Source of the DNA: Parietichytrium sp. I65-24A
Lineage: Eukaryota > Sar > Bigyra > Thraustochytrida > Thraustochytriidae
Direction: 5' to 3'
Assembly (NCBI GenBank): GCA_012862575.1
Contig: BLSF01000049.1
Span: 248,001 to 312,000, forward strand
DNA: 64,000 nt
The notes beneath the pieces are model-generated. The model searched no databases. It was not told the origin of the DNA and was given only the letters and a program-made list of their open reading frames with translations. The position numbers were made by a program, and so were the translations under genes. Of the stretch, positions 1-64,000 are shown piece after piece (position 1 is the first letter of the stretch; each line of letters starts with the position of its first letter).

Positions 1-3000
1 GGGACCAACCCGTCCATATGATCTTCGTCATAGTACTCACCATCCATGAGAGGACTCAGCTGATTGTCTCGAGCAGCGCCAGCCGCTCCTTTGTAGGCTG
101 TACGCGCAGTTGCATTGGACCGATGAGACAATTGTCGTGCCGAAGTACCTGATTTTTGTGAAGAGTTCTCCCAGTTCATTTTCTGGAGACGCTTCTTTTC
201 GAGCTTTAGCAATTTCCGTCTCTCCTTTAAGATCTGCTGCTGGATCCGAGACTCTACTTGTATGACTTCCTCAGAACGAGGGTCTAGCACGTTAAATCGC
301 TCGTCGAGTGCTTCCAGATCGCGCTTCCACCTGACAAAAGCTTGCTCAGACTGGGTGAGCTGATCACGCTCTTCGGCTGTGATTTCCGGAACGATCTTGA
401 CACGATCAATCACATACCATCTGCAATCTTGCTCTGCGCGTCCTGCTCCTCGTTGAGCTTTGAACGGGAATCTACTCCCTGCATAGGTGAAATGGTCGTG
501 TACGACCCTTGCAAATCTGTTGCTTATCTCAGACTGCCTCAATAGCGGGGGGATCACCTGAGCAGTGACTAGTAATTGAGGCAGAGGAACCCCAATCTCG
601 TACGCCACCGATCTTACACCGTCAGATGGCAATTGAGCCGGGCCAACATTGTTTGCAGACTTTCCCTTGCCTTTTTTCGGTGGCCCCGAGGATTGGCCCT
701 GTGCTTTCTTTGTCTGCCGCCTTTTAGGAGAGCTCGGGCCAGTCTCAACAACGTCAACTTTTTGCACGGGGCACATCATTTCTTCGATTCGGGTGCGATA
801 CCTTTTGCATGTCTTGAGCCTGGATTCTTCCAATTGCTCTGTAGTGAGAAATTCGCTCGCACCGCCAGAGCCATCCAGAAGAAAAAGTCGTGGTGGGACT
901 GGGTAGTTCAAGATCGCTTTCACTGGGTCAAAAGCGCCGGAGAGCTTGACTTCTACCTTTCTCTGAGCCTTACTTGTCGCAGATAGGACGCTAAACTCAT
1001 TGCTCTCCCAATCCCTTATGCGTAGCGAACCATTGTCACAATTGAAAACATAGCAGGCCAAGTCCCGATCTGCCACTTCCCGAGCGTCTTGGTGAAGACG
1101 TTTGGCATCTTCCTCCTCGGTGATAGCTTTTCGGCGTGATTGCTGTTGCGCGTCAACGTTCCACGGGCGCCATGCGACCCTACCCGAGTCATCGACCTCA
1201 ATCGTTGTCCCGTCGGCCTTCACAATCCGCATGTGACCATTCACTTTGGCGGTGACTCTGGTGTCGTATTCAACATACACTACCGTGGCATCGGGGCACA
1301 AGGTGGTACTGCGGGTCAATTTGCCACCTCTGGAGATATCTACGCGCCCTCCATGCGAGTGCTGATAGGCTGTTGTCTCGAAGCCCATGAAAATTTTGAC
1401 ACTGGCAAAGGAAACCTTCTCAACTCGAACAACATCCTGCTCGGTGTATATGCGAGTTCCATCGTCGCAGCAACACAAGGTAGCGCCACTGGTGTAGCAG
1501 CACATAATCATACCGTCTTCTCGGCGATAAAAGATTTTAGTCCCGGTTTCAGAATCAGTGGCAACCTCAATTTGAAGTTTCTCCACGCTCGCCTCACCCT
1601 CTGAGCCTGGCCCTGGCCTTGGAAATTTGGAAGTTCTTTTTGTACCGCCTTCCAAGAAAGAGCAGGTTACTATTTCATCTCTACTGGCTGAAATGCGCGA
1701 GACATCTCCATTTCTATAATAAATGGTTTTTGAGCCGTCCTTACGGTTGACGAGCACGGTGCCTTCCCCAAAAATTTCTCTCGTTAGCTCGCCTTCTGCC
1801 TTTGATTCTCCATCTCCGTCTGTCTGCTCCTGCCGGGACATGAAAATGCGCCCATCTGAAGAATGCGCCACAAGCAGGCCATCTGCGGAAACATAGTTGG
1901 ATCGAATCGTTTCGAAACCATCAGGCTTGCCAGGACAAGCTTCTGCGCGGCGGATGGAAAGGAAAGCAGAGTCATCAAAGGTGGCGTAGAATTCGGCCTC
2001 CTGCGCACTCCTTTCCTTTTCTTTGCCTTTCCCTGACGCTGATCGTTCGGAGGTCGCGGCCCGGAGACCGAATTTACATCCATCCTTGGACACCGTACAC
2101 CATGCCGCCTTGCCCGTTTTAAGCGCTTCTAGCAAAATGACTGACTGATCGCAGGGATACAAAGCCTGGGCGGTTTGTTCGAGGACACCGAGCAGATCAG
2201 AATCCATGTCAAAGATACACCGAGCCTCGCGCAGGTCCAAAACCGGCCACTCGTCGAAGGTGGGCCGCAAGTTGGTGTACGAGAATGGAGACCGAGTGAT
2301 CGCGCATTCGCGCAAGGCGGGTGTTTGTTGATGCAAGGCTACCAAAAGTACATCGTACTCTGCCACGTATTGGGAGTGGACCTGAAGATCGCTGGACACC
2401 GCCTCGTTGATGACTTGCGCGGCAACGTGCTCGGACATCTCCCTTATGCAACAGCGGTCGCTAAAGTCCCACGACTTTTCTAAAAGCGGATCCGTCTCAT
2501 TCAGAATCCCTGCAAACCGATTTAAAAAGTTAATGTGCCGAATACGCTCGATATCCAGCGGGCAGAAGGCGCTGAACTGGTTGACCTGGATCCCTCGATT
2601 GACCGCACTTTCAGTGGGCCAGCGCGGCATACATTGGCGCCCGGCCCCTCCCGGCACCCGAGTATGAGCCCACAACGCCTTCTCTCGGGCAATGCAACCG
2701 CGGGGGTCCGAGGCTTCGCTAGCGGAAGGCAGCATTTTCGCGGCCACTTCATCTCCATGCTCGATCCAGACGGTTCTCCCGGCAAACTTATCGTTCTTGC
2801 CCCCCGCCGCTGCAATCTGTGGGACCTTGTTGCTCTCCTTCCCCCCCTGCTCGTCCTCTTCCTCCTCGCCGCTATTGTCGCCATTCTCCTCGGACCCATC
2901 TTCCGGCGCAGCTGATCCTTCTGCCAGACACACGACAGCGACGGCCTGCACGACGGCACCAAGTACTCTGCCCACTGTAAACCTACGCTCATCCAAATCA

Positions 3001-4403
3001 TCATCCTGCGCGTGCGCGCTCTTCTTGGACACGCTGCCTCCGTGCTGCTGGCCTCGTGCAAATAGTGCATCCTGGTAGGCCTGGACGAGTGCCGGGTCCA
3101 CAGGTTGTGAGAATTTGGGAATCTGCACATGCTTGCATCCCTCCAAATACTTCTGAAAGCGGAGCTTCTCTTGCGCCACACTCAGCATCAGGTCTCTGAA
3201 CCTCCGCAATATGCCGGACGGCCGAAACCGGTCCTCTGTGTTCGCTGCGAGTACTTCCCCCGGGCCAGGCGCCACCGTCAAACTCAAGAAGAGAACGTCC
3301 TTCCAGCCAGGCCCTCGCGCGTTCTCTTTCGCCGCCTTGAGCAGGTCCGCCAGGCCCTGCCTTGGTGCCGCCGCGCTCTCATGAAAGAACTTTCGCGCCC
3401 TCGCGCCGCGCATGAGCTCTCGCGCTGTCCCAACGCCACCCACCGCTGACCGCGCGGCTTGCCTGGCGCTCGGCAGTGCCCCGGGAAGACTTGCCGCCGA
3501 CCGTGTGTTCGCGCCGCCGTTCATGTTGCTCCCGACGCTTCCACTGGAGCCATCGCCCAGGCCCAGGCCCGAGCCCTGGCCCCGCGCATTTCCCTCGGAG
3601 AACCCGGATGCCGCGGACAGCCTTGACTCGGTCCGCGAGGGGTCCTCAGGGGTGTGCAAGTCCCGCTGGTTCTTTGATCCTTGCGCGTCCGAGGCGCCGG
3701 AGGCATACGCGGGTGATGTCCGCGGGCACACGAACTCGAGGACCACGTCCAGGCATCCCTCGCGCGTGCTGGCGGGAACGAGCAGCGCAGCTTCCTCCGC
3801 GGACGCGGGGAAGTCCACGAGCACGTACACCCTGTCCGGCGCGGGAGGCACTTCCGCGGACAGAGCGTTGCGCGCCGCGCCCTGGTCCGCGGACGGCGCG
3901 CCGCGCAGCGTGTCGTCCTCGCGCAGCACCGCCTCCACCGCCCGCGCGTTCCGCTCGCTCTGCGCGTCCTCCTCGCGCGTCGACTCCGCGCCCTCCTCGT
4001 CCTCGTCCCCCTGCTCCTGCTCCTGGTCGGCCTCCGCCTCGGAGCCCGCGTCCTCGCGGCCCGCCCGCGTTTGGGGTCTGCCGGCGTCCGCTTCCTTTGC
4101 CTTGCGCGCGAGCCCCTTGATCTTGTCCTGCTTGAGCCATTGCCGCAGGCAGTTGGCCAGCGACTTGGCGTCTTTGGCGCCAGACCCGCACCGCTGCTCC
4201 AGCGCGCTGCGCGTCACCAGCGTCAGGCAGCTGTTCAGCGCGGAACGTTCCTCCGCTGGCCCACTGCCGCTCTTACCGAGATCGCCAGGGAATACGCTAG
4301 GAGCGGACAGCAGAACGTCCGCCAGGGCGCGCTCCGCTCGCGCGTCAACGCCGCCGTTTCCAGCCGTTACGCGCACCACGAGCGTGTGCCAGCCGTCCGC
4401 CAT
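1..4403 (-). CDS. SPAG17: SPAG17/PF6-like flagellar central-pair protein (C-terminus beyond window)
   Basis: One uninterrupted minus-strand frame runs from the ATG at 4403 to the window edge: at least 1,467 codons, no intron, no stop. The N-terminal half is acidic and low in complexity. A globular stretch around 2250-2700 includes INFLNRFAGIL and WDFSDRC. The C-terminal part (about 2000 down to 1000) has repeated beta-rich segments of the type DGTRIYTEQDVVRVEK, KADGTTIEVDDSG and YPVPPRLFLLDGSG. Near the edge come charged helices (QQQILKERRKLLKLEKK). SPAG17/PF6 is a C1a projection scaffold of the 9+2 axoneme, normally above 2,000 residues, and this pattern fits its C-terminal half as I remember it. 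The family call rests on remembered sequence character, not a search. The next gene, Arp4, points the same way 1.4 kb upstream. A GA tract on the coding strand lies 260-290 bp before the start. Confidence 0.65.
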   Translation of the reverse strand, partial: MADGWHTLVVRVTAGNGGVDARAERALADVLLSAPSVFPGDLGKSGSGPAEERSALNSCLTLVTRSALEQRCGSGAKDAKSLANCLRQWLKQDKIKGLARKAKEADAGRPQTRAGREDAGSEAEADQEQEQGDEDEEGAESTREEDAQSERNARAVEAVLREDDTLRGAPSADQGAARNALSAEVPPAPDRVYVLVDFPASAEEAALLVPASTREGCLDVVLEFVCPRTSPAYASGASDAQGSKNQRDLHTPEDPSRTESRLSAASGFSEGNARGQGSGLGLGDGSSGSVGSNMNGGANTRSAASLPGALPSARQAARSAVGGVGTARELMRGARARKFFHESAAAPRQGLADLLKAAKENARGPGWKDVLFLSLTVAPGPGEVLAANTEDRFRPSGILRRFRDLMLSVAQEKLRFQKYLEGCKHVQIPKFSQPVDPALVQAYQDALFARGQQHGGSVSKKSAHAQDDDLDERRFTVGRVLGAVVQAVAVVCLAEGSAAPEDGSEENGDNSGEEEEDEQGGKESNKVPQIAAAGGKNDKFAGRTVWIEHGDEVAAKMLPSASEASDPRGCIAREKALWAHTRVPGGAGRQCMPRWPTESAVNRGIQVNQFSAFCPLDIERIRHINFLNRFAGILNETDPLLEKSWDFSDRCCIREMSEHVAAQVINEAVSSDLQVHSQYVAEYDVLLVALHQQTPALRECAITRSPFSYTNLRPTFDEWPVLDLREARCIFDMDSDLLGVLEQTAQALYPCDQSVILLEALKTGKAAWCTVSKDGCKFGLRAATSERSASGKGKEKERSAQEAEFYATFDDSAFLSIRRAEACPGKPDGFETIRSNYVSADGLLVAHSSDGRIFMSRQEQTDGDGESKAEGELTREIFGEGTVLVNRKDGSKTIYYRNGDVSRISASRDEIVTCSFLEGGTKRTSKFPRPGPGSEGEASVEKLQIEVATDSETGTKIFYRREDGMIMCCYTSGATLCCCDDGTRIYTEQDVVRVEKVSFASVKIFMGFETTAYQHSHGGRVDISRGGKLTRSTTLCPDATVVYVEYDTRVTAKVNGHMRIVKADGTTIEVDDSGRVAWRPWNVDAQQQSRRKAITEEEDAKRLHQDAREVADRDLACYVFNCDNGSLRIRDWESNEFSVLSATSKAQRKVEVKLSGAFDPVKAILNYPVPPRLFLLDGSGGASEFLTTEQLEESRLKTCKRYRTRIEEMMCPVQKVDVVETGPSSPKRRQTKKAQGQSSGPPKKGKGKSANNVGPAQLPSDGVRSVAYEIGVPLPQLLVTAQVIPPLLRQSEISNRFARVVHDHFTYAGSRFPFKAQRGAGRAEQDCRWYVIDRVKIVPEITAEERDQLTQSEQAFVRWKRDLEALDERFNVLDPRSEEVIQVESRIQQQILKERRKLLKLEKKRLQKMNWENSSQKSGTSARQLSHRSNATARTAYKGAAGAARDNQLSPLMDGEYYDEDHMDGLV

Positions 4404-5815
4404 GGCTAGCTGCTCAGACAGCGATCGCGGTAGGAGGTACTGTGAATCGACTGTGAATCGCGGAACGAAACGCCGCGCGGCCGCCGAGGAGCGGGGTCCT
4501 CTGCTGCTCCTCCTCCCCTCTTATATCTTTGGAAAAAACTTGGTGGGTTGAGGGGACTGACTCGCCGGAGTGTGGGGTGTCCCCGCGCTGAGCAGTAGGC
4601 CTATTACTAATCCTACTCCTACTACTGTGGGGGAGCGGACGGGAATATTTATTTCGCCGAGGACTCTCTCTCTCTCACTCTCTCTCTCTCTTTCCCCGCA
4701 GCTGTTGACTATTCCTCTCTTTCTTCTACTAAGACCTCCACAGACGGTAGCTAGTCCTCGCGCTAAGTGAGAAGATGACCGTTGGCCGGGTACAGTGGTG
4801 CTAGCGATTATTACAAGGTAAGAGTTACATGCGTCGTGCGGTAGCACGTGGCCAGACCGAGAACCAATAAAGGAGACTCATAGTGTCTCGCAGTCGATCA
4901 AGTGCTCTAGTGAGAACCAAGAACCAAGAACCAGGAACCAGGGACCCGGAACCGAGAGCCCAGAGAAGAGAACCAAGGGTTGGGAAGGGAGGGATGGAGA
5001 ATGTGAACGCGCGAACGACTGTGCAGGCTTGGTGCGGAGCGATGTTTTTGTCTTCATCCCATCCGACTGCGTTCCTGCTTTTGTTGAAACCAATTCTTCT
5101 TCACAGAACGTTTCGTCCGATTCAATACGGAATACGACTTACAGTTTACAATGTACATCCCCATCTTTTCTTTTAGTAGCGGCTAACACAGCTCTGACCG
5201 GCAAGGCCGCTGCACAGACAGAGTCTACAACTGCGAAGAGGTCACATCCAAGGACAAACGCCGAAATGGTTTCAGAGATGGCATCACCATTCCTCCAAAC
5301 GTGGCTCCAACCTAGTCGCAAAGATCGACTGTCGCTCTGAAGACACACCGGAGCCGAGCATCCTGATGTGAGGTACCGACTATGTAGTGCTTTTTGTTGT
5401 TCGGGTTGAGTTTTTGTTGGTCTTGGTTTTACTCCTCCGCTTGCCATGTGCACCATTATATCCGTTCAGATTTGGAATTCAGGTTTTGCTCTTCACAGTC
5501 GGTGAAATGAAGCGGCATTGAAAGGCGTGTATAGAGCGCAGAGTGAAGGAGCGAAGAGAGGAGCCCCTAGTTTGATGGCCTAGAAAAAATGCAGATGCAA
5601 TTCCTGAGCGAGTGAGAGAGGTGAAAGGCATGCGCGGATCGTGAAAAGAGAAGGAGAAGAGAGCGCGCCGAGTAAGAACACTGCTAATTTTTCTTCTGCT
5701 CGTTCTTTGTTTGGAAAAAATGAAGCTAGAGCTTAGTAGAGAGAGCGAAGGAAGTCCAAAGGAATGGAAAGGACAGACTGACAGGACAAATACTGCTACA
5801 AAGTTTGTCATGCAA
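4404..5815. other. Intergenic gap with CT tract, AACCAAG repeat and CTA/TAG-rich patch
   Basis: No convincing gene. From the left it holds a CTA/TAG-rich patch (about 4590-4620 and 4730-4820), a CT tract at 4664-4694 that is GA on the strand of the leftward gene, and an imperfect GAACCAA/GAACCGA repeat at about 4910-4980. The rest, up to the end of the Arp4 gene, has only short open frames without recognisable content. The left part is probably the promoter and 5' UTR of the SPAG17-like gene. Confidence 0.5.
4664..4694 (-). promoter_or_regulatory. Purine tract (GA on coding strand) upstream of the SPAG17-like gene
   Basis: The plus strand reads as CT repeats, so the strand of the leftward gene reads GA. 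It lies 260-290 bp before the ATG. Comparable tracts with the same polarity precede several other genes in the window, which is why I list it as a possible promoter or 5' UTR element. Confidence 0.35.
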
Positions 5816-7288
5816 CTATTGAACACATCGGTGCGCGATGATGGCGGAGCCATACTCCTCATACTCTGCCTTCGATACCCATAGTTGCTGGAAGGACCCA
5901 AGGGTTGCGAAGATGCTGCCACCTGCAAAACTGCTAAAAAGACGCTCGTGCTTTCCTGGGGTCAGGAAGCGAGGTTTTAGCGCACTTGGCAGAATTTGGA
6001 CGATTTCTTTCGTGAGACGCTCCACAGTGCCAGGTAAAATCGAACCGCCACCAACCAGAATCAACTGCTGTACAATGTCCCTCCGTAGGTCCACTTCGTT
6101 ACGATGATATTGTGTATGTTGTCATTGTTAGTGCAAGTTGCCAGACAAGGTGCCGCAAAATCGTGAAACGTGAATTCCGCAGTGTGCTTGTGTGATCCAC
6201 TTACCATTAACATTTTGTATAGACTCCTTCAAAATATTTTGCAGTGCCATGGAAGACGAGTTCCCCTCCGGTTTCCATCCAGGCAATCCGTCCTTCAAAA
6301 AACCCGTTGCAGCATCTGGATAGAAGAGAAGCTCTCCACTTTTAAAACGATCAGCACCGAGGTGAATGACGGTGCCATCAGGGAGTTCGTAGGTCTCTTC
6401 TGCGTAGACAGCGGCTTTGGCTTCCTCAAAATTAAGCTCCGCCCAAACACGACAGATATTAGACTTCAAGTCCTTGACTATCTCAAGCTTCTGCCACTCC
6501 ATGTACGACGGGTGAATTCTATTGAGCACTTCACTTGGTTTATCGCACATTTTTGGGCGCTTGTACCCCGTCTCTCCCGCGGCAATACCGGAAACCTCCG
6601 AATCGGCCGCACGCACAGCGCAGCGCGGTCTCAGGGGCCTCAAAGCCGGAGTCTCAGGTCCTGCAGGTTGTTCCGACACATCCTTGCCCCCAACTTTCGG
6701 CAGAACAACCTTCTCCAAGAGCTCAATGAGATGGCTGTCCATTAAATCCCCGGCCAACCGGGAAGTCTTCATCGTCTTGTCTAAGACATGACCCTCGTAG
6801 ACTGCAGCCGCGCATGTTCTCGACGCGCCCACATCAATCACCAAAGATGATGGTCTGCCCAATGAAAACGAGGTCAGCATTGCGTTGCGCGCTAAAAACG
6901 TCGCCGGCACACCAATTTTTTCAAAAAACAACTCTGCAAGTTTCTCCCGGTCCCCTTGCGACTCGTATGAGGACACCGCAAGCATCACTGGATGCGCTTT
7001 CGGGTCTGAGTTTAACACCGTCTCAAACGCATGCATCCACAGTGACTCTAACGCATCCCAATTTGCCACCTTGCCATCCTCCCTGGCCCACGTCAGCTCC
7101 AGATCCTCGCACCGAGACTGCAGCGCATTGTCGCCAATTAACGGCCCACTCGCGGGCTCTCCGGTACCTCGACCGATTGCTGATGGAATCAGTCCTCGCG
7201 GCATATCTTCTCCCGCGAAACCGAATTTGAAGGTCCTCGACCCGAGGTCGCCAACAATGGCAGCGGTCTCATCACCGCAAAACTGCAT
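5816..7288 (-). CDS. ARP4: Actin-related protein 4 (BAF53/ACTL6-like), two exons
   Basis: Exon 1 is 7288-6205 and exon 2 is 6093-5816; the 111 bp intron has a GTAAGT donor and an AAG acceptor. The spliced product is 453 aa. The N-terminus (GDETAAIVGDLGSRTFKFG, then AGEDMP) is the actin-fold phosphate-1 loop region. The C-terminus has the phosphate-2 region (LILVGGGSILPG) and ends FSSFAGGSIFATLGSFQQ then LWVSKAEYEEYG, very close to the ACTL6A/Arp4 ending (WISKQEYEE). Arp4 is a nuclear actin-fold subunit shared by INO80, SWR1, NuA4 and SWI/SNF-type complexes and binds actin and chromatin. The splice was chosen because joining NVN to VDLRRDI restores the segment that family members have before the second glycine-rich loop. 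A short CT-rich stretch (7303-7320) precedes the start. An insertion rich in Pro/Arg sits in the middle (about residues 200-235). Confidence 0.85.
6094..6204 (-). other. Intron of the Arp4 gene
   Basis: A 111 bp phase-1 intron. The donor is GTAAGT at 6204 and the acceptor AAG ends at 6094; the polypyrimidine stretch is weak. Reading through it adds a stop after about 25 residues, whereas removal joins two parts of the actin fold. Confidence 0.75.
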
Positions 7289-7943
7289 GTTGCCGAGCTA
7301 CACTCTATCTTCTCTCTCCCAGCAGTTGCAACGCAGTTGTGCCTTAGCGTTAAGCAAGTCCAATTTGCTTCACAATTCAAAAACAGCTCTCAACCCCAGA
7401 GATGACCAATGCCAAGAGCAGAAGCACGGATTCCACAACCCAAGGATGATGCACAATCTGCACTTCTTTCTATATTCTACGTCTTTTCAAGCTCAGCTCC
7501 CTCAAAGTAAAGCCCCACTCACACTTTCCACTCTGTGATCTCCTCCTGCTCCGTCTAAAGTACTACGACTGTGGGTCTAATCTTTCCGGTCGCGAAGGTG
7601 TACTGAGTACCCAGCAGTTCGTACACGTATCTCGCTTATCACAGGTCTTAGGGCGTCGCAGCGCGCTTGTCCGCGACTGCCGAGTTTTTGAAAAAGATGT
7701 TTCCACGCCGCTCTGCCGCCACGCACGGGAGGCAGACGTCTCGGTAGGAATCTCAAAATACGCAGGCGATTCCGTCATCGCAAAGAGTGCCAGAACCACC
7801 TGACGTCACTCACTCGCTGACGTCATCGGTATATGGTTTGGTATACGAGGTATTAATATGACGCGCGCAGATGGGAGTCGCACGGAAAGGCACTGCAGCG
7901 AGCGGTCTCTGCGCGAATTTAGCGGTCGCGCGCACCTCTGGCA

Positions 7944-7980
7944 AGAGAGAGAAAGAGAGAGAAAGAGAGAGAGAGTATAA
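7944..7980 (+). promoter_or_regulatory. GA tract followed by TATAA, upstream of the coiled-coil gene
   Basis: Repeated GAGAGAAA on the coding strand runs into GAGAGTATAA, about 270 bp before the ATG at 8247. The TATAA directly after the purine tract makes this a reasonable core promoter candidate. There is no transcript evidence. Confidence 0.35.
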
Positions 7981-8127
7981 GTCTTTACAGTTGCAAGGGC
8001 GCAGCTTCCGCGCGGAAAAGCGCCGAGATTCACTACGGAAGTATTGGCCGAGTTCGCGTCGCGTTTGCCGGGAGACGAGCGCGGTGAAGAGTCCACGTTG
8101 GCACTGTGCTCAGCTACTTGCTCTGCT

Positions 8128-8134
8128 CACTCAC

Positions 8135-8169
<35 letters not shown>
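8128..8169. repeat. ATCA/CAAT microsatellite
   Basis: About nine near-perfect copies of a 4-bp unit, 80 bp before the coiled-coil gene start and probably in its 5' UTR. Confidence 0.9.
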
Positions 8170-8171
<2 letters not shown>

Positions 8172-8246
8172 CAAAAGACTCACGCACAGAGCAATTTGTA
8201 GCTACAGTCTTTCTGCGGAGAGGTTGAGAGAAAAGTTTTGGGCAAT

Positions 8247-9326
8247 ATGGCAGCTGAGGAAACAGGTTTTGAACACATGGACGATGCAGGAGATGATGGT
8301 TTTGGGCGGGAGACGGGTCAGGGTGATGATAGCAGCGGAGATTTGAATGGCAAATTCAGCAAACTCTCAGGAGAAAATGCCCCGGAGATGAACTCGGTAC
8401 CGCCGGCCGTCATGCATGCACCGACGATGGACCCGGCTCAGAGTTTTCTGTGGGGCGCGCACAATTTGTTTGCAGGGTTGAGCGCGGTGAACTTGCGGCT
8501 GGAGAGACTGGAGGCTCTGCAATTCGAGGAAGGGCCAAAGGAGAGTAATCTTTCGAATGAGTTGAGGAGCTTACGAAGTTTCGTAGAATCTGTTCATCGT
8601 CGGCTTCAAGCGCATGACAACTTCATTCACCACCCGGACTTTCTGAATGGAGTGGAGAAACATGCTTACGAAGTGGTAGTGTCCAAGTGTCTCCCTCAGG
8701 TGTGGCAGCTACGCGCAAACGTGGATGCTTTGCAGGAGCATGTCAAGACGCAGGCCGCATCGCACCCGCAGTCCTCCTCGACAAAGGGTGTCTCCCAATT
8801 GGCGAATGATGTCGAGGACCTGATTTTAAGACTTGCTGCCTTTGGTGACGAGCGAATCCAGCACATTGAGATTGTAGGAGATGGGCGTCGCTACAAGAGC
8901 GGAGCGCCGCGGCGGTCAATTGTTCTTGAGAAAGACTTGGTGGATGGGAAAGTGAACCTGCCTGTGCCCAACTCATGGAAGGCCGACTCTGATTCCCGCA
9001 CGATAAATAAAAATTTCCAGCAGATGACGCGAATGATCAACGAGATCGTGCTCACCCGAATTGACGACGTTGAAGATCGCTTGGACTCTCGTCTCGAGCG
9101 ATTAGAGAAAAGGGTCGACGTTCTAAATGGATTGTTCAATGCCCTCAACAATCGCGAAAAGTCTGAGACGTCCACCACTGAAGTAGCCGCGAAGGAGGCA
9201 TCAGAGAACGAGAAAAAGTCGGAGCCAACATCGTCTACATACATGGAGACAAACTCAAGCTCTACAAGGACGATGGTCATCTCCCATCGCAAGGAGAGGG
9301 TGGCGTCTCCGGGTGTGAAAGAGTGA
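8247..9326 (+). CDS. Coiled-coil protein of unknown function
   Basis: An intronless 359-residue frame. The start is the ATG at 8247 (MAAEETGFEHMDD); an in-frame TTG three codons upstream was not used. The N-terminal 45 residues are acidic and Gly/Asp-rich. Residues 60-300 are largely helical with heptad-like hydrophobic spacing (for example LRLERLEAL, DRLDSRLERLEKRVD and LNGLFNALNN). The C-terminal 50 residues are Ser/Thr/Glu-rich and probably disordered. There is no signal peptide, membrane segment or catalytic motif. I do not recognise a family. The helical character suggests a structural or adaptor role, but nothing in the sequence names a partner. Confidence 0.7.
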   Translation: MAAEETGFEHMDDAGDDGFGRETGQGDDSSGDLNGKFSKLSGENAPEMNSVPPAVMHAPTMDPAQSFLWGAHNLFAGLSAVNLRLERLEALQFEEGPKESNLSNELRSLRSFVESVHRRLQAHDNFIHHPDFLNGVEKHAYEVVVSKCLPQVWQLRANVDALQEHVKTQAASHPQSSSTKGVSQLANDVEDLILRLAAFGDERIQHIEIVGDGRRYKSGAPRRSIVLEKDLVDGKVNLPVPNSWKADSDSRTINKNFQQMTRMINEIVLTRIDDVEDRLDSRLERLEKRVDVLNGLFNALNNREKSETSTTEVAAKEASENEKKSEPTSSTYMETNSSSTRTMVISHRKERVASPGVKE

Positions 9327-9880
9327 CATTCGCGACTATACCCTTTGCAAACGCATCCCTAGCGCGCAAATTTGTTCAAATTCTCCCAAAATGAAATCCT
9401 GCCAATTATGTGTACAGAACTGAGACACGCGTTGCGAACATGCACTCATCTGTTCATGAAGAGACAGGCTTCTTTAGTCCAAAAGCGGACCTTTGATGAG
9501 ACCACACGTGTCGATGAAGGGGATGTGTTTTACCCGTACAAGCGCAAATGGCAAGCGCCTTCTCGACCTCGCGGAATGGAAAATGGAATGCATTTCCTGG
9601 AAAGAGGGTACCATTAGGAAAGAGAGAGGAACTAGTACTGGGAAAGTTTCTTGTGTTGGATTTGCAACTTGAGCGGAAACAGCAATGGCAAACTTCATCC
9701 AAGGAGAGGACCAATTGTCATTTGTTTTTCAGGACGAATCGAAAAGGACCGGAGCGGACTGCTACTTCAACGACGCCGTGGATGGGCAAACGCTACTTCC
9801 TTCAGACAGCCGACACGAGAGACGTCTTTTGAGAACCATGCGGAGGGCATCGAGGGTAAACTACCTTCGTTTGTGAACGC
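9327..9880. other. Gap between the coiled-coil gene and the WD40 fragment
   Basis: Several short open frames occur, the best being a 63-codon one beginning with an ATG at 9685 (MANFIQGEDQLSF). None matches a family I know. One could be a 5' exon of the WD40 gene, but no convincing donor/acceptor pair links it in frame. Confidence 0.35.
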
Positions 9881-10360
9881 GTGTGGAGTGCCAAGGACGG
9901 CGCGCTGCTTCATACTCTGGAGGGACACACTGATACAGTGAACAGCGTGGCCATCGACGGGGACGGGATTGTGAGCGGCAGTTGGGACAAGACGGTGCGC
10001 GTGTGGAGTGCCAAGGACGGCGCTCTGATTCACGCTCTGGAGGGACACACTGATACAGTGTATAGCGTAGCCATCGAGGGGGACAGGATTGTGAGCGGCA
10101 GTTCGGACAACACGGTGTGCGTGTGGAGTGCCAAGGACGGCGCGCCTCTTCGCACTCTGGAGGGACACACTGATGTGGTGACTAGCGTGGCCATCGATGG
10201 GGACAGGATTGTGAGCGGCAGTAAGGACAAGACTGTGTGCGTGTGGAGTGCCAAGGACGGCGCGCTGCTTCACACTCTGGAGGGACACACTAGTGCTGTA
10301 AAAAGCGTGGCCATCGACGGGGACAGGATTGTGAGCGTCGATCGGAGCGGATCCACGCGT
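9881..10360 (+). repeat. Four 120-bp tandem repeats coding WD40 blades
   Basis: The 20-bp start of the unit recurs at 9881, 10001, 10121 and 10241 without change and in altered form at 10361. The spacing is exactly 120 bp. Variation is concentrated at the turn codons (GSW/GSS/GSK) and at the loop after the GHT motif. Confidence 0.9.
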
Positions 10361-10597
10361 GTGTGGAGCGCAAGTACCGGCAAACCGGTTGTCGCTGGTA
10401 CCACCAGCGAACAGACCTCGCCGCCTGATTCTAGCATTGTATATGTCATCAATGGCAATCAGCTTTCGGCGGATGGCTTGGTTGGGATATCGGTGGATGG
10501 CCAGATTTTAGAGGAATCCCATAACTCGGATGCAGTGGTGGTGCGGATTGGAAATTCAGTGCACATTTGCTGTGTATGCGAAGGCAGAGCCAAGTAA
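9881..10597 (+). CDS. WD40-repeat protein, 5' end unresolved (fragment or missing exon)
   Basis: The frame encodes four WD40 repeats of exactly 40 residues (VWSAKDGALLHTLEGHTD, then SVAIDGDRIVSGS.DKTV) and a degenerate fifth. A non-WD tail of about 80 residues ends CCVCEGRAK. The 120-bp DNA units start at 9881, 10001, 10121 and 10241 and are nearly identical, pointing to recent expansion. WD40 repeats form beta-propellers of usually seven blades; four to five is too few for a closed propeller. The frame is closed upstream by a TAA at 9857 and has no ATG before the first repeat. So either an exon is missing or this is the truncated remnant of a longer gene. The partner and role cannot be told. 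Confidence 0.6.
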   Translation: MWSAKDGALLHTLEGHTDTVNSVAIDGDGIVSGSWDKTVRVWSAKDGALIHALEGHTDTVYSVAIEGDRIVSGSSDNTVCVWSAKDGAPLRTLEGHTDVVTSVAIDGDRIVSGSKDKTVCVWSAKDGALLHTLEGHTSAVKSVAIDGDRIVSVDRSGSTRVWSASTGKPVVAGTTSEQTSPPDSSIVYVINGNQLSADGLVGISVDGQILEESHNSDAVVVRIGNSVHICCVCEGRAK

Positions 10598-11402
10598 TCG
10601 AACCTCGTGGAATTGGGAGTGGCGAAATATACGAGCATAGCGAATAAGTTGAAGCGTCAATTGTTTGTTTTCCATTCTCAAGGAGTTGTCGCAGTGGACA
10701 GGAAGGTGAGCAAGATTTTGTCAGCGCAACTGTGAAAGTGTTTCTTCTTGAACGATGTTACACAGTCACTTAAATTTAAAACTCTATGAGAATCAAGAAG
10801 ACATGAAATCGAACAGAGTTGAAGTGTATATGTGGTACCAAGGAAAAAAGTTTTGAACACAAAGTTTATTGGCTCCTGGCGCAGCTGAAAGAAAGCCGAA
10901 GTAAGACAGATAAAGAAAGAAACTTCAGGATTGGAGAGCGCCGTTCGCGTTTTCTTTAGAAGCTATGGCTCATGACGAAGCTCCGGGAGCAGTTTGGGCC
11001 TCGGATTGGCTTTTTTTTAGTGTTTGTATGCGGCGGCAGATCCCAGGTCTTCAAGATCTCGTCCGAAGGGAAACAGTGCTACAAACACGGCAAACCTGTG
11101 CTCTTCCTGCTGTTTCCATTCATGGCGTGACGTTGGCCATGAGCCTAAACAGCGACGCGGGGTCCGCATCCATGTATCAAACCTGCCAAGGTTCGACTGA
11201 GTCGACTTGAACTTATTCTGTCGTTACCAAATTTATTTTGCACAGTTAAAAGAACTCCACTTACTGGTTTCGCAATTCATACTACTCACAATTCGTTTGG
11301 GGAAACAGAACAACCTAAAATGTGCTTGGATCAAAGGCACACGAAAATATTTTATTCTACCAAGTGTGTTAGGAGAGATTGGACGCAAAGGCAGAGACGA
11401 AA
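10598..11402. other. Gap between the convergent WD40 and ELMO genes
   Basis: Probably 3' UTRs of two convergent genes. Short open frames only; the longest (10965 onwards, 81 codons) has no recognisable content. No repeats of note. Confidence 0.4.
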
Positions 11403-12548
11403 CTATGGCGGGCCAATCTCAGAATCCACAAGCGGCTTTTCTAGAGCTTCAGTCCACTTCCACAGGTCGCGAATCGATCGCGGCTTGCAAGCAAGAAGGT
11501 AGATTAGCCAGACACGGACTGAGTAGAGCACATGAGGGAAATCTAGCAGGGTTGGCTTTTGCATCTTCGTGTCACACAGTTGCTGCCATGACTTGACGCA
11601 GAGCGACATCCCCATGGAAACAACAGATGAAAACACGAACACGACTGCATCATCGCTGGCGCAAGTCTCCAATAGGTTCAAAAAGGACCGCATTGCTTTT
11701 TTCTGGACTGCCCGGTACGCCATGAGCTTGCTTGGGCCGAAATAGGCCGTGTGTCTTCCGGGAAATGGGTTTGTTGACTTGGAGGGGTCGAGCATCCGGA
11801 AGTATCGATCGTTTGGACCATCAGCAAGGGGTATCTTGAGGTGAAGCACCAACATCTGCGCAACATTAACACACGTGGCTGCGCATAGCAGGTCGTGTCT
11901 CTGAAAATACTCGGCGACATTGGCATGGCGGGAAAACAGATGCAGTATACACTCCAACGCAAGAAACCCGCCGCCTCGAAGATCCGTGATGGGGTCACTG
12001 CTCTGAAACCCAAATTCCTTCCACTCGCTCCTCCTCCACCCCTTGTCTTTCCACTCCAGCGTCACCTGAGGAAACTTGGTGTTCCACAAGGACCTCAGCG
12101 TCTGCAAGTGCACATCCTGCCCTTCGTCAAATCCAGCCTCCCCTCTCCTGGCCAAGACCGCCACCTGCGACAGCCTCGCCTTGCCATCTTCGCCGCCGTG
12201 CACCTCCCATGAAGGCTCGTCCACGTGAACATTCCACAGCGGGCAGCACAGTCCGCAGCTCAGGTCATGGCACGTCTGTCTCGACTTTGCCAACGCCGAC
12301 TTGCGTCTCTTCACCACGCCCCAGAGGCACTCTCTCTCCACATTCTCCAGCCCCAATTCCGCAGCACACGCCGACCCTGAGTACCCTGAGTACCCCGAAT
12401 TCCCCGAATTCCCCGAATACCCAGACCTTTCTGAGTAACCTGACCTCTTTGCGACCGCGGAGTCCGTAGAGTGTGTGGAGTCCGTGGAGTCCGGGCGAAG
12501 AGGGTCCAGTCCGTCGGATTTTTCCAGCAGCGAGTCTGTCTCGGCCAT
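11403..12548 (-). CDS. ELMO domain-containing protein (ELMOD-like Arf-family GAP candidate)
   Basis: 381 residues, intronless, with the ATG at 12548 (MAETDSLLEKSDG). The ELMO/CED-12 domain covers about residues 145-370. Its hallmark WKEFGFQSSDPITDLRGGG is intact, including the arginine that ELMOD proteins use for GTPase activation of Arf and Arl proteins; FLALECILHLFSRH follows. Upstream lies a low-complexity SGYSG/SGNSG repeat (about residues 36-58), then a Cys-rich stretch (CHDLSCGLCCPLW) seen in other ELMOD N-termini. Small stand-alone ELMO proteins of this size are usually ELMOD-type GAPs, not the large ELMO1-type partners of DOCK, so a membrane-traffic or Arl2-type role is likely. The C-terminal hydrophobic stretch VLYSVRVWLIYLLAC is part of the domain fold. 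No GA tract is seen upstream. Confidence 0.8.
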   Translation of the reverse strand: MAETDSLLEKSDGLDPLRPDSTDSTHSTDSAVAKRSGYSERSGYSGNSGNSGYSGYSGSACAAELGLENVERECLWGVVKRRKSALAKSRQTCHDLSCGLCCPLWNVHVDEPSWEVHGGEDGKARLSQVAVLARRGEAGFDEGQDVHLQTLRSLWNTKFPQVTLEWKDKGWRRSEWKEFGFQSSDPITDLRGGGFLALECILHLFSRHANVAEYFQRHDLLCAATCVNVAQMLVLHLKIPLADGPNDRYFRMLDPSKSTNPFPGRHTAYFGPSKLMAYRAVQKKAMRSFLNLLETCASDDAVVFVFSSVVSMGMSLCVKSWQQLCDTKMQKPTLLDFPHVLYSVRVWLIYLLACKPRSIRDLWKWTEALEKPLVDSEIGPP

Positions 12549-13728
12549 TATTGAGTTATTGAGGACTGCGCTGGGCACAACGTGTCCTCGGCGAGGACGC
12601 TCGAAGCTTTAGACAATTGGGTACCGGGACTGGTACTGGTATCCCGTCCTTACTCGCGCACTCTTCATCTCTTCATTCACATGTGATGTCAGCCAGCAAA
12701 CAGATATCGGTGGTACCGGTACTGACAGTACTGACGGTGAGGACCGAGAGAGAATTTGGATGTTGCGGGTGAAATGATGGTGGACTTGGACTTGAACGAG
12801 AAGCGGGAAAGGTGAGCGGATGTGGGGATGCGTTTGGAAAGAATGGAAACATTCGAGCGAAGAGGTTGTGTGAAATGAAGAAGGAATGAATGAATGAGTG
12901 AGTGAAGGAAGGAAGGAAGGAAGGAAGGAGTAAAGGGATATGAAATCAACGAAATTATTAAAAGTTGACTTCTTTTTCAAGAAACTTTATGTGGTCTTGA
13001 AGATCGGAGAAAGTTCCGTGTGCTCGTGGAGCTTTGCGGCCATAGTGAAATGAAGAAGGAATGAATGAATGAATGAATGAATGAAGGAAGGAAGGAAGGA
13101 AGGAAGGAAGGAAGAAAGGGATATGAAATTGAAGTCAACGAAATTATCAAAAGTTGACGACTTCTTTTTCAAGAAACTTCATGTGGTCTTGAAGATCGGA
13201 GAGAGTTCCGTGTGCTCGTGGAGCTTTGCGGCCATAGTTGACGTGCATGGATGCATGGCGAAGTATGGGTTAGTTCTGTTGAACTGAAAGCGGTAAAGTG
13301 GTTGTGAATGCTTTAAAAGATAAAGAGAGAAAGGCGAGGTTTCCTGCGGGACTCATCTGAAGGAGCTTGGGATGGTTGGGTTGGCTCATGACGAGGGCCG
13401 ATCGATGGCAGCGCTCTTTATGTGCATTTGCTTCTCAGGTTTGAGGAAGGGATTGGGACATCTGATGGCGCTATCTTCTCGAGTGAAATGATGACGATGA
13501 TGATGAATGACGGCGGCTCAAAAAGTTGGTCCTTAGTTTTACACGGCAATCATTTATGCTCGAGGAGAAAAAGAAGAGTACCAAAGAGAAGTCGGGTTTG
13601 TCGTATGTATAGAAAGTAGCAATTCACTATCAGTGTACAATGAGAGGCCCCGTGGTACTCGTTCCAAGCAAAAGAAAGCGAAGAAACTGGCGGCCAAAAG
13701 AGTTGTTGTTGGGTGTTTTCGGAGCATT
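12549..13728. other. Intergenic region with tandem duplication and simple repeats
   Basis: Contains GGTACC/GGTACT palindromic motifs (12618-12640 and 12712-12735), a tandem duplication (12871-13237) carrying GAAT and GAAG microsatellites, and a GATGAT run at about 13492-13505. No gene seen. Confidence 0.55.
12871..13237. repeat. Tandem duplication of a ~180-bp unit
   Basis: Unit A is 12871-13045 and unit B is 13046-13237. Both begin TGAAATGAAGAAGGAATGAA and end GCTTTGCGGCCATAG. They share a non-repetitive core (AAAGTTGAC, then CTTGAAGATCGGAGA). The length difference comes mainly from the number of GAAT and GAAG units near the start of each copy. Confidence 0.9.
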
Positions 13729-14595
13729 TTACTCGAAAAATGTTGCTCTGTCGTTGTTCCGGCGCGGAGACGAAGAAATCTCAAGCCATTTCATATAGTT
13801 CACGTAGTTTTCGTGCTCTTTGCGAATTTGAGCCACTTCGCGAGGGAGTGCCAAACCTTCAGGACTGCTTTCGATGTTGCGGGCGCTGTCCTCTCCATCG
13901 ATGATGTAGTGCACGTGGTGATTCTCATTGGTCGCTTCATAAGCAGCAAACTTTTGGCGCTCAGCTTTTCGATTCAGAAGAGATGTTCCCATCGGAGAAG
14001 ATTTGGCGGAGTTTCCGCTCGCAAGTTGTGAGTATTTTGGAGACACGCCTTTCGGCATGATGTCATACGGGAAGGGAAGATCTTCCCCGCCATCTTTTTC
14101 CTCCTCTTCCAGATCCAGCTGTGCGCGTGTTGGAGGGGTCGTCTGTTCTTTGACTGGATGCTCAAAGTGGTACTCGTACACGTATTCCTCACCGTCCTCC
14201 TCGGTGGTGTGGGTTTGCACCGTCAAAATTGGCTTTCCATTTTGCACGATCGCTCGTGCACTGGAATTTGGAGTGACTCCTGCGCTTGGAGCAGGCGCTG
14301 AGACTGTTGATGAAGACGACAGATTCGAGGTTGGGTTGTTGTTCGTCAAGTGCGCAGTATTCAGAGATTTGTAGAATTGTGCCTCTGCTCGAGAGAGGTG
14401 CACAAGCGATTTCAAGAGGCTCTTTTCCAAGTTGAAGAGCTGCTCCTGGTCTAAGATGCCGTTCTGGTTTGCAAAGGTTTGCACCACTTCTTCCGGGTCT
14501 TCGTCCAATGCAAGTGCAATGTCTCTCTGGCATCCATTGCCGAGGTCCACGCTCACGACCACCTTACATGAGATCTTGCTGTCGATCACCTTCAT
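13729..14595 (-). CDS. Hypothetical acidic protein with a small N-terminal folded segment
   Basis: 288 residues with the ATG at 14595 (MKVIDSKISCKVVV). The first 60 residues look folded: a beta-rich stretch, then LALDEDPEEVVQTFANQNGI, then a helix ending in LEKSLLKSL. This resembles short ubiquitin-like or PB1-like segments that begin protist proteins, but I cannot assign a family. The middle is Ser/Pro/Ala-rich and disordered. A C-terminal stretch EVAQIRKEHENYVNYMKWL is helical. EYVYEYHFEHP stands out as an aromatic/acidic patch. There are no membrane segments. The upstream flank (14855-14880) has a TG-rich tract instead of GA. Function unknown. Confidence 0.65.
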   Translation of the reverse strand: MKVIDSKISCKVVVSVDLGNGCQRDIALALDEDPEEVVQTFANQNGILDQEQLFNLEKSLLKSLVHLSRAEAQFYKSLNTAHLTNNNPTSNLSSSSTVSAPAPSAGVTPNSSARAIVQNGKPILTVQTHTTEEDGEEYVYEYHFEHPVKEQTTPPTRAQLDLEEEEKDGGEDLPFPYDIMPKGVSPKYSQLASGNSAKSSPMGTSLLNRKAERQKFAAYEATNENHHVHYIIDGEDSARNIESSPEGLALPREVAQIRKEHENYVNYMKWLEISSSPRRNNDRATFFE

Positions 14596-16400
14596 CTTTC
14601 AAAGCGACCTTGCTTGTTCTTGTTCGCAAACCTGCGCGTGCGCCTTCTCGTTTTGCTGTGCGTTTCGTGCCTAGAATCTCCTTGCAATCGCCTCTTTCCG
14701 CATTGAATCTGACCAATATAGTCAAAAAAAAAGCCTCCCCTCCCCACTGTATGCGTGTGCGTCCAAAATTCAGTCGATCGACCGCGCAATTTCTGAGCTT
14801 CTGCAAACGAACCCTTGTCTTCGCGCGTTCGACGTCGACCAGAGAGAGCTCTTGTGTGTCTGTTTGTGTGTGTATGTGTAGGGAGAAGCACTTGGGAATA
14901 GGATAGGTCACTCAAGAGAGATCTAAGCTATCACGTAGATCCGTTTTCACGTCCAACAACTTGAACTTGACAACTACAAGTCGAAATTGCTGCTGCTACT
15001 CGCGTCGTAAGGATTGCCAGGAAACAACCCTGTTGACTCCAATCCCCGCGAGCCTTTTGTAAGGTTATCGCGATGGAGGTCTGCTCTGCTCTTCTCCGGG
15101 CTCAGGCGAATGAATGAATGAATGAAGGAAGGAAGCCCTTTCGCGATCCAATTCTGTTGGGACTACGACCGCGGCAGAGGGAAACGACTTGGATGTTCGA
15201 GATTTGCTGTACAGTAATTGCTTTCAAGTACATTTTCGAGAGTGTGCGAAAATGTGCGAATCTAGGAATCTAGGAAATAAGAGCGACGCGTCCTAACGAT
15301 TATATTGAGTGAGGTCAGGCAGATCCGTTCTGGCCATGTGAGACTCCTACTCACAGTTGAAACCTTGGAGACGGGCAAGGTAGTACTATTGGTAGTACTC
15401 ATCAGTACTAAAACCACTTGATTAACTTGATTTTCAACTTGATGATCGAAGTAAATCAACCAAAGTTCCGCAGATGAGACTTCGTTTTCATCAGTCTCCT
15501 CTCTATTTCTGTTTCTACCCGAGCTGAGCGATGGACATCGCGGGGCAAGACCGGAAGAGCCGGAGCTGACACTGCAGAAAATGAACTCTGATGTTGTTCT
15601 TGTTCTGTTCAATCGGCGATCTTCTTCGGAGTTCTCGTCTGCAGCATCGTACATCATCACACGAAATTGTACAGCGCCCGCGTCTCGAAAATGCGGCAGT
15701 TTGTGCAGCGATGAGAGGCACAACAACTCTGCGCGCTCGGCTCTCGGTCTTGATCGTTTAACCATCCTCTACTGTACGCATGGCTGATGTGCCTGTTCGC
15801 CGTCTTCCTCGTCCTGTAGAGCCGCACTGGTCGCTTGCGGAGGACTAAACTGGACTCCGCCCTAAGCCTCTCTGTATCGGGTCCACTATCCACAAGCTTT
15901 TTGTGAAATGGATTCGCACCCGCAAAATGGGACTTGCGGCACTGGCGAGTGCGGAACATCGTAAGGACGCATGGGGCCATAGTCGTAGCCTGGCACGAAG
16001 AGCCAGAATGATACATGTTATTGCTTTTCGTTCAACCTGAAGCGAGGATTCTGCAATGTCTTTCGACATCATTCTGTGTGGCACATAAACCCCGTGGTGA
16101 CGAGAAAGGGAAATGACAGAAAATGAAAGAACAATGATTTAGTTCAATGGGGGCCCAGCTAATCCAGACTTTGTAATTGATGGATCTGCAGCCGTGAAAT
16201 TAGGATCTTCATTCATTCCAGCTCCAGGTATCTCAATACAACCTCAGCGTCAGAAAAATTTTCCAATAAGTTTTTTCAGAAAGCAATCCCTCCAACGATT
16301 TTGGAAAATAAATCAAAATTTTCCAAAAGAATTACCGTTTTCTAGTTAGTATAGAGCCTCCACACGCAAAATTCACGTCAACCAAGTGGTTGAATAGCTT
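14596..16400. other. Intergenic region without recognisable gene
   Basis: Holds a TG-rich tract (about 14857-14880, in the 5' flank of the leftward gene), a GAAT/GAAG microsatellite (15109-15135) like those at 12.9 and 13.1 kb, AGTACT repeats (about 15383-15410) and AT-rich DNA (16250-16350). Open frames here are short and overlap on both strands without a family match. Confidence 0.45.
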
Positions 16401-16483
16401 GCGTTGGTAGGTTAGTGGCAAACTCCGACGTTGCCAACATAGGTAGCTTCGTTGGGCCCCGGGTTCGATTCCCGGCCGACGCA
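16401..16483 (+). tRNA. tRNA-Gly(GCC): tRNA-Gly (anticodon GCC) with a 12-nt intron
   Basis: All arms fold. The acceptor GCGTTGG pairs with CCGACGC, with discriminator A at 16483. The D stem is GGTT/AACT. The anticodon stem is CGACG/CGTTG with loop TTGCCA..T. The T arm is CCGGG-TTCGATT-CCCGG, so box B is canonical. The anticodon GCC is at 16433-16435. A 12-nt intron (16437-16448) sits between positions 37 and 38, the standard eukaryotic site; its exact ends could shift by a base. The variable loop has four bases. The CCA end is not encoded, and a T run (16485-16491) follows as Pol III terminator. The mature length is about 71 nt plus CCA. Confidence 0.93.
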
Positions 16484-16484
16484 T

Positions 16485-16491
16485 CTTTTTT
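16485..16491 (+). terminator. RNA polymerase III terminator of tRNA-Gly
   Basis: A run of seven T, interrupted only by one C, directly follows the tRNA 3' end; this is the usual Pol III stop signal. Confidence 0.75.
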
Positions 16492-17391
16492 TCATCTCTT
16501 TTCTTAGAGAGTATCGGCGGTACCTTTGTTTGCCATAGACGCAGTTTATCTAAATTTTACACTCATCACTTTCGCTATTTTTTTTAATCAAAGCATAGCA
16601 CACAAGCGCCAGAGCTTGCGCCGAAAAAAGAGACTAGAGGTTCAGAAAAATGCAAGTTGCAGCACGTGAGTTGCAGATGAGTAGAATTTAGATGACCACA
16701 TCAACGAACGAAACGAACAAAAACGAATATGGACAGAGGACACAACTCGAGTTACATCGACTCTAACTAGCAATTACATGTCATAAACTATATCACTTTA
16801 TCGCTAGAGTTAAACCCAATCAGATTGTTAACGTGTCGAGAAATATCCTACCCGTAAGCCTCGTAGCACTAGTTAGTCTTCAGGTAGAGTAGTATCCCGT
16901 CTAGCCGCGGCGAAGGTACCTTATCCTATATACAGTCCAAACTCTAGCTCACCGAAGCAATACTACGACTACCACCCCCGAGATGAGCGTCATTACGGCC
17001 CATCTACCGCTCGCGCTAGCACCTGCTCCAGCAGGTGATCGGGGGTAACCAACGTGGCGTGTGAAAAGGTCTCGCAAGTGCCTAGGATCACTAACGTTTT
17101 CCCTACTCACACCTCCACAGAGTGGTTACACCTCGTTTCACCACGCTAAAAATCACAGTACGGACGTTCCTAGCGCAGCATAACACCTATTAAGCAAATG
17201 CTACTTGACTACTATGTAGCACTGCTACTAAAGAAATTCGTAGACTTTAGAAGAGAGAGAGAGAGCAAACTTTGGAAAATATATTTTATTCTCCAAAAGA
17301 GATGTGAGAGGAGCCGACCTCTGCGAAGAGCACGCGGTGTACAAGCGACGCGCGCAGTCGGAAGAAGGCTGGAGAGCGAGCGAGCGAGCGA

Positions 17392-17435
<44 letters not shown>

Positions 17436-17827
17436 AACCGGGAACCGAGAACCGCGAGCAGAACAGCATATGATCTGCGCCCGTTCGGGTAGATCGTAAT
17501 TTGGGTTCTCGCAAGAGCTTTTGCCGGCGCGCTCTAAAGTGTCGCTCTTTGCCCCCTCGCTCTGCAGATAGCGGACAGCGGACAGCGGATAGTGAGGAGA
17601 AAGATTGCAGGGCAAGTGTTCCAAGTGATTCGAGAGGTTGGCAGATAGATTTTAAGGCGAGTCAGGTGAAGATTAGGACGAAGCGCCATAGATTCGTGGG
17701 ATTCAGCGGTCTGAACCTAGGTTGATTTGATTTGATTTGATTTGCAAGTCGGATCTCTGCGATTTGGAGAGGGCTTGAGAAAAAGAATTGAGGAGCTCGT
17801 TGATCTTATTGATAAGGAAAAGTCGAG
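16492..17827. other. Intergenic region: CTA/TAG-rich patch and purine repeats before the symporter gene
   Basis: The stretch 16841-17230 is dense in CTA and TAG triplets, many more than either flank. It is followed by GA (17251-17265), a GCGA repeat (17371-17396), a GA tract (17395-17434), GGAACCGAGAACC repeats (17435-17460), GCGGACA repeats (17572-17590) and a TTGAT repeat (17722-17743). No gene found. The region from about 17250 on is probably promoter and 5' UTR of the symporter. Confidence 0.5.
17395..17434 (+). promoter_or_regulatory. GA tract upstream of the SLC5-like gene
   Basis: A near-perfect GA run on the coding strand, preceded by a GCGA repeat and followed by GAACCGGGAACCGAG. 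It lies about 390 bp before the start codon. Confidence 0.35.
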
Positions 17828-19996
17828 ATGGAGCAGGAAGATAGACTGGGGCCGGGAGATGTAGCAGTGCTCGGAGGTTACTTTGTGGCGTTGGCAGTAA
17901 TTCTGTACATGGTGCGACAGCATCAGGTTCACAGCGGCTCGAAATCGGAGTCAGAGTCGTACTTTCTGGCGGAACGCAGCGTAAGCTGGTGGGCTGTTGC
18001 CGCGTCGCTCTTTGCATCCAATATCGGATCAGAGCATTTTGTCGGTCTCGCCGGAGGAGCTGCGAGCTCCGGGGTTTCCATGGGCTTCTTCGAGGTTGGA
18101 GCCATTCCAGTGTAAGTGACAGCGTGCAGAGTTCGCCCGGCTCTTGGTGTGAGCTGACTTGATGTGATTTGTGTGTTTGACGTTTGGGTGATCGCCAGCC
18201 TCATCGCGACAGGTCTCTTTTTCCTCCCAATATACCTGAACGCAAAAGTTCAGACAACGCCAGACTACCTGGAGCGTAGATACAGTCTTTTTTGCCGGAC
18301 GACGATGGTGCTTGTTTCGCTTTCCATTTACGTGTTCTCGAGGATTAGCGCTACCTTGTACGCAGGCGAGCTTATTATTACCGAGCTTATGAACGTCAAC
18401 AAGCTTTTCGCGGTCGTATCCCTTGTCACTGTGACTGCGCTTTACACCGTCCTCGGTGGCCTCGAAGCAGTCATTTACACCGAGGCGCTTCAGACCCTGG
18501 TACTACTTTGCGGCGGAGTGATGATGGTGTACTTTTCTCTCTCCTCTGTGGACGGTGTTAGTGGCCTGTCGCGTCAGCTCGGCAATATGTCGGACGTTCC
18601 TGATGACTTTTTGCACTTTTTCAAGCCCCCTGCTGACCCTGTAGCCCCGTGGACTGGTTTCCTCTTTGGGTTTTACGTCTACGTACCGTGGTACTTTGGA
18701 GTCGATCAAGTCATCGTGCAGAGGGCTCTTGCTGCCAAAGACGTGGCACACGGGCAGCTTGGGTGTGTTGTAGCGGCTTGCTTCAAGTTCATCCCGTAAG
18801 TTTCGGAAAGCCAGCGTCGCTAACTAAGTGAAAGAAAGAAGAAAGGTGGTGCTTGTGACGAAAGGAACCGAACTAACCCCGTTGTTTCTTTTTTCTATTT
18901 TGGCATCGTGAAAAGTTTCTTCATCATGGTCGTGCCCGGTCTATGCGCTCGAGTTCTTGTAACCCAACGTCTTTCGTCGGAGGAGTTGGCAGAATTCGAA
19001 TTTGACAAATCGTTTCCCTGGATGGTCATAAATGTCATTCCAATCAATATGCGTGGGGTCATCGTCGCAGCTATGCTTTCTTCGTTAATGTCTGCACTAG
19101 CCAGTGTCTTCAATTCAGCTGGAACCTTGTTCGCTCTCAACATCTGGAAGGTCTGGTACCCGAATTGTGCAGAAAAGCGACTGGTGTTGGTAGGTCGCGT
19201 CACTGTGGTTGTTCTTGCAGTAGTAGCAATTGCTTGGCTCCCCATCCTTCCACTGATGGGCAAAAGCTTGTTTACCATCATCAACAAACCCTTGGCATAC
19301 CTCGCCCCACCGATTTTTTGCTTGTACATCTGGGGGATGCTTTCGAGACTACCAAACCGCAAGTCCGGAGAATGGACATTGACATTTGGGATTTCATTTG
19401 GCTTTCTCCGCTTCGCTCTTGAGGTCTTCGAGGACGTGATCGACAAAAAATTGTTTGGTGCGTTCACTAGTGTAAACTATATGCACTTTGCAGCGTTCAG
19501 TTTTTGGCTCTGCTCTGTCATCCTCCTTATTCTTTCTCTCAAGTTCCGCAAAGGTGTGCTGGCTTCTGAGGCAACGAGCCTTGATCGCGATCTGCTTTGG
19601 CGCCCCTCACTTTACGATGAGCTCATGGGAAAGAGAGAATGCCCTGACCGGGAGACCGGACAGGCTCACGTCTTGCCAGAGTCCAGGCCACATGCCCCTG
19701 TTCGGACCAACTCCTTCGGAAGCGATGCGAGTGAAAACAACCGGGATGTGCAAATGGTTGACTTGAGCCTTCAGGATGTCTCGTTCGCTGATATTGCGGA
19801 AGCGTCTAACAACGGGCGTGGAGAACGAGCCGCAAGTTCTGACGGTCTTCACGGTGGGAGAGACGGACCGCCGGAACACTCCGAGGGCGACGATTACCAA
19901 AGCCACAATACTACAGCCTTTGGGAAGAGAACCATTCTCAGCCTTTCCGTGTTGGTGCTTAGCCTGTGGCTAACTCAGGTCATTGTGCTTGCATGA
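17828..19996 (+). CDS. SLC5-type sodium/solute symporter (SGLT-like), three exons
   Basis: Exons are 17828-18111, 18199-18795 and 18916-19996. Introns are 87 and 120 bp, both phase 2, with GTAAGT donors. The spliced product is 653 aa. SSS-family marks appear in order: SYFLAERSVSWWAVAASLF (end of TM1 and start of TM2, with the sodium-site region), SNIGSEHFVGLAGGAA, TPDYLERRY, the helices around GELIITELMNVNKLF, KFIPFFIMVVPGLCAR across intron 2, and SSLMSALASVFNSAGTLF (TM8 region; its Ser residues belong to the conserved sodium site). About 14 membrane helices are expected. The closest type is the sodium/glucose cotransporter branch, but the substrate cannot be read off safely. A hydrophilic region (about residues 540-630) precedes the last helix, as in SGLTs. 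The protein probably sits in the plasma membrane. Confidence 0.85.
18112..18198 (+). other. Intron 1 of the SLC5-like gene
   Basis: 87 bp, phase 2, GTAAGT donor and GCCAG acceptor. Joining gives AIPV-LIATGLFF, the expected continuation of a symporter helix. Confidence 0.75.
18796..18915 (+). other. Intron 2 of the SLC5-like gene
   Basis: 120 bp, phase 2, GTAAGT donor and AAAAG acceptor after a T-rich stretch. Joining gives KFIP-FFIMVVPG, matching the family. Confidence 0.8.
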
Positions 19997-20393
19997 GGTG
20001 TATATGTGCTTTGCTCGTTTGTATGATTTTTTTCTTGTACGTATGTTATTGCTTCTCGCAATCTGGTGTTTTCTGGCTCATTGCCTTTTTGATCATGCTC
20101 GTCATGCGGAGGTCCTGCTCGTTTGTTTTCAACTTTTTGAAAAAAAACTGCAACACCTCTCCACCTTCGGGTCACTCCGTTACAACTTGTCGTCGATCAA
20201 AACGCCTCGCTTTGCAGGAACATACACCAATCTGCTGCCCTTGAAAGTTCGTTATGGGATGAGATGCAGAGAGAGTAAAATGAGAAACAGGAGAATTACT
20301 ATAATTTAGATATTTTGACAAATTTATCTCACTTTTATCACTACGACTCTTTCTGTGAGGCTGGCTTTTGCGCAACGTGAAATTCTTTCAAAC
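19997..20393. other. Gap between the convergent symporter and FN2 genes
   Basis: Probably two facing 3' UTRs. T-rich on the left, AT-rich near 20280-20340. No gene seen. Confidence 0.45.
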
Positions 20394-23333
20394 CTAAACA
20401 CGCGCGTCGCTTTCGTCGGTGGAGGCTGTATTGGGCGTGAGGATTTCGTAGTTGTCGTCCAGGTCAGTACCTTCGTCCCCAAAAGTGGTGTTCAAATTAC
20501 TTTCGAGGTCTTCCATGGAGTCCATGGAAGATCTGGGCCCGTCCGCCTTGAATGTTGCCGACTTGATTGCCAGCAATGCTTTCGCACTCTGGGTTCTAAC
20601 CATGTCAATCATTCGCCGTGATGAATCCGACTGCCCTGCGCTAGGTGTGGGTGCTTGTGCTCCGGAGTCCTCGGACTCCATGTTAAAGGTGGTGTTCAAG
20701 TCGGACTCGTCAATATCTGCACAAGGGTCCATAAGCCGTGTCTCAGGCTGCTGCTGCGGTTGTGACTGCGACTGACCCTGGGAAGCGGACGGCGAACGGG
20801 GCATGAACATCTCAGCGTCCATGAACTTGGGCATCTCGCTTTCAGCGATCTTGGAAGAAATTGGACGCTCTGGGCGCTGATAAGTAAGCGGAAACACAAA
20901 ACCTTGCCCTCCTTGTTGCTGTGTCTCAATGTTGGACTTCTTTGTTGCGCCTCGAATCATCATCGAAATTCGGTTCTTTTTTGGAATCTTGATCTCTCCG
21001 CCTGCATAACCTACACAAGCAATATAAGAGAGAACAAATCCCATCGATAGTACGAGAGTGAGCAAGAAAGATACAACAACTCCCACCTGCACGACCTCGT
21101 AATCAGCGTACGGCAAGAAGCTGCTGGCGCATATCACCCCAATAATTAGCAAGCAAAGAATGACGCCTTCCAAGACCAGTGCAACCCTTCCTGGTAGAGT
21201 GTTCTTCCAGCTCAACACAACGAGCGGAGCGTCCTCTTCAATGTCGTTCAGGATGTCAAGTGTAAAGTCGAGCATATTCTGCCTTCCAGACCCCGTCCAG
21301 TTACCCTCCGACTTTCTCTTTTTTAGAGAGCCCTCCATTTTCTTGCGCATTTCCTTCGCTTTTTGAATCCTCTTGATCGAAGAGATTGTGTCGCATCCGA
21401 ACCGAACAAGCTGGTTGAGGCCAGCAAGGATACACAAAGTACCGAGGTAGGTAATAAATGGCTCGTGAAAAGACTGAATGCTTGAAAGAACCAACGCAGT
21501 CGACACAAATGCCAGCGTGCTGCTCATCGCGCGTATGGTCAAATCTAAAGCAGCCCATGCCCCTTCCACCTTGAGCAGAAACTGCGCCACTGAGGTCTTT
21601 GGCTTGACTGGAGCCTTGCTGAGCCCTGCACCAAAGTTTGCGCTTGATCGTCTCCTATTCTTCCCGGACTTGTTGGCAACATGTTTCGCAGACCCGTTCT
21701 GAAAACTCTGTCTGCGGCGCTCCCGCTTTCCAGAAGCGCCGCCAAATTGGCCGCTCATGCGCCGAGACTCCGGAATGTAGGATGGAATCTTGGGCGACAG
21801 AGGCGGCTCCTCTACAATAGTGCTGGTTCCGCTGCTTGCCTCTGACTTTTGCATGCCAGAGCCTTCCAGCTTCAAAGAACGGTTCATCGAGCCGTTCTTC
21901 ACCCCGATCACATCTGGGAGAGTGAGGTCATCATCGTCATCGTTGTCGGAGTCTTCGAGCAATTGGAGGCTATCAGCATTTGGTGTCAAGGAGTTGAGAT
22001 CGTATCCAATCCACACGGTATGCGCGGCGAGGCACGGACCAAGGATACAAAAGATTGCGTTTGCCAAAGCAAGCGCAGAGGCGGACACGAAATAGTTGTC
22101 AGCATTTTCTACGACGAGACCGCCAAAGCCAACCATCGTGGCGAAAACGAAGAGCATAAACTCGGCAAGAAAGAAGAACGCCACATTGATGCGCTTGCTG
22201 ACCAACTCCTCAAAGCGCTTGAGCCACTTGTCCTTGGGGCTTTGAAGTAATCTGAGAGATGCGATTGAAAGGAGCAATGAGAACATACCCCACACGAGGA
22301 AGATCACCGCCTGAATCGCAACTAGCGCACCGGAGAAGCAAGTCAAGCAAGCTTCGGTCAGGGAGATCATCACTAAGGCAGCGATCGAGCTAGACACAAG
22401 CAAGAGCCTGGATGCAAACAGCATTCTTGGAAGCTTGCCCGTGCCGTTGAGGAGGATTGCAGCTTCTCGCCAGCCCATGCCGCTTGCAAGGCACCCGCCA
22501 AGAACACCGGCGCGATCGTAGTGATAAGTGAGTCGCGCAGCCACATTCGAAGCTGAAATGTCCTCAAAAGGAAACCGCATGCTATGAGACGCACAGGTGA
22601 GAAGCGCAATTAATGACACAAGAATGGCCGTAGCGTAGACGATCGCTGCGAAAGCAAGAAGCCCAATCTGCTCTGCCGAGAGAGCTGTGAGGTCGAGTAC
22701 ACCACTTCCTGCTGCAGAAGACTGCATCTCGCTAGCGAGCGTCGGCGCCACGGTGAGCGACCCCTGTGGCACCGCAGGTGTGAGTGCTGCATCGCCAGCA
22801 GACGTCTGATTTGTCGTTGGTGCGGCAGTTTGATCCTCTTTCGTTATGGTCGGAGCTCCAGTTGGTGGGGCAGTGCTTGGGGCGAGCGATGGCGATACCG
22901 TTGGAGTTTGGCTTGGGCTCGTCGTCGGGCTCAAAGTCGGCTCTAATGTTGGAGATAAAGTTGGAGACAAAGTTGGGCTCGCTGTTGGGCAGTTGCAAAA
23001 GCCCCACAATTTTCTTGTGGACTTTTTCGTTCTGTCGTAGTTAGCGGCATTTGAAGTTGCGCACCATACAGTGGTGTTTGTGTTAGGGTCGCTCGGGTCG
23101 ACCATTCCCGTTTCAAATTTCGCGAGATTTATTGTCTCTTCGCAAGAGTTTACGACGATGTCATTTTTCCCGTTCTCGTACGTGAAGGGGAACGTGCATG
23201 GCTTGATGGTTTTCGCGAAACCTCCGTCCGCGACACAGCCGCTCTGTCCGAAGACAACGCCATTCTCCGCAAAACTCGCGACAAGCCAGCCAGCCAGCCA
23301 AAGCCTCGACATTTGGCCCTTCCTGTCTATCAT
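20394..23333 (-). CDS. Secreted-face fibronectin type II domain protein with SPT linker and multiple membrane helices
   Basis: 979 residues from the ATG at 23333; an ATG at 23312 (MSRLWLAGWL) is an alternative. A signal peptide ends near FGQS. Residues 40-115 form an FN2-like module with the expected cysteines (CTFPFTYENG, CEETI, WCATS, GFCNC). A mucin-like linker of repeated TLSPT/SPTxSP units (about 116-200) follows, a style common in stramenopile secreted proteins. After that come about ten hydrophobic helices (from LLAFAAIVYATAILVSL at 225 on), split by cytoplasmic loops rich in Ser, Arg and Asp, and a long acidic tail. FN2 modules bind collagen, gelatin or glycans in animals. A receptor or matrix-sensing role is plausible but inferred. 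I do not recognise the membrane family. It is intronless. Confidence 0.7.
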   Translation of the reverse strand: MIDRKGQMSRLWLAGWLVASFAENGVVFGQSGCVADGGFAKTIKPCTFPFTYENGKNDIVVNSCEETINLAKFETGMVDPSDPNTNTTVWCATSNAANYDRTKKSTRKLWGFCNCPTASPTLSPTLSPTLEPTLSPTTSPSQTPTVSPSLAPSTAPPTGAPTITKEDQTAAPTTNQTSAGDAALTPAVPQGSLTVAPTLASEMQSSAAGSGVLDLTALSAEQIGLLAFAAIVYATAILVSLIALLTCASHSMRFPFEDISASNVAARLTYHYDRAGVLGGCLASGMGWREAAILLNGTGKLPRMLFASRLLLVSSSIAALVMISLTEACLTCFSGALVAIQAVIFLVWGMFSLLLSIASLRLLQSPKDKWLKRFEELVSKRINVAFFFLAEFMLFVFATMVGFGGLVVENADNYFVSASALALANAIFCILGPCLAAHTVWIGYDLNSLTPNADSLQLLEDSDNDDDDDLTLPDVIGVKNGSMNRSLKLEGSGMQKSEASSGTSTIVEEPPLSPKIPSYIPESRRMSGQFGGASGKRERRRQSFQNGSAKHVANKSGKNRRRSSANFGAGLSKAPVKPKTSVAQFLLKVEGAWAALDLTIRAMSSTLAFVSTALVLSSIQSFHEPFITYLGTLCILAGLNQLVRFGCDTISSIKRIQKAKEMRKKMEGSLKKRKSEGNWTGSGRQNMLDFTLDILNDIEEDAPLVVLSWKNTLPGRVALVLEGVILCLLIIGVICASSFLPYADYEVVQVGVVVSFLLTLVLSMGFVLSYIACVGYAGGEIKIPKKNRISMMIRGATKKSNIETQQQGGQGFVFPLTYQRPERPISSKIAESEMPKFMDAEMFMPRSPSASQGQSQSQPQQQPETRLMDPCADIDESDLNTTFNMESEDSGAQAPTPSAGQSDSSRRMIDMVRTQSAKALLAIKSATFKADGPRSSMDSMEDLESNLNTTFGDEGTDLDDNYEILTPNTASTDESDARV

Positions 23334-25183
23334 CTTCTCGCCCGTCAACCGAACCACAATTGAAGCTCCAGCGCGCGAGACTTATCAGCGCCCGGTGCCT
23401 GCGATCGATCCCCGCGCTGCAAAGCTCGAGTGGCTGGCACAGGTGCACGGAAACGGGGCAATCTGTTCAGAGTCAGGGTCAGGTCAGCCCGCTGGATGAT
23501 GTTGAAAGAAAACTTCTCGAGACTCACGCCATGGACGTCAAGTCAACTATCAACTAGCTGCTCCGTAAAAGCATAGAGAGGCTTCTGTTTCATCTCCTTG
23601 CTGCTTCCCTTTCAGCCAGCTAATAGTATTGTGGTCAAGCAACAATATGCCCTCGCCTCAATTTTCCACTGATTCCTTTCCACTTTCCACTTTCGGAAGT
23701 TAGCAACCTAACAGGCAATCAACGCAAGGAATGAATCAACCAATCAAATCAGCATGGCCAAACCTTTGCAAATGGGAATTAAATGTCAGTTTCTTACCGG
23801 TACAGCACATCGATGATCCATGGACTTGGCAAAGTCTCCCCAGCTTGTGCAGTTCATACAAATTATATGAGAAAGCCCATACAGCTGGCCACGAGCACGT
23901 CGCATTTACGAAGGAAGACGAGAGAAGATGGCCGGACGGACGGGCTGGCGCCAACAACCAGCGACCTCTGTCAATGTCCATTGAAGCTCTTTTCAATCGA
24001 CAATCGCAATTTTAACTTCGATGCGATGACGGAATCAAGAAAAGAAAGAAAACTACAAAATAACAGTTCAATTGAAATCGAAACAGCGAAAGCTTCTTCA
24101 CTCACAGAGACCTACTCGCATTAGCAGTACGTAATTCGCGCGTAGGCAAGGATTGCTACCGACAGCTAATCTTATCCTTTAGCAGTGCGGCACCGACCTT
24201 CTCCAACGGTCTTCTCGGGCGGGACCGAAACGCGCCTAGGCGGAGGCGTATATGGGACTACGGGCAACGTGAAACCGTCTGGGACTTGTAATTTCGCTTT
24301 TAGTTAACTTATTTCTCTTCTCTTTTGTTTTCATTTTTACAAAAACAGAAAGTGAACTTGAGTGGATCTGCCAAGTTGGAACCTCGAGCAACGAGCTCTG
24401 TTGATTCATAGTCATTTTGAAAGAGAGGCTTTGACTCTGACTTGCTCATCTGACTTGAACAGCTTTACACACTTCAAGAGAATTGAGTCTCGACTGGAGC
24501 TGCAGCTGGGCTAGAGCTTGCCAACCCAAAATCTTTTCGTCGGAGCGCCAGATGGTCTTCGGAAGCAGAGATCATAAAGCCAACTATCTCCGATTTAACT
24601 AAACCGTGATCTTTTTTGGGAAGACATCCTTTCAAAGCGACCGGGACTGAAATATAGTTCGTTACTTTGCGTTGCCTCGCGAGGCTGAAGATGGAAGCAG
24701 AGCGCTTCATCAAAGTGAAGTGAGCTTTCAAGAAAGCCTCGCTCGAGCGAGCTCTTCCTTTGATCAAGAGCTTCACTTGTTCTCGATCAAAGAAGATGGC
24801 CGCCGACGTGGCGCTGTCGTACCAGTAGTTGCTGCCAGTACCGGTACTCTGTCGGTACAGCGCTCCTCTCCTCCAATCCCGGCCGCAGGGAACCGATTGA
24901 AACCGAACCGATTAGAACAAATTGGAATCGGTTGGAACCAATGCGCCCCACTCCTCGCTCGAAACACATACGGCCAGGGTCCACATCTTCTGTCTTCTAA
25001 TTTCCGTCTTCTAATTTCAATCTTCCATCATCCATCATGTATCATCCATCATCCATCTTCCATCTTCTGTCTTCTGTCTTCCATCTTCCATCTTCCATCT
25101 CCCATCTTCCATCTTCCATCTTCCATCTTCCATCTTCCATCTTCCCTTCCTGCCTCGCCCTCTGCCCTCCGTACGCGCGGACG
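23334..25183. other. Divergent intergenic region with CTA/TAG patch, hairpin and minisatellite
   Basis: Holds the 5' flank of the FN2 gene, an AATCA-rich stretch (about 23715-23755), a CTA/TAG-rich patch near 24115-24310, a perfect 14-bp palindrome CTCGCTCGAGCGAG near 24738, GGTACC-type motifs (24836-24860), an inverted repeat (24906-24933) and the TCTTCCA minisatellite (24984-25150). No supported gene. Confidence 0.5.
24984..25150 (+). repeat. TCTTCCA minisatellite upstream of the first GT31-like gene
   Basis: A 7-bp unit (CATCTTC, with ATC and GT variants) repeated about twenty times, ending 34 bp before the chosen ATG. It stays in frame with the gene, so an upstream ATG at 25037 would add a repetitive N-terminus. 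I regard that as read-through of a repeat in the 5' UTR. Confidence 0.85.
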
Positions 25184-26377
25184 ATGGTGCCGGCTAGAGT
25201 GCGTGAGTGCGTCTGCGCTTTCGTGGCAGCATGCTTGGTCCTGTTCGCCGCGGGGCGGGCGTGGACCGAGATGGAGATGATGAAGATGATGGAGATGGAG
25301 ACGTGGCAGCACGTGCGGGCCGATGCCGGAGAGGACCATGAGGATTACGCGGAGCCTGAGGAGCCTGAGGAGCTTGGCAAGCTTGACAAGCTTGAGGAGC
25401 AGGGCCGCATTCGTGGCATTGATGGCATTGATGGCATTGGTGGCATTGGTGGCCCCTGGGAAGCTGGAATTGGGCCTTCGCCTTCGTTCGAGGAATCAAA
25501 TGGCGAGACTAGCGCCAGTTTGCCTTGCGCGAAGTGCAAATGCCCCAAGTGCAACGAAATGCCCAAGGTGGAGTGCGATTGCGCGAAGTGCGGCGAGGTG
25601 AAGAGCGCTACGCACGAGAAGAGCCCTGGAAAGGAAGCTGGAGGAGTTGAGGTGGTCGTCCTCGTCTTGAGCGCAAGGGAGAATGTGCCTTCTCGGGCGA
25701 GCTTTCGTAAAATCGCAGCGTGGGAAGGCGGCATCCCTGAGGAAGTTGTCGTCAGATTTGTGCTGGGAAGTGGGAATCCCATTGGAGGACAGGAAGATGA
25801 TCTTCTTGTACACGACAAAGCGGAAGCTTACAGCCTCCTGCCAGCCAAGCTCAAGTTCGGGTACAAGTGGGCTTCGGAAACGTTTCCTGGAGCCCGGTGC
25901 TTCGTGAAAGCCGATGATGACATGGTCATTTGGCCTCGGCGAATACTAGACTTCTGCAGAAACAATTTTAACGACAAGACGGGGTTCAAGGTAGCTGGAG
26001 GCATCTTCACAGATGGCAAGGTGCACCGGAACGGAAAGTGGGCCGAGAAAAAAATCTATCGCCAAAAAACATATCCTCTGTTTCCCTTGGGGTCCTATGG
26101 GCACATGGTGTCCAGAGACGTTGCTCACTTTGTCGCTCGGTACCAGGACCACTTATTCGAATTTCAGGGAGAGGACACAAGTCTGGGGATTTGGCTGAGC
26201 GGCTTTGACGTGGAGTGGCTTTACGGTGGCGGGGTGTACTTTTCAGGTGATCGAGTGTGCAAGGATACCACCATCATCGCGGGCCACGACTTTCGTGATT
26301 ACACTTCGATGGAAACCTGCAAATCGGAGAGTGGTGTCAACAAAACCCAAGCTCTTGACGCTAGCTTTTTGAAGTGA
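25184..26377 (+). CDS. GT31-like type II membrane glycosyltransferase (beta-1,3-galactosyltransferase family), copy 1
   Basis: 397 residues from the ATG at 25184. A short N-terminus, a membrane anchor at about 8-24 (CVCAFVAACLVLFAAG) and an acidic stem with a GIDGIDGIGGIGG run are typical of Golgi type II enzymes. A cysteine cluster follows (about 115-136, CAKCKCPKC then CDCAKC). The catalytic domain is about 155-345: VVVLVLSARENVPSR, KLKFGYKWASETFPGARC, then the metal-binding FVKADDDMVIW (DDD at 244-246), FPLGSYGHMVSRDVAHFV and FQGEDTSLGIWLSG (probable catalytic acid). These match Galactosyl_T (GT31). Donor and acceptor are unknown. The next gene is a paralogue in the same direction, so they arose by tandem duplication and have since diverged widely outside the catalytic core. 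Confidence 0.8.
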   Translation: MVPARVRECVCAFVAACLVLFAAGRAWTEMEMMKMMEMETWQHVRADAGEDHEDYAEPEEPEELGKLDKLEEQGRIRGIDGIDGIGGIGGPWEAGIGPSPSFEESNGETSASLPCAKCKCPKCNEMPKVECDCAKCGEVKSATHEKSPGKEAGGVEVVVLVLSARENVPSRASFRKIAAWEGGIPEEVVVRFVLGSGNPIGGQEDDLLVHDKAEAYSLLPAKLKFGYKWASETFPGARCFVKADDDMVIWPRRILDFCRNNFNDKTGFKVAGGIFTDGKVHRNGKWAEKKIYRQKTYPLFPLGSYGHMVSRDVAHFVARYQDHLFEFQGEDTSLGIWLSGFDVEWLYGGGVYFSGDRVCKDTTIIAGHDFRDYTSMETCKSESGVNKTQALDASFLK

Positions 26378-27492
26378 GGTGCAAGATTTTTTTCCTCTGC
26401 CCGGTCGTGAGTGCTAGCAACGGGAGAGGCGATTTTTTTTCGTTCCTCACTTGACCAGAATTCAGCATTCAATACGAAGCACGGCAGGTCGGTCTTGCCA
26501 GCCTTGCAACATCTGATTGCTTGTGTAAGTAATAAAAACACAGGATAGGGCCGTCAACTTAAGCGACGAACTGTGAGTCTTGGGTAAAAAGATTGCGAAC
26601 CGTTCGTGGCTCAGTTTTGTTGGAGTTTTTTTTGGAAAGAAAAGTCCGTCGTCAGCACATATAGTACAGAATCGCCGCCAGGTCACGGAGGTTCGCCATC
26701 TGTCCTACCAACTAAGAGCCATCCCTTTCCTTTTCTCCGTACTCGGAAAACCAAGACTTGCAAAGAGCCGAGCAAACTTGAATTTGGCACAGCAGCAAAA
26801 CCGCTTTAACTTGGCCATCCCTCCCCTACTTTCGCTTCTCCTCGGCAACTCCGCATGATCCGAACCGCCACCAGCAGGTGCGAGTGCATCCATCATTTGG
26901 TTTCGCGTCCGATGAATACCGACCAACCAACGAACCAACCAAACACCATCCCAACAGTCTCAACAAGGTCGGCAAAGTCTCGGCGCCCAGTTTCGCAAAG
27001 CCTTCCATCTTACAAATCATTCAGCTTCGCGCATGTCTTGTGCATTTGACGCCGAAAGCGATTCCACATTTTCACTCTTTCGCAAAAACGATCAGTCATC
27101 CATAACTTAGTCATCCCATGATAACACGGATGTCTATTGTATCCACTAACTACCTCGTACCCACTGCAACCGTCCCATGAGAGCCGCTCAGTAAGGAACG
27201 GTTTAATTGATATTCAGAAAATTAACAAGTACTAACACTACTAACACAGTGTGTAGTCGAAACCTTTATTTCGAGGAAAGACCTGCGCACAGAGGGGCAT
27301 ACGCGCGTCGGGTCCTTACGAAAGCTGTAAGCCCGCCAAAGGGCGAAACCGTAGGAGCGGTTCCGCGGAGAACCGTTTCGGTGGAGAACCGCCGGTGCGG
27401 TGGAGAACCGAGGAACCGGGGAACCGAGGAACCGAGGAACCGAGACGCAGCACGCAGTGCGGAGCGCGCAGCGCGCAGTGGAGAGTTACGCG
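26378..27492. other. Gap between the two GT31-like genes
   Basis: 3' UTR of copy 1, then an ACCAACCAA repeat (26918-26942), a CTA/TAG-rich patch near 27110-27260 and the GGAACCGAG repeats (27369-27441) just before the second gene. No separate gene. Confidence 0.5.
27369..27441 (+). repeat. GGAACCGAG short tandem repeats before the second GT31-like gene
   Basis: Repeated GAACCG(A/T)GG units about 50-120 bp before the ATG. Related GAACC clusters lie near 4.9, 17.4 and 35.7 kb, each within a few hundred bases upstream of a gene start. Confidence 0.75.
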
Positions 27493-28734
27493 ATGAGCCG
27501 CGCTTGCCGCGTGGCAGCGGCCCTACTGATAGCGGTAGTCGTGGCGCTCTTGGTGCTAGGCAAGAGCTTCTCCGCGTCAGACGCTGCCAGCGGCGCGGAG
27601 AGAGTGCAATTTCAATGGCACCAGAGCTTGCGAGCTGGCGAGAAACTATGGGATGAAGAGCAAGTTGAGGAGAATGAGATTGGACAAATTGTGCAAATTG
27701 GGTCACGAGATGATGCGGAAGAGTGGGCGATAATGGAGACGAATTGTTCAAAGTGTCCCGAGATGAAGTGTCCAAAATGTCCCGAGATGAATTGTCCAAA
27801 GTGTCCCGAGATGAAGTGTCCAAAGTGCCCAGAGACGCATGTGGAAGTGGTCGAAGTGATCTCGTGCCCTCCCACGCCGCTGGTGACATGTCCGCCGACT
27901 CTTCCGGCACTACCGTCTTTGGAGCCGGTTACATGCCCACCAACTGCGGAATGCTCGCTGGAAAAGTGCAAGGAGTTGGAGAAAGTGGCGGGATCTGCGG
28001 CGGACATTGGTGATGAAAGAAGGGCGACATTTTTGGAGATGGGTACGGTGAACACGGACGCCGAAGTGGTGATCTTGGTGCTGAGCGCGAGAGGCAACAC
28101 GGAGCTGCGATCGGCAATTCGGGAATTTAGTGCCGACTCTTCATTGCAGAAAGAAGTGGCGCTCTTGTTTGTAGTCGGGACGGGGCCAGGCACTTTGTCC
28201 GAGGAGGATGTAATTGAGATGCCTTTCGTGGACAATTACGCTTCGTTGCCCAAGAAGCTCAAGTTTGGGTACTCGTACGTGTACAACATGTTCCCAAACG
28301 CGAGATGCACACTGAAGGCTGACGATGACATGTTCGTCTGGCCAGAGAGAGTCTTGAAGTACTGCCAAAGCCACTTTCAGGAGGACAATCTCAAGGTGGC
28401 AGGGATGATCTCCATAAACAACGTGGTTTTCCGCGATGGCAAATGGAGAGAAATGAATTACAAACCAGATCATTACCCGCCATTCCCATTAGGGTCGTTT
28501 GGCCACCTGGTGTCGAGGAAGGTGGTGGATTTCGTGTACCGAAACCAAGACGACCTTTTCGAGTTTCAGGGGGAAGACACGTCCATCGGCATCTGGTTAT
28601 CAGGCACCAGCGTTGTCTGGCAGGATGATCGGGTTTCGTTCCGCAATGATAGGAGATGCAACCAGCAAACGATATGTGTTGGCCACGATATGAAGAGTCG
28701 TGAATCCAAGCTGAGGTGTAAGAGGCGGAGTTAG
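27493..28734 (+). CDS. GT31-like type II membrane glycosyltransferase, copy 2, with CPKCPEM stem repeats
   Basis: 413 residues from the ATG at 27493 (MSRACRVAAA); the in-frame GTG at 27400 lies in a repeat and is not needed. The membrane anchor is about residues 6-23 (RVAAALLIAVVVALLVLG). The stem carries four KCPE(M/T/N) units (about 87-114) with a Cys every three or four residues, then further CPPT motifs. The catalytic core is about 190-370: VVILVLSARGN, KLKFGYSYVYNMFPNARC, LKADDDMFVW (DDD 277-279), FPLGSFGHLVSRKVVDFV and FQGEDTSIGIWLSG. It lacks the glycine-rich stem of copy 1 but keeps a cysteine-rich stem, so stem cysteines were probably present before duplication. They could cross-link a dimer. 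Substrate unknown. Confidence 0.8.
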   Translation: MSRACRVAAALLIAVVVALLVLGKSFSASDAASGAERVQFQWHQSLRAGEKLWDEEQVEENEIGQIVQIGSRDDAEEWAIMETNCSKCPEMKCPKCPEMNCPKCPEMKCPKCPETHVEVVEVISCPPTPLVTCPPTLPALPSLEPVTCPPTAECSLEKCKELEKVAGSAADIGDERRATFLEMGTVNTDAEVVILVLSARGNTELRSAIREFSADSSLQKEVALLFVVGTGPGTLSEEDVIEMPFVDNYASLPKKLKFGYSYVYNMFPNARCTLKADDDMFVWPERVLKYCQSHFQEDNLKVAGMISINNVVFRDGKWREMNYKPDHYPPFPLGSFGHLVSRKVVDFVYRNQDDLFEFQGEDTSIGIWLSGTSVVWQDDRVSFRNDRRCNQQTICVGHDMKSRESKLRCKRRS

Positions 28735-29444
28735 GCGACAGAGATCTCGCTGCCGGTTTACTCGGTTTATCTTTGGAAAAGCGGTCAAAATTGTAGGGTT
28801 GGTTGCTCTGACTGCCGACAAAGTGATGTGATCTCGTTGCGAGCCCCTTCGGCGGGGTTGCAAGCGTGACTGTAAAGCCAAGAACACATTGTGTGAGTGT
28901 TTGTCAAGCTGGCGAATCTAAGCTTTATAGAATATATATTTATATTCTGTGGCTCGCCTGTGGAATGTGGTCAACCTTTTGCCCCAACTACACCAGGATG
29001 AATTTCTAACTAGCTCTTCTTGAGCTGTTGGCTACCAGCTCTCGAGTTTGAGGAAGTATATTTTGTTATCTCTCAAGTCGACGTTGGCGCGGCTACGCAG
29101 GCTACTCTCGATATTTTCGAGATGTTCGCTCCACACCGGCGAAAAACGCACAAAAGATGGAGTCGAAACTACGATGTCAAGTAATCTTTTTTTTTTTTTT
29201 CCTGTATATATCCCGGTACTCATCCTTTTGCTGCTGGCTTTTTCACTTTGCTTATTACCTGCCTCCTTCCTCGCAAATCGCTACATGGACCGAAGCGGGC
29301 CCGTCCCAAAGATCCCGCCGAAGAATGGACCTGTGTACAATTTGGAAGCACAGAGTAGAAACCACGGCGGAAGGGCGTAACGAGAAACTGAAAAGAGGGG
29401 ACGCTTGAAAGAAGATTGGAGAAAAAGGGCAGAATAAAACGCAA
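28735..29444. other. Gap between the second GT31-like gene and uS8
   Basis: Two facing 3' flanks. AT-rich palindromic stretch near 28930-28950 (ATATATTTATAT) and a T run at about 29187-29200. No gene. Confidence 0.45.
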
Positions 29445-29837
29445 TTAGTAGAAAAAGCCAAGAACTTTACCACCAGTGTGCTTGCGACGAGCTTCTTCGT
29501 GGGTCATGATACCGAATGTTGTGGTGACAACGATGTGTCCGAACTGGCGGGATGGGAGAAGGTTTGCGATCCACTTCTCGTAGTCTGCCATCTGAATATC
29601 GAAGCGAGGGGAGACTACACCGCACTTGTTGATCCTACCAATGAGCTCCACCACGATCTTGCCACTGCGATGGTCATCGATGACCTCGAAGTCACCGATG
29701 TATCCGTGCTGCTGCATGCACTGAAGGAACTTGATGATCACTTTGCTGCATGGGCGGATGAGAACCTGTCTCTTACCGCGTTTCTCTGCGTTGCTCATCG
29801 TCTTGAGCGCATCAGCGAGGGTGCTCATTTTCACCAT
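29445..29837 (-). CDS. RPS15A: Small-subunit ribosomal protein uS8 (RPS15A)
   Basis: 130 residues, the normal length for eukaryotic S15a, from the ATG at 29837 ([19 protein letters not shown]). It is highly conserved from end to end: [57 protein letters not shown], then [18 protein letters not shown] at the C-terminus. uS8 binds helix 21 of 18S rRNA in the platform region and is needed early in 40S assembly. Intronless here. It shares a 1.8 kb divergent promoter region with ATP synthase alpha. A GA tract on its coding strand lies about 330 bp upstream. Confidence 0.97.
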
Positions 29838-31675
29838 CTTTCCTGCCTTTTAATTCACAACCGTGAATGACTGTCGTCCGCCAAAACAATTCAAATCACC
29901 GTCAGCATTCCCACAAACTCTCCAACATACACTCCAATATCGCATCCAACACATCCACAAATCCACACATCCCAGCCCCCACACACGGCCACGGGAACCT
30001 GGAACCCGCCAACTCGCACGCGCGGGACCGCCTCCCAAGAACCCAACGAGACCCTCTGCTTACGCACCCTCCACTCTCGCCCTTTGCTCCTTTCGCCTTT
30101 CGCACTCACTCACCTTGTTCGCTCGCTCGCACAGTTTTCAACAGGTGCCTCCACCAACAATCAATCAATCTCTCTCTCTGTCTCTCTCTTTCTCCTCTCT
30201 AGCCCTCCCACCGTTTACGCTATTACTCTCCCTACCACGCCCCGTTACCACTCTCGTATACGGGGCCCATAGGCCCCGCCACTCCTAGCGCGGCTACCTG
30301 CGCGGATAGTAGCGGGTCGTAGGCGGGTGGGTGTAGTGTGGATAGGTGGAGGGGTAGCGGGGTTAAGGAGAGGGTAGGCGCGGCTAGGGGAGCCTTGTGC
30401 CAATCATTTTGGCCGCCACACGATTGCGGGCGTTCGGTGCGTCACAAAGGGCCCCGGTGTGACGGGATAGTGAGTCATTTGGAAGGAGCGCTGGGGCACG
30501 TCACGGAGGGACGGCGTGGCACAACCTGACCGAATCTGACGGAAGACCTACCCTAACCCTCATGGGCGTTGTCTATTAAACGAATAGAAAGAGAATGCCA
30601 TGGGAAGAGATGATGAAAACGCCAGGTCGTGTGCAGGAAAAAATCATCTTGAATGAATGTTGGCGAACGGGGAAACTAAAGATTCTACTCATATTTGTAC
30701 ATGCCTTTCTTTCATGTTGGCAGATTACAATAGACAAAATTTACATTAAATATAGGTAAATAATTTACGTCGAGCAGATATCTTGAATGGAAATCAAAAG
30801 GGTCCTCGCTCGCTGATTTCCCCGATGGATCTCCTCACCGCCCAAATCAGTGGCTTTCCTCCACATCATTTCCCCGGCTGACCCGGATTTTCCCGGCGAT
30901 ACCCTACACCAGTCGTATTCCACACTACGCCCCCAGCGCCAACCTAGGGTTCGTTCACCTTCGGTCAGGTCGGTGGATAGACTCAGATTAAGTACTTCTA
31001 CTCGCTGCTGGGCCGTCACGTCGAGACCACCGTTACAGGTTAGGTCGTCAGGCAACCCTAACCTGCTGCACCAAGGCGGGGAATGCTAGTCAATTTGCCT
31101 AGCCATGCGTACCCCTTACCCTAGCCCGCTACCCTCTCGATTACCAACCCGCTAGCCCGGGTACAACCTCATATCCGAAACCCTACCACCGCCTCCACTG
31201 CCAGAGACGCACGACCGCAACCTCCTACCCATTCCCTTAAGCACGTGTACTACACGCCATCCTACCCCACCTACCTCCTACCCCTCCACTACCCCTCCCC
31301 TACCACCCCTCCTACCTCCCCAACCCACCATAAACCCTAACCGTACCACTCCGCCACGCACCAGTACCACCCCTCCTACCATATCCACTATCACCCGCCT
31401 ACCCTGCGGCCGGGTAGGCTTCCTACGGGGTACGAGTGCTATGCCACACTAGGGAAAGCGGTGGGCGCAGTAGGCGGAGGGCTAGCGCGGGGGGTAGATA
31501 GATAGCGATAGAAAGAGAGAGGAACAGAGAGAGAGAAAGAGAGAGAGAGCAGTGGCGAAGGACAAGTGGAAGGAGCGTCGTGCGAAGAGAGAAGAGAGAG
31601 AGAAGAGAGAGAGAGAGAGAGTGCGCGCGTTGGTGAGATAGGAAAGAGGGCTCGTATCGAAGGAACGCGGGAAAG
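29838..31675. promoter_or_regulatory. Shared divergent promoter region between uS8 and ATP synthase alpha
   Basis: A 1.8 kb stretch without a gene. It has a CT tract at 30169-30200 (GA for uS8), GA tracts at 31510-31550 and 31585-31622 (for ATP synthase alpha), and a long CTA/TAG/CCTACC-rich core (about 30230-31440). CCCTAA-type motifs occur at 30551-30560, 31056-31063 and 31332-31340; the last is an exact AAACCCTAA, identical to the plant telo-box found in ribosomal-protein promoters. Use here is inference. Confidence 0.45.
31510..31622 (+). promoter_or_regulatory. GA tracts upstream of ATP synthase alpha
   Basis: Two GA runs on the coding strand (31510-31550 and 31585-31622), 55-165 bp before the ATG. 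They probably lie in the core promoter or 5' UTR. Confidence 0.4.
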
Positions 31676-33487
31676 ATGTCTCTGTTCGCAGCTCGCAGGA
31701 ACGTCGGCCGCGCCGTGGCCGCAGCGGCATCCAGACGCGGAAGCCTCGCCGCGTTCGGCGCTATCAGGCACAGCGTGCCGAAGAACATCGGAGTGAGGTC
31801 GCTCGCAGTGTCTGCAGCTGAGCTTTCCAACATTCTCGAGCAGCGCATTGCGTCCTACAACAAGGAGGGCGCCGCTGTGACCGTGGATGAGGTCGGCCAT
31901 GTCATCTCCATTGGAGATGGTATCGCCCGCGTGTATGGACTTAACAAGGTCCAGGCAGGAGAGATGGTGGAGTTTGTCAATGCCGGCATTAAGGGCATGG
32001 CTCTGTGAGTTGCTTTCGCGATGGCTGGCTGGCTTGCCTAGTTGGTTGGTTGTTTTTTTTGGGGGGGTTTGAAAATGTTGAAAGATGCTGACTTTGGTAA
32101 TGTGGATTTTTGCCTTGCTTGAATGTGAATGTTTGTTTGCGTCGATAGCAACTTGGAGAACGACAACGTTGGTGTTGTGATCTTCGGTAACGATCGTCTC
32201 ATCCTCGAGGGAGATGTCGTCAAGCGTACTGGATCCATCGTGGATGTGCCAGTCGGCCGTGGCCTTCTTGGCCGCACCGTCGATGCTCTCGGTGAGCCAA
32301 TCGACGGAAAAGGACCAGTTGACTCCGAGAAGCGCGAGCGTGTGGAGATCAAGGCACCTGGTATTCTTTCCCGCAAGGGTGTGCATGAGCCTATGCAGAC
32401 CGGTCTCAAGGCTGTGGATGCGCTCATCCCTATCGGCCGTGGCCAGCGTGAGCTCATCATTGGTGATCGTCAGACCGGAAAGACCGCTATCGCTGTCGAT
32501 ACCGTGATCAACCAGAAGGAGCTCAACATGAGCGACGAGGAGTTCAAGAAGCTCTACTGTGTGTACGTCGCTGTGGGCCAGAAGCGCTCCACTGTGGCTC
32601 AGATCGCCAAGAAGTTCGAGGAGCACGATGCTCTCAAGTACTCGATCATTGTCGCAGCTACCGCTTCCGACTCTGCTCCACTCCAGTTCTTGGCCCCATA
32701 CTCTGGTGCCACCATCGGAGAGTACTTCAGGGACAGCGGCACCCACGCTGTGATCTGCTACGATGACTTGTCCAAGCAGGCTGTCGCTTACCGCCAGATG
32801 TCTCTGCTCCTCCGTCGTCCACCAGGCCGTGAGGCTTACCCTGGTGATGTCTTCTACCTCCACAGCCGTCTCCTCGAGCGTGCTGCAAAGGTCTCTGATG
32901 ACCTCGGTGCTGGATCCCTCACCGCCCTCCCAGTCATTGAGACCCAGGCTGGAGATGTGTCTGCATACATTCCAACCAACGTGATTTCCATCACTGACGG
33001 CCAGATCTTCTTGGAGTCTGAGCTGTTCCACTCTGGTATCCGCCCTGCTGTCAACGTCGGTCTCTCCGTGTCCCGTGTCGGATCCGCTGCACAGATTAAG
33101 GCAATGAAGCAGATTGCTGGTACCATTAAGCTCGAGCTCGCTCAGTTCCGTGAGGTCGCTGCATTCGCACAGTTCGGATCTGATCTCGATGCTGCTACCC
33201 AGCATCAGCTTAACCGTGGCTCCCGCCTCCAGGAGCTTCTCAAGCAGCCACAGTACTCCCCACTCTCCGTATACGAGCAGGTCGTTGTTATCTTTGCTGG
33301 TGTGCGTGGATTCCTCGACAAGATCGACCTCAAGCGCGTCGGCGAGTTCGAGAAGGCTTGGCTCAAGCACGTCAAGGACTCCCACTCCGACGTCATTGAC
33401 GAGCTCAAGGAGAAGAAGATCATCAGCAAGGAGCTCGATGCTAAGCTGATGAAGATTGCCAAGGAATTTTCCGCGACCTTTGAGTAA
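31676..33487 (+). CDS. ATP5F1A: Mitochondrial ATP synthase F1 subunit alpha, two exons
   Basis: Exons are 31676-32004 and 32149-33487, with a 144-bp phase-2 intron (GTGAGT donor). The product is 555 aa. The first 45 or so residues are Arg/Ala/Ser-rich without acids ([17 protein letters not shown]), a clear mitochondrial presequence. Next come the alpha beta-barrel ([19 protein letters not shown]), P-loop [18 protein letters not shown], the [20 protein letters not shown] region and [13 protein letters not shown] with the conserved arginine reaching the beta catalytic site. The C-terminus ends EFSATFE. Alpha forms the non-catalytic sites of the F1 hexamer in the matrix. Codons are strongly biased to C-ending and CGT forms, as expected for a highly expressed gene. 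A long frame on the opposite strand is a shadow of this bias. Confidence 0.97.
32005..32148 (+). other. Intron of the ATP synthase alpha gene
   Basis: 144 bp, donor GTGAGT, acceptor GATAG. It includes a run of T and G (TTTTTTTTGGGGGGG). Removal joins KGMAL to NLENDNVG, the family sequence. Confidence 0.85.
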
Positions 33488-34196
33488 ACTCTGTGCGTTT
33501 GTCTTCCTAACTCGAACTTTAGACTTTCGGAGTTTAAAAGTGCAACTCACAACTTTTTCATCTCTTTCCTTTTTCTGTGTTGTTCGGTCGTGATTTTTCT
33601 TCATTCTGCTCTGGGAGTTTAATTTTCTTTTTTTAAAGACAATCTGCCTCTCTTTTTTTCTTGGTTCCACTTTTTACTTTACTTTTCTGGTGGTGTTTTG
33701 TATTTTATTGTTGCCTTCATTCAATTTCACTGAATGAATAGATTGGGAAAAAACAAAACAAAAAACAAAACAAAACAAAGAAGGAATGTGCGGCAAGTCT
33801 ACGCTTGAACTTCGTCTCATCATTCCCAAGTAAACTTTCAAGAGAGAGAGGGAGAGGGAGAGAGAGAGAAAGAAAGTAGGAAAATTGAGTACGTCGAGTT
33901 TGTTTTCATTCTCTCAGAATTCAGCATTTTTAAATCGGTAAAGGGATCGGGGGAAAGGGTTTCCTCTTTCAAATTCCATAAACATCTTTTCCAGGGAAGA
34001 AGAAAGGGCTGACTTTCCTCCGTGTGGGACTGCTCCGCTGGACTTTACGAACAAACCAGGCATGTGCATGCGCATGTGCGCGACTCGCTGCTCCAGCCAC
34101 CAGCATTTCAAGTTTCAACAACAGGTACACCAAACCTCTGAGCCAGTGTTCAAGATGCGCAGGGTGGGTGTAAAGTACGTACAAAAGTTGGTAGCT
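33488..34196. other. Gap between the convergent ATP synthase alpha and Dbp3-like genes
   Basis: Facing 3' UTRs: T-rich DNA, an AAAAC repeat (about 33752-33780) and a GA tract (33841-33872). This GA tract is an exception, since it is not upstream of any gene. Confidence 0.45.
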
Positions 34197-35714
34197 TTAC
34201 TCGTCGTCGCTGTCAGAAAAGGTAATGTGAGTTGCCGACTCGGCCGCGAGGTCGTCGCGAAAGTGTGCTCCGTACATCTTGTGCTCCTTTTTCTTGACAG
34301 TGTTTCCGAACTTTGCAAGCTCAGGGGGGATTGGCTCTCCAGCTTGACGCAGCACGTTTTGGAGCGCTCCAGAATGAGCCTTGTCGTTCACGGTGAAGAA
34401 GGTGTACGCTTCTCCGGTGGCTCCCGCGCGGCCAGTACGACCGATGCGGTGAACGTAATCTTCCACCGTCAGCGGGAACGTGACATTGATCACGTACTCC
34501 ACTCCCTTGATGTCCAACCCACGGGATGCAACGTCGGTTGCAACAAGAATTGGCGAGACGCCCTTGTCGAACTGGCGGACGGCTGCCTCCCTGCTGCTTT
34601 GGGATTTGTCCCCATGGATGCCAGCAACCTTGTAGCGGTTGCGAACAAGAAGGTCCTCAATGCGCTGGGCCTCTTTCTTGTACAAGGCAAACACAATGAT
34701 GCGGTTGCTGCCATCGTGCAGCTGCTTCAGTAGCGAGAGCAGACGGCGTTCTTTCATGCTTTGATCTATCACTTCCACGTGCTGGCGAACAGAGTTGGAC
34801 GCGGCGAGCTTATCGCTTCCCACCACGATTTTCACAGGGTCTTGCATGAAGGTTGATGCGAGCTTGCGAATCTCCTGTGGCCAGGTCGCCGAAAACATGA
34901 CAGTTTGCCGCCCGCTGTCTGCGCTAGCACACATGGAAATAATTCTGCGCACATCCTCTTCGAAGCCCATGTCCAACATTCTGTCGGCCTCGTCCAGAAC
35001 CAGGTACTTGACCCCACTCAAGTCAATCACCTTGCTCTGCACGAAGTCAAGCAGACGGCCAGGCGTGGCCATGAGAATATCCAGGGTTGGGCACTTTTCA
35101 ATCTGCACCTTTTGTTCCACCTTGGCCGTTCCACCAAAGACCACGATCGCGTTGAGCTCTTCGCAAGCATTGCACGCTTGCTCGGCAACCTTGGCACTCT
35201 GCAAAGCCAGCTCACGGGTCGGCGCGAGCACCAGCATCCTTGGCGCCGCAAACTTCCCTTTCCCATAGGCGCCATCGAGCATCCTCGCAATTCCAGGCAT
35301 GAGAAACGACAGCGTTTTCCCGCTTCCAGTCTCGGCAACTCCGACAAGATCTCTGCCTTGCATCACAATGGGCCACGCTTGCGCCTGAATCGCAGTCGGC
35401 GCAGTAAATCCACGGCAGCATTCTCGAAATACTGGCAAAGCATCTCCGCCAAATACTTTCTCGGCCTGCGCCATCGATGTCAAAGCCGCTGGCACATCAT
35501 CAGATCCGGTCACCTTCACTTTCTTCTCTCCCACGGAAAGTTTCACCTTCTTGCTGCCGGATGCATTATTATCCTCCTTGCCCGCGCGCTTATCATCAGA
35601 TTCTTCGCGGGAACGCTTCTTCTCTTTCTTCTCCTTCTTTTCCTTCTTTTCTTTCTTCTCTTTCTTTTCTTTCTTCTCCTTCTTCTCCTTCTTGTCCTTG
35701 TGCGCTTTCTCCAT
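34197..35714 (-). CDS. DBP3: DEAD-box RNA helicase, Dbp3-like
   Basis: 505 residues from the ATG at 35714 (MEKAHKDKKEKK). Residues 6-35 are a run of KEK/KKEK repeats followed by a basic-acidic linker; yeast Dbp3 has the same kind of lysine-rich N-terminus. The core has all DEAD-box motifs in order: Q-motif region FTAPTAIQAQAWP, I AETGSGKT, Ia PTRELA, GG, Ib TPGRL, II DEAD, III SAT, IV IIVFALYKK, V ATDVASRGLDI and VI HRIGRTGRAG. The C-terminal tail is short and acidic (FSDSDDE). Dbp3 acts in the nucleolus in pre-rRNA processing at site A3, a role transferred from yeast. Dbp2/DDX5 is the alternative. A GA tract on the coding strand and GAACCC repeats lie directly upstream. Confidence 0.8.
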   Translation of the reverse strand: MEKAHKDKKEKKEKKEKKEKKEKKEKKEKKEKKRSREESDDKRAGKEDNNASGSKKVKLSVGEKKVKVTGSDDVPAALTSMAQAEKVFGGDALPVFRECCRGFTAPTAIQAQAWPIVMQGRDLVGVAETGSGKTLSFLMPGIARMLDGAYGKGKFAAPRMLVLAPTRELALQSAKVAEQACNACEELNAIVVFGGTAKVEQKVQIEKCPTLDILMATPGRLLDFVQSKVIDLSGVKYLVLDEADRMLDMGFEEDVRRIISMCASADSGRQTVMFSATWPQEIRKLASTFMQDPVKIVVGSDKLAASNSVRQHVEVIDQSMKERRLLSLLKQLHDGSNRIIVFALYKKEAQRIEDLLVRNRYKVAGIHGDKSQSSREAAVRQFDKGVSPILVATDVASRGLDIKGVEYVINVTFPLTVEDYVHRIGRTGRAGATGEAYTFFTVNDKAHSGALQNVLRQAGEPIPPELAKFGNTVKKKEHKMYGAHFRDDLAAESATHITFSDSDDE

Positions 35715-35801
35715 CTCGCCGAGAGAACCCGGGATGCAGAACCCAGAACCCGGAACCCAGAGCTCGCAGCGTAGAACCAAGAGTTTCGCTCACTGCTTCG
35801 C

Positions 35802-35848
<47 letters not shown>

Positions 35849-36513
35849 GCGCGTCTCTGTGTGTTGCTCGCGTTGAAAGGTGTTGTCTCTCTCTCACACA
35901 CACTCAGAAAACCAGTCATTCCGCGACGCTTCGTGAATGTTCGCTGTGAGGGAGCCGGAGGGCTAGTGAAGGGATTGGCGGTGGAGGGTAAGCGGAGGGG
36001 AGGCCGTTGGGTTCCGCGGAGGTTTGTTGTGGTCTGGTGGGAGGGATTGTGAGGGATGGGGAGGGATGTGAAGACGGCATTGGGTTCCGCGAATGCAAAG
36101 AGAGTGATGGGGAAACGTGGTTCCTGAAGTGAAAGAGTATGTTGCGGTATAGGGTGGTGAATAGGAGGGGAAAGGAAAATGGGTTCCGATGTACCTTGCG
36201 AGACGTGTAATTTCACCCTACATTCCACACTTCGTGGTGTAATTTTCATTTTCATTTGGCATGGGAATGTTTGCTAACAATGGAATCTTCTGAATTTTGA
36301 ATTCTTATCATTGCAAATTTTGGAAGGATTGGAGAAAGAATGTTCAATCGGTTGAAGTGTTCTTTTACTATCAGATGTGTGTCAGCGTTGCCAGTGCATG
36401 CAAGCACAGATCCCTTTCTTACTCTGAGTCTACATCATGCGTCGATTGTTTGGCTGAAAGAAGTGCCCCGTTGAAGGTTTATTTAGGCCGATTCGATGGC
36501 TCGTCTTAGTCGT
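35715..36513. other. Upstream region of the Dbp3-like gene
   Basis: From the left: GAACCC repeats (about 35727-35765), a CT tract (35813-35846) that is GA for the leftward gene, and a region with GGGAGGG and GTTCCGCG repeats (35950-36080). From 36408 on it is inside the duplicated unit described separately. No other gene. Confidence 0.5.
35813..35846 (-). promoter_or_regulatory. GA tract (coding strand) upstream of the Dbp3-like gene
   Basis: A perfect CT run on the plus strand, 100-132 bp before the ATG at 35714. Same polarity as the other tracts. Confidence 0.4.
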
Positions 36514-37824
36514 TCAATGCTTGCCGCTATCGCGGTTGGAAGTCCGCACTGCCCCTGACGTCACAGACTCATCCGCGGCGCTGCTCCGCCCTTTTTTGGG
36601 AGCAATTAGCGTCGTTTTGTTTCGAAGATATTGCCGGACGGAGAACACCAATGCAACGCAGAACGTGAGACTGCCCACTAAAGCTAGAAGTTTGGTGACG
36701 GCCTGATTCATCGCTATCCCGGCAGCCTCATCGACCTCCGTCTCAGTGCTGTTGCTCTCTTCTTCAAGTTCGCGAGCTGTCTCATACAACCCAGTCATCC
36801 ACAACCCTCTGGAGCCCTCTAAGTTGAAATAGTGCAAATACATCACGCGGTCGTCCCCGGAAATTACAAAGCCTCCTGCTTGGCTGGACATTACACGGCG
36901 TGCAGTCGCTGGGGTTGAAATTGAGGCTCGCGGCAACAAGCTGCCAGTGGCTTCTCTGTAAAGCACGCGCACACACCCTTTTGTTGAACAAATCAGCTCT
37001 CCCCCCCACGAGCTCTTTAGATCGCACTGCGTTGTGGAGATAGACAGAGACTTGTCATTTTTGCTGAGGATATCCCGCTCAGCGTACTCTGCGCCTCGTC
37101 TTTGGATTACTGCGTCCAACTTCAATTCGTGCGCTTGCGCTCCACGAAGGTCGCTTTCGGACGTCTGAACGGCTAGTTTTGTCTGCACGAGGAAAGACGT
37201 GCCTTGCCGTACGAGCACAAAGGAGTCGCCCCGAAAGTCGGAAATGACATCGCCAGCAGCGAGATCACTCAGTTCTGATGGTACATCATTTACTGGTGCC
37301 CAGTTACCTTCTTCCACATTCGCAAAAACCAAGGTCTGCGTTGAACCATCCTGGCCCGTGCCTCTTATCAACATCAGGCTCTCCGAGAGCTCTAAAGCGC
37401 GTTGACCGTCCCCAAGCAGAGAATTCAGTCCCAAGGGAATCGTTTCGGCCCACCTCCACTGCTTGCCGACTGCCGGCCTTTTGTAGATGTACAATGCGGG
37501 CGGGACCGATGCCGCAACAGCCAAGACGCCATCGTGCACTTTGACGGAATGGCCGAAGCCACCGACATCGGATTCAGCGATCACCTGAACCTCCTCAAAA
37601 TCAGAGAACGGCGCCTTCTGCGCAAAAACGTAAACCTTGCTCGCCAAAGATGAACCGACCACGACGTCCCGTCCATCCGCGTCTGCGTCAACACCGTCGT
37701 CGAAAGGAAATGCAAAGCTCTGGCTCGGCAACAGTAATTCTGCGGTATCTTGCAATTCAGCGGCGCTCGCGCTTTCTGCAAATAAAGTCCACACGCACGC
37801 AGCTGCCGCAAGCCGCCATTGCAT
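36514..37824 (-). CDS. Secreted single-pass membrane protein with beta-propeller-like repeats, left copy
   Basis: 436 residues from the ATG at 37824 (MQWRLAAAACVWTLFAESASA), which begins a clear signal peptide; an in-frame TTG further upstream was ignored. The ectodomain has FG-GAP-like motifs (DGVDADADGRDVVVGSS, DVGGFGHSVKVHDGVLAVAAS), as in integrin-alpha-type propellers, with an Asp-rich calcium-loop look at DDGVDADADG. A membrane helix lies near residues 380-402 (LLALVGSLTFCVALVFSV), and a short basic tail follows, so topology is type I. No enzyme motif. It is almost identical to the gene at 39481-40788. The propeller call is by motif appearance only. A TATATA stretch lies about 265 bp upstream of the start. 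Confidence 0.7.
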   Translation of the reverse strand: MQWRLAAAACVWTLFAESASAAELQDTAELLLPSQSFAFPFDDGVDADADGRDVVVGSSLASKVYVFAQKAPFSDFEEVQVIAESDVGGFGHSVKVHDGVLAVAASVPPALYIYKRPAVGKQWRWAETIPLGLNSLLGDGQRALELSESLMLIRGTGQDGSTQTLVFANVEEGNWAPVNDVPSELSDLAAGDVISDFRGDSFVLVRQGTSFLVQTKLAVQTSESDLRGAQAHELKLDAVIQRRGAEYAERDILSKNDKSLSISTTQCDLKSSWGGELICSTKGCVRVLYREATGSLLPRASISTPATARRVMSSQAGGFVISGDDRVMYLHYFNLEGSRGLWMTGLYETARELEEESNSTETEVDEAAGIAMNQAVTKLLALVGSLTFCVALVFSVRQYLRNKTTLIAPKKGRSSAADESVTSGAVRTSNRDSGKH

Positions 37825-39373
37825 CTTCTCGGAGCGCCGAGCCTCGGACAGATGATGTATCTGATCTTTGCGCAGCCAGCACGACGCAAGTTGCAAGTTG
37901 CTCGTTTCCTATCACGGCCTCAAGTCCCCGCCCAATTGCAAACACGAAGGGTGTCCAACTCGTTAAAGGAACAGCGCCATTGATGGTGAACTAATCTTCG
38001 CAATTACCCAAAGCACCACACATACGAAACCATCGTCCGAAATTCCTCTCCCTTGCATGTTACTAGCTCGTACCGCGTTCAGTTTCAGACAATATATACA
38101 CGACACCGCTCCGAACAGACCTCATGGCACATCACCGGAGGGTTTCGCGTAAGGCACGCTTGGAGATTCTCGAGGCTATCAAGTCAAACATAGTTAAAAG
38201 TAACACTAATTCTTTAACTTCAGAGTCATATTCATGTCGACTTTGAATTGTTTGCTCAAGCAAAGCAGTGATGAAAGACTCTAACGAGCATTTCTAGTTT
38301 CAGCACTGAATCGGCCGAGTCGCGTAATCTCAACGACGCCGATTTTGCAAATTTGAATTCATTTCTCAGCTCCCGCTGTGTTAAGGTGAACACCATTCTC
38401 AGAACGAAAAGTGTCCGTTCACAAGTCAGACCAACCGTAGCACTACTAATGTGTAGCTAGGTACAACGTTAACCAAGATGCACACTGCGACAACAGCGAC
38501 CACAGCGACCAGGTATGGGAGGTCCCCAAAATGCCAAAATGTGTTCGCGTTCTACCAAACATGCATTGCCACGAGGCCCTCGAACAAGGTTTAAGGTGCA
38601 TTTTTCTATGGCCGCTTGCGAAGCGTCTTTGCTGGGTTCAGATGGTTCCCTGCTCGGTGAACTCGAAAACAACACGCCGCCCCCGATACTCAGATGTTAG
38701 TACCAAAACTTGGCCAAGAGAAGCGTTCCAGGGGCGGCTGGGTGCCTTTGTTGTTGGAGCGCCTTTTTTTCGCCGCCTCAAGACACCAATTGAGCGCTAC
38801 AGGTTCTCGCATCGCACGAATTTTTGGCTCTGTCAATTGATGCACTCGACCAACTGTTGGGACTTGGTAGACAACTTCGTCCACGCTACATGAACTGTGA
38901 TGATGGCCAACGGGCAAACGTAGCGGACGTCAGACTTCGTCAGAGACCATTCATGTGAGGGCATTTCTTCGTGGCCATGTATGGAAGAAAGAAACGCGTT
39001 TGCAACCCGAAATCCAAACCGGCGTTTCATTCACAGTCAATTCAACGAACTCAGAGGGGTTCGTTTTTCGGGAGGTGTCGTCTGTAGAAGTGACCCTCCA
39101 GCATTCGCTTGGTTTTCATTTGCGCCTCGTGCATTCTTCCAAAGCACGACAAGTCGCATTGCTACTGTTGAAGAATTCCGAGTCCATGCGACTTGCAACG
39201 ACTCCCAGGTTAGAAGAAATTTCGCTTACTTCTCTACTAGCCTAGCTAGAGAGCAGGCCTAATTGCTAAGCGATGTAGCCGTGCTCTGCGAGTCCGGTTC
39301 TCTCGAGAAGAACCCACCTATCAAATGCGTTCCCCGGCATGAAGCGCCGCACAAAGACGCACAGAACTCTCAA
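37825..39373. other. Upstream part of the left duplicate unit
   Basis: No convincing gene. The same DNA appears at 40789-42321. Open frames shared by both copies differ mostly by amino-acid-changing substitutions, which argues against coding. It may hold the promoter of the membrane-protein gene. Confidence 0.45.
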
Positions 39374-39374
39374 N
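39374..39374. other. Single ambiguous base (N) at the junction of the two repeat copies
   Basis: The only N in the window. It sits exactly between the last base of the left copy (CTCTCAA) and the first base of the right copy (AGATCCC). Confidence 0.99.
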
Positions 39375-42321
39375 AGATCCCTTTCTTACTCTGAGTCTAC
39401 ATCATGCGTCGATTGTTTGGCTGAAAGAAGTGCCCCGTTGAAGGTTTATTTGGGCCGATTCGATGGCTCGTCTTAGTCGTTCAATGCTTGCCGCTATCGC
39501 GGTTGGAAGTCCGCACTGCCCCTGACGTCACAGACTCATCCGCGGCGCTGCTCCGCCCTTTTTTGGGAGCAATTAGCGTCGTTTTGTTTCGAAGATATTG
39601 CCGGACGGAGAACACCAATGCAACGCAGAACGTGAGACTGCCCACTAAAGCTAGAAGTTTGGTGACGGCCTGATTCATCGCTATCCCGGCAGCCTCATCG
39701 ACCTCCGTCTCAGTGCTGTTGCTCTCTTCTTCAAGTTCGCGAGCTGTCTCATACAACCCAGTCATCCACAACCCTCTGGAGCCCTCTAAGTTGAAATAGT
39801 GCAAATACATCACGCGGTCGTCCCCGGAAATTACAAAGCCTCCTGCTTGGCTGGACATTACACGGCGTGCAGTCGCTGGGGTTGAAATTGAGGCTCGGGG
39901 CAACAAGCTGCCAGTGGCTTCTCTGTAAAGCACGCGCACACCCACTTTTGTTGAACAAATCAGCTCTCCCCCCCACGAGCTCTTTAGATCGCACTGCGTT
40001 GTGGAGATAGACAGAGACTTGTCATTTTTGCTGAGGATATCCCGCTCAGCGTACTCTGCGCCTCGTCTTTGGATTACTGCGCCCAACTTCAATTCGTGCG
40101 CTTGCGCTCCACGAAGGTCGCTTTCGGACGTCTGAACGGCTAGTTTTGTCTGCACGAGGAAAGACGTGCCTTGCCGTACGAGCACAAAGGAGTCGCCCCG
40201 AAAGTCGGAAATGACATCGCCAGCAGCGAGATCACTCAGTTCTGATGGTACATCATTTACTGGTGCCCAGTTACCTTCTTCCACATTCGCAAAAACCAAG
40301 GTCTGCGTTGAACCATCCTGGCCCGTGCCTCTTATCAACATCAGGCTCTCCGAGAGCTCTAAAGCGCGTTGACCGTCCCCAAGCAGAGAATTCAGCCCCA
40401 AGGGAATCGTTTCGGCCCACCTCCACTGCTTGCCGACTGCCGGCCTTTTGTAGATGTACAATGCGGGCGGGACCGATGCCGCAACAGCCAAGACGCCATC
40501 GTGCACTTTGACGGAATGGCCGAAGCCACCGACATCGGATTCAGCGATCACCTGAACCTCCTCAAAATCAGAGAACGGCGCCTTCTGCGCAAAAACGTAA
40601 ACCTTGCTCGCCAAAGATGAACCGACCACGACGTCCCGTCCATCCGCGTCTGCGTCAACACCGTCGTCGAAAGGAAATGCAAAGCTCTGGCTCGGCAACA
40701 GTAATTCTGCGGTATCTTGCAATTCAGCGGCGCTCGCGCTTTCTGCAAATAAAGTCCACACGCACGCAGCCGCAAGCCGCCATTGCATCTTCTCGGAGCG
40801 CCGAGCCTCGGACAGATGATGTATCTGATCTTTGCGCAGCCAGCACGACGCAAGTTGCAAGTTGCTCGTTTCCTATCACGGCCTCAAGTCCCCGCCCAAT
40901 TGCAAACACGAAGGGTGTCCAACTCGTTAAAGGAACAGCGCCATTGATGGTGAACTAATCTTCGCAATTACCCAAAGCACCACACATACGAAACCATCGT
41001 CCGAAATTCCTCTCCCTTGCATGTTACTAGCTCGTACCGCGTTCAGTTTCAGACAATATATACACGACACCGATCCGAACAGACCTCATGGCACATCACC
41101 AGAGGGTTTCGCGTAAGGCACGCTTGGAGATTCTCGATGCTTTCAAGTCAAACATGGTTAAAGTAACACTAATGCTTTAACTTCAGAGTCATATTCATGT
41201 CGACTTTGAATTGTTTGCTCAAGCAAAGCAGTGATGAAAGACTCTAACGAGCACTTCTAGTTTCAGCACTAAATCGGCCGAGTCGCGTAATCTCAACGAC
41301 GCCGATTTTGCAAACTTGAACTCATTTCTCAGCTCCCGCTGTGTTAAGGTGAACACCATTCTCAGAACGAAAAGTGTCCGTTCACAAGTCAGACCACCGT
41401 GGCACTACTAATGTGTAGCTAGGTACAACGTTAACCAAGATGCACGCTGCGACCACAGCGACCACAGCGACCAGGTATCGGAGGTCCCCAAAATGCCAAA
41501 ATGTGTTCGCGTTCTACCAAACATGCATTGCCACGAGACCCTCGAACAAGGTTTAAGCTGCATTTTTCTATGGCCGCTTGCGAAGCGCCTTTGCTGGGTT
41601 CAGATGGTTCCCCGCTCGGTGAACTCGAAAACAACACGCCGCCCCCGATACTCAGATGTTAGTACCAAAATTTGGCCAAGAGAAGCGTTCCAGGGGCGGC
41701 TGGGTGCCTTTGTTGTTGGAGCGCCTTTTTTTCGCCGCCTCAAGACACCAATTGAGCGCTACAGGTTCTCGCATCGCACGAATTTTTGGCTCTGTCAATT
41801 GATGCACTCGACCAACTGTTGGGACTTGGTAGACAACTTCGTCCACGCTACATGAACTGTGATGATGGCCAACGGGCAAACGTAGCGGACGTCAGACTTC
41901 GTCAGAGACCATTCATGTGAGGGCATTTCTTCGTGGCCATGTACGGAAGAAAGAAACGCGTTTGCAACCCGAAATCCAAACCGGCGTTTCATTCACAGTC
42001 AATTCAACGAACTCAGAGAGGTTCGTTTTTCGGGAGGTGTCGTCTGTAGAAGTGACCCTCCAGCATTCGCTTGATTTTCATTTGCGCCTCGTGCATTCTT
42101 CCAAAGCACGACAAGTCGCATTGCTAATGTTGAAGAATTCCATGCGACTTTGCAACGACTCCCAGGTTAAAAGAAATTTCGCTTCTCTACTAGACTAGAG
42201 CAGGCCTAATTGCTAAGCGATGTAGCCGTGCTCTGCGAGTCCGGTTCTCTCGAGAAGAACCCACTTGTCCAAATGCGTTCCCCGGCATGAAGCGACGCAC
42301 AAAGACGCACAGAACTCTCAA
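39375..42321. repeat. 2.95-kb direct repeat, right copy
   Basis: The right copy of the unit at 36408-39373. It starts immediately after the N and ends with the same CAGAACTCTCAA at 42321, after which unique sequence begins. It is shorter by 19 bp because of small indels. Confidence 0.95.
39481..40788 (-). CDS. Secreted single-pass membrane protein with beta-propeller-like repeats, right copy (probably the other allele)
   Basis: 435 residues from the ATG at 40788. It differs from the left copy by one Ala fewer in the signal peptide, Asp to Gly in ELKL(D/G)AV, and GC to VG before VRVLYRE; other coding changes are silent. Domain layout is the same: signal peptide, FG-GAP-like ectodomain, membrane helix, basic tail. 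Because the copy boundary is an N, this is more likely the second haplotype of one locus than a true paralogue. Confidence 0.7.
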   Translation of the reverse strand: MQWRLAAACVWTLFAESASAAELQDTAELLLPSQSFAFPFDDGVDADADGRDVVVGSSLASKVYVFAQKAPFSDFEEVQVIAESDVGGFGHSVKVHDGVLAVAASVPPALYIYKRPAVGKQWRWAETIPLGLNSLLGDGQRALELSESLMLIRGTGQDGSTQTLVFANVEEGNWAPVNDVPSELSDLAAGDVISDFRGDSFVLVRQGTSFLVQTKLAVQTSESDLRGAQAHELKLGAVIQRRGAEYAERDILSKNDKSLSISTTQCDLKSSWGGELICSTKVGVRVLYREATGSLLPRASISTPATARRVMSSQAGGFVISGDDRVMYLHYFNLEGSRGLWMTGLYETARELEEESNSTETEVDEAAGIAMNQAVTKLLALVGSLTFCVALVFSVRQYLRNKTTLIAPKKGRSSAADESVTSGAVRTSNRDSGKH

Positions 42322-43432
42322 GACTTCTACCGGTGTGGATAGACAATCCTATTCCATTGCACTCGCCCAGTGCACGTCGAGCAGCCTGAACCGTGGCCGC
42401 TTTCGTACCGCACATGCGCCACGCCACGTTCGTCGTAAGCGCACTCTGTCAGTCAGGCTACAGCGCGTGGAAATGCGTGCAAGCCATTATAGTATTAGCA
42501 TTAGTTCTGGATCAGAGCCAACAGCGGAGACTGCGGCGATGGGAGTATTTTTGTAAACCGAGGTCTGTGATTGAAGTATGTGTAATGGTTCCGTCCATGC
42601 AGTTTTATCCGCGAGCGATTTTGAAAATCGTCAAAAAGAATAGAAACAGAAACAGAAAGAAGAAAGAATAGAAAGTGAAGAGGGAAATAAAATGTTCAAT
42701 TTTTCAAAACAACAAAAACAATTTTGTTTGTTTTTTGACAATTCGAAACCAATCAATCAATCAAAATTGATTTACTCCGTTTTGTGAAGTCCACCCATTG
42801 AGTCCTACTCGTCAGCTATGCCAAACTATACAACCTATGCTGAGACAACTGAGGAGTACTAGACGCTTAGGATAACCTATCCAGTATCTTATACCGAACC
42901 AGGTAATAACCCGCTATCCCTCTGTCTCCCAGTCACTGTGCCATTAGCAAAATCATTAATGCCACTATCACCCCTCCACTAATCTCTCATCTAGAGCACG
43001 TTCTCACTCTCATCCTCCTTCAGACCCTCGTCCACAGTACAAGCCAACTAACCTAAATGCTAATCTAGTCTAGTCCTCCCACCACAGCCTACAGCCTGAG
43101 ACTCTCGCTACTAACTCCTACCACATAGTCATCGCAGAACTTCGCTAAGCCCTCTTACCCCTCGCTACGCCGCACTACGCCGCGTTCTACCGTGCTCGGC
43201 TAGGCCAGGCTCTACCGTGTCGTAGAGTATTGCAAAGCGCTGTGATGCCATTGCAGCGGGTGCTAGCGCGTCGTAGCTGAGTCTTAGCGATTTGGTTTGG
43301 TTCTAAATCTTGCAGGTTGATGGTCCCAGAAGTTAGTCCAGAACGCCTCCAAGTCTTCCAAGAGCCAAGTGTCGAGAGAATCAAGAGCCAAGAGCGGCGG
43401 AGAAACAGAAGCACAACCACAACCAAAAACAG

Positions 43433-43474
<42 letters not shown>

Positions 43475-43616
43475 CGCGTGCCGTGTCCCGTGTTGTAAGC
43501 GCGTCGCTTCGTTGCGCATAGCTCGCGTCGTGCGGTGTGGATCTTGTTGGTGCTTACTCGGGAGGAACGTGGGCTCGCTCGGTCGGCTTGTTGTTTTGTT
43601 GTTAAAGGAAGCGGGG
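40789..43616. other. Right-copy flank and upstream region of Tim44
   Basis: Up to 42321 it repeats the left copy. Then follow a purine-rich stretch (42640-42680), a CTA/TAG-rich patch (about 42820-43180) and a perfect GA tract (43436-43472) before Tim44. No gene seen. Confidence 0.5.
43436..43472 (+). promoter_or_regulatory. GA tract upstream of Tim44
   Basis: A perfect GA run on the coding strand, 145-181 bp before the ATG at 43617. Confidence 0.4.
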
Positions 43617-45302
43617 ATGAGGCACGCGGTGGTGAGGCCTGCGGCGAGGTACGCTGCGCGGCGCTATGGCGGACTGCGGTTGCTGAGCACGTCGAATGAC
43701 AAGCAGTCTGGCTCGGAGAAGAAGGCTGAAGAAGGCTCTAAGAAGGATGGCGAACAACAACAACAGCAGCAGCAGCAGCAGCAGCAGGATGGCGGGTTCT
43801 TCGCGTCGCTGCGGGAAGAGATGCGGCAGAACCCAGACATTCAGAAGACGCTGAATGAGATCAAGCAAGGCGGGGACGCGGCAAAGCCGAACGCTTCGGC
43901 GGCGGAGGAGCCTAAAGCGCAGGGCGGCGTGAGCGTGGGCGAGGTCGTGGATGAGCTCAAGAAGGCTTGGGGCCTCGGTTCCGGAAGCAGCTCCACCAAG
44001 CCGTCGTCAGAAGGAAGCCAGACGCAGACGAAACAGGAGCAGCAGCAGCAGCAGCCAGGGGAAGATGCCAGCAAAAGCGGAGGCGTAGAAGGTGAACAAG
44101 ACGACAGTCGTCCGTCGTTCAGATCGAGATTTAGAGCCGTGCGCGAGAAGGTGTGGTCCAAGCTCCCAGACTCCTTCGGCAACGACAACCAGTCCTGGGA
44201 AGATGCGTTCAAAGAGGTCTTCGGAATCAAGGTGGACAAGAAGAAGAAGACCACCGAAGAGGAGGTGCGCGAGTGGTTCGAGACCGTGGACAAGGAGACC
44301 GGCGACACTTACTACTACAACAACTCGGGACAAACTGTATGGGAGAAGCCTACCGACGGCAAGATTATTAGGGACCCTGAGATGGAGGCCAAAGACTGGG
44401 CTGAAAAGGAGGCAGCAGAGCCGGCGCAGCCAAACTACTACGAGGTCAAGATCCAGGAGATTGCTGCGCAGATCTCGCAGATGGAAGGCGAGCGTGATGC
44501 TGCAATGGCAGAGTCGGACATGGCCAAGTTCAAGGAGCTCAACAAGCGTATTCGCGAGTTGAGGAAGGAGATCGAGAAACTCTCCGCAAAGGCCAACACC
44601 ACGGCTATGGTTCACGTGGAGGAGAAGAAAGGCGCGTGGGAGCAATTCAACGATCGCCTGCGCGAAACGCCCATCATCAAGGACATCTTTGGCATCGCTG
44701 ACTCGAAAGTTGCTCAAAAGGCGATGGATGCCGCGTCGGATGCTCGCGAGGCTCTCGAGACGAGCCAAAATCCCCTCGTGTACCGCATGTACTCCATGTA
44801 TGACTCTGTGTTCGCAGAGACTGAGATGGGCGAGGCGATCAAGGAGTTCCGCAAAATGGACCCAGAGTTTACTATCGAGGGCTTCTTGGATGAAATGCAC
44901 GACGAGATTGCCCCTAAGGTTATCAAAGCATTTCTCGACGGCGACATCAAGACTCTGGATGACTTTTGTTCGGAGGGTGCCGGCGCCGCCGTGAAGGCGA
45001 GCATCAAGGACCGCATGGCAGCTGGACGCAGGGCTGATAACAACATCCTCTCTATTGGCGAGATTCACCTCGCCGCAGCAAAGGTGGTCGACAAGATGGG
45101 TCCGCTCCTTGTCGTCCAGTTCATGGTGCAGCAGATCAACTGCCTCTACGACCTGAAGGGCAATGTGGTGGAAGGCAAGGAGGACGAGATCTTGGGGGTC
45201 TTTTATGTCTTCGCAATTACTCGCGAGTACGACGAAGTCACCATGGACTACCGTTGGAAGATCAAGGAGTTTGGAATTGGTGGAACCACCCCATACATCT
45301 GA
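43617..45302 (+). CDS. TIM44: Mitochondrial import motor subunit Tim44 with an inserted WW domain
   Basis: 561 residues, ATG at 43617 (MRHAVVRPAARYAARRYGG), a basic mitochondrial presequence. A polyglutamine run (CAA/CAG codons, residues 47-57) is followed by FFASLREEMRQNPDIQKTL, the conserved Tim44 N-terminal helix. Residues 217-246 form a WW domain (VREWFETVDKETGDTYYY, then GQTVWEKP), with both tryptophans, the YYY strand and the final proline. A coiled-coil stretch follows (about 275-325). The Tim44 C-terminal domain is about 385-557 (YRMYSMYDSVFAETEMGEA to KEFGIGG). Tim44 tethers mtHsp70 to the TIM23 channel on the matrix side. The WW domain is in frame, with no sign of an intron or error around it. 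Classical Tim44 proteins (about 430-480 residues) lack it. Confidence 0.92.
   Translation: MRHAVVRPAARYAARRYGGLRLLSTSNDKQSGSEKKAEEGSKKDGEQQQQQQQQQQQDGGFFASLREEMRQNPDIQKTLNEIKQGGDAAKPNASAAEEPKAQGGVSVGEVVDELKKAWGLGSGSSSTKPSSEGSQTQTKQEQQQQQPGEDASKSGGVEGEQDDSRPSFRSRFRAVREKVWSKLPDSFGNDNQSWEDAFKEVFGIKVDKKKKTTEEEVREWFETVDKETGDTYYYNNSGQTVWEKPTDGKIIRDPEMEAKDWAEKEAAEPAQPNYYEVKIQEIAAQISQMEGERDAAMAESDMAKFKELNKRIRELRKEIEKLSAKANTTAMVHVEEKKGAWEQFNDRLRETPIIKDIFGIADSKVAQKAMDAASDAREALETSQNPLVYRMYSMYDSVFAETEMGEAIKEFRKMDPEFTIEGFLDEMHDEIAPKVIKAFLDGDIKTLDDFCSEGAGAAVKASIKDRMAAGRRADNNILSIGEIHLAAAKVVDKMGPLLVVQFMVQQINCLYDLKGNVVEGKEDEILGVFYVFAITREYDEVTMDYRWKIKEFGIGGTTPYI
43757..43790 (+). repeat. CAA/CAG repeat coding polyglutamine in Tim44
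   Basis: About eleven glutamine codons, mixed CAA and CAG, directly after the presequence. A second short CAG run is near 44038-44057. Confidence 0.9.
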
Positions 45303-46158
45303 GCGCAATGTCATCGGCCTGATAATCTTCCTTCCTTCCTTTTAGGTTGTTCGAAACTGAAGAACCATGGCACCATCGCGTGCAAAGTTGTGTATTGACG
45401 TGTTAGGGTGAGCGAGATTTGATTCTGCTCATCTCCGCCTACTTTTTATTAAAATAATATGGTCAGCTTTCTTCGTTGAGGGGCTATGTTGCATTAGTTG
45501 AATAAATGTCCTCTGCAAGGTTGGTTTCTGAATCCCGAAATCACAGTCAATACAATCACCAACAACACTGCAAATTGTAGCCCGTCCAGAAAGATACGTA
45601 AACGAGCTTTTACTTTTTTCCAACCGTGGTTTTTCAGCAGCAAGAACGACATCACCAGCAAGATCCCCAAGTAGCTTCGTGCCCGGAGTACTTGTTCTAT
45701 GAATAACATTGACAGTGAGATAGAATACTCCAGAGAACCTTCAAAATTATAAAGATACCAAGAACGACGAGTTCAATAGCTCCGACAGAGACAAAGTAAT
45801 CCGGGGAGAGAGAGAAGAAAAGCAGTGTTCAAGTTTGATGAGATCTTTTATCACATTCATTTTTATGAGGAGGGGCGCCGACACGACGAGTTCAACAACT
45901 CCAAAGGAGGCGAAGGAAACGAAGCAGTCCAAAAAGAGGAAGGAGTTCACAAACTAAACACAGGGCAGCAAAACGCGCTGAAATGAACTCTTTACTCCGC
46001 TGGCGAGAGATCCTTCAAGTTCGAGGCCGACTAGGGGTAGGGTGGAGCTAATCTTCTTCTGGTCAATCATTGTTCAATCCACAGTTCCGAGATCCCACTC
46101 AAGCTGACTCGAGCGAGAATCAGGGATGCGGCACATGTAGGGCTGGCTCGCAAGCCTT
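45303..46158. other. Gap between the convergent Tim44 gene and the small disordered gene
   Basis: Facing 3' flanks. Two diverged direct repeats about 120 bp apart (45764-45800 and 45883-45925; shared ACGACGAGTTCAA and AGTCC/AATCC). On the minus strand both read as a hydrophobic peptide around ELVV. No complete gene. Confidence 0.4.
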
Positions 46159-47118
46159 CTATGCTGTCGTGATAGAGTTGGATGATGCTGCCGCAGGCGC
46201 ACCACTTTCTTTCATGTACCGGAAAGAGTTTGTCCGTGCGACCCCAGAGTTAGCGAGGGATACCCAGAACTCCTTGGATGGAGGGAGCTGAAACGAGCTT
46301 TGCGTTGAGGGCCCAGAAGGCATTGACATTGAACTGCTTGAGGACAGAGGTGACGGTCCCAATGCGCCGCGAAACTTGCTGCTCCTGTTTCCGCAGTCCA
46401 AAGAATTTGCAGTCTGCAGATTCTCCTTGTCGAGGTCCATGCTGCAGGATCTCTGGCGACGGGTTGTTTGAGGGCGAATTACATTGGCTCTCCTGGACAC
46501 AGGGGGATGCGGGGAAAGAGACTGGCGGGAGGCATTCTCTGGGAGTGAGACTTTTGCCTTGAACTGACTGTTCATTTGCTCCTTGCTATGGGCAGCGCTC
46601 TGCATTTCGCGCATCAGCATCTCGGCTACAATCGAGGAGAGGGCGCGACGCTCGGTTTCTGAGAGCATTCCAGTGAGATCCCATGGAGACACCTTGTCTC
46701 CGCGGCTATTACGAAGGCTGGATCCGCAAAGAGAAGTGAGCTTGGTGAGCCCGCTTGTAATGCTCTCAGAAAATTCTGAGCTCCCTGTAAGTTCCATTGC
46801 CCAATTTCCTGCGTACAATTGTGTGAGCACTTTGATGCCCTTGTCTTTGAGAAGCAAGTCAGACTTGGACGTCGCCGGTCTTGGAGTATCGTGATGCTCG
46901 CTCTTCTCTTCCACGACGTGGCTAGAAGGAATTGGCCGCAATTTTTGGAGGTTGCCGCTGGTATCGGAGGTGCACTTTGTTGGCTGGTGCTTGGAAAAGT
47001 AAGAAGCAGAATCAAATCTTGTCATCTGCCTGTTCTCGTACTTGTTGAGCGCCCTGTCCACCAGGCATTTGCGCGCATCCTCCGCAGTGAGCTCATTGGT
47101 GGTATTTGATGCGTCCAT
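46159..47118 (-). CDS. Hypothetical, mostly disordered protein with an FDSASY motif
   Basis: 319 residues from the ATG at 47118 (MDASNTTNELTAEDARKCL). The first 45 residues form a short helix (ARKCLVDRALNKYENR) followed by RFDSASYFSKHQ. This recalls the endosulfine/Igo signature FDSGDY but lacks the G-D pair, so the similarity may be chance. A second ordered stretch (about 90-190) contains LLLKDKGIKVLTQLYAGNW and LSETERRALSSIVAEMLMREM. The C-terminal half is Ser/Pro/Arg-rich with SRRANVIRPQTTRR and ends in Ser/Met repeats. No membrane or catalytic features. Function unknown. Confidence 0.6.
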   Translation of the reverse strand: MDASNTTNELTAEDARKCLVDRALNKYENRQMTRFDSASYFSKHQPTKCTSDTSGNLQKLRPIPSSHVVEEKSEHHDTPRPATSKSDLLLKDKGIKVLTQLYAGNWAMELTGSSEFSESITSGLTKLTSLCGSSLRNSRGDKVSPWDLTGMLSETERRALSSIVAEMLMREMQSAAHSKEQMNSQFKAKVSLPENASRQSLSPHPPVSRRANVIRPQTTRRQRSCSMDLDKENLQTANSLDCGNRSSKFRGALGPSPLSSSSSMSMPSGPSTQSSFQLPPSKEFWVSLANSGVARTNSFRYMKESGAPAAASSNSITTA

Positions 47119-50100
47119 CGTGAGTTGCTCGCGAAGTTTGCCTCAGACTCGCTTCCTGCTTGTGTACTCGTGCTTTTAACCGCTGACTGTCGCAGCTCGT
47201 CCGGACAACGCCAAGCTCAGCTTGCTCTGGTTGGGATGAGTGTGTTTGAAGGTCTGCCACTCCAGAGTGTCGGAAGCCACGGCGCCTGACTGATTGCCCG
47301 ACAAGATGAGTGGTCTACCACACGGAGAACAAGAATGTGTTGGTTGGTTGGTTGGTTATTTGGATGGAGTTGAAACGAATTGAGCACGTTGATAGGTGGT
47401 TGTCTTCTGGCAAATTATGCTCCTCTTAATCTCACCCCCAGATGGGTTTGAAATGTTTTCTGTCCCAGGTCGAAAGTCCACCAACAGAGCTCAAACGCTT
47501 CCGACTTGAGTCTGGAGGCAGTAGCCAGAGCACTCCCTTTTCAGTCGCCCCATCTACCGCATCTCAAAACCAACGATACTCCCGGAGCGAGCGACACACA
47601 TACACTTGCTCTGAGGCTTGGATTTCCGAACAGCTGAGCGGTTGAGCTGGTGACTATGGCGTTACTGCTCCCATTGCGGTGCTCCGAGGTGGGAACTTTT
47701 CCGGTCCTACACTAGTCATCAGGCATTCGCTATTGCATAAATTGACTATCTCCAGTCTGCTCTTTCACCTCAAGCGCCGTGCAACGATACCTCTGGCACT
47801 GCAGCCGGTTAGTCGTCTGCCCAAGCATCCACCTTGAACTCTTTGAAACCGTCAACTACTTCAACTGACACAAGATTAGTCTGCCTGCTCCTTGGCACAG
47901 TAAAAATTAGTAAAAATTAGGCTCGAACCAATTTGCTCTCAATGCGCCATTCGTGCCACTGAAAGCGCGATTCAAACTCCCAAATACCAGCGTTCAGTAC
48001 CGAGTATTCAGAACGGAATTCACCACTCATAATAAACATATTGTCAGAATTGAGAATTCAGAATTCAGAATCTAGACTTGATTGATGAATGAAGACAAGA
48101 GGAATCACTTTCCGAGCCGTCGCTCAGCGCCCATACGTTTAAAGACGTTTTTGTTCTGCGCCATTCTTACCAATTCTGATCGACCGCTCTGCCTTCGCAA
48201 AGCCAAGCCTCTACTCGAAGTACTTTCAATTCTCGGTGACATTTCCGGTACCGGTACTCCCACGTCTCCCACGTCTCCAATTTCTTCTCCCCAGGCACTC
48301 ACCGCCCCAACAACCTTCTTACCGCTCAAACATAACACTCGCTAGCATTCTAACGGCCATAAAAACTCTCCTCTGCTAGACTATCGGCTAACACTGATAC
48401 CCATTTACGGAAACGTAAGACGTGCACGATATTGTTAAATAAGCTTATGATCTACTATAAAAGGTGTGCGACTAAAAGTTTCCTATTCTCTAAGTACTAA
48501 TCTTATGTGAGTCCTATTCTTCTTCTATTTACCTGGAAAGTTGTACTATGGTAATTCTTCTGTAGGTAGGAGTAGTGAGGTACTGGCGCAATAGAAAAGC
48601 TTAATTGGTGTGGTAGTGGTAGCTTACGTGCATTCAGTTGATCAAGGCGAAGAAGGAGAAGCAAAAGACCACAGAGCTATGACAAGTGTGATAAGATGTC
48701 GAGTGATGACTTGTATGAAAAACTCCCTTGGTGAGCTCCGTAAAGCAGAGAAAAATGCACGAGATGCCGTGCATATGTTGCCGTTGAGAGTTGTGATGCT
48801 CAGCTTCTTTGCTCCGCCATGCGAGGGTCACGCACGCATACTAATTAGCAAAAGCATCTGCCTCGTTTTTGGGTCCATTGTAAATGCATCCCGCAGGCGG
48901 AGAAAAACGGTACTCATCGCCTGGCAAGGCGCTTGTGCACCGATCGCGGCTTACGCACCGGATTCCACCTGGTGCTAAGCCGAGTAAAGTGGGCTCGAAT
49001 GTTCGTTCCGAAACAATTTTTTAACTCTAATTTCACGCACAAGCCAAGAAATAGCATTCAACGCATCCATACTTGTCAGCGAAAGAACACTTGCGGCATC
49101 TCTCATCTGCACCATACCACGCAGCGCAGCGCACCTTTATGAGTTTTGCACGACTACAGGTGCTCGGCGTGGTCCCAAAATTTCGATTTCTCTTCTCCAA
49201 ACTATGAATGAAGAAGTCAGTGGAACCATTTCCCAACGAACCTGTATACTGGGTTTGGATGAAAAGAAAGAAAAAGTGAGGTATTCATTCAATGGTGTCT
49301 TCTCCCCGGTACTTTGAAAGCCTCGTGGTGCATGAGAATCAATTCTGTTGGTCATCTTCTTCCCGCATCTCGGGCACTCTATTGACATCAAGAACTCGCC
49401 ACTGTACATCTCATCATCCATCTCATCATCACGCCATTTCTCTCTGAGCTACGTGAAATACTTTTGTTGTGAATAACCGCACGAACTAGAGGGCTGACCT
49501 CTTTAAGCGTCAAGCAGAAGAGTGTGAACGTTACCTGAGTTCCTTTTTCCGCAATTGCAGCCTTGTACTGTCAATGGCCCAGTTTTGGAGATGACCTTCC
49601 AACGTTGGGTTCTAACATCCAACTTTTGGTTCTTCGCGTATTTTCGTGCACGACAATTCTCCCACTCACTCCACCATCATATTTGGGAGGCAGCCAGATC
49701 ACATCGTTGAAAGTCTTCATCCCGGTGCAGCCGTTCGTACCCGTTCACCCGCGAACTCATGAAAGCCGGGGAATTTGGCCTTTCAGCGAGTTGGTTCTAT
49801 CCGTGCCATTTCTCGACTTGTCGATTTGCTCACAGGCACTTGTTTTCCTTCCCAACTGCGCATTTGACCATTAGCGTCCACCAATGGGGCAATTCCCTCC
49901 ACGCCGTGGCCAATCTACGAGCAACGAAGAATTCGAACAATGCAAAAACAAGGAACAAAACGTCGTTTTTAAAACGCAGAACTTGGCCTCAAACTTCTCA
50001 GATCGAAGAAATGCCTCATCAGAATTCAGAATTTCAGAACTCTGTTCACTTGACAAGTGCTTCACGAGTGCAGTGTAAACAAACCCTATCTGAAGGTACG

Positions 50101-50595
50101 GTGCGTAAGGCGAACTTCAAAAAGTTCACCACGACGGGAACGCATTTCCCTCGGCACCCTAACCCGAACCCTCACACATCTGCCCTAAACCAGGGTATCT
50201 CCCCTCTCTTAACCTCTCATACCACCTTCTACCTCCCCGTCCCTCCACCAGTCATCCTACCCCCTACTACCCCATCCCCTAATCCCCCACCCCTCCACCC
50301 ACTTACCCTTCTCTACCCAAAACCTTACCCCCACGGATGGCACCGCCGTCCTAACCCCCACCCACCACAAACCATACCCACCCTAACCTCCCTCCTACCC
50401 ACCCCCTACCACCATCCCCCACACTACCGCGCCGTAGTAGCCCCAAGTACCGCCGAGCGTAGCACCTTTCGCTATGAAATTGTATGGCGGCTATTGAAAG
50501 TGGAAAGTAGATAGAAACACAGAGAGAAAGAGAGAGAGAGAGAGAAGGAGAGAAGAGTGCAGAGCGCGCGAAAGAAGACAGACAACGCAGGCACC
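47119..50595. other. Long intergenic region with several repeats and a possible gene remnant
   Basis: It holds a GGTT repeat (47338-47356), GAATTCAGAATTCAGAATC (48050-48071), a GGTACCGGTACT motif (48247-48262), a CTA/TAG-rich patch (about 48330-48600), a possible zinc-binding remnant (49137-49700, minus) and a C-rich CCCTAA/CACCC region (50150-50450) before uS19. I could not support a complete gene. Confidence 0.45.
50521..50555 (+). promoter_or_regulatory. GA tract upstream of uS19
   Basis: A GA-rich run on the coding strand 41-75 bp before the ATG. Further upstream lies a CCCTAA-containing pyrimidine-rich region. Confidence 0.4.
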
Positions 50596-51386
50596 ATGGT
50601 ACGTTGGCGAATGGCGAAGTGTATTGGCGTGTGATAGGAAGGTTGTGCGATGAGATGCTGCTTTCTCGCAGGTTTCATGGATCTTTGCGACGTGCTTTGG
50701 GAAGATCGGATCGCATGCTGGAGGGGATGAGTCGGTGGTTTGGCATGGCGGAGGATGTGTTGGGATCGCGAATGGAAGTGGCACTGACGGATGTGTGGAT
50801 GAATGGATGGATGAATGAATGAATGAATGCAGGCTGAAGAGGACAACCATGAACTTAGCTTGGAGGAGCAGGCGGCTCTCAAGAAGAAGAGAACGTTCAA
50901 AAAGTTCACCTACCGTGGAATTGACTTGGACAAATTGCTCGACCTGACCCATGAGGAGCTCATGCAGCTCGTGCACTCCCGTGCTCGCAGACGCTTTAAC
51001 CGCGGCCTCAAGAGGAAACCAATGGCTCTTATCAAGCGCCTCCGTAAAGCCAAGAAGGACGCTGCCGCCATGGAGAAGCCAGAGATTGTCAAGACCCACT
51101 TGCGCGACATGATCATCGTTCCAGAGATGATCGGATCTGTTGTTGGTGTGTACAACGGAAAGAGCTTCACCACCGTGGAGATCAAGCCAGAGATGACCGG
51201 CCACTACCTTGCCGAGTTCTCCATCACCTACAAGCCTATTTCCCACGGGTAAGTTTCCTTGGCTTTGTCTCAGTGATCATGCTGTGTTTAATATTATTGT
51301 GTCTTCTAACTCGAGATGTTGCTGTCTTTTTCAGTCGCCCTGGTATTGGAGCAACCAACTCTAGCCGCTTCATTCCTCTCAAGTGA
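50596..51386 (+). CDS. RPS15: Small-subunit ribosomal protein uS19 (RPS15), three exons
   Basis: Exon 1 is only the ATG (50596-50598). Exon 2 is 50833-51248 and exon 3 is 51335-51386. Introns are 234 and 86 bp, with GTACGT and GTAAGT donors. The product is 156 aa: [81 protein letters not shown], then [18 protein letters not shown] after intron 2. This is the conserved eukaryotic uS19, which sits in the 40S head and whose C-terminal tail reaches the decoding centre. An intron directly after the start codon is common in ribosomal-protein genes. Intron 1 ends with a GAAT repeat running into the acceptor. Confidence 0.95.
50599..50832 (+). other. Intron 1 of uS19, placed directly after the start codon
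   Basis: 234 bp, phase 0. The 3' end is a GGATGAAT/GAAT repeat that abuts the TGCAG acceptor in place of a pyrimidine tract. Confidence 0.85.
51249..51334 (+). other. Intron 2 of uS19
   Basis: 86 bp, GTAAGT donor and TTTTTCAG acceptor. Removal joins ISHG to RPGIGA. Confidence 0.9.
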
Positions 51387-52219
51387 GCGTAGTCATCCCT
51401 CTCATTAATAGAGCGAATGTGGTAAAACTTCTTTTTTCGAACTTATGGTGTCTCCTTTTCTTTCCTGTCTTTTCTTGTTTCTTTTGAGCTTATCTTGCGT
51501 TGAAGATTTGATGCCTACTGAACCTCTGGTGCTCAGTCGCAAGCCTTGAAGCAATGCGCTGCGACAGTTGTCTTCCCAAGGGTTCTTGAAAGTTGGACGC
51601 GATGAGACCGCCTCGCTTCTCATCATATTTGCGAGGCCCGCCTTGTACTTTGGACCTCCGGTCGTATTTTTGTGATTGGGGTCTCAGCTGGTTTTCCCTC
51701 TTTTCGCTTTTGCAAATCCCAAATATCCTCTTCTGAGAAAACAAAGTTCGCGTTACGAAATGCTCTTCGTGTGGCACGATTGGCGTGCTTTAAAAATCTC
51801 AACGAAGAAAAACAGAAGCTTCGATGTGGGCAAGAACAACCCATGCTCAATGAAGCATCTCTAAACTCAGCGCAAGCAAGCACTTTGAACTCGCAAAGAC
51901 CACAACGCCTACTCAGACAGTACCCGCCAGAAATAGCAGGTGTGGTGTTGTCGAACTTTCGGAAAGCTTGGATGCGACAAAAAATGAGCATGGGCACCTC
52001 TGAATAATTTATATTTCACCCGCCTTCGTGTGCTTGGTTCTTCCAGTGAGAAGAAGGAAGGAAAGAAAGAACGAAAGAAAGAAAAAGGAGGAAATGGAAA
52101 TGAAAGCTAATGGTAAAATGCAGGATGCAATCAGATACAGGTTAAAATATGGTGCGTGGTCGCGTCTGTGTGTTTGTGCGAATGAGTATAGTTTCTAAAA
52201 AGCCGGAATGTACACTTGC
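51387..52219. other. Gap between the convergent uS19 and Ndc80 genes
   Basis: Facing 3' flanks. A GAAAGAAAGAAAG repeat at about 52056-52085. Open frames near 51672-52007 overlap on both strands and match nothing I know. Confidence 0.45.
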
Positions 52220-54193
52220 TCAGTTGCTTGTCGTTGAGGAAAACTCGTTGACAAGAGCTTGCAGGTCATTGTATCGCTCGCCACAGAGGCTCCGGGCTTC
52301 GCCTGCTTTCCGCTGCAGGTCCTCCTCAAGCTCACGGAGAAGACCTCCAACGTTCTCTTGGTAAGCGCAACAAATCTCTAAAGCACGATTGATCTCTTCG
52401 TCGATGGCCGCCAGCTCTTCTTCGTTTGCTTGTTGGACCTTGTCCCACTCCGCCTCCATAGCCCTTGCTTTGATCTGAAGCTGCTGCAATGGAGCGTCAA
52501 GGGAGTCGCCCTCGATTTTGAGATGGTGAATCTCCTCCTCCACGCGCTCCATGTCCGCAGCGCAAACCGAAAGCTCGCGTTCCATGTCTTGCTTGCCGTC
52601 CTGGTACTGTTGCTCGATAGCCTCAATGCGCTGCTCCAATCCTTTGATCTCGGTGAGGAAGACTGATTTCTCTTCCTCGTTTTCGTCCACCTTTACACGA
52701 AGCTCCATAGATTCTGTTTTAATCTGGTGAATTCGGTTGTAGGATACCTCTTGGACCTGCTCAAGCCATGCAATGATACCGTTCACATCGAGCTTTGTGG
52801 ATTCTGAACCGTCCTTTCCTGCGCTGACGAGGAGGTTCGTGTTTTGGTCAAATTTAAGAACAATGTTTGCACTCTGCCGTCCGTTACTGTTATCCCCGTT
52901 CTGAACAAGCCGAAAGGACTTGGCGGTTTGATTGTATCGCTCGACAGTAGCATCTGTGTCTTGCTCGCGCTTGGCTATGGATGCTTCCATCTCCCAAACT
53001 TGGTTGCGCAGGTCATCTCGAGCCTCGAGAATTTTGGCTTTTGATTCCTCCAGAGCAGCTTTCTCTTGGTTCATCCGCTCCGCGTCCGCAGGGCTCAGCT
53101 CTTGCTCGTCGAGAACGCGTTGCACTTGGTCTTTTTGCTTCTGCGCAAGGCCCAGATCCGTCTCCTTCTCTTTGCACTCCATCTCGCGCTCTCGCACCTT
53201 GCTCTGCATGAATTCTTTGTTCTCTTCAAACTGGGCGATGACCTTGTCCCACTTGAGCTTGTCGCTCTGGAAATCTCTTCGGCGCTGTTCGAGGTCGGGT
53301 ATCAGACTTGTTGTCCCGTTTTCCTCCTCTAATTGCCTCATGAGACTCTCCTTGGTGGAAAGCGCGCGCTCGATCTCCTGGGACACCGCTTGTTGATCCT
53401 TCACGATCAGAGACTTGCGCTCCTCGTCCAGTTGCTCTTGATTAGCATCATCCCCTGCAAGGAAGTAAGCGTATGCCTTCTTCAAATACATAAAGAACTG
53501 CTTTTCGCTATCGAGTTCTTCTGCAGTAAGCTCCTCGTAATCCGTGACGCTCGTGCCGGCAAGCTCGTCGTACTCGAGGAGCTCCACCAACCAGACGAGC
53601 GAAGCCAAGAGAGCTGGCCAAGTGTGAGGGCTTCCAACTGCCGCGAGAGCAGTTTTGCTGATGTTGAATGGGTATTTAAGGCCTTTGTACATGAGCGTAA
53701 CTTCGTCAGCGAATTTTTCGCTTGGGCGGCGGTGCGGGTCAAGCAAGTTGAAGAGAAAGTGCACGACGTTCTCGAAGTCCTTGCCAGTCGGCCTGTGCAA
53801 AATCTTTGGCGAAATAGACTGATCATAGTTGTGCTCCACAAGAAAACGAATCAGGTTCTCGATCGAGTTTCGCATGAACGCTTTGTCGCCAATTGGTCGC
53901 GGGTCCGCCTTCAATGGCCCGCCCACTCCGCTCGGCGCCATCGACTTCCTGCGCATTCCAGACGCGGTAGACATCATCGATTGCCTCCTGCTCGCGCTGC
54001 TGACAGGCATCATGGACATCCGCTTGCTCTTCTTCGTTGCGGTCATCATGCCCCCCAACGAGTACCTCGGCACCGTCGTCCCCGGCCCGAGAGACATTCT
54101 GGCCCTGCTGACAGCCTTGTCCGTCGTTGGCGGCGACTTTTGAGCATTCAGCCTTGAGCTCGACACCCTCCCGAACGCAGCGCGAGTCTCCAT
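52220..54193 (-). CDS. NDC80: Kinetochore protein Ndc80 (HEC1)
   Basis: 657 residues from the ATG at 54193 (METRAAFGRVSS). The N-terminal tail (1-96) is basic and Ser-rich with RRQS, RRKS and KRMS sites of Aurora-kinase type. The calponin-homology domain is about 97-208: DPRPIGDKAFMRNSIENLI, SPKILHRPTGKDFENVV, LKYPFNISKTALAAVGSPHT then WPALLASLVWLVELLEY, the Ndc80 hallmark. The remaining 450 residues are coiled coil (LEQRRRDFQSDKLKWDKV, LKIEGDSLDAPLQQLQI), as expected for pairing with Nuf2 and ending at the Spc24/25 junction. A loop-like break near FRLVQNGDNSNGRQSANIV is followed again by heptads. Ndc80 binds microtubules at the outer kinetochore. Intronless. A GA tract on the coding strand lies about 200-280 bp upstream. 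Confidence 0.93.
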   Translation of the reverse strand: METRAAFGRVSSSRLNAQKSPPTTDKAVSRARMSLGPGTTVPRYSLGGMMTATKKSKRMSMMPVSSASRRQSMMSTASGMRRKSMAPSGVGGPLKADPRPIGDKAFMRNSIENLIRFLVEHNYDQSISPKILHRPTGKDFENVVHFLFNLLDPHRRPSEKFADEVTLMYKGLKYPFNISKTALAAVGSPHTWPALLASLVWLVELLEYDELAGTSVTDYEELTAEELDSEKQFFMYLKKAYAYFLAGDDANQEQLDEERKSLIVKDQQAVSQEIERALSTKESLMRQLEEENGTTSLIPDLEQRRRDFQSDKLKWDKVIAQFEENKEFMQSKVREREMECKEKETDLGLAQKQKDQVQRVLDEQELSPADAERMNQEKAALEESKAKILEARDDLRNQVWEMEASIAKREQDTDATVERYNQTAKSFRLVQNGDNSNGRQSANIVLKFDQNTNLLVSAGKDGSESTKLDVNGIIAWLEQVQEVSYNRIHQIKTESMELRVKVDENEEEKSVFLTEIKGLEQRIEAIEQQYQDGKQDMERELSVCAADMERVEEEIHHLKIEGDSLDAPLQQLQIKARAMEAEWDKVQQANEEELAAIDEEINRALEICCAYQENVGGLLRELEEDLQRKAGEARSLCGERYNDLQALVNEFSSTTSN

Positions 54194-54887
54194 TTCCTCA
54201 GCCCGCTGCACACAACGTGCAAAGCCCCCAAATCAACGCAAATCAACCAAACAATATAACGCAAACCAACGCAAATTAACGCGAAGCTACGCTACTCGAC
54301 CGAGATCTCACGATCTCACGATCTCACAATCCCACCAACCCAACACGACGGCCAAAACCCTTTCACTTTCAAACGTCCAGCTCCTTCGAAACTCTCTCTC
54401 TCTATCTCTCTATCTCTCTTTGTCTCTCTCTTCCACTTCTTCTTCTTCTCTCTAACTCTCTCTCTTTATCTCTCATTCGCCAACCGTGAGCTCTGCTTTG
54501 CAAGGGGGGAAAAAAAGGCTGACAAGAAATTTAAACATGTTCTGCGATGTAGGAACAAAGAACGCGTTCTCTCGGAGACTATACTTGCTTACTACTGTTA
54601 ATTTGTAAGCTTCTCTTGACAGATCTTGACAGTATGGTTGGTACCTCTGGCGGTAGTGGTGGAGGTACATGAGAGGGGTTCTGTAGTAAATGGTAGCTAG
54701 GAAGAGTGTGAAGGGAAGTGTGATGCCGCTCTTGTCACGGTTGTTGGAATGTGAACGGATGTGAACGGGGCAGAGTGTCCGTTTGCGAGAGTTGCAACTT
54801 GAACTTGGAAGAAACGCAGGCAGGACTGGTACATGACAAATTGGTTGCTCGTTCCAAAGTAAATATAATTACAATTGCAAAAGGGAT
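54194..54887. other. Ndc80 upstream region / 3' flank of the giant DENN gene
   Basis: An AACGCAAATCAAC repeat (about 54230-54285), ATCTCACG repeats (54302-54328), a CT-rich tract (54391-54475, GA for Ndc80) and a CTA/TAG-rich patch (about 54580-54710). No gene. Confidence 0.5.
54391..54475 (-). promoter_or_regulatory. GA tract (coding strand) upstream of Ndc80
   Basis: CT-rich run with CTAT and TTCTTC interruptions on the plus strand, about 200-280 bp before the Ndc80 ATG. Confidence 0.4.
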
Positions 54888-57800
54888 CTATCTTGGAAGA
54901 TCATGGTGCATATGTGGCGGAGCAAGGCCGCTGCCATTCATTTCGATGAAACTGTGCACATCGGCATGAATGTCCACTGCGTTTACGGTCTCGGTGGACT
55001 TTTCGGAGAGCTCATTCACTTTGTCCGCCAAGCGTTTGTGCCAAAAGAAGAGACCAGAATACAAGGAACTCAGGAATGAGTACTGGTGGCGCTCAAGACC
55101 ATCGTAAATCCGCATCACACGCGCGGCCTCCTTCTTATAGAAACGCTGGTAGTCGGTGTACTTCTCCTCTGCGTCCTGTTTACTCGCGAGAGCAGCTTCG
55201 TACCTGCGTTTCGCCGAGCTGATTTTCCTCTTTTTCCTATCCGCTGCGTTTTCCATTGTGAAAAAGTTCTTGTAATAGTCCTTTTGCTTACACTCTTTGA
55301 GATGGCGTTTTGCTTCTTCCACCTGCTCGTTGGCTTTGGCAAGCGCTGACTGAACCACCTGGCACTCCTTTTTTACCTTGGCTCGGATGCTTTGAATTTC
55401 ATTCAAGCGGCCGTGGCAGGTTACGACCATATCTTTCAGTGCTTTCATGAGCATGACGTCTGCGGATTCCAGGCACTGGCGCATTTCGCCGAGATGCTCA
55501 GACCATGTGCCCCTGACCGTTTCCATGGCAGCAAACAATGTGTTGACTTCACCACGCGCAGACTCCTTGGCTATGCCTTCGTCCAGGATCGCACGCAATG
55601 CTGCTCTTGACTCATCGTCCATCTCACCAATGTCCAGCTCGTGCGCATCCGCGTCACCTCCCAGATTCTCTTGGTCTTCTAGCACAGGGCTCATCTCCAC
55701 GAAGGCGGACGAACCATCCATGGCTGGAGACTCCGTCGAAGTCTCCAGAATTGTGGCGTTTTGAGACTGTGAAGGCTCGGAAGCAGAGGACATACCACCG
55801 CTTGATTGAGTCCGATCCAAGGTTTTGGAGCTTTCGTACTGGCTGTTGAACTCGCCATCCAAGTCACGAGGTGTGCGAGGCGTTGAAGCACCGTTTACAT
55901 CCTTTTCCCCGGTAGAGAGGCCTGCCAAATTTAGCGAGTTTGAGGACAGAGCCGAAGCGTAGCGGCCGCTTTCACCTTCTAAGCGAGGATCGTAAAGCCG
56001 CTTCTTCCTCTTTGCAGAACTATCGTCGGCAACCTCGGGGTCCTCCGTGTGCCGGCTGCTATTCTCGTCGCTCGCCGTGCTCTCTGCGTGAAGCGACGCA
56101 GAACTCTTTGATTTCGAAAATACCTTGAACCTGCCCTTGAGGCGGTCTCCAATCCCTTTAAAGCGATCCCTTCGTCTTCTTCGTGGCGCCGTGTTCAGCG
56201 TGGAGGCAATGTAATGTTTGTCCTTCTCACTGAGGCACAAAAGCGGATGCTCCCTCACCAAGTCAATAGACTGCAGAAAGAGCGAACGAAGTGTGGCCAT
56301 GCGATCCGGAAGGACCTCCAAGAGACTCTCGCAAATTGCCTTCGAGTGGAGAATGATGTTTTGGACATGGTAGTACCGCGACGGCCGACGCTCGCTCCAA
56401 AAGTGAGGATCCAAAGTTCCCTGCTCCCCATTCGAGTCAGTCAGCAGCATGCGCGCGAGGGACACGAAGGCGCTGTTGGAAGCCATGGCGGACTTGAGAT
56501 TGTTCGCCGCCTGCTGACTAGCAACATTAAACCCTATGCCTCGTTCCGACAGAAGCTTTCGCAGATCATTCCCAAGAACAAGATCCTCGACGGGCTTTGC
56601 GGCGTCTTTGTCCAGTTTTTCTGAATCGAAAAAGCCAGTTGCCTCCATCGCAGCCAAGTCGAGAACAGCGTCAGAATCCCCTTCGAAGAAAATAGGTTCC
56701 TCCGTTGTCTCCAGTGATTTTGGCGGCGGAGTCAAGAACGGAGAAAGGGCAAGGTGTTCGGCAATTTTCTTTTGAATCCCGTCAGCAAACTCTTGCAGAT
56801 ACTCGTGACAAGACGTGAGGGATTCCGTGTAGGCGGCCTGCATTTGCTCCAAAAGCTGCGAAAAGCAGGTGTTGTTCACCTCTCGCCTGGTATGATACAT
56901 GTCTTGCGCTTCTGTCAGTTGAAACGCAGACTTTTGCTTCAAGTCGCGTAGCTCAAATAGCCTCTTCTCCTGCACTTCGTCCATGGGCGACTTTTTCAAG
57001 TCTTTCTCGAAGTCAGCAGTTTCTTTGGCATACCTTTCGGCGAACTCCTTCGCCTTGCGCAGTTTCTCCTTTGCACTTTCAAGCTCGGCGTCGTATTTTC
57101 TCTTCTTCTTGACATGCACCATCATCTTGTATTTGAGGGTTCGTTTCGCAGTCCGCACGTTGGTGGATAGATTTCGGCACGTGGAGGCCATGTCCGTAAA
57201 CAGTCGGATGTCTTGCGTGAGACCACCAAACGTTTTTACAAAGAGATCGTCGAAAGGGTTGAACTCGGCGCGCTTTCGGAGGATGTCGAGCGGAATAATG
57301 TCTAGGTGGCTTGCGACTTTTTCCAACTCCTTCCACGTCCTTTTCTCAATTGCGCTGTACCCGGCTGTAAAGTGCTGCATCGTCCGCAGCCGAAAGGTGA
57401 GCTGGTTAAACCGCGCTAGGATTGTCCCCAAATCCCCCCACATGTGCCTCGCAAACGTGAGTCGACTTTCGTCTTGATCAGAGGCCACAGAGTGCACCGA
57501 GGAGTGTCGCCCGCGCTTGATAAGAGACCCTGCGTGAGTCCGGCGGACGGACTGTCCTTCGGCGTCAAAAAGGTCAAGCATCGCGTTTGAAGTTTCCGGT
57601 CCATCGCGTAGCACGTCCCCGGTGTCCGTTCCTCCTGATTGATCTCCGTGCGCTCTCCGAGTATCCAACGACACCTGGTCTACGATGGACGAGTTGCGAG
57701 CAAATGGGTCAAGCGCGCTTTGCAAATATTTGCGCGTTCGCTTGTCGAGCTCGTCGTGCTTTCGCATATCTTCATCTGCACTCACCTTGTTGATGATCGC

Positions 57801-60800
57801 CACCCTTTCGTCGATAGCTTCCAGCATATCCGTGCAAGAGGCTCGCTCATGCTCCACCAACGATTGCAGCGACGATAATGTATTTTGCACTCTTTCCCGC
57901 TCCATGCGCTCAAACAAAACCAATGCCTCGCGCATCATGCTTCGGTAGGCTTCCGTAACTTCAGTTAAGCTTTCGTAAGCAAGGTCTTTCGCCTCCTGCA
58001 GGGCCCTCTGGTCCGTGGCGAGCTGGGCAACTTTGATCGCCAAACGCTCTTGTCTTTTTTGCGCACGAAGCAACTTGTCGGCATCAGTTGATTTAAGTAC
58101 CGACTTCATGGTTCCCCTGAAACCCTGGGCATGGCTGAGTGTCATTTGACTGTCGGAGGATGGTTTACGTTCGACTTCTGATTGGAAAGTCGCACCAGGG
58201 GACGTCACGCTCGGAGGCGTCGGGGAAGACATTGGTGTTGCTACTCCGGACCCGGTTCCGGTGCCGACAGCATCCCCGCTCATCTTCATTGTAATTTCAC
58301 GAGACTCCTCCTGGGAACGCACTAGGTCTTTGCTGAGAGATTCCTTCTCATCCTCTTTTTTCGCCAGAGCGCTCTCCGCCCGGCGGAAGTTGTTGAGCGC
58401 ATTCTGAAGCCGGCGCTTCCCTTCAGCTCGCTCGGCCTCCCGTTCGTCCACAAAAGTTTGTAGGTCGACTTGCAAAGCTGCTGAGAGATTGACAAAGTAT
58501 TGATTAAGCTTTGCTCCCTCGTTCGTTACAATACTTGCGACCACTACAACACAGTCCCTCACGTTCGACAAGGCAGCCTGCAATGTGTTTTGTTTTACAG
58601 AAGCCCTATTGGATGGTTTGAAACCAAACTCGGTTTGCGTTGTTGCCTCCGTGAGGCGACTCGTGAGGTCCCGCGCCGCTACAACACGCGCAAATCCGAA
58701 GTCGTTTCCGGAGCCGTATAACTTGCCAATGGACTTGAACCACGCGATCCAATTTTCGTACACCCTCTCAAGCTCACCATCGGAACAGTTCTCGCTGGGC
58801 AGCTTTGGCAATCGCTCGGCGTACGGGTACTTTGCAGCCCGCACTTCAGATGACTCGCTGCTATTAGAGCTAACATGCTGTACTAGTCTGCGAGAGCTCT
58901 CTGCAGAGTGAGTTGGAGACCCAAGGAGCGTCGGCTTCGAGCTCTGAGGGGAAGAAAGGCTTTCACTTGAGCGCGCCTCTCCGTTTGGCGACGCAAGTTT
59001 GGGAGCTCTGGAAGGTGTTGTTGGAGACCGTAACCCATCTATCGCCGCTCGAGTAGCAAAGAGGAGGGGTTCGTTGAGGGCAAGTTCGAGTTTGGCAATC
59101 GTGTCGAGCCGTTTCCGAGAGAGATATCGCAAGAGGATATCTAAAAACTTTCGAAGCAGGTTCTGGACCTTGATTATTCTCCGCTTCTCATGCTTATGAA
59201 AAGTCTCCATGATTTCGGTGTTGGCATTGGTGAAATTACTTAGTTCTCGCTCCAGGGCGGCAACTTCCTGGGCAAACTCAAGCCGGCAAGATTCGAGGTT
59301 CCGGCTTGTGGCCACTTTTCTGTCTGCTATCCTTGCAAGGTCATACTTTGTGACGTGCATCATTGGTTTGTCCCTTTTCGCGTCGCCGTTAGAAGCTTGA
59401 TTCTTCAAGTTGTCCCCTTTGCCGCTACGTAGCGCATTATAGCGAGAATCGCTCAAAACGAGGTCTGCGAGATTTTCCACAAACATGCCGTGTGATACCC
59501 CAATAGCATCGGAGCTTCGGCGAACCTTGCCGCTTACCCCTGCAAACGCCGCATGACTTGGACGCGACAGAAAAGAGGATCGGCGAGAACTGCGGCGAAC
59601 CGGAGCGGCAAACTTGGCGCTCTGACTCGCAGAATTTTGAGCGGAAAATTCTGCCATGCGCGATTGCACTTCTGAAAAGGAGGCGAAAGAACTCCCCGTG
59701 ACACGAGAGCTGACAGACTCTTCTCGCAAGGATGACTGCGAAGAGCCAAAGAGCTCATTTTGACTGGAGAACGCTCTACGGGGAGAGAAACGGTCGTCGC
59801 TGCGCAGGAGGTTGTCGTCTGAAGAGGTAGGCGGCCCATCGTCCAAAGTCAGACCCTCCAGGTCGGGATCAAAGTGCTCAACAAAGTCGTGGGCGTCATC
59901 GTCGTCGTCCTTGTACCACTCTCTATCGGTCGACGTGTTGGAGTCGAGAGAGAGAATGGAGCGGTCCCCATCTGACCTCCCCGTGTGGGGCCCACCACCC
60001 AGCGACCGCTCCGAGCTGGGACTCGTTAAAAGGGCACCAAGGCGGGACGACGGGCTCCTCGGCGAGAAGGATTCCAAAGAATTCCGAATTCGCTCGCCCC
60101 CTGCCGTGTTGGGAGACAATGCACTGCCTGGCCGGGCTGCGCTGGCTGGCGAAAACATGTCAAAGACCCCATCGTTGGCCTTACCCGAGTGTATTGAAAC
60201 ATTCATAAAACGACGCGGAGTTTGCTGCGCCATGGCCTTCTCAATGTTTTGAGCCTTTATGCGCTCTTGAAGACGATTAAATTGAGCCTCCACGGCTTCC
60301 GATTGCTTCGTGGCCTCCTCTTTTCGTTTTTTGGCACGCTCCATGGAAGCCTTTCGGATGATAATATTATTCATATGCAGCTTTTCTGAGTCAATCAGGC
60401 CGTGATACTGCGACTTTAGGGCCCTGTAAATCTCGCGCAACGGAGAGCAGACCTCCAACGAAATTTCGTTGGCCATCTCGCCGATAAGATCTGCGAGTGC
60501 GTTCGTTTCGAAAGCAATGTTGTCCCACACATGCTCCCTAAGAAAAGGGTTGAGCTCGGACGACGTCTCAAAATACACCACCTTTTTGACGTTCGCGTCC
60601 GGACGGCGGCAAATTCGATGCAGAGCGGCCATGTAATTGAGCAAACCCGAGTGGATATTTTCAAGCATTTCGGTGAGTGTTTTGACGTCCTCAAGACCGG
60701 ACAAGGCGTGGCGTTTGACGAACTGGAATCGAGACTTGAATAGGCGCTGTTTGGTGTAAAAGTTGAGGTAGACCGACTCCAACACATGGGAAACTTTGTT

Positions 60801-63800
60801 GGCATCACGAAGCAAATGTGACCCTCGCCGCACACGGATCAGGCTAGGGACGACCTTTGGTTTTGGCAAGCCGCGCCACGACAACTTTAACGGGAAATCA
60901 GCAGAGCTTACTCTGAAAGGCCCTGCGCCACCATACTCCCCTTCCGCATTCGGAATTGGGACGTCATAATCCTGGCGATCGGCTTGTGACGTATCCGCAA
61001 GAAATGAGGCTTTGATGGTGTGCTTGCTCTCCATGTAATCCCCATTCATTGCGTCCTCGTCCGCGTTACCATTCTCCACGGGACTAGATACGCCAGCAGG
61101 AGTGTCTGCCCGATGCGTTGCTAACGCATCAATCCATGCATCGAAGAGCATAATTTCGAAATTCCTTTCCGCGGCGAAAATCCTGTCCTCAAAGAACATT
61201 TGCATCATTTGTGTGGACACGAACTGGTCCAAAAAGTTGTGGATTTTCTCCCCATCGACGTGGCTTTTTATAAAGCTCTGCCTGTCTATCAGCTCGTCCA
61301 GCCCCGACTCGAAGCCCCCCATAAAGGGTCTGTAGTCACCAATTAAGTTGACAAAGAACTCCAGGAACACTTTGCGCACTGCATTGTTGAAATCCTCCAC
61401 GGGTGCGTCCACAACACATTCGAGTCTATTTTGCGGGAGAGAGATGTCTTCCTCTTGGAAATCTGTCACAGGCCCGTCGTCAGGGGTCCTTCGCATGCCA
61501 GAATTTGCGGCGTATTCGACACGGTATTCAACACGGTTCCGGCGGCGACGGCCGCCTTGTCTGTCCCGAGTGCTAAAGCCAGTTGAGGTGCGCTTCTCGA
61601 TAGGATGTGTGGCGTTGTTCGCATACACGAGTTTTTTAAGTCTATCTCCGAGTGAGTAAGCGCAAGGAGGGAAGTCAAAATCTGCCTCACTTGCTGGCAG
61701 CTCCACTTTATCATTGTCAAGATCCACAAACACAACGGAACTCCGAAAATCAGAATGCTGGGTCAATTGCGAGCGGTGAATCCCTACCATAATCGCAAGC
61801 GGTGCATTAAGGAGCTCCATCATTTCGGAATAATTTGGGAGGATGGGAATGAATGGATTCTGCCAAGTAAGCGGAAAGAGAAGTGCCTGGATTCCAGTGG
61901 AAACGTTTGACAAGAGATCCAGGCGATCTGAAACAAAGACAACTTTGTTTTCCAAGATGGTAGCCGTGAAGAGCGTGAGAAGGTTGTTTGCGCACAAGCT
62001 CTCGAATATTGGGCGTAGCGGGACGTTCAGGAGGGGAAGTCGATTGAGCGGCGGTCTAGAGCAGCAAAAGTAGTACGGTTGGTTGCTGTGCAGCTTGAAT
62101 CGCACGCGGTACTTGCCCGGCGGAGGTTCGGGGACCTCGCGGACTAGATGCATGATACATCGCTCCAAAGGAACCGGTAGCGCTTCTCGCTTGCGAACAA
62201 TATTAAGTACTTCCCGCAAAATGGCTTCGAAGAGTGTGTACATAGGCCATAGCGAGGTGAGAATGATACACTTTGGCTCATAGAGCTCCACGTTCTCAAT
62301 GGTTTGCTGAGCAAACTCGTCAAAGTACCCAGAGAGAGCCTGGATCGCCGCAAGACGGACTTCACGACAGCTTTGAAGGGGGTCATCATCGTCGTCGAAT
62401 ATAGAGGAGTTTAGCGCATCAGAGACCTCGCTTCGTTCCTGCCCTTCGCAGTCGTTCTCGTTTTCTTTGACGGATTTGACGGAACCGTCAGAATCGTAAC
62501 CAGCCTCGTCGACGTTGCTTGCTGAGCCAGCACCAATGCGCTTCGCCATATAATTTGTTGCCTCAAGAAAAGGCTCAGATTCTGACCCCATAGTCATCAT
62601 TGTTTTGAAGCTTTGCATTTGATCATGCGTCACGGAAATGAGGCTGGGCACCGAATCATCGTCGACGTCGCCATCATCGCCGTGCCATTTCACTTTACCA
62701 TCCGCATTTTCCACCTCGACGCTCGTACCGTTCCCGTTTGGAGCATCAACGCCATCGTCCACGTCTTCGTCAACAATTGTGTCTTGTCCTTCTGACTGAA
62801 TCTGCTTGCGTAATTTAGAAGAAGAGTCGCCAGCGTTCTCGGAGGCTATTTTGTTCCGCATGTCGTGTCTCCGCTTGACAATGCGAGAGAGTGTATTTAC
62901 ATAATCGTCACCCATCAAATTCGCAAAGGCGCCCTCGTGCGCCGTGAGAAACTCGTACAGGAGCTCGTTCAGCAGCCCGTCGACCCCACTAGCGCAACTC
63001 TCTGGTTTGTTCTGCTGATTGCTGCCGCCAGTCGCGAGGCTCCCAATGGCCAGTTTCTCCTGCTCGCCTAGCAGTGAATCGAGTTGTTGGCAGAACTGAA
63101 GCCAGACGACAGCATCGTTTCCATCTTCGCCCTGAGCTAAAAATGCCTTGAATCTGTCTGACGTCCACTCGCTTCTCTTGCGATCCTTGGTACCCAAAAG
63201 CAAGTGCTCCAAGGCTGGCTCCACAAACTTGCCAGCCTTGAGCGAGAGAGGATCGTAGAATGTGAGACAAGTAGAATGTACTTTGGAGTGGTCCGCGCGC
63301 GTGAGTGTGAACGAGTGGCACGTCATTTGCTTTGCTCTTGCCTTGCGGCTAACTATGTTGACTCCGATCGGAAAGCAGAACTGCACTATTTCATCCCCGA
63401 TTGAAAGGTCTACGTAGTCCTGCGCAGGGTATCTGTCATGAACTTTCACTTTAAGCGCCGAGCAGAACTGCGGGTCCAGGAGGTCGAGCATGCTTATCGG
63501 GCCGGCGGTTTGTTGCGAGCTTGCCCAATCTACACCAGTCACTAAAAAGTAGCTTGCGATTGTGTTTGGCCGCTTGTTCGGCATCGCCGCAACGCTAGCT
63601 GCTCCAGTCCCAGTCCCATTACTGCTCCCACTATTCTGTCTGCGGTGAGGTCCTCGTCCAGTCTTTCCGGAGGAGCCTCGGCCGGGGGACCCTGCTTCCG
63701 AGGCCCGTTCATCTTCATCGTACTGCGAGGCAGATGGTGGATGTTTGCCCTCTCCATCTCTTCCGCCAGTGCCGCCATTTTGAGCGGCATTAGCCGAAGT

Positions 63801-63803
63801 CAT
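54888..63803 (-). CDS. Giant DENN-domain protein with several BAR/F-BAR-like helical segments (2,971 aa)
   Basis: One intronless frame from the ATG at 63803 (MTSANAAQNGG) to the TAG at 54888. Residues 80-190 look like uDENN (VDLSIGDEIVQFCFPIG, LTFYDPLS). Residues 500-700 are the cDENN core (CIILTSLWPMYTLFEAIL, LLTLFTATILENKVVFVSD, ALLFPLTWQNPFIPILP). Residues 790-880 are dDENN-like (AVRKVFLEFFVNLIGDY, FLDQFVSTQMMQMFFEDRIF). DENN modules act as exchange factors for Rab GTPases. The remaining 2,000 residues hold at least four long helical blocks, about 1000-1195, 1685-2030, 2115-2350 and 2750-2940, whose size, basic patches (HVKKKRKYDAELESAKEK) and spacing recall BAR/F-BAR dimers. Ser-rich disordered linkers separate them. 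The DENN call is firm; the BAR-like call is by pattern only. A Rab-GEF that also shapes or senses membrane would fit. Confidence 0.8.
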   Translation of the reverse strand: MTSANAAQNGGTGGRDGEGKHPPSASQYDEDERASEAGSPGRGSSGKTGRGPHRRQNSGSSNGTGTGAASVAAMPNKRPNTIASYFLVTGVDWASSQQTAGPISMLDLLDPQFCSALKVKVHDRYPAQDYVDLSIGDEIVQFCFPIGVNIVSRKARAKQMTCHSFTLTRADHSKVHSTCLTFYDPLSLKAGKFVEPALEHLLLGTKDRKRSEWTSDRFKAFLAQGEDGNDAVVWLQFCQQLDSLLGEQEKLAIGSLATGGSNQQNKPESCASGVDGLLNELLYEFLTAHEGAFANLMGDDYVNTLSRIVKRRHDMRNKIASENAGDSSSKLRKQIQSEGQDTIVDEDVDDGVDAPNGNGTSVEVENADGKVKWHGDDGDVDDDSVPSLISVTHDQMQSFKTMMTMGSESEPFLEATNYMAKRIGAGSASNVDEAGYDSDGSVKSVKENENDCEGQERSEVSDALNSSIFDDDDDPLQSCREVRLAAIQALSGYFDEFAQQTIENVELYEPKCIILTSLWPMYTLFEAILREVLNIVRKREALPVPLERCIMHLVREVPEPPPGKYRVRFKLHSNQPYYFCCSRPPLNRLPLLNVPLRPIFESLCANNLLTLFTATILENKVVFVSDRLDLLSNVSTGIQALLFPLTWQNPFIPILPNYSEMMELLNAPLAIMVGIHRSQLTQHSDFRSSVVFVDLDNDKVELPASEADFDFPPCAYSLGDRLKKLVYANNATHPIEKRTSTGFSTRDRQGGRRRRNRVEYRVEYAANSGMRRTPDDGPVTDFQEEDISLPQNRLECVVDAPVEDFNNAVRKVFLEFFVNLIGDYRPFMGGFESGLDELIDRQSFIKSHVDGEKIHNFLDQFVSTQMMQMFFEDRIFAAERNFEIMLFDAWIDALATHRADTPAGVSSPVENGNADEDAMNGDYMESKHTIKASFLADTSQADRQDYDVPIPNAEGEYGGAGPFRVSSADFPLKLSWRGLPKPKVVPSLIRVRRGSHLLRDANKVSHVLESVYLNFYTKQRLFKSRFQFVKRHALSGLEDVKTLTEMLENIHSGLLNYMAALHRICRRPDANVKKVVYFETSSELNPFLREHVWDNIAFETNALADLIGEMANEISLEVCSPLREIYRALKSQYHGLIDSEKLHMNNIIIRKASMERAKKRKEEATKQSEAVEAQFNRLQERIKAQNIEKAMAQQTPRRFMNVSIHSGKANDGVFDMFSPASAARPGSALSPNTAGGERIRNSLESFSPRSPSSRLGALLTSPSSERSLGGGPHTGRSDGDRSILSLDSNTSTDREWYKDDDDDAHDFVEHFDPDLEGLTLDDGPPTSSDDNLLRSDDRFSPRRAFSSQNELFGSSQSSLREESVSSRVTGSSFASFSEVQSRMAEFSAQNSASQSAKFAAPVRRSSRRSSFLSRPSHAAFAGVSGKVRRSSDAIGVSHGMFVENLADLVLSDSRYNALRSGKGDNLKNQASNGDAKRDKPMMHVTKYDLARIADRKVATSRNLESCRLEFAQEVAALERELSNFTNANTEIMETFHKHEKRRIIKVQNLLRKFLDILLRYLSRKRLDTIAKLELALNEPLLFATRAAIDGLRSPTTPSRAPKLASPNGEARSSESLSSPQSSKPTLLGSPTHSAESSRRLVQHVSSNSSESSEVRAAKYPYAERLPKLPSENCSDGELERVYENWIAWFKSIGKLYGSGNDFGFARVVAARDLTSRLTEATTQTEFGFKPSNRASVKQNTLQAALSNVRDCVVVVASIVTNEGAKLNQYFVNLSAALQVDLQTFVDEREAERAEGKRRLQNALNNFRRAESALAKKEDEKESLSKDLVRSQEESREITMKMSGDAVGTGTGSGVATPMSSPTPPSVTSPGATFQSEVERKPSSDSQMTLSHAQGFRGTMKSVLKSTDADKLLRAQKRQERLAIKVAQLATDQRALQEAKDLAYESLTEVTEAYRSMMREALVLFERMERERVQNTLSSLQSLVEHERASCTDMLEAIDERVAIINKVSADEDMRKHDELDKRTRKYLQSALDPFARNSSIVDQVSLDTRRAHGDQSGGTDTGDVLRDGPETSNAMLDLFDAEGQSVRRTHAGSLIKRGRHSSVHSVASDQDESRLTFARHMWGDLGTILARFNQLTFRLRTMQHFTAGYSAIEKRTWKELEKVASHLDIIPLDILRKRAEFNPFDDLFVKTFGGLTQDIRLFTDMASTCRNLSTNVRTAKRTLKYKMMVHVKKKRKYDAELESAKEKLRKAKEFAERYAKETADFEKDLKKSPMDEVQEKRLFELRDLKQKSAFQLTEAQDMYHTRREVNNTCFSQLLEQMQAAYTESLTSCHEYLQEFADGIQKKIAEHLALSPFLTPPPKSLETTEEPIFFEGDSDAVLDLAAMEATGFFDSEKLDKDAAKPVEDLVLGNDLRKLLSERGIGFNVASQQAANNLKSAMASNSAFVSLARMLLTDSNGEQGTLDPHFWSERRPSRYYHVQNIILHSKAICESLLEVLPDRMATLRSLFLQSIDLVREHPLLCLSEKDKHYIASTLNTAPRRRRRDRFKGIGDRLKGRFKVFSKSKSSASLHAESTASDENSSRHTEDPEVADDSSAKRKKRLYDPRLEGESGRYASALSSNSLNLAGLSTGEKDVNGASTPRTPRDLDGEFNSQYESSKTLDRTQSSGGMSSASEPSQSQNATILETSTESPAMDGSSAFVEMSPVLEDQENLGGDADAHELDIGEMDDESRAALRAILDEGIAKESARGEVNTLFAAMETVRGTWSEHLGEMRQCLESADVMLMKALKDMVVTCHGRLNEIQSIRAKVKKECQVVQSALAKANEQVEEAKRHLKECKQKDYYKNFFTMENAADRKKRKISSAKRRYEAALASKQDAEEKYTDYQRFYKKEAARVMRIYDGLERHQYSFLSSLYSGLFFWHKRLADKVNELSEKSTETVNAVDIHADVHSFIEMNGSGLAPPHMHHDLPR

Positions 63804-64000
63804 GGCTCACGGGCCAACTCGGGACTGCCAGCGCCAGCTGCGCCCATATGCGGCACCGGCCGACCTTGAGCACCACCCAACAACCAACCGCAGCAACGAT
63901 ACGTGGAGAATTTTACAATTTTCAATCCCAACAAACCTTGTCAGGCCCGCACAACCTAACACTCCAGAATCAAGTATCCAAAGCGTCTGCTATCCGGCAA
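63804..64000. other. Upstream flank of the giant DENN gene
   Basis: Only 197 bp are visible. No GA tract is seen in this part, and nothing else is recognisable. Confidence 0.4.

Follow-up and report, generated by a model that had tools for sequence, protein, structure and literature searches.

In animals, Rab activation and membrane shaping are usually carried out by separate proteins, and how the two come to coincide at one spot is a standing question in membrane trafficking. By analogy, the closest precedent for the protein described here is Vrl1 of the yeast VINE complex, which, in the excerpted text of its source (PMC9507130), carries a VPS9-type Rab exchange domain and a predicted PX-BAR in one chain, and which, to be active in exchange in the cell, needs its SNX-BAR partner Vin1 to recruit it to membranes. 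The likeness lies in a Rab exchange domain and a BAR-superfamily domain sharing a single chain, whereas Vrl1 (again from those excerpts) combines VPS9 (Rab5 family) with a predicted PX-BAR that pairs with Vin1, and the protein at this locus would combine a DENN module with an F-BAR-like tail, maybe in more than one copy. Two further systems offer partial parallels. SH3BP5 is a coiled-coil Rab11 exchange factor that was once predicted to be F-BAR-like and whose structure finds its nearest relatives among other coiled coils (PMC6138693, partial text), and the connecdenns DENND1A and DENND1B are Rab35 exchange factors linked to clathrin-coated pits (PMC8912961, partial text). Of the solved structures, those of the connecdenns are closest to the central DENN domain considered here. 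The connecdenns are not known to carry a BAR-type domain as well, whereas an F-BAR-like tail is proposed for the present protein. Among the matches listed by a search of the open-licence literature, there was no described DENN-F-BAR protein.

The window (the whole stretch of DNA that was analysed, 64,000 nucleotides of a Parietichytrium sp. I65-24A contig) contains one uninterrupted frame of 2,971 codons that is coding throughout (Table 1). It runs from an ATG, preceded two codons upstream by an in-frame TGA, to a TAG, and by codon preference (windows of at most 150 codons; preference trained on one neighbouring gene, NDC80) it outranked both other frames of its strand in all 20 windows, disordered stretches included. 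The giant single frame of the preliminary description is thus borne out. Its intronless length had also been called notable; the genome's further DENN matches (at least 11) also lie, without exception, in open frames (729-2,967 aa), and therefore an uninterrupted frame is ordinary in this company. On balance, we favour the reading that the frame encodes a single-chain Rab exchange factor, in which an N-terminal DENN module is followed, towards the C terminus, by a series of long helical hairpins of F-BAR origin.

Table 1. Features of the open frame (window coordinates; residues refer to the encoded protein)
Feature	Residues	Coordinates	Strand	Basis or remark
Whole open frame		54888..63803	(-)	2,971 aa, DENN module and helical tail; coding signal, in-frame TGA before ATG
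uDENN (longin-type) lobe	120-182	63258..63446	(-)	Pfam PF03456, 50.3 bits (cut-off 22.3)
Central DENN domain	509-698	61710..62279	(-)	Pfam PF02141, 142.9 bits (cut-off 23.4); DENND1A/B nearest solved relatives
dDENN lobe (borderline)	840-888	61140..61286	(-)	Pfam PF03455, 22.8 bits (whole protein) and 26.4 bits (N-terminal piece), cut-off 26.8
Helical block A	985-1195	60219..60851	(-)	Proposed first half of split F-BAR-like domain (third long helix)
Disordered core of insert	1196-1435	59499..60218	(-)	Composition; no predicted helix, pLDDT <50; predicted A+B tip loop
Helical block B	1475-1591	59031..59381	(-)	Proposed second half of split F-BAR-like domain (fourth long helix)
Helical block C	1675-2025	57729..58781	(-)	Possible divergent F-BAR-like domain, 47-residue loop (1839-1885)
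Helical block D	2106-2355	56739..57488	(-)	Possible divergent F-BAR-like domain; helix layout, low-confidence model
Helical module M	2400-2535	56199..56606	(-)	Unassigned; F-BAR profile -2.6 bits
Helical block E	2726-2962	54918..55628	(-)	F-BAR-like third and fourth helices and C-terminal segment; 38.2 bits

The tail (about 2,000 residues) yielded no Pfam family above cut-off, and neither the whole protein nor any block had an F-BAR or FCH match in Pfam. Searched singly against Pfam and PDB, the blocks gave weak matches to families that were coiled-coil or unrelated, except for block E, which retrieved PSTPIP1; no F-BAR was among the PDB matches of D, C or A-B. An F-BAR profile (A5) was calibrated on the whole PDB (177,635 sequences): at E up to 10, the range in which F-BARs missed by the profile stay invisible (srGAP, for example, is absent), it gave 34 matches, the first 29 of them all F-BARs, and the best other sequence reached 17.5 bits. 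Against this level, the hairpin of the third and fourth helices is recognised in E (38.2 bits) and in A and B joined (23.8 bits), while C (3.2 whole, 11.0 in its second half) and D (2.6) stay below it; the coiled coil of the neighbouring NDC80 scored -13.2 bits. The third-helix sub-profile alone gave noise in all blocks, E and A included. So did the FCH sub-profile (first two helices), and no block matched the Pfam FCH family (PF00611), a null to be read with the caution that the genome's own F-BAR-SH3 protein (L020) is also under the cut-off (17.3 of 27.8 bits). A classical BAR profile, built from three of the genome's own BAR proteins, scored -0.8 bits on E, 0.6 on A+B and 5.6 on the best block (C1), and no Pfam BAR match was found. 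We call the tail F-BAR-like rather than F-BAR, since the FCH start is undetected in every block and the models are of low confidence.

Block E reads clearly, from its sequence, as an F-BAR-like hairpin with a C-terminal segment. Its profile score is higher than those of the solved F-BARs of Rgd1, Syp1 and FES, and the same block reversed scored -6.0 bits. A search of the 42.5-Mb genome with E placed the F-BAR-SH3 protein L020 first after E itself (E 0.022), and the search with L020 returned itself, its F-BAR paralogue and then block E (E 0.27). When PDB was searched without an F-BAR seed, PSTPIP1 was the top match of E (E 0.61) and CIP4 the top and only match of a D+E profile (E 0.3). As in the known F-BARs (PSTPIP1, CIP4, Imp2 and others), the third and fourth helices are followed by a C-terminal segment that is included in the alignments to PSTPIP1 and to the F-BAR profile; the differences are the undetectable FCH start, the long disordered insert in the tip loop of A+B and, possibly, several copies per chain.

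Judged by their alignment to the profile, blocks A and B are probably one F-BAR-like domain, interrupted in the loop between its third and fourth helices by some 290 inserted residues that are largely disordered. The reading as a split domain rests on where the two align: A covers columns 56-164 of the profile and B columns 154-226, neighbouring parts in the expected order (126-172 and 162-234 in a second profile run). Alone, A is weak (6.6-8.3 bits; predicted helices within residues 998-1190 of a low-confidence model) and B scores 20.8-22.6 bits, with 19.9 bits for the fourth-helix sub-profile, a value reached by none of 243 scored shuffles; the joined score was obtained without a C-terminal segment. 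Hence there is support for a DENN module and F-BAR-like segments sharing a chain, as the profile recognises E clearly and A+B moderately. This upholds part of the preliminary description, which had placed four or more BAR-like domains after the DENN module; C and D find no such support in sequence. The long helical blocks lie where it had located them, as the predicted helices confirm, and its list overlooked B, the seeming complement of A. The blocks had further been called basic, which fits A (net charge +8), B (+7) and D (+6), slightly E (+2), and not the halves of C (-1 and 0).

Structure models were made from single sequences, because MAFFT alignments of the blocks were poor, and cover D-E and A-C as two units rather than block by block, with low confidence (mean pLDDT 44.9 and 42.6, respectively). 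No Foldseek match of either reached 0.001. For the low-confidence D-E model, F-BARs occupied 39 of the best 50 Foldseek matches and SH3BP5 eight (best E 6.4e-3), and for the equally tentative A-C model the best 50 held no F-BAR (best E 1.1).

How many of the blocks are F-BAR-derived bears on a narrower form of the favoured reading, fully compatible with it, in which only E (and perhaps A+B) has this origin, C, D and M are coiled coils of other descent, and the dimer forms between chains as in ordinary F-BARs. We regard this as a plausible account, somewhat short of an even chance: only E and A+B exceed the PDB-calibrated level, and the A-C model is the one lacking F-BARs in its best 50 Foldseek matches. 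Set against it is the second half of C, which remains under the best non-F-BAR score (11.0-14.1 bits) and yet outscores all of its scored shuffles under each of three whole-domain profiles (0/485, 0/493 and 0/495 as high), though not with the fourth-helix sub-profile (matched or exceeded by 7 of 295). The halves of C also match the corresponding parts of E weakly (7.7 and 7.3 bits, figures that carry no shuffle control), and the helix layout of C resembles that of an F-BAR in the low-confidence model. In D, the profile score is unstable (15.7 to -0.5 bits, the latter with an iterated profile), and the low-confidence model has three long helices (40, 87 and 77 residues) whose length and order fit an F-BAR. 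Going by these models, C and D may represent additional F-BAR-like copies that have diverged more strongly. Module M weakly resembles the end of C (12.8 bits, likewise uncontrolled by shuffles); as a candidate for the missing FCH start of E it was rejected, scoring -2.6 bits with the F-BAR profile and -1.8 with the FCH sub-profile.

A rival reading would make the tail a coiled-coil scaffold or tether, with hairpins of the golgin or SH3BP5 type that position the DENN head and have no role in curvature, its F-BAR likeness amounting to no more than a common pattern of long amphipathic helices. SH3BP5 itself, with its long helical hairpins and trafficking role, was formerly taken for F-BAR-like (PMC6138693, partial text), and it recurs both in the Foldseek matches above and among the best 50 VIA-align matches of the low-confidence D-E model, which are generic helical hairpins with no F-BAR (0/50). 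In Pfam, E comes closest to two generic coiled-coil families without reaching the cut-off of either, Tropomyosin (1.6e-4; 21.6 of 38.6 bits) and Laminin_I (4.5e-4), and the absent FCH signal and unsupported C and D point the same way. Against a tether, the PDB calibration gives no non-F-BAR sequence the scores of E or A+B, and SH3BP5 is unlisted by the profile at E up to 10. The match of E, moreover, extends beyond the helices into the C-terminal segment (in PSTPIP1 and the profile alike), and in scans run to E 10 neither the whole protein nor any of its blocks matched the Pfam SH3BP5 family (PF05276). A genome search for SH3BP5 was silent, as it also was in its control genomes. We consider the tether unlikely.

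The favoured reading also has a bolder form, which strikes us as rather improbable: a full DENN with four domains of F-BAR descent (A+B, C, D, and E perhaps including M), which form two intramolecular F-BAR dimers and carry disordered inserts at their wing tips. If true, it would be a one-chain membrane coat carrying its own Rab activator.

The head of the protein contains the uDENN, DENN and dDENN lobes in the right order within its first 900 residues. Of the three lobes announced by the preliminary description, uDENN and the central DENN are clear and dDENN is borderline, just under its Pfam cut-off. Among solved structures the central DENN stands closest to DENND1A (E 3e-14) and DENND1B (E 5.9e-14), and therefore the target would perhaps be a Rab35-like Rab, as far as such kinship can tell. 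That the DENN is instead a non-catalytic platform receiving an already active Rab, the protein being a Rab effector coat and not an exchange factor, is very unlikely: the sub-cut-off dDENN and a strongly acidic stretch of 241 residues (net -30) between uDENN and DENN speak for it, and the strong central DENN, whose nearest solved relatives are active exchange factors (PMC8912961, partial text), speaks against it.

A whole-protein search of the genome found no tail paralogue, all 10 non-self matches falling in the DENN module, and none of the 11 other DENN frames found carries an F-BAR-like tail (best 5.2 bits). On viral contigs, none of six peptide patterns was matched, and the collections searched yielded no orthologue from other protists. 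As a thraustochytrid marker, PfaA-type fatty-acid synthase gave 8 partial matches, all of them under the cut-off. The same genome encodes one DENN-ENTH protein, which hints that DENN modules have been tied directly to membrane-binding domains more than once in this lineage.

Returning to the favoured single-chain exchange factor, its F-BAR-like elements would most likely pair with each other or with a second chain and bind curved membrane, where the DENN head would then load GTP onto its Rab, so that Rab identity and membrane shape would be set together. If true, the protein would stand beside Vrl1 as another answer to the same problem, with DENN and F-BAR-like parts in place of Vrl1's domains, and it would predict an exchange activity that depends on curvature within one molecule.

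Within one frame, the gene joins a DENN module to a long tail with F-BAR-like elements, a domain combination that is real and unusual. Of the three DENN lobes named in the preliminary description, the uDENN (residues 120-182) and the central DENN domain (residues 509-698) scored well above their Pfam cut-offs, and the dDENN (residues 840-888) remained slightly below its own (22.8 bits in the whole protein and 26.4 in the N-terminal piece, against 26.8). DENND1A (E 3e-14) and DENND1B (E 5.9e-14) were the sole PDB relatives at E <=0.01, and an acidic stretch of 241 residues (net charge -30) lies between the uDENN and the central domain. A TGA stands in frame two codons upstream of the ATG, and a TAG closes the frame. 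With codon preference trained on the NDC80 gene next door, the reading frame outscored both other frames of the same strand in all 20 windows, those in disordered parts among them. The absence of introns, formerly considered notable, proved ordinary for this genome: all 11 DENN matches besides this gene (12 in total) also lie in open frames, of 729 to 2,967 aa, in a frame-by-frame search that leaves room for introns outside the frames.

Coordinates of the gene, its neighbour, tail segments and related loci of the same genome
Feature	Location	Strand	Remarks
DENN gene with helical tail	54888-63803	-	open frame, 2,971 residues, uninterrupted
NDC80, kinetochore protein	52220-54193	-	downstream neighbour, same strand; Pfam Ndc80_HEC, 4.7e-39
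Module M	56199-56606	-	helical, residues 2400-2535
Block C	57729-58781	-	helical, residues 1675-2025; end resembles M
F-BAR gene with C-terminal SH3	L020 1-1917		Pfam FCH below cut-off
Second F-BAR gene	L031 1303-2526		not listed by the Pfam FCH model
DENN + ENTH	L044 2773-5700 (contig C1)		ENTH after DENN module, 25.9 bits, cut-off 24
DENN + RGS and PDZ	L038 3572-8410
DENN + C2	L040 2220-6518
DENN + ankyrin repeats	L042 3444-6758
Second giant DENN gene	L034 2349-9899, L035 2-4249 (contig C87)		open frame, 2,967 aa

Pfam recorded no F-BAR match for the whole protein or for the excised blocks of the tail (A, residues 985-1195; B, 1475-1591; C; D, 2106-2355; M; E, 2726-2962), and E came closest to two coiled-coil families, Tropomyosin (1.6e-4) and Laminin_I (4.5e-4), each below its cut-off. 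Pfam is weak for F-BARs here, because L020, an F-BAR-SH3 protein with PDB matches of its F-BAR to syndapin, PSTPIP1, Imp2 and FCHO2, also misses the FCH cut-off (17.3 bits where 27.8 are required). Hence, profiles were built from solved F-BARs and the two F-BAR genes of this genome, L020 and L031 (matching each other at 1.2e-26). Among 177,635 PDB sequences, the six-sequence profile A5 retrieved 34 matches at E <=10, of which the top 29 were all F-BARs (five being seed chains or near-identical); the weakest of these, FES, scored 22.9 bits, and the best other match, a myosin-7 rod, 17.5. SH3BP5 was not among the 34, and neither was srGAP, so the profile misses some F-BARs.

With A5, block E reached 38.2 bits, exceeding Rgd1 (36.2), Syp1 (24.1) and FES, while the whole protein scored 32.2, A and B together 23.8, B alone 20.8, A 6.6 and M -2.6; C gave 3.2 as a whole, 2.6 in its first half and 11.0 in its second. 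The five-sequence profile assigned 38.3 bits to E, 22.6 to B, 9.5 to D, 8.3 to A and 4.4 to C, and among the shuffles (200 made per block, 175-198 scored for each of the five) the real score was attained for C alone (2 of 189 shuffles) and never for A, B, D or E; reversed blocks stayed at <=4.2 bits and NDC80 at -13.2. The score of D was unstable across profiles (15.7 bits with a six-sequence profile, 2.6 with A5, -0.5 with an iterated one). In 166 frames from the window and other loci, the best six-sequence score outside this protein and the F-BAR genes was 7.1 bits (a classical BAR protein), and a classical BAR profile gave E -0.8 bits. The fourth-helix sub-profile detected B at 19.9 bits and E at 12.1, values that none of the scored shuffles reached (243 and 274, respectively); in C (4.2 bits) and D (2.4) it was weak, with 7 of 295 and 8 of 277 shuffles reaching the same level. 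The third-helix sub-profile alone was at noise in all blocks: A stood highest with 1.2 bits, a value reached by 13 of 245 shuffles, and E had -1.5. The FCH sub-profile was likewise at noise, with D highest at 0.6 bits (reached by 13 of 192 shuffles). Since FCH, a defining part, was looked for and not found, F-BAR membership is not claimed; judged by sequence, the tail is F-BAR-like, E appears to derive from an F-BAR and A+B probably does. Where at least four BAR-like blocks were originally proposed, these comparisons support one F-BAR-like unit well and a second moderately, and four are possible.

Searched against the whole genome, E recovered itself, then L020 (E 0.022) and another match (1.48), and the F-BAR of L020 recovered itself, its paralogue L031 (1.2e-26), E (0.27) and another match (0.92). 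PDB searches with no F-BAR seed placed PSTPIP1 first for E (0.61, weak alone; the other match, Smc, 6.3) and gave CIP4 as the sole match of a D+E profile (0.3, weak alone); those with D alone (2 unrelated matches), C (0) and A-B (5 unrelated) returned no F-BAR. AlphaFold models without alignment were poor, both for residues 2100-2971 (mean pLDDT 44.9, pTM 0.31) and for 985-2045 (42.6 and 0.24). For the first low-confidence model, the best 50 of 625 Foldseek matches comprised 39 F-BAR, 8 SH3BP5, 2 MIC60 and 1 ACAP1 BAR (best E 6.4e-3, none <0.001), and the best 50 of VIA-align were generic helical hairpins, with no F-BAR; for the second, also of low confidence, no F-BAR occurred among the best 50 of 196 Foldseek matches (best E 1.1).

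On the full protein, two segments aligned with the five-sequence profile: residues 1092-1193 matched columns 58-164 at 5.0 bits, and residues 1485-1557 matched columns 154-226 at 15.2. A, weak alone, and B are probably neighbouring halves of a single domain, placed in the order of the profile and ~290 residues apart. The 985-2045 model places helices at 1119-1190 and 1487-1591, with the chain between mostly unstructured, and the break falls between the presumed third and fourth long helices, a junction that forms the wing tip in F-BAR dimers. At the matching place, C is modelled with a 47-residue loop, between helices 1738-1838 and 1886-2008 (the latter broken twice), D with one of 4 residues and E with one of 7. 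Residues 2466-2520 of M resemble the end of C (1965-2017; 12.8 bits, without shuffle control), a likeness that none of the readings accounts for.

No F-BAR signal was found in any of the 11 other DENN frames (best 5.2 bits; the 2,967-aa frame scanned as two overlapping pieces). In this genome, DENN modules are combined with diverse other domains: RGS with PDZ, C2, and ankyrin repeats were each found in one locus. Another of its DENN genes (L044) is joined to ENTH, a membrane-binding, curvature-linked domain. The second giant DENN gene has a partial DENN match, and neither of its two pieces gave any further Pfam domain at E 0.001. Apart from these, contig C66 carries one uninterrupted frame of 5,583 aa (~8562-19556), which matches one part of a polyunsaturated fatty-acid synthase model (presumably the ketosynthase) four times and a different part once, each time below the cut-off.

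We infer that the protein functions as a membrane-recruited Rab exchange factor: the F-BAR-like elements would bring the chain to curved membrane, where the DENN module would then load a Rab. DENND1A/B, the relatives of its DENN domain, are Rab35 activators with a link to clathrin-coated pits (PMC8912961). A Rab exchange factor with a BAR-superfamily domain is an already known kind, of which this combination is a variant; the best precedent, Vrl1, carries a predicted PX-BAR beside its VPS9 exchange domain, whereas here a DENN module precedes an F-BAR-like tail. Vrl1 and Vin1 form the VINE coat, and the exchange activity of Vrl1 needs membrane recruitment by Vin1 (PMC9507130). SH3BP5, a coiled-coil Rab11 exchange factor formerly predicted to be F-BAR-like (PMC6138693), advises caution for the F-BAR reading. 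If the organism were a labyrinthulomycete, its ectoplasmic network would be an attractive place to expect the protein; a proteomic study of that structure (PMC12221091) includes A42866, a candidate that resembles BAR weakly, but nothing ties it to this gene.
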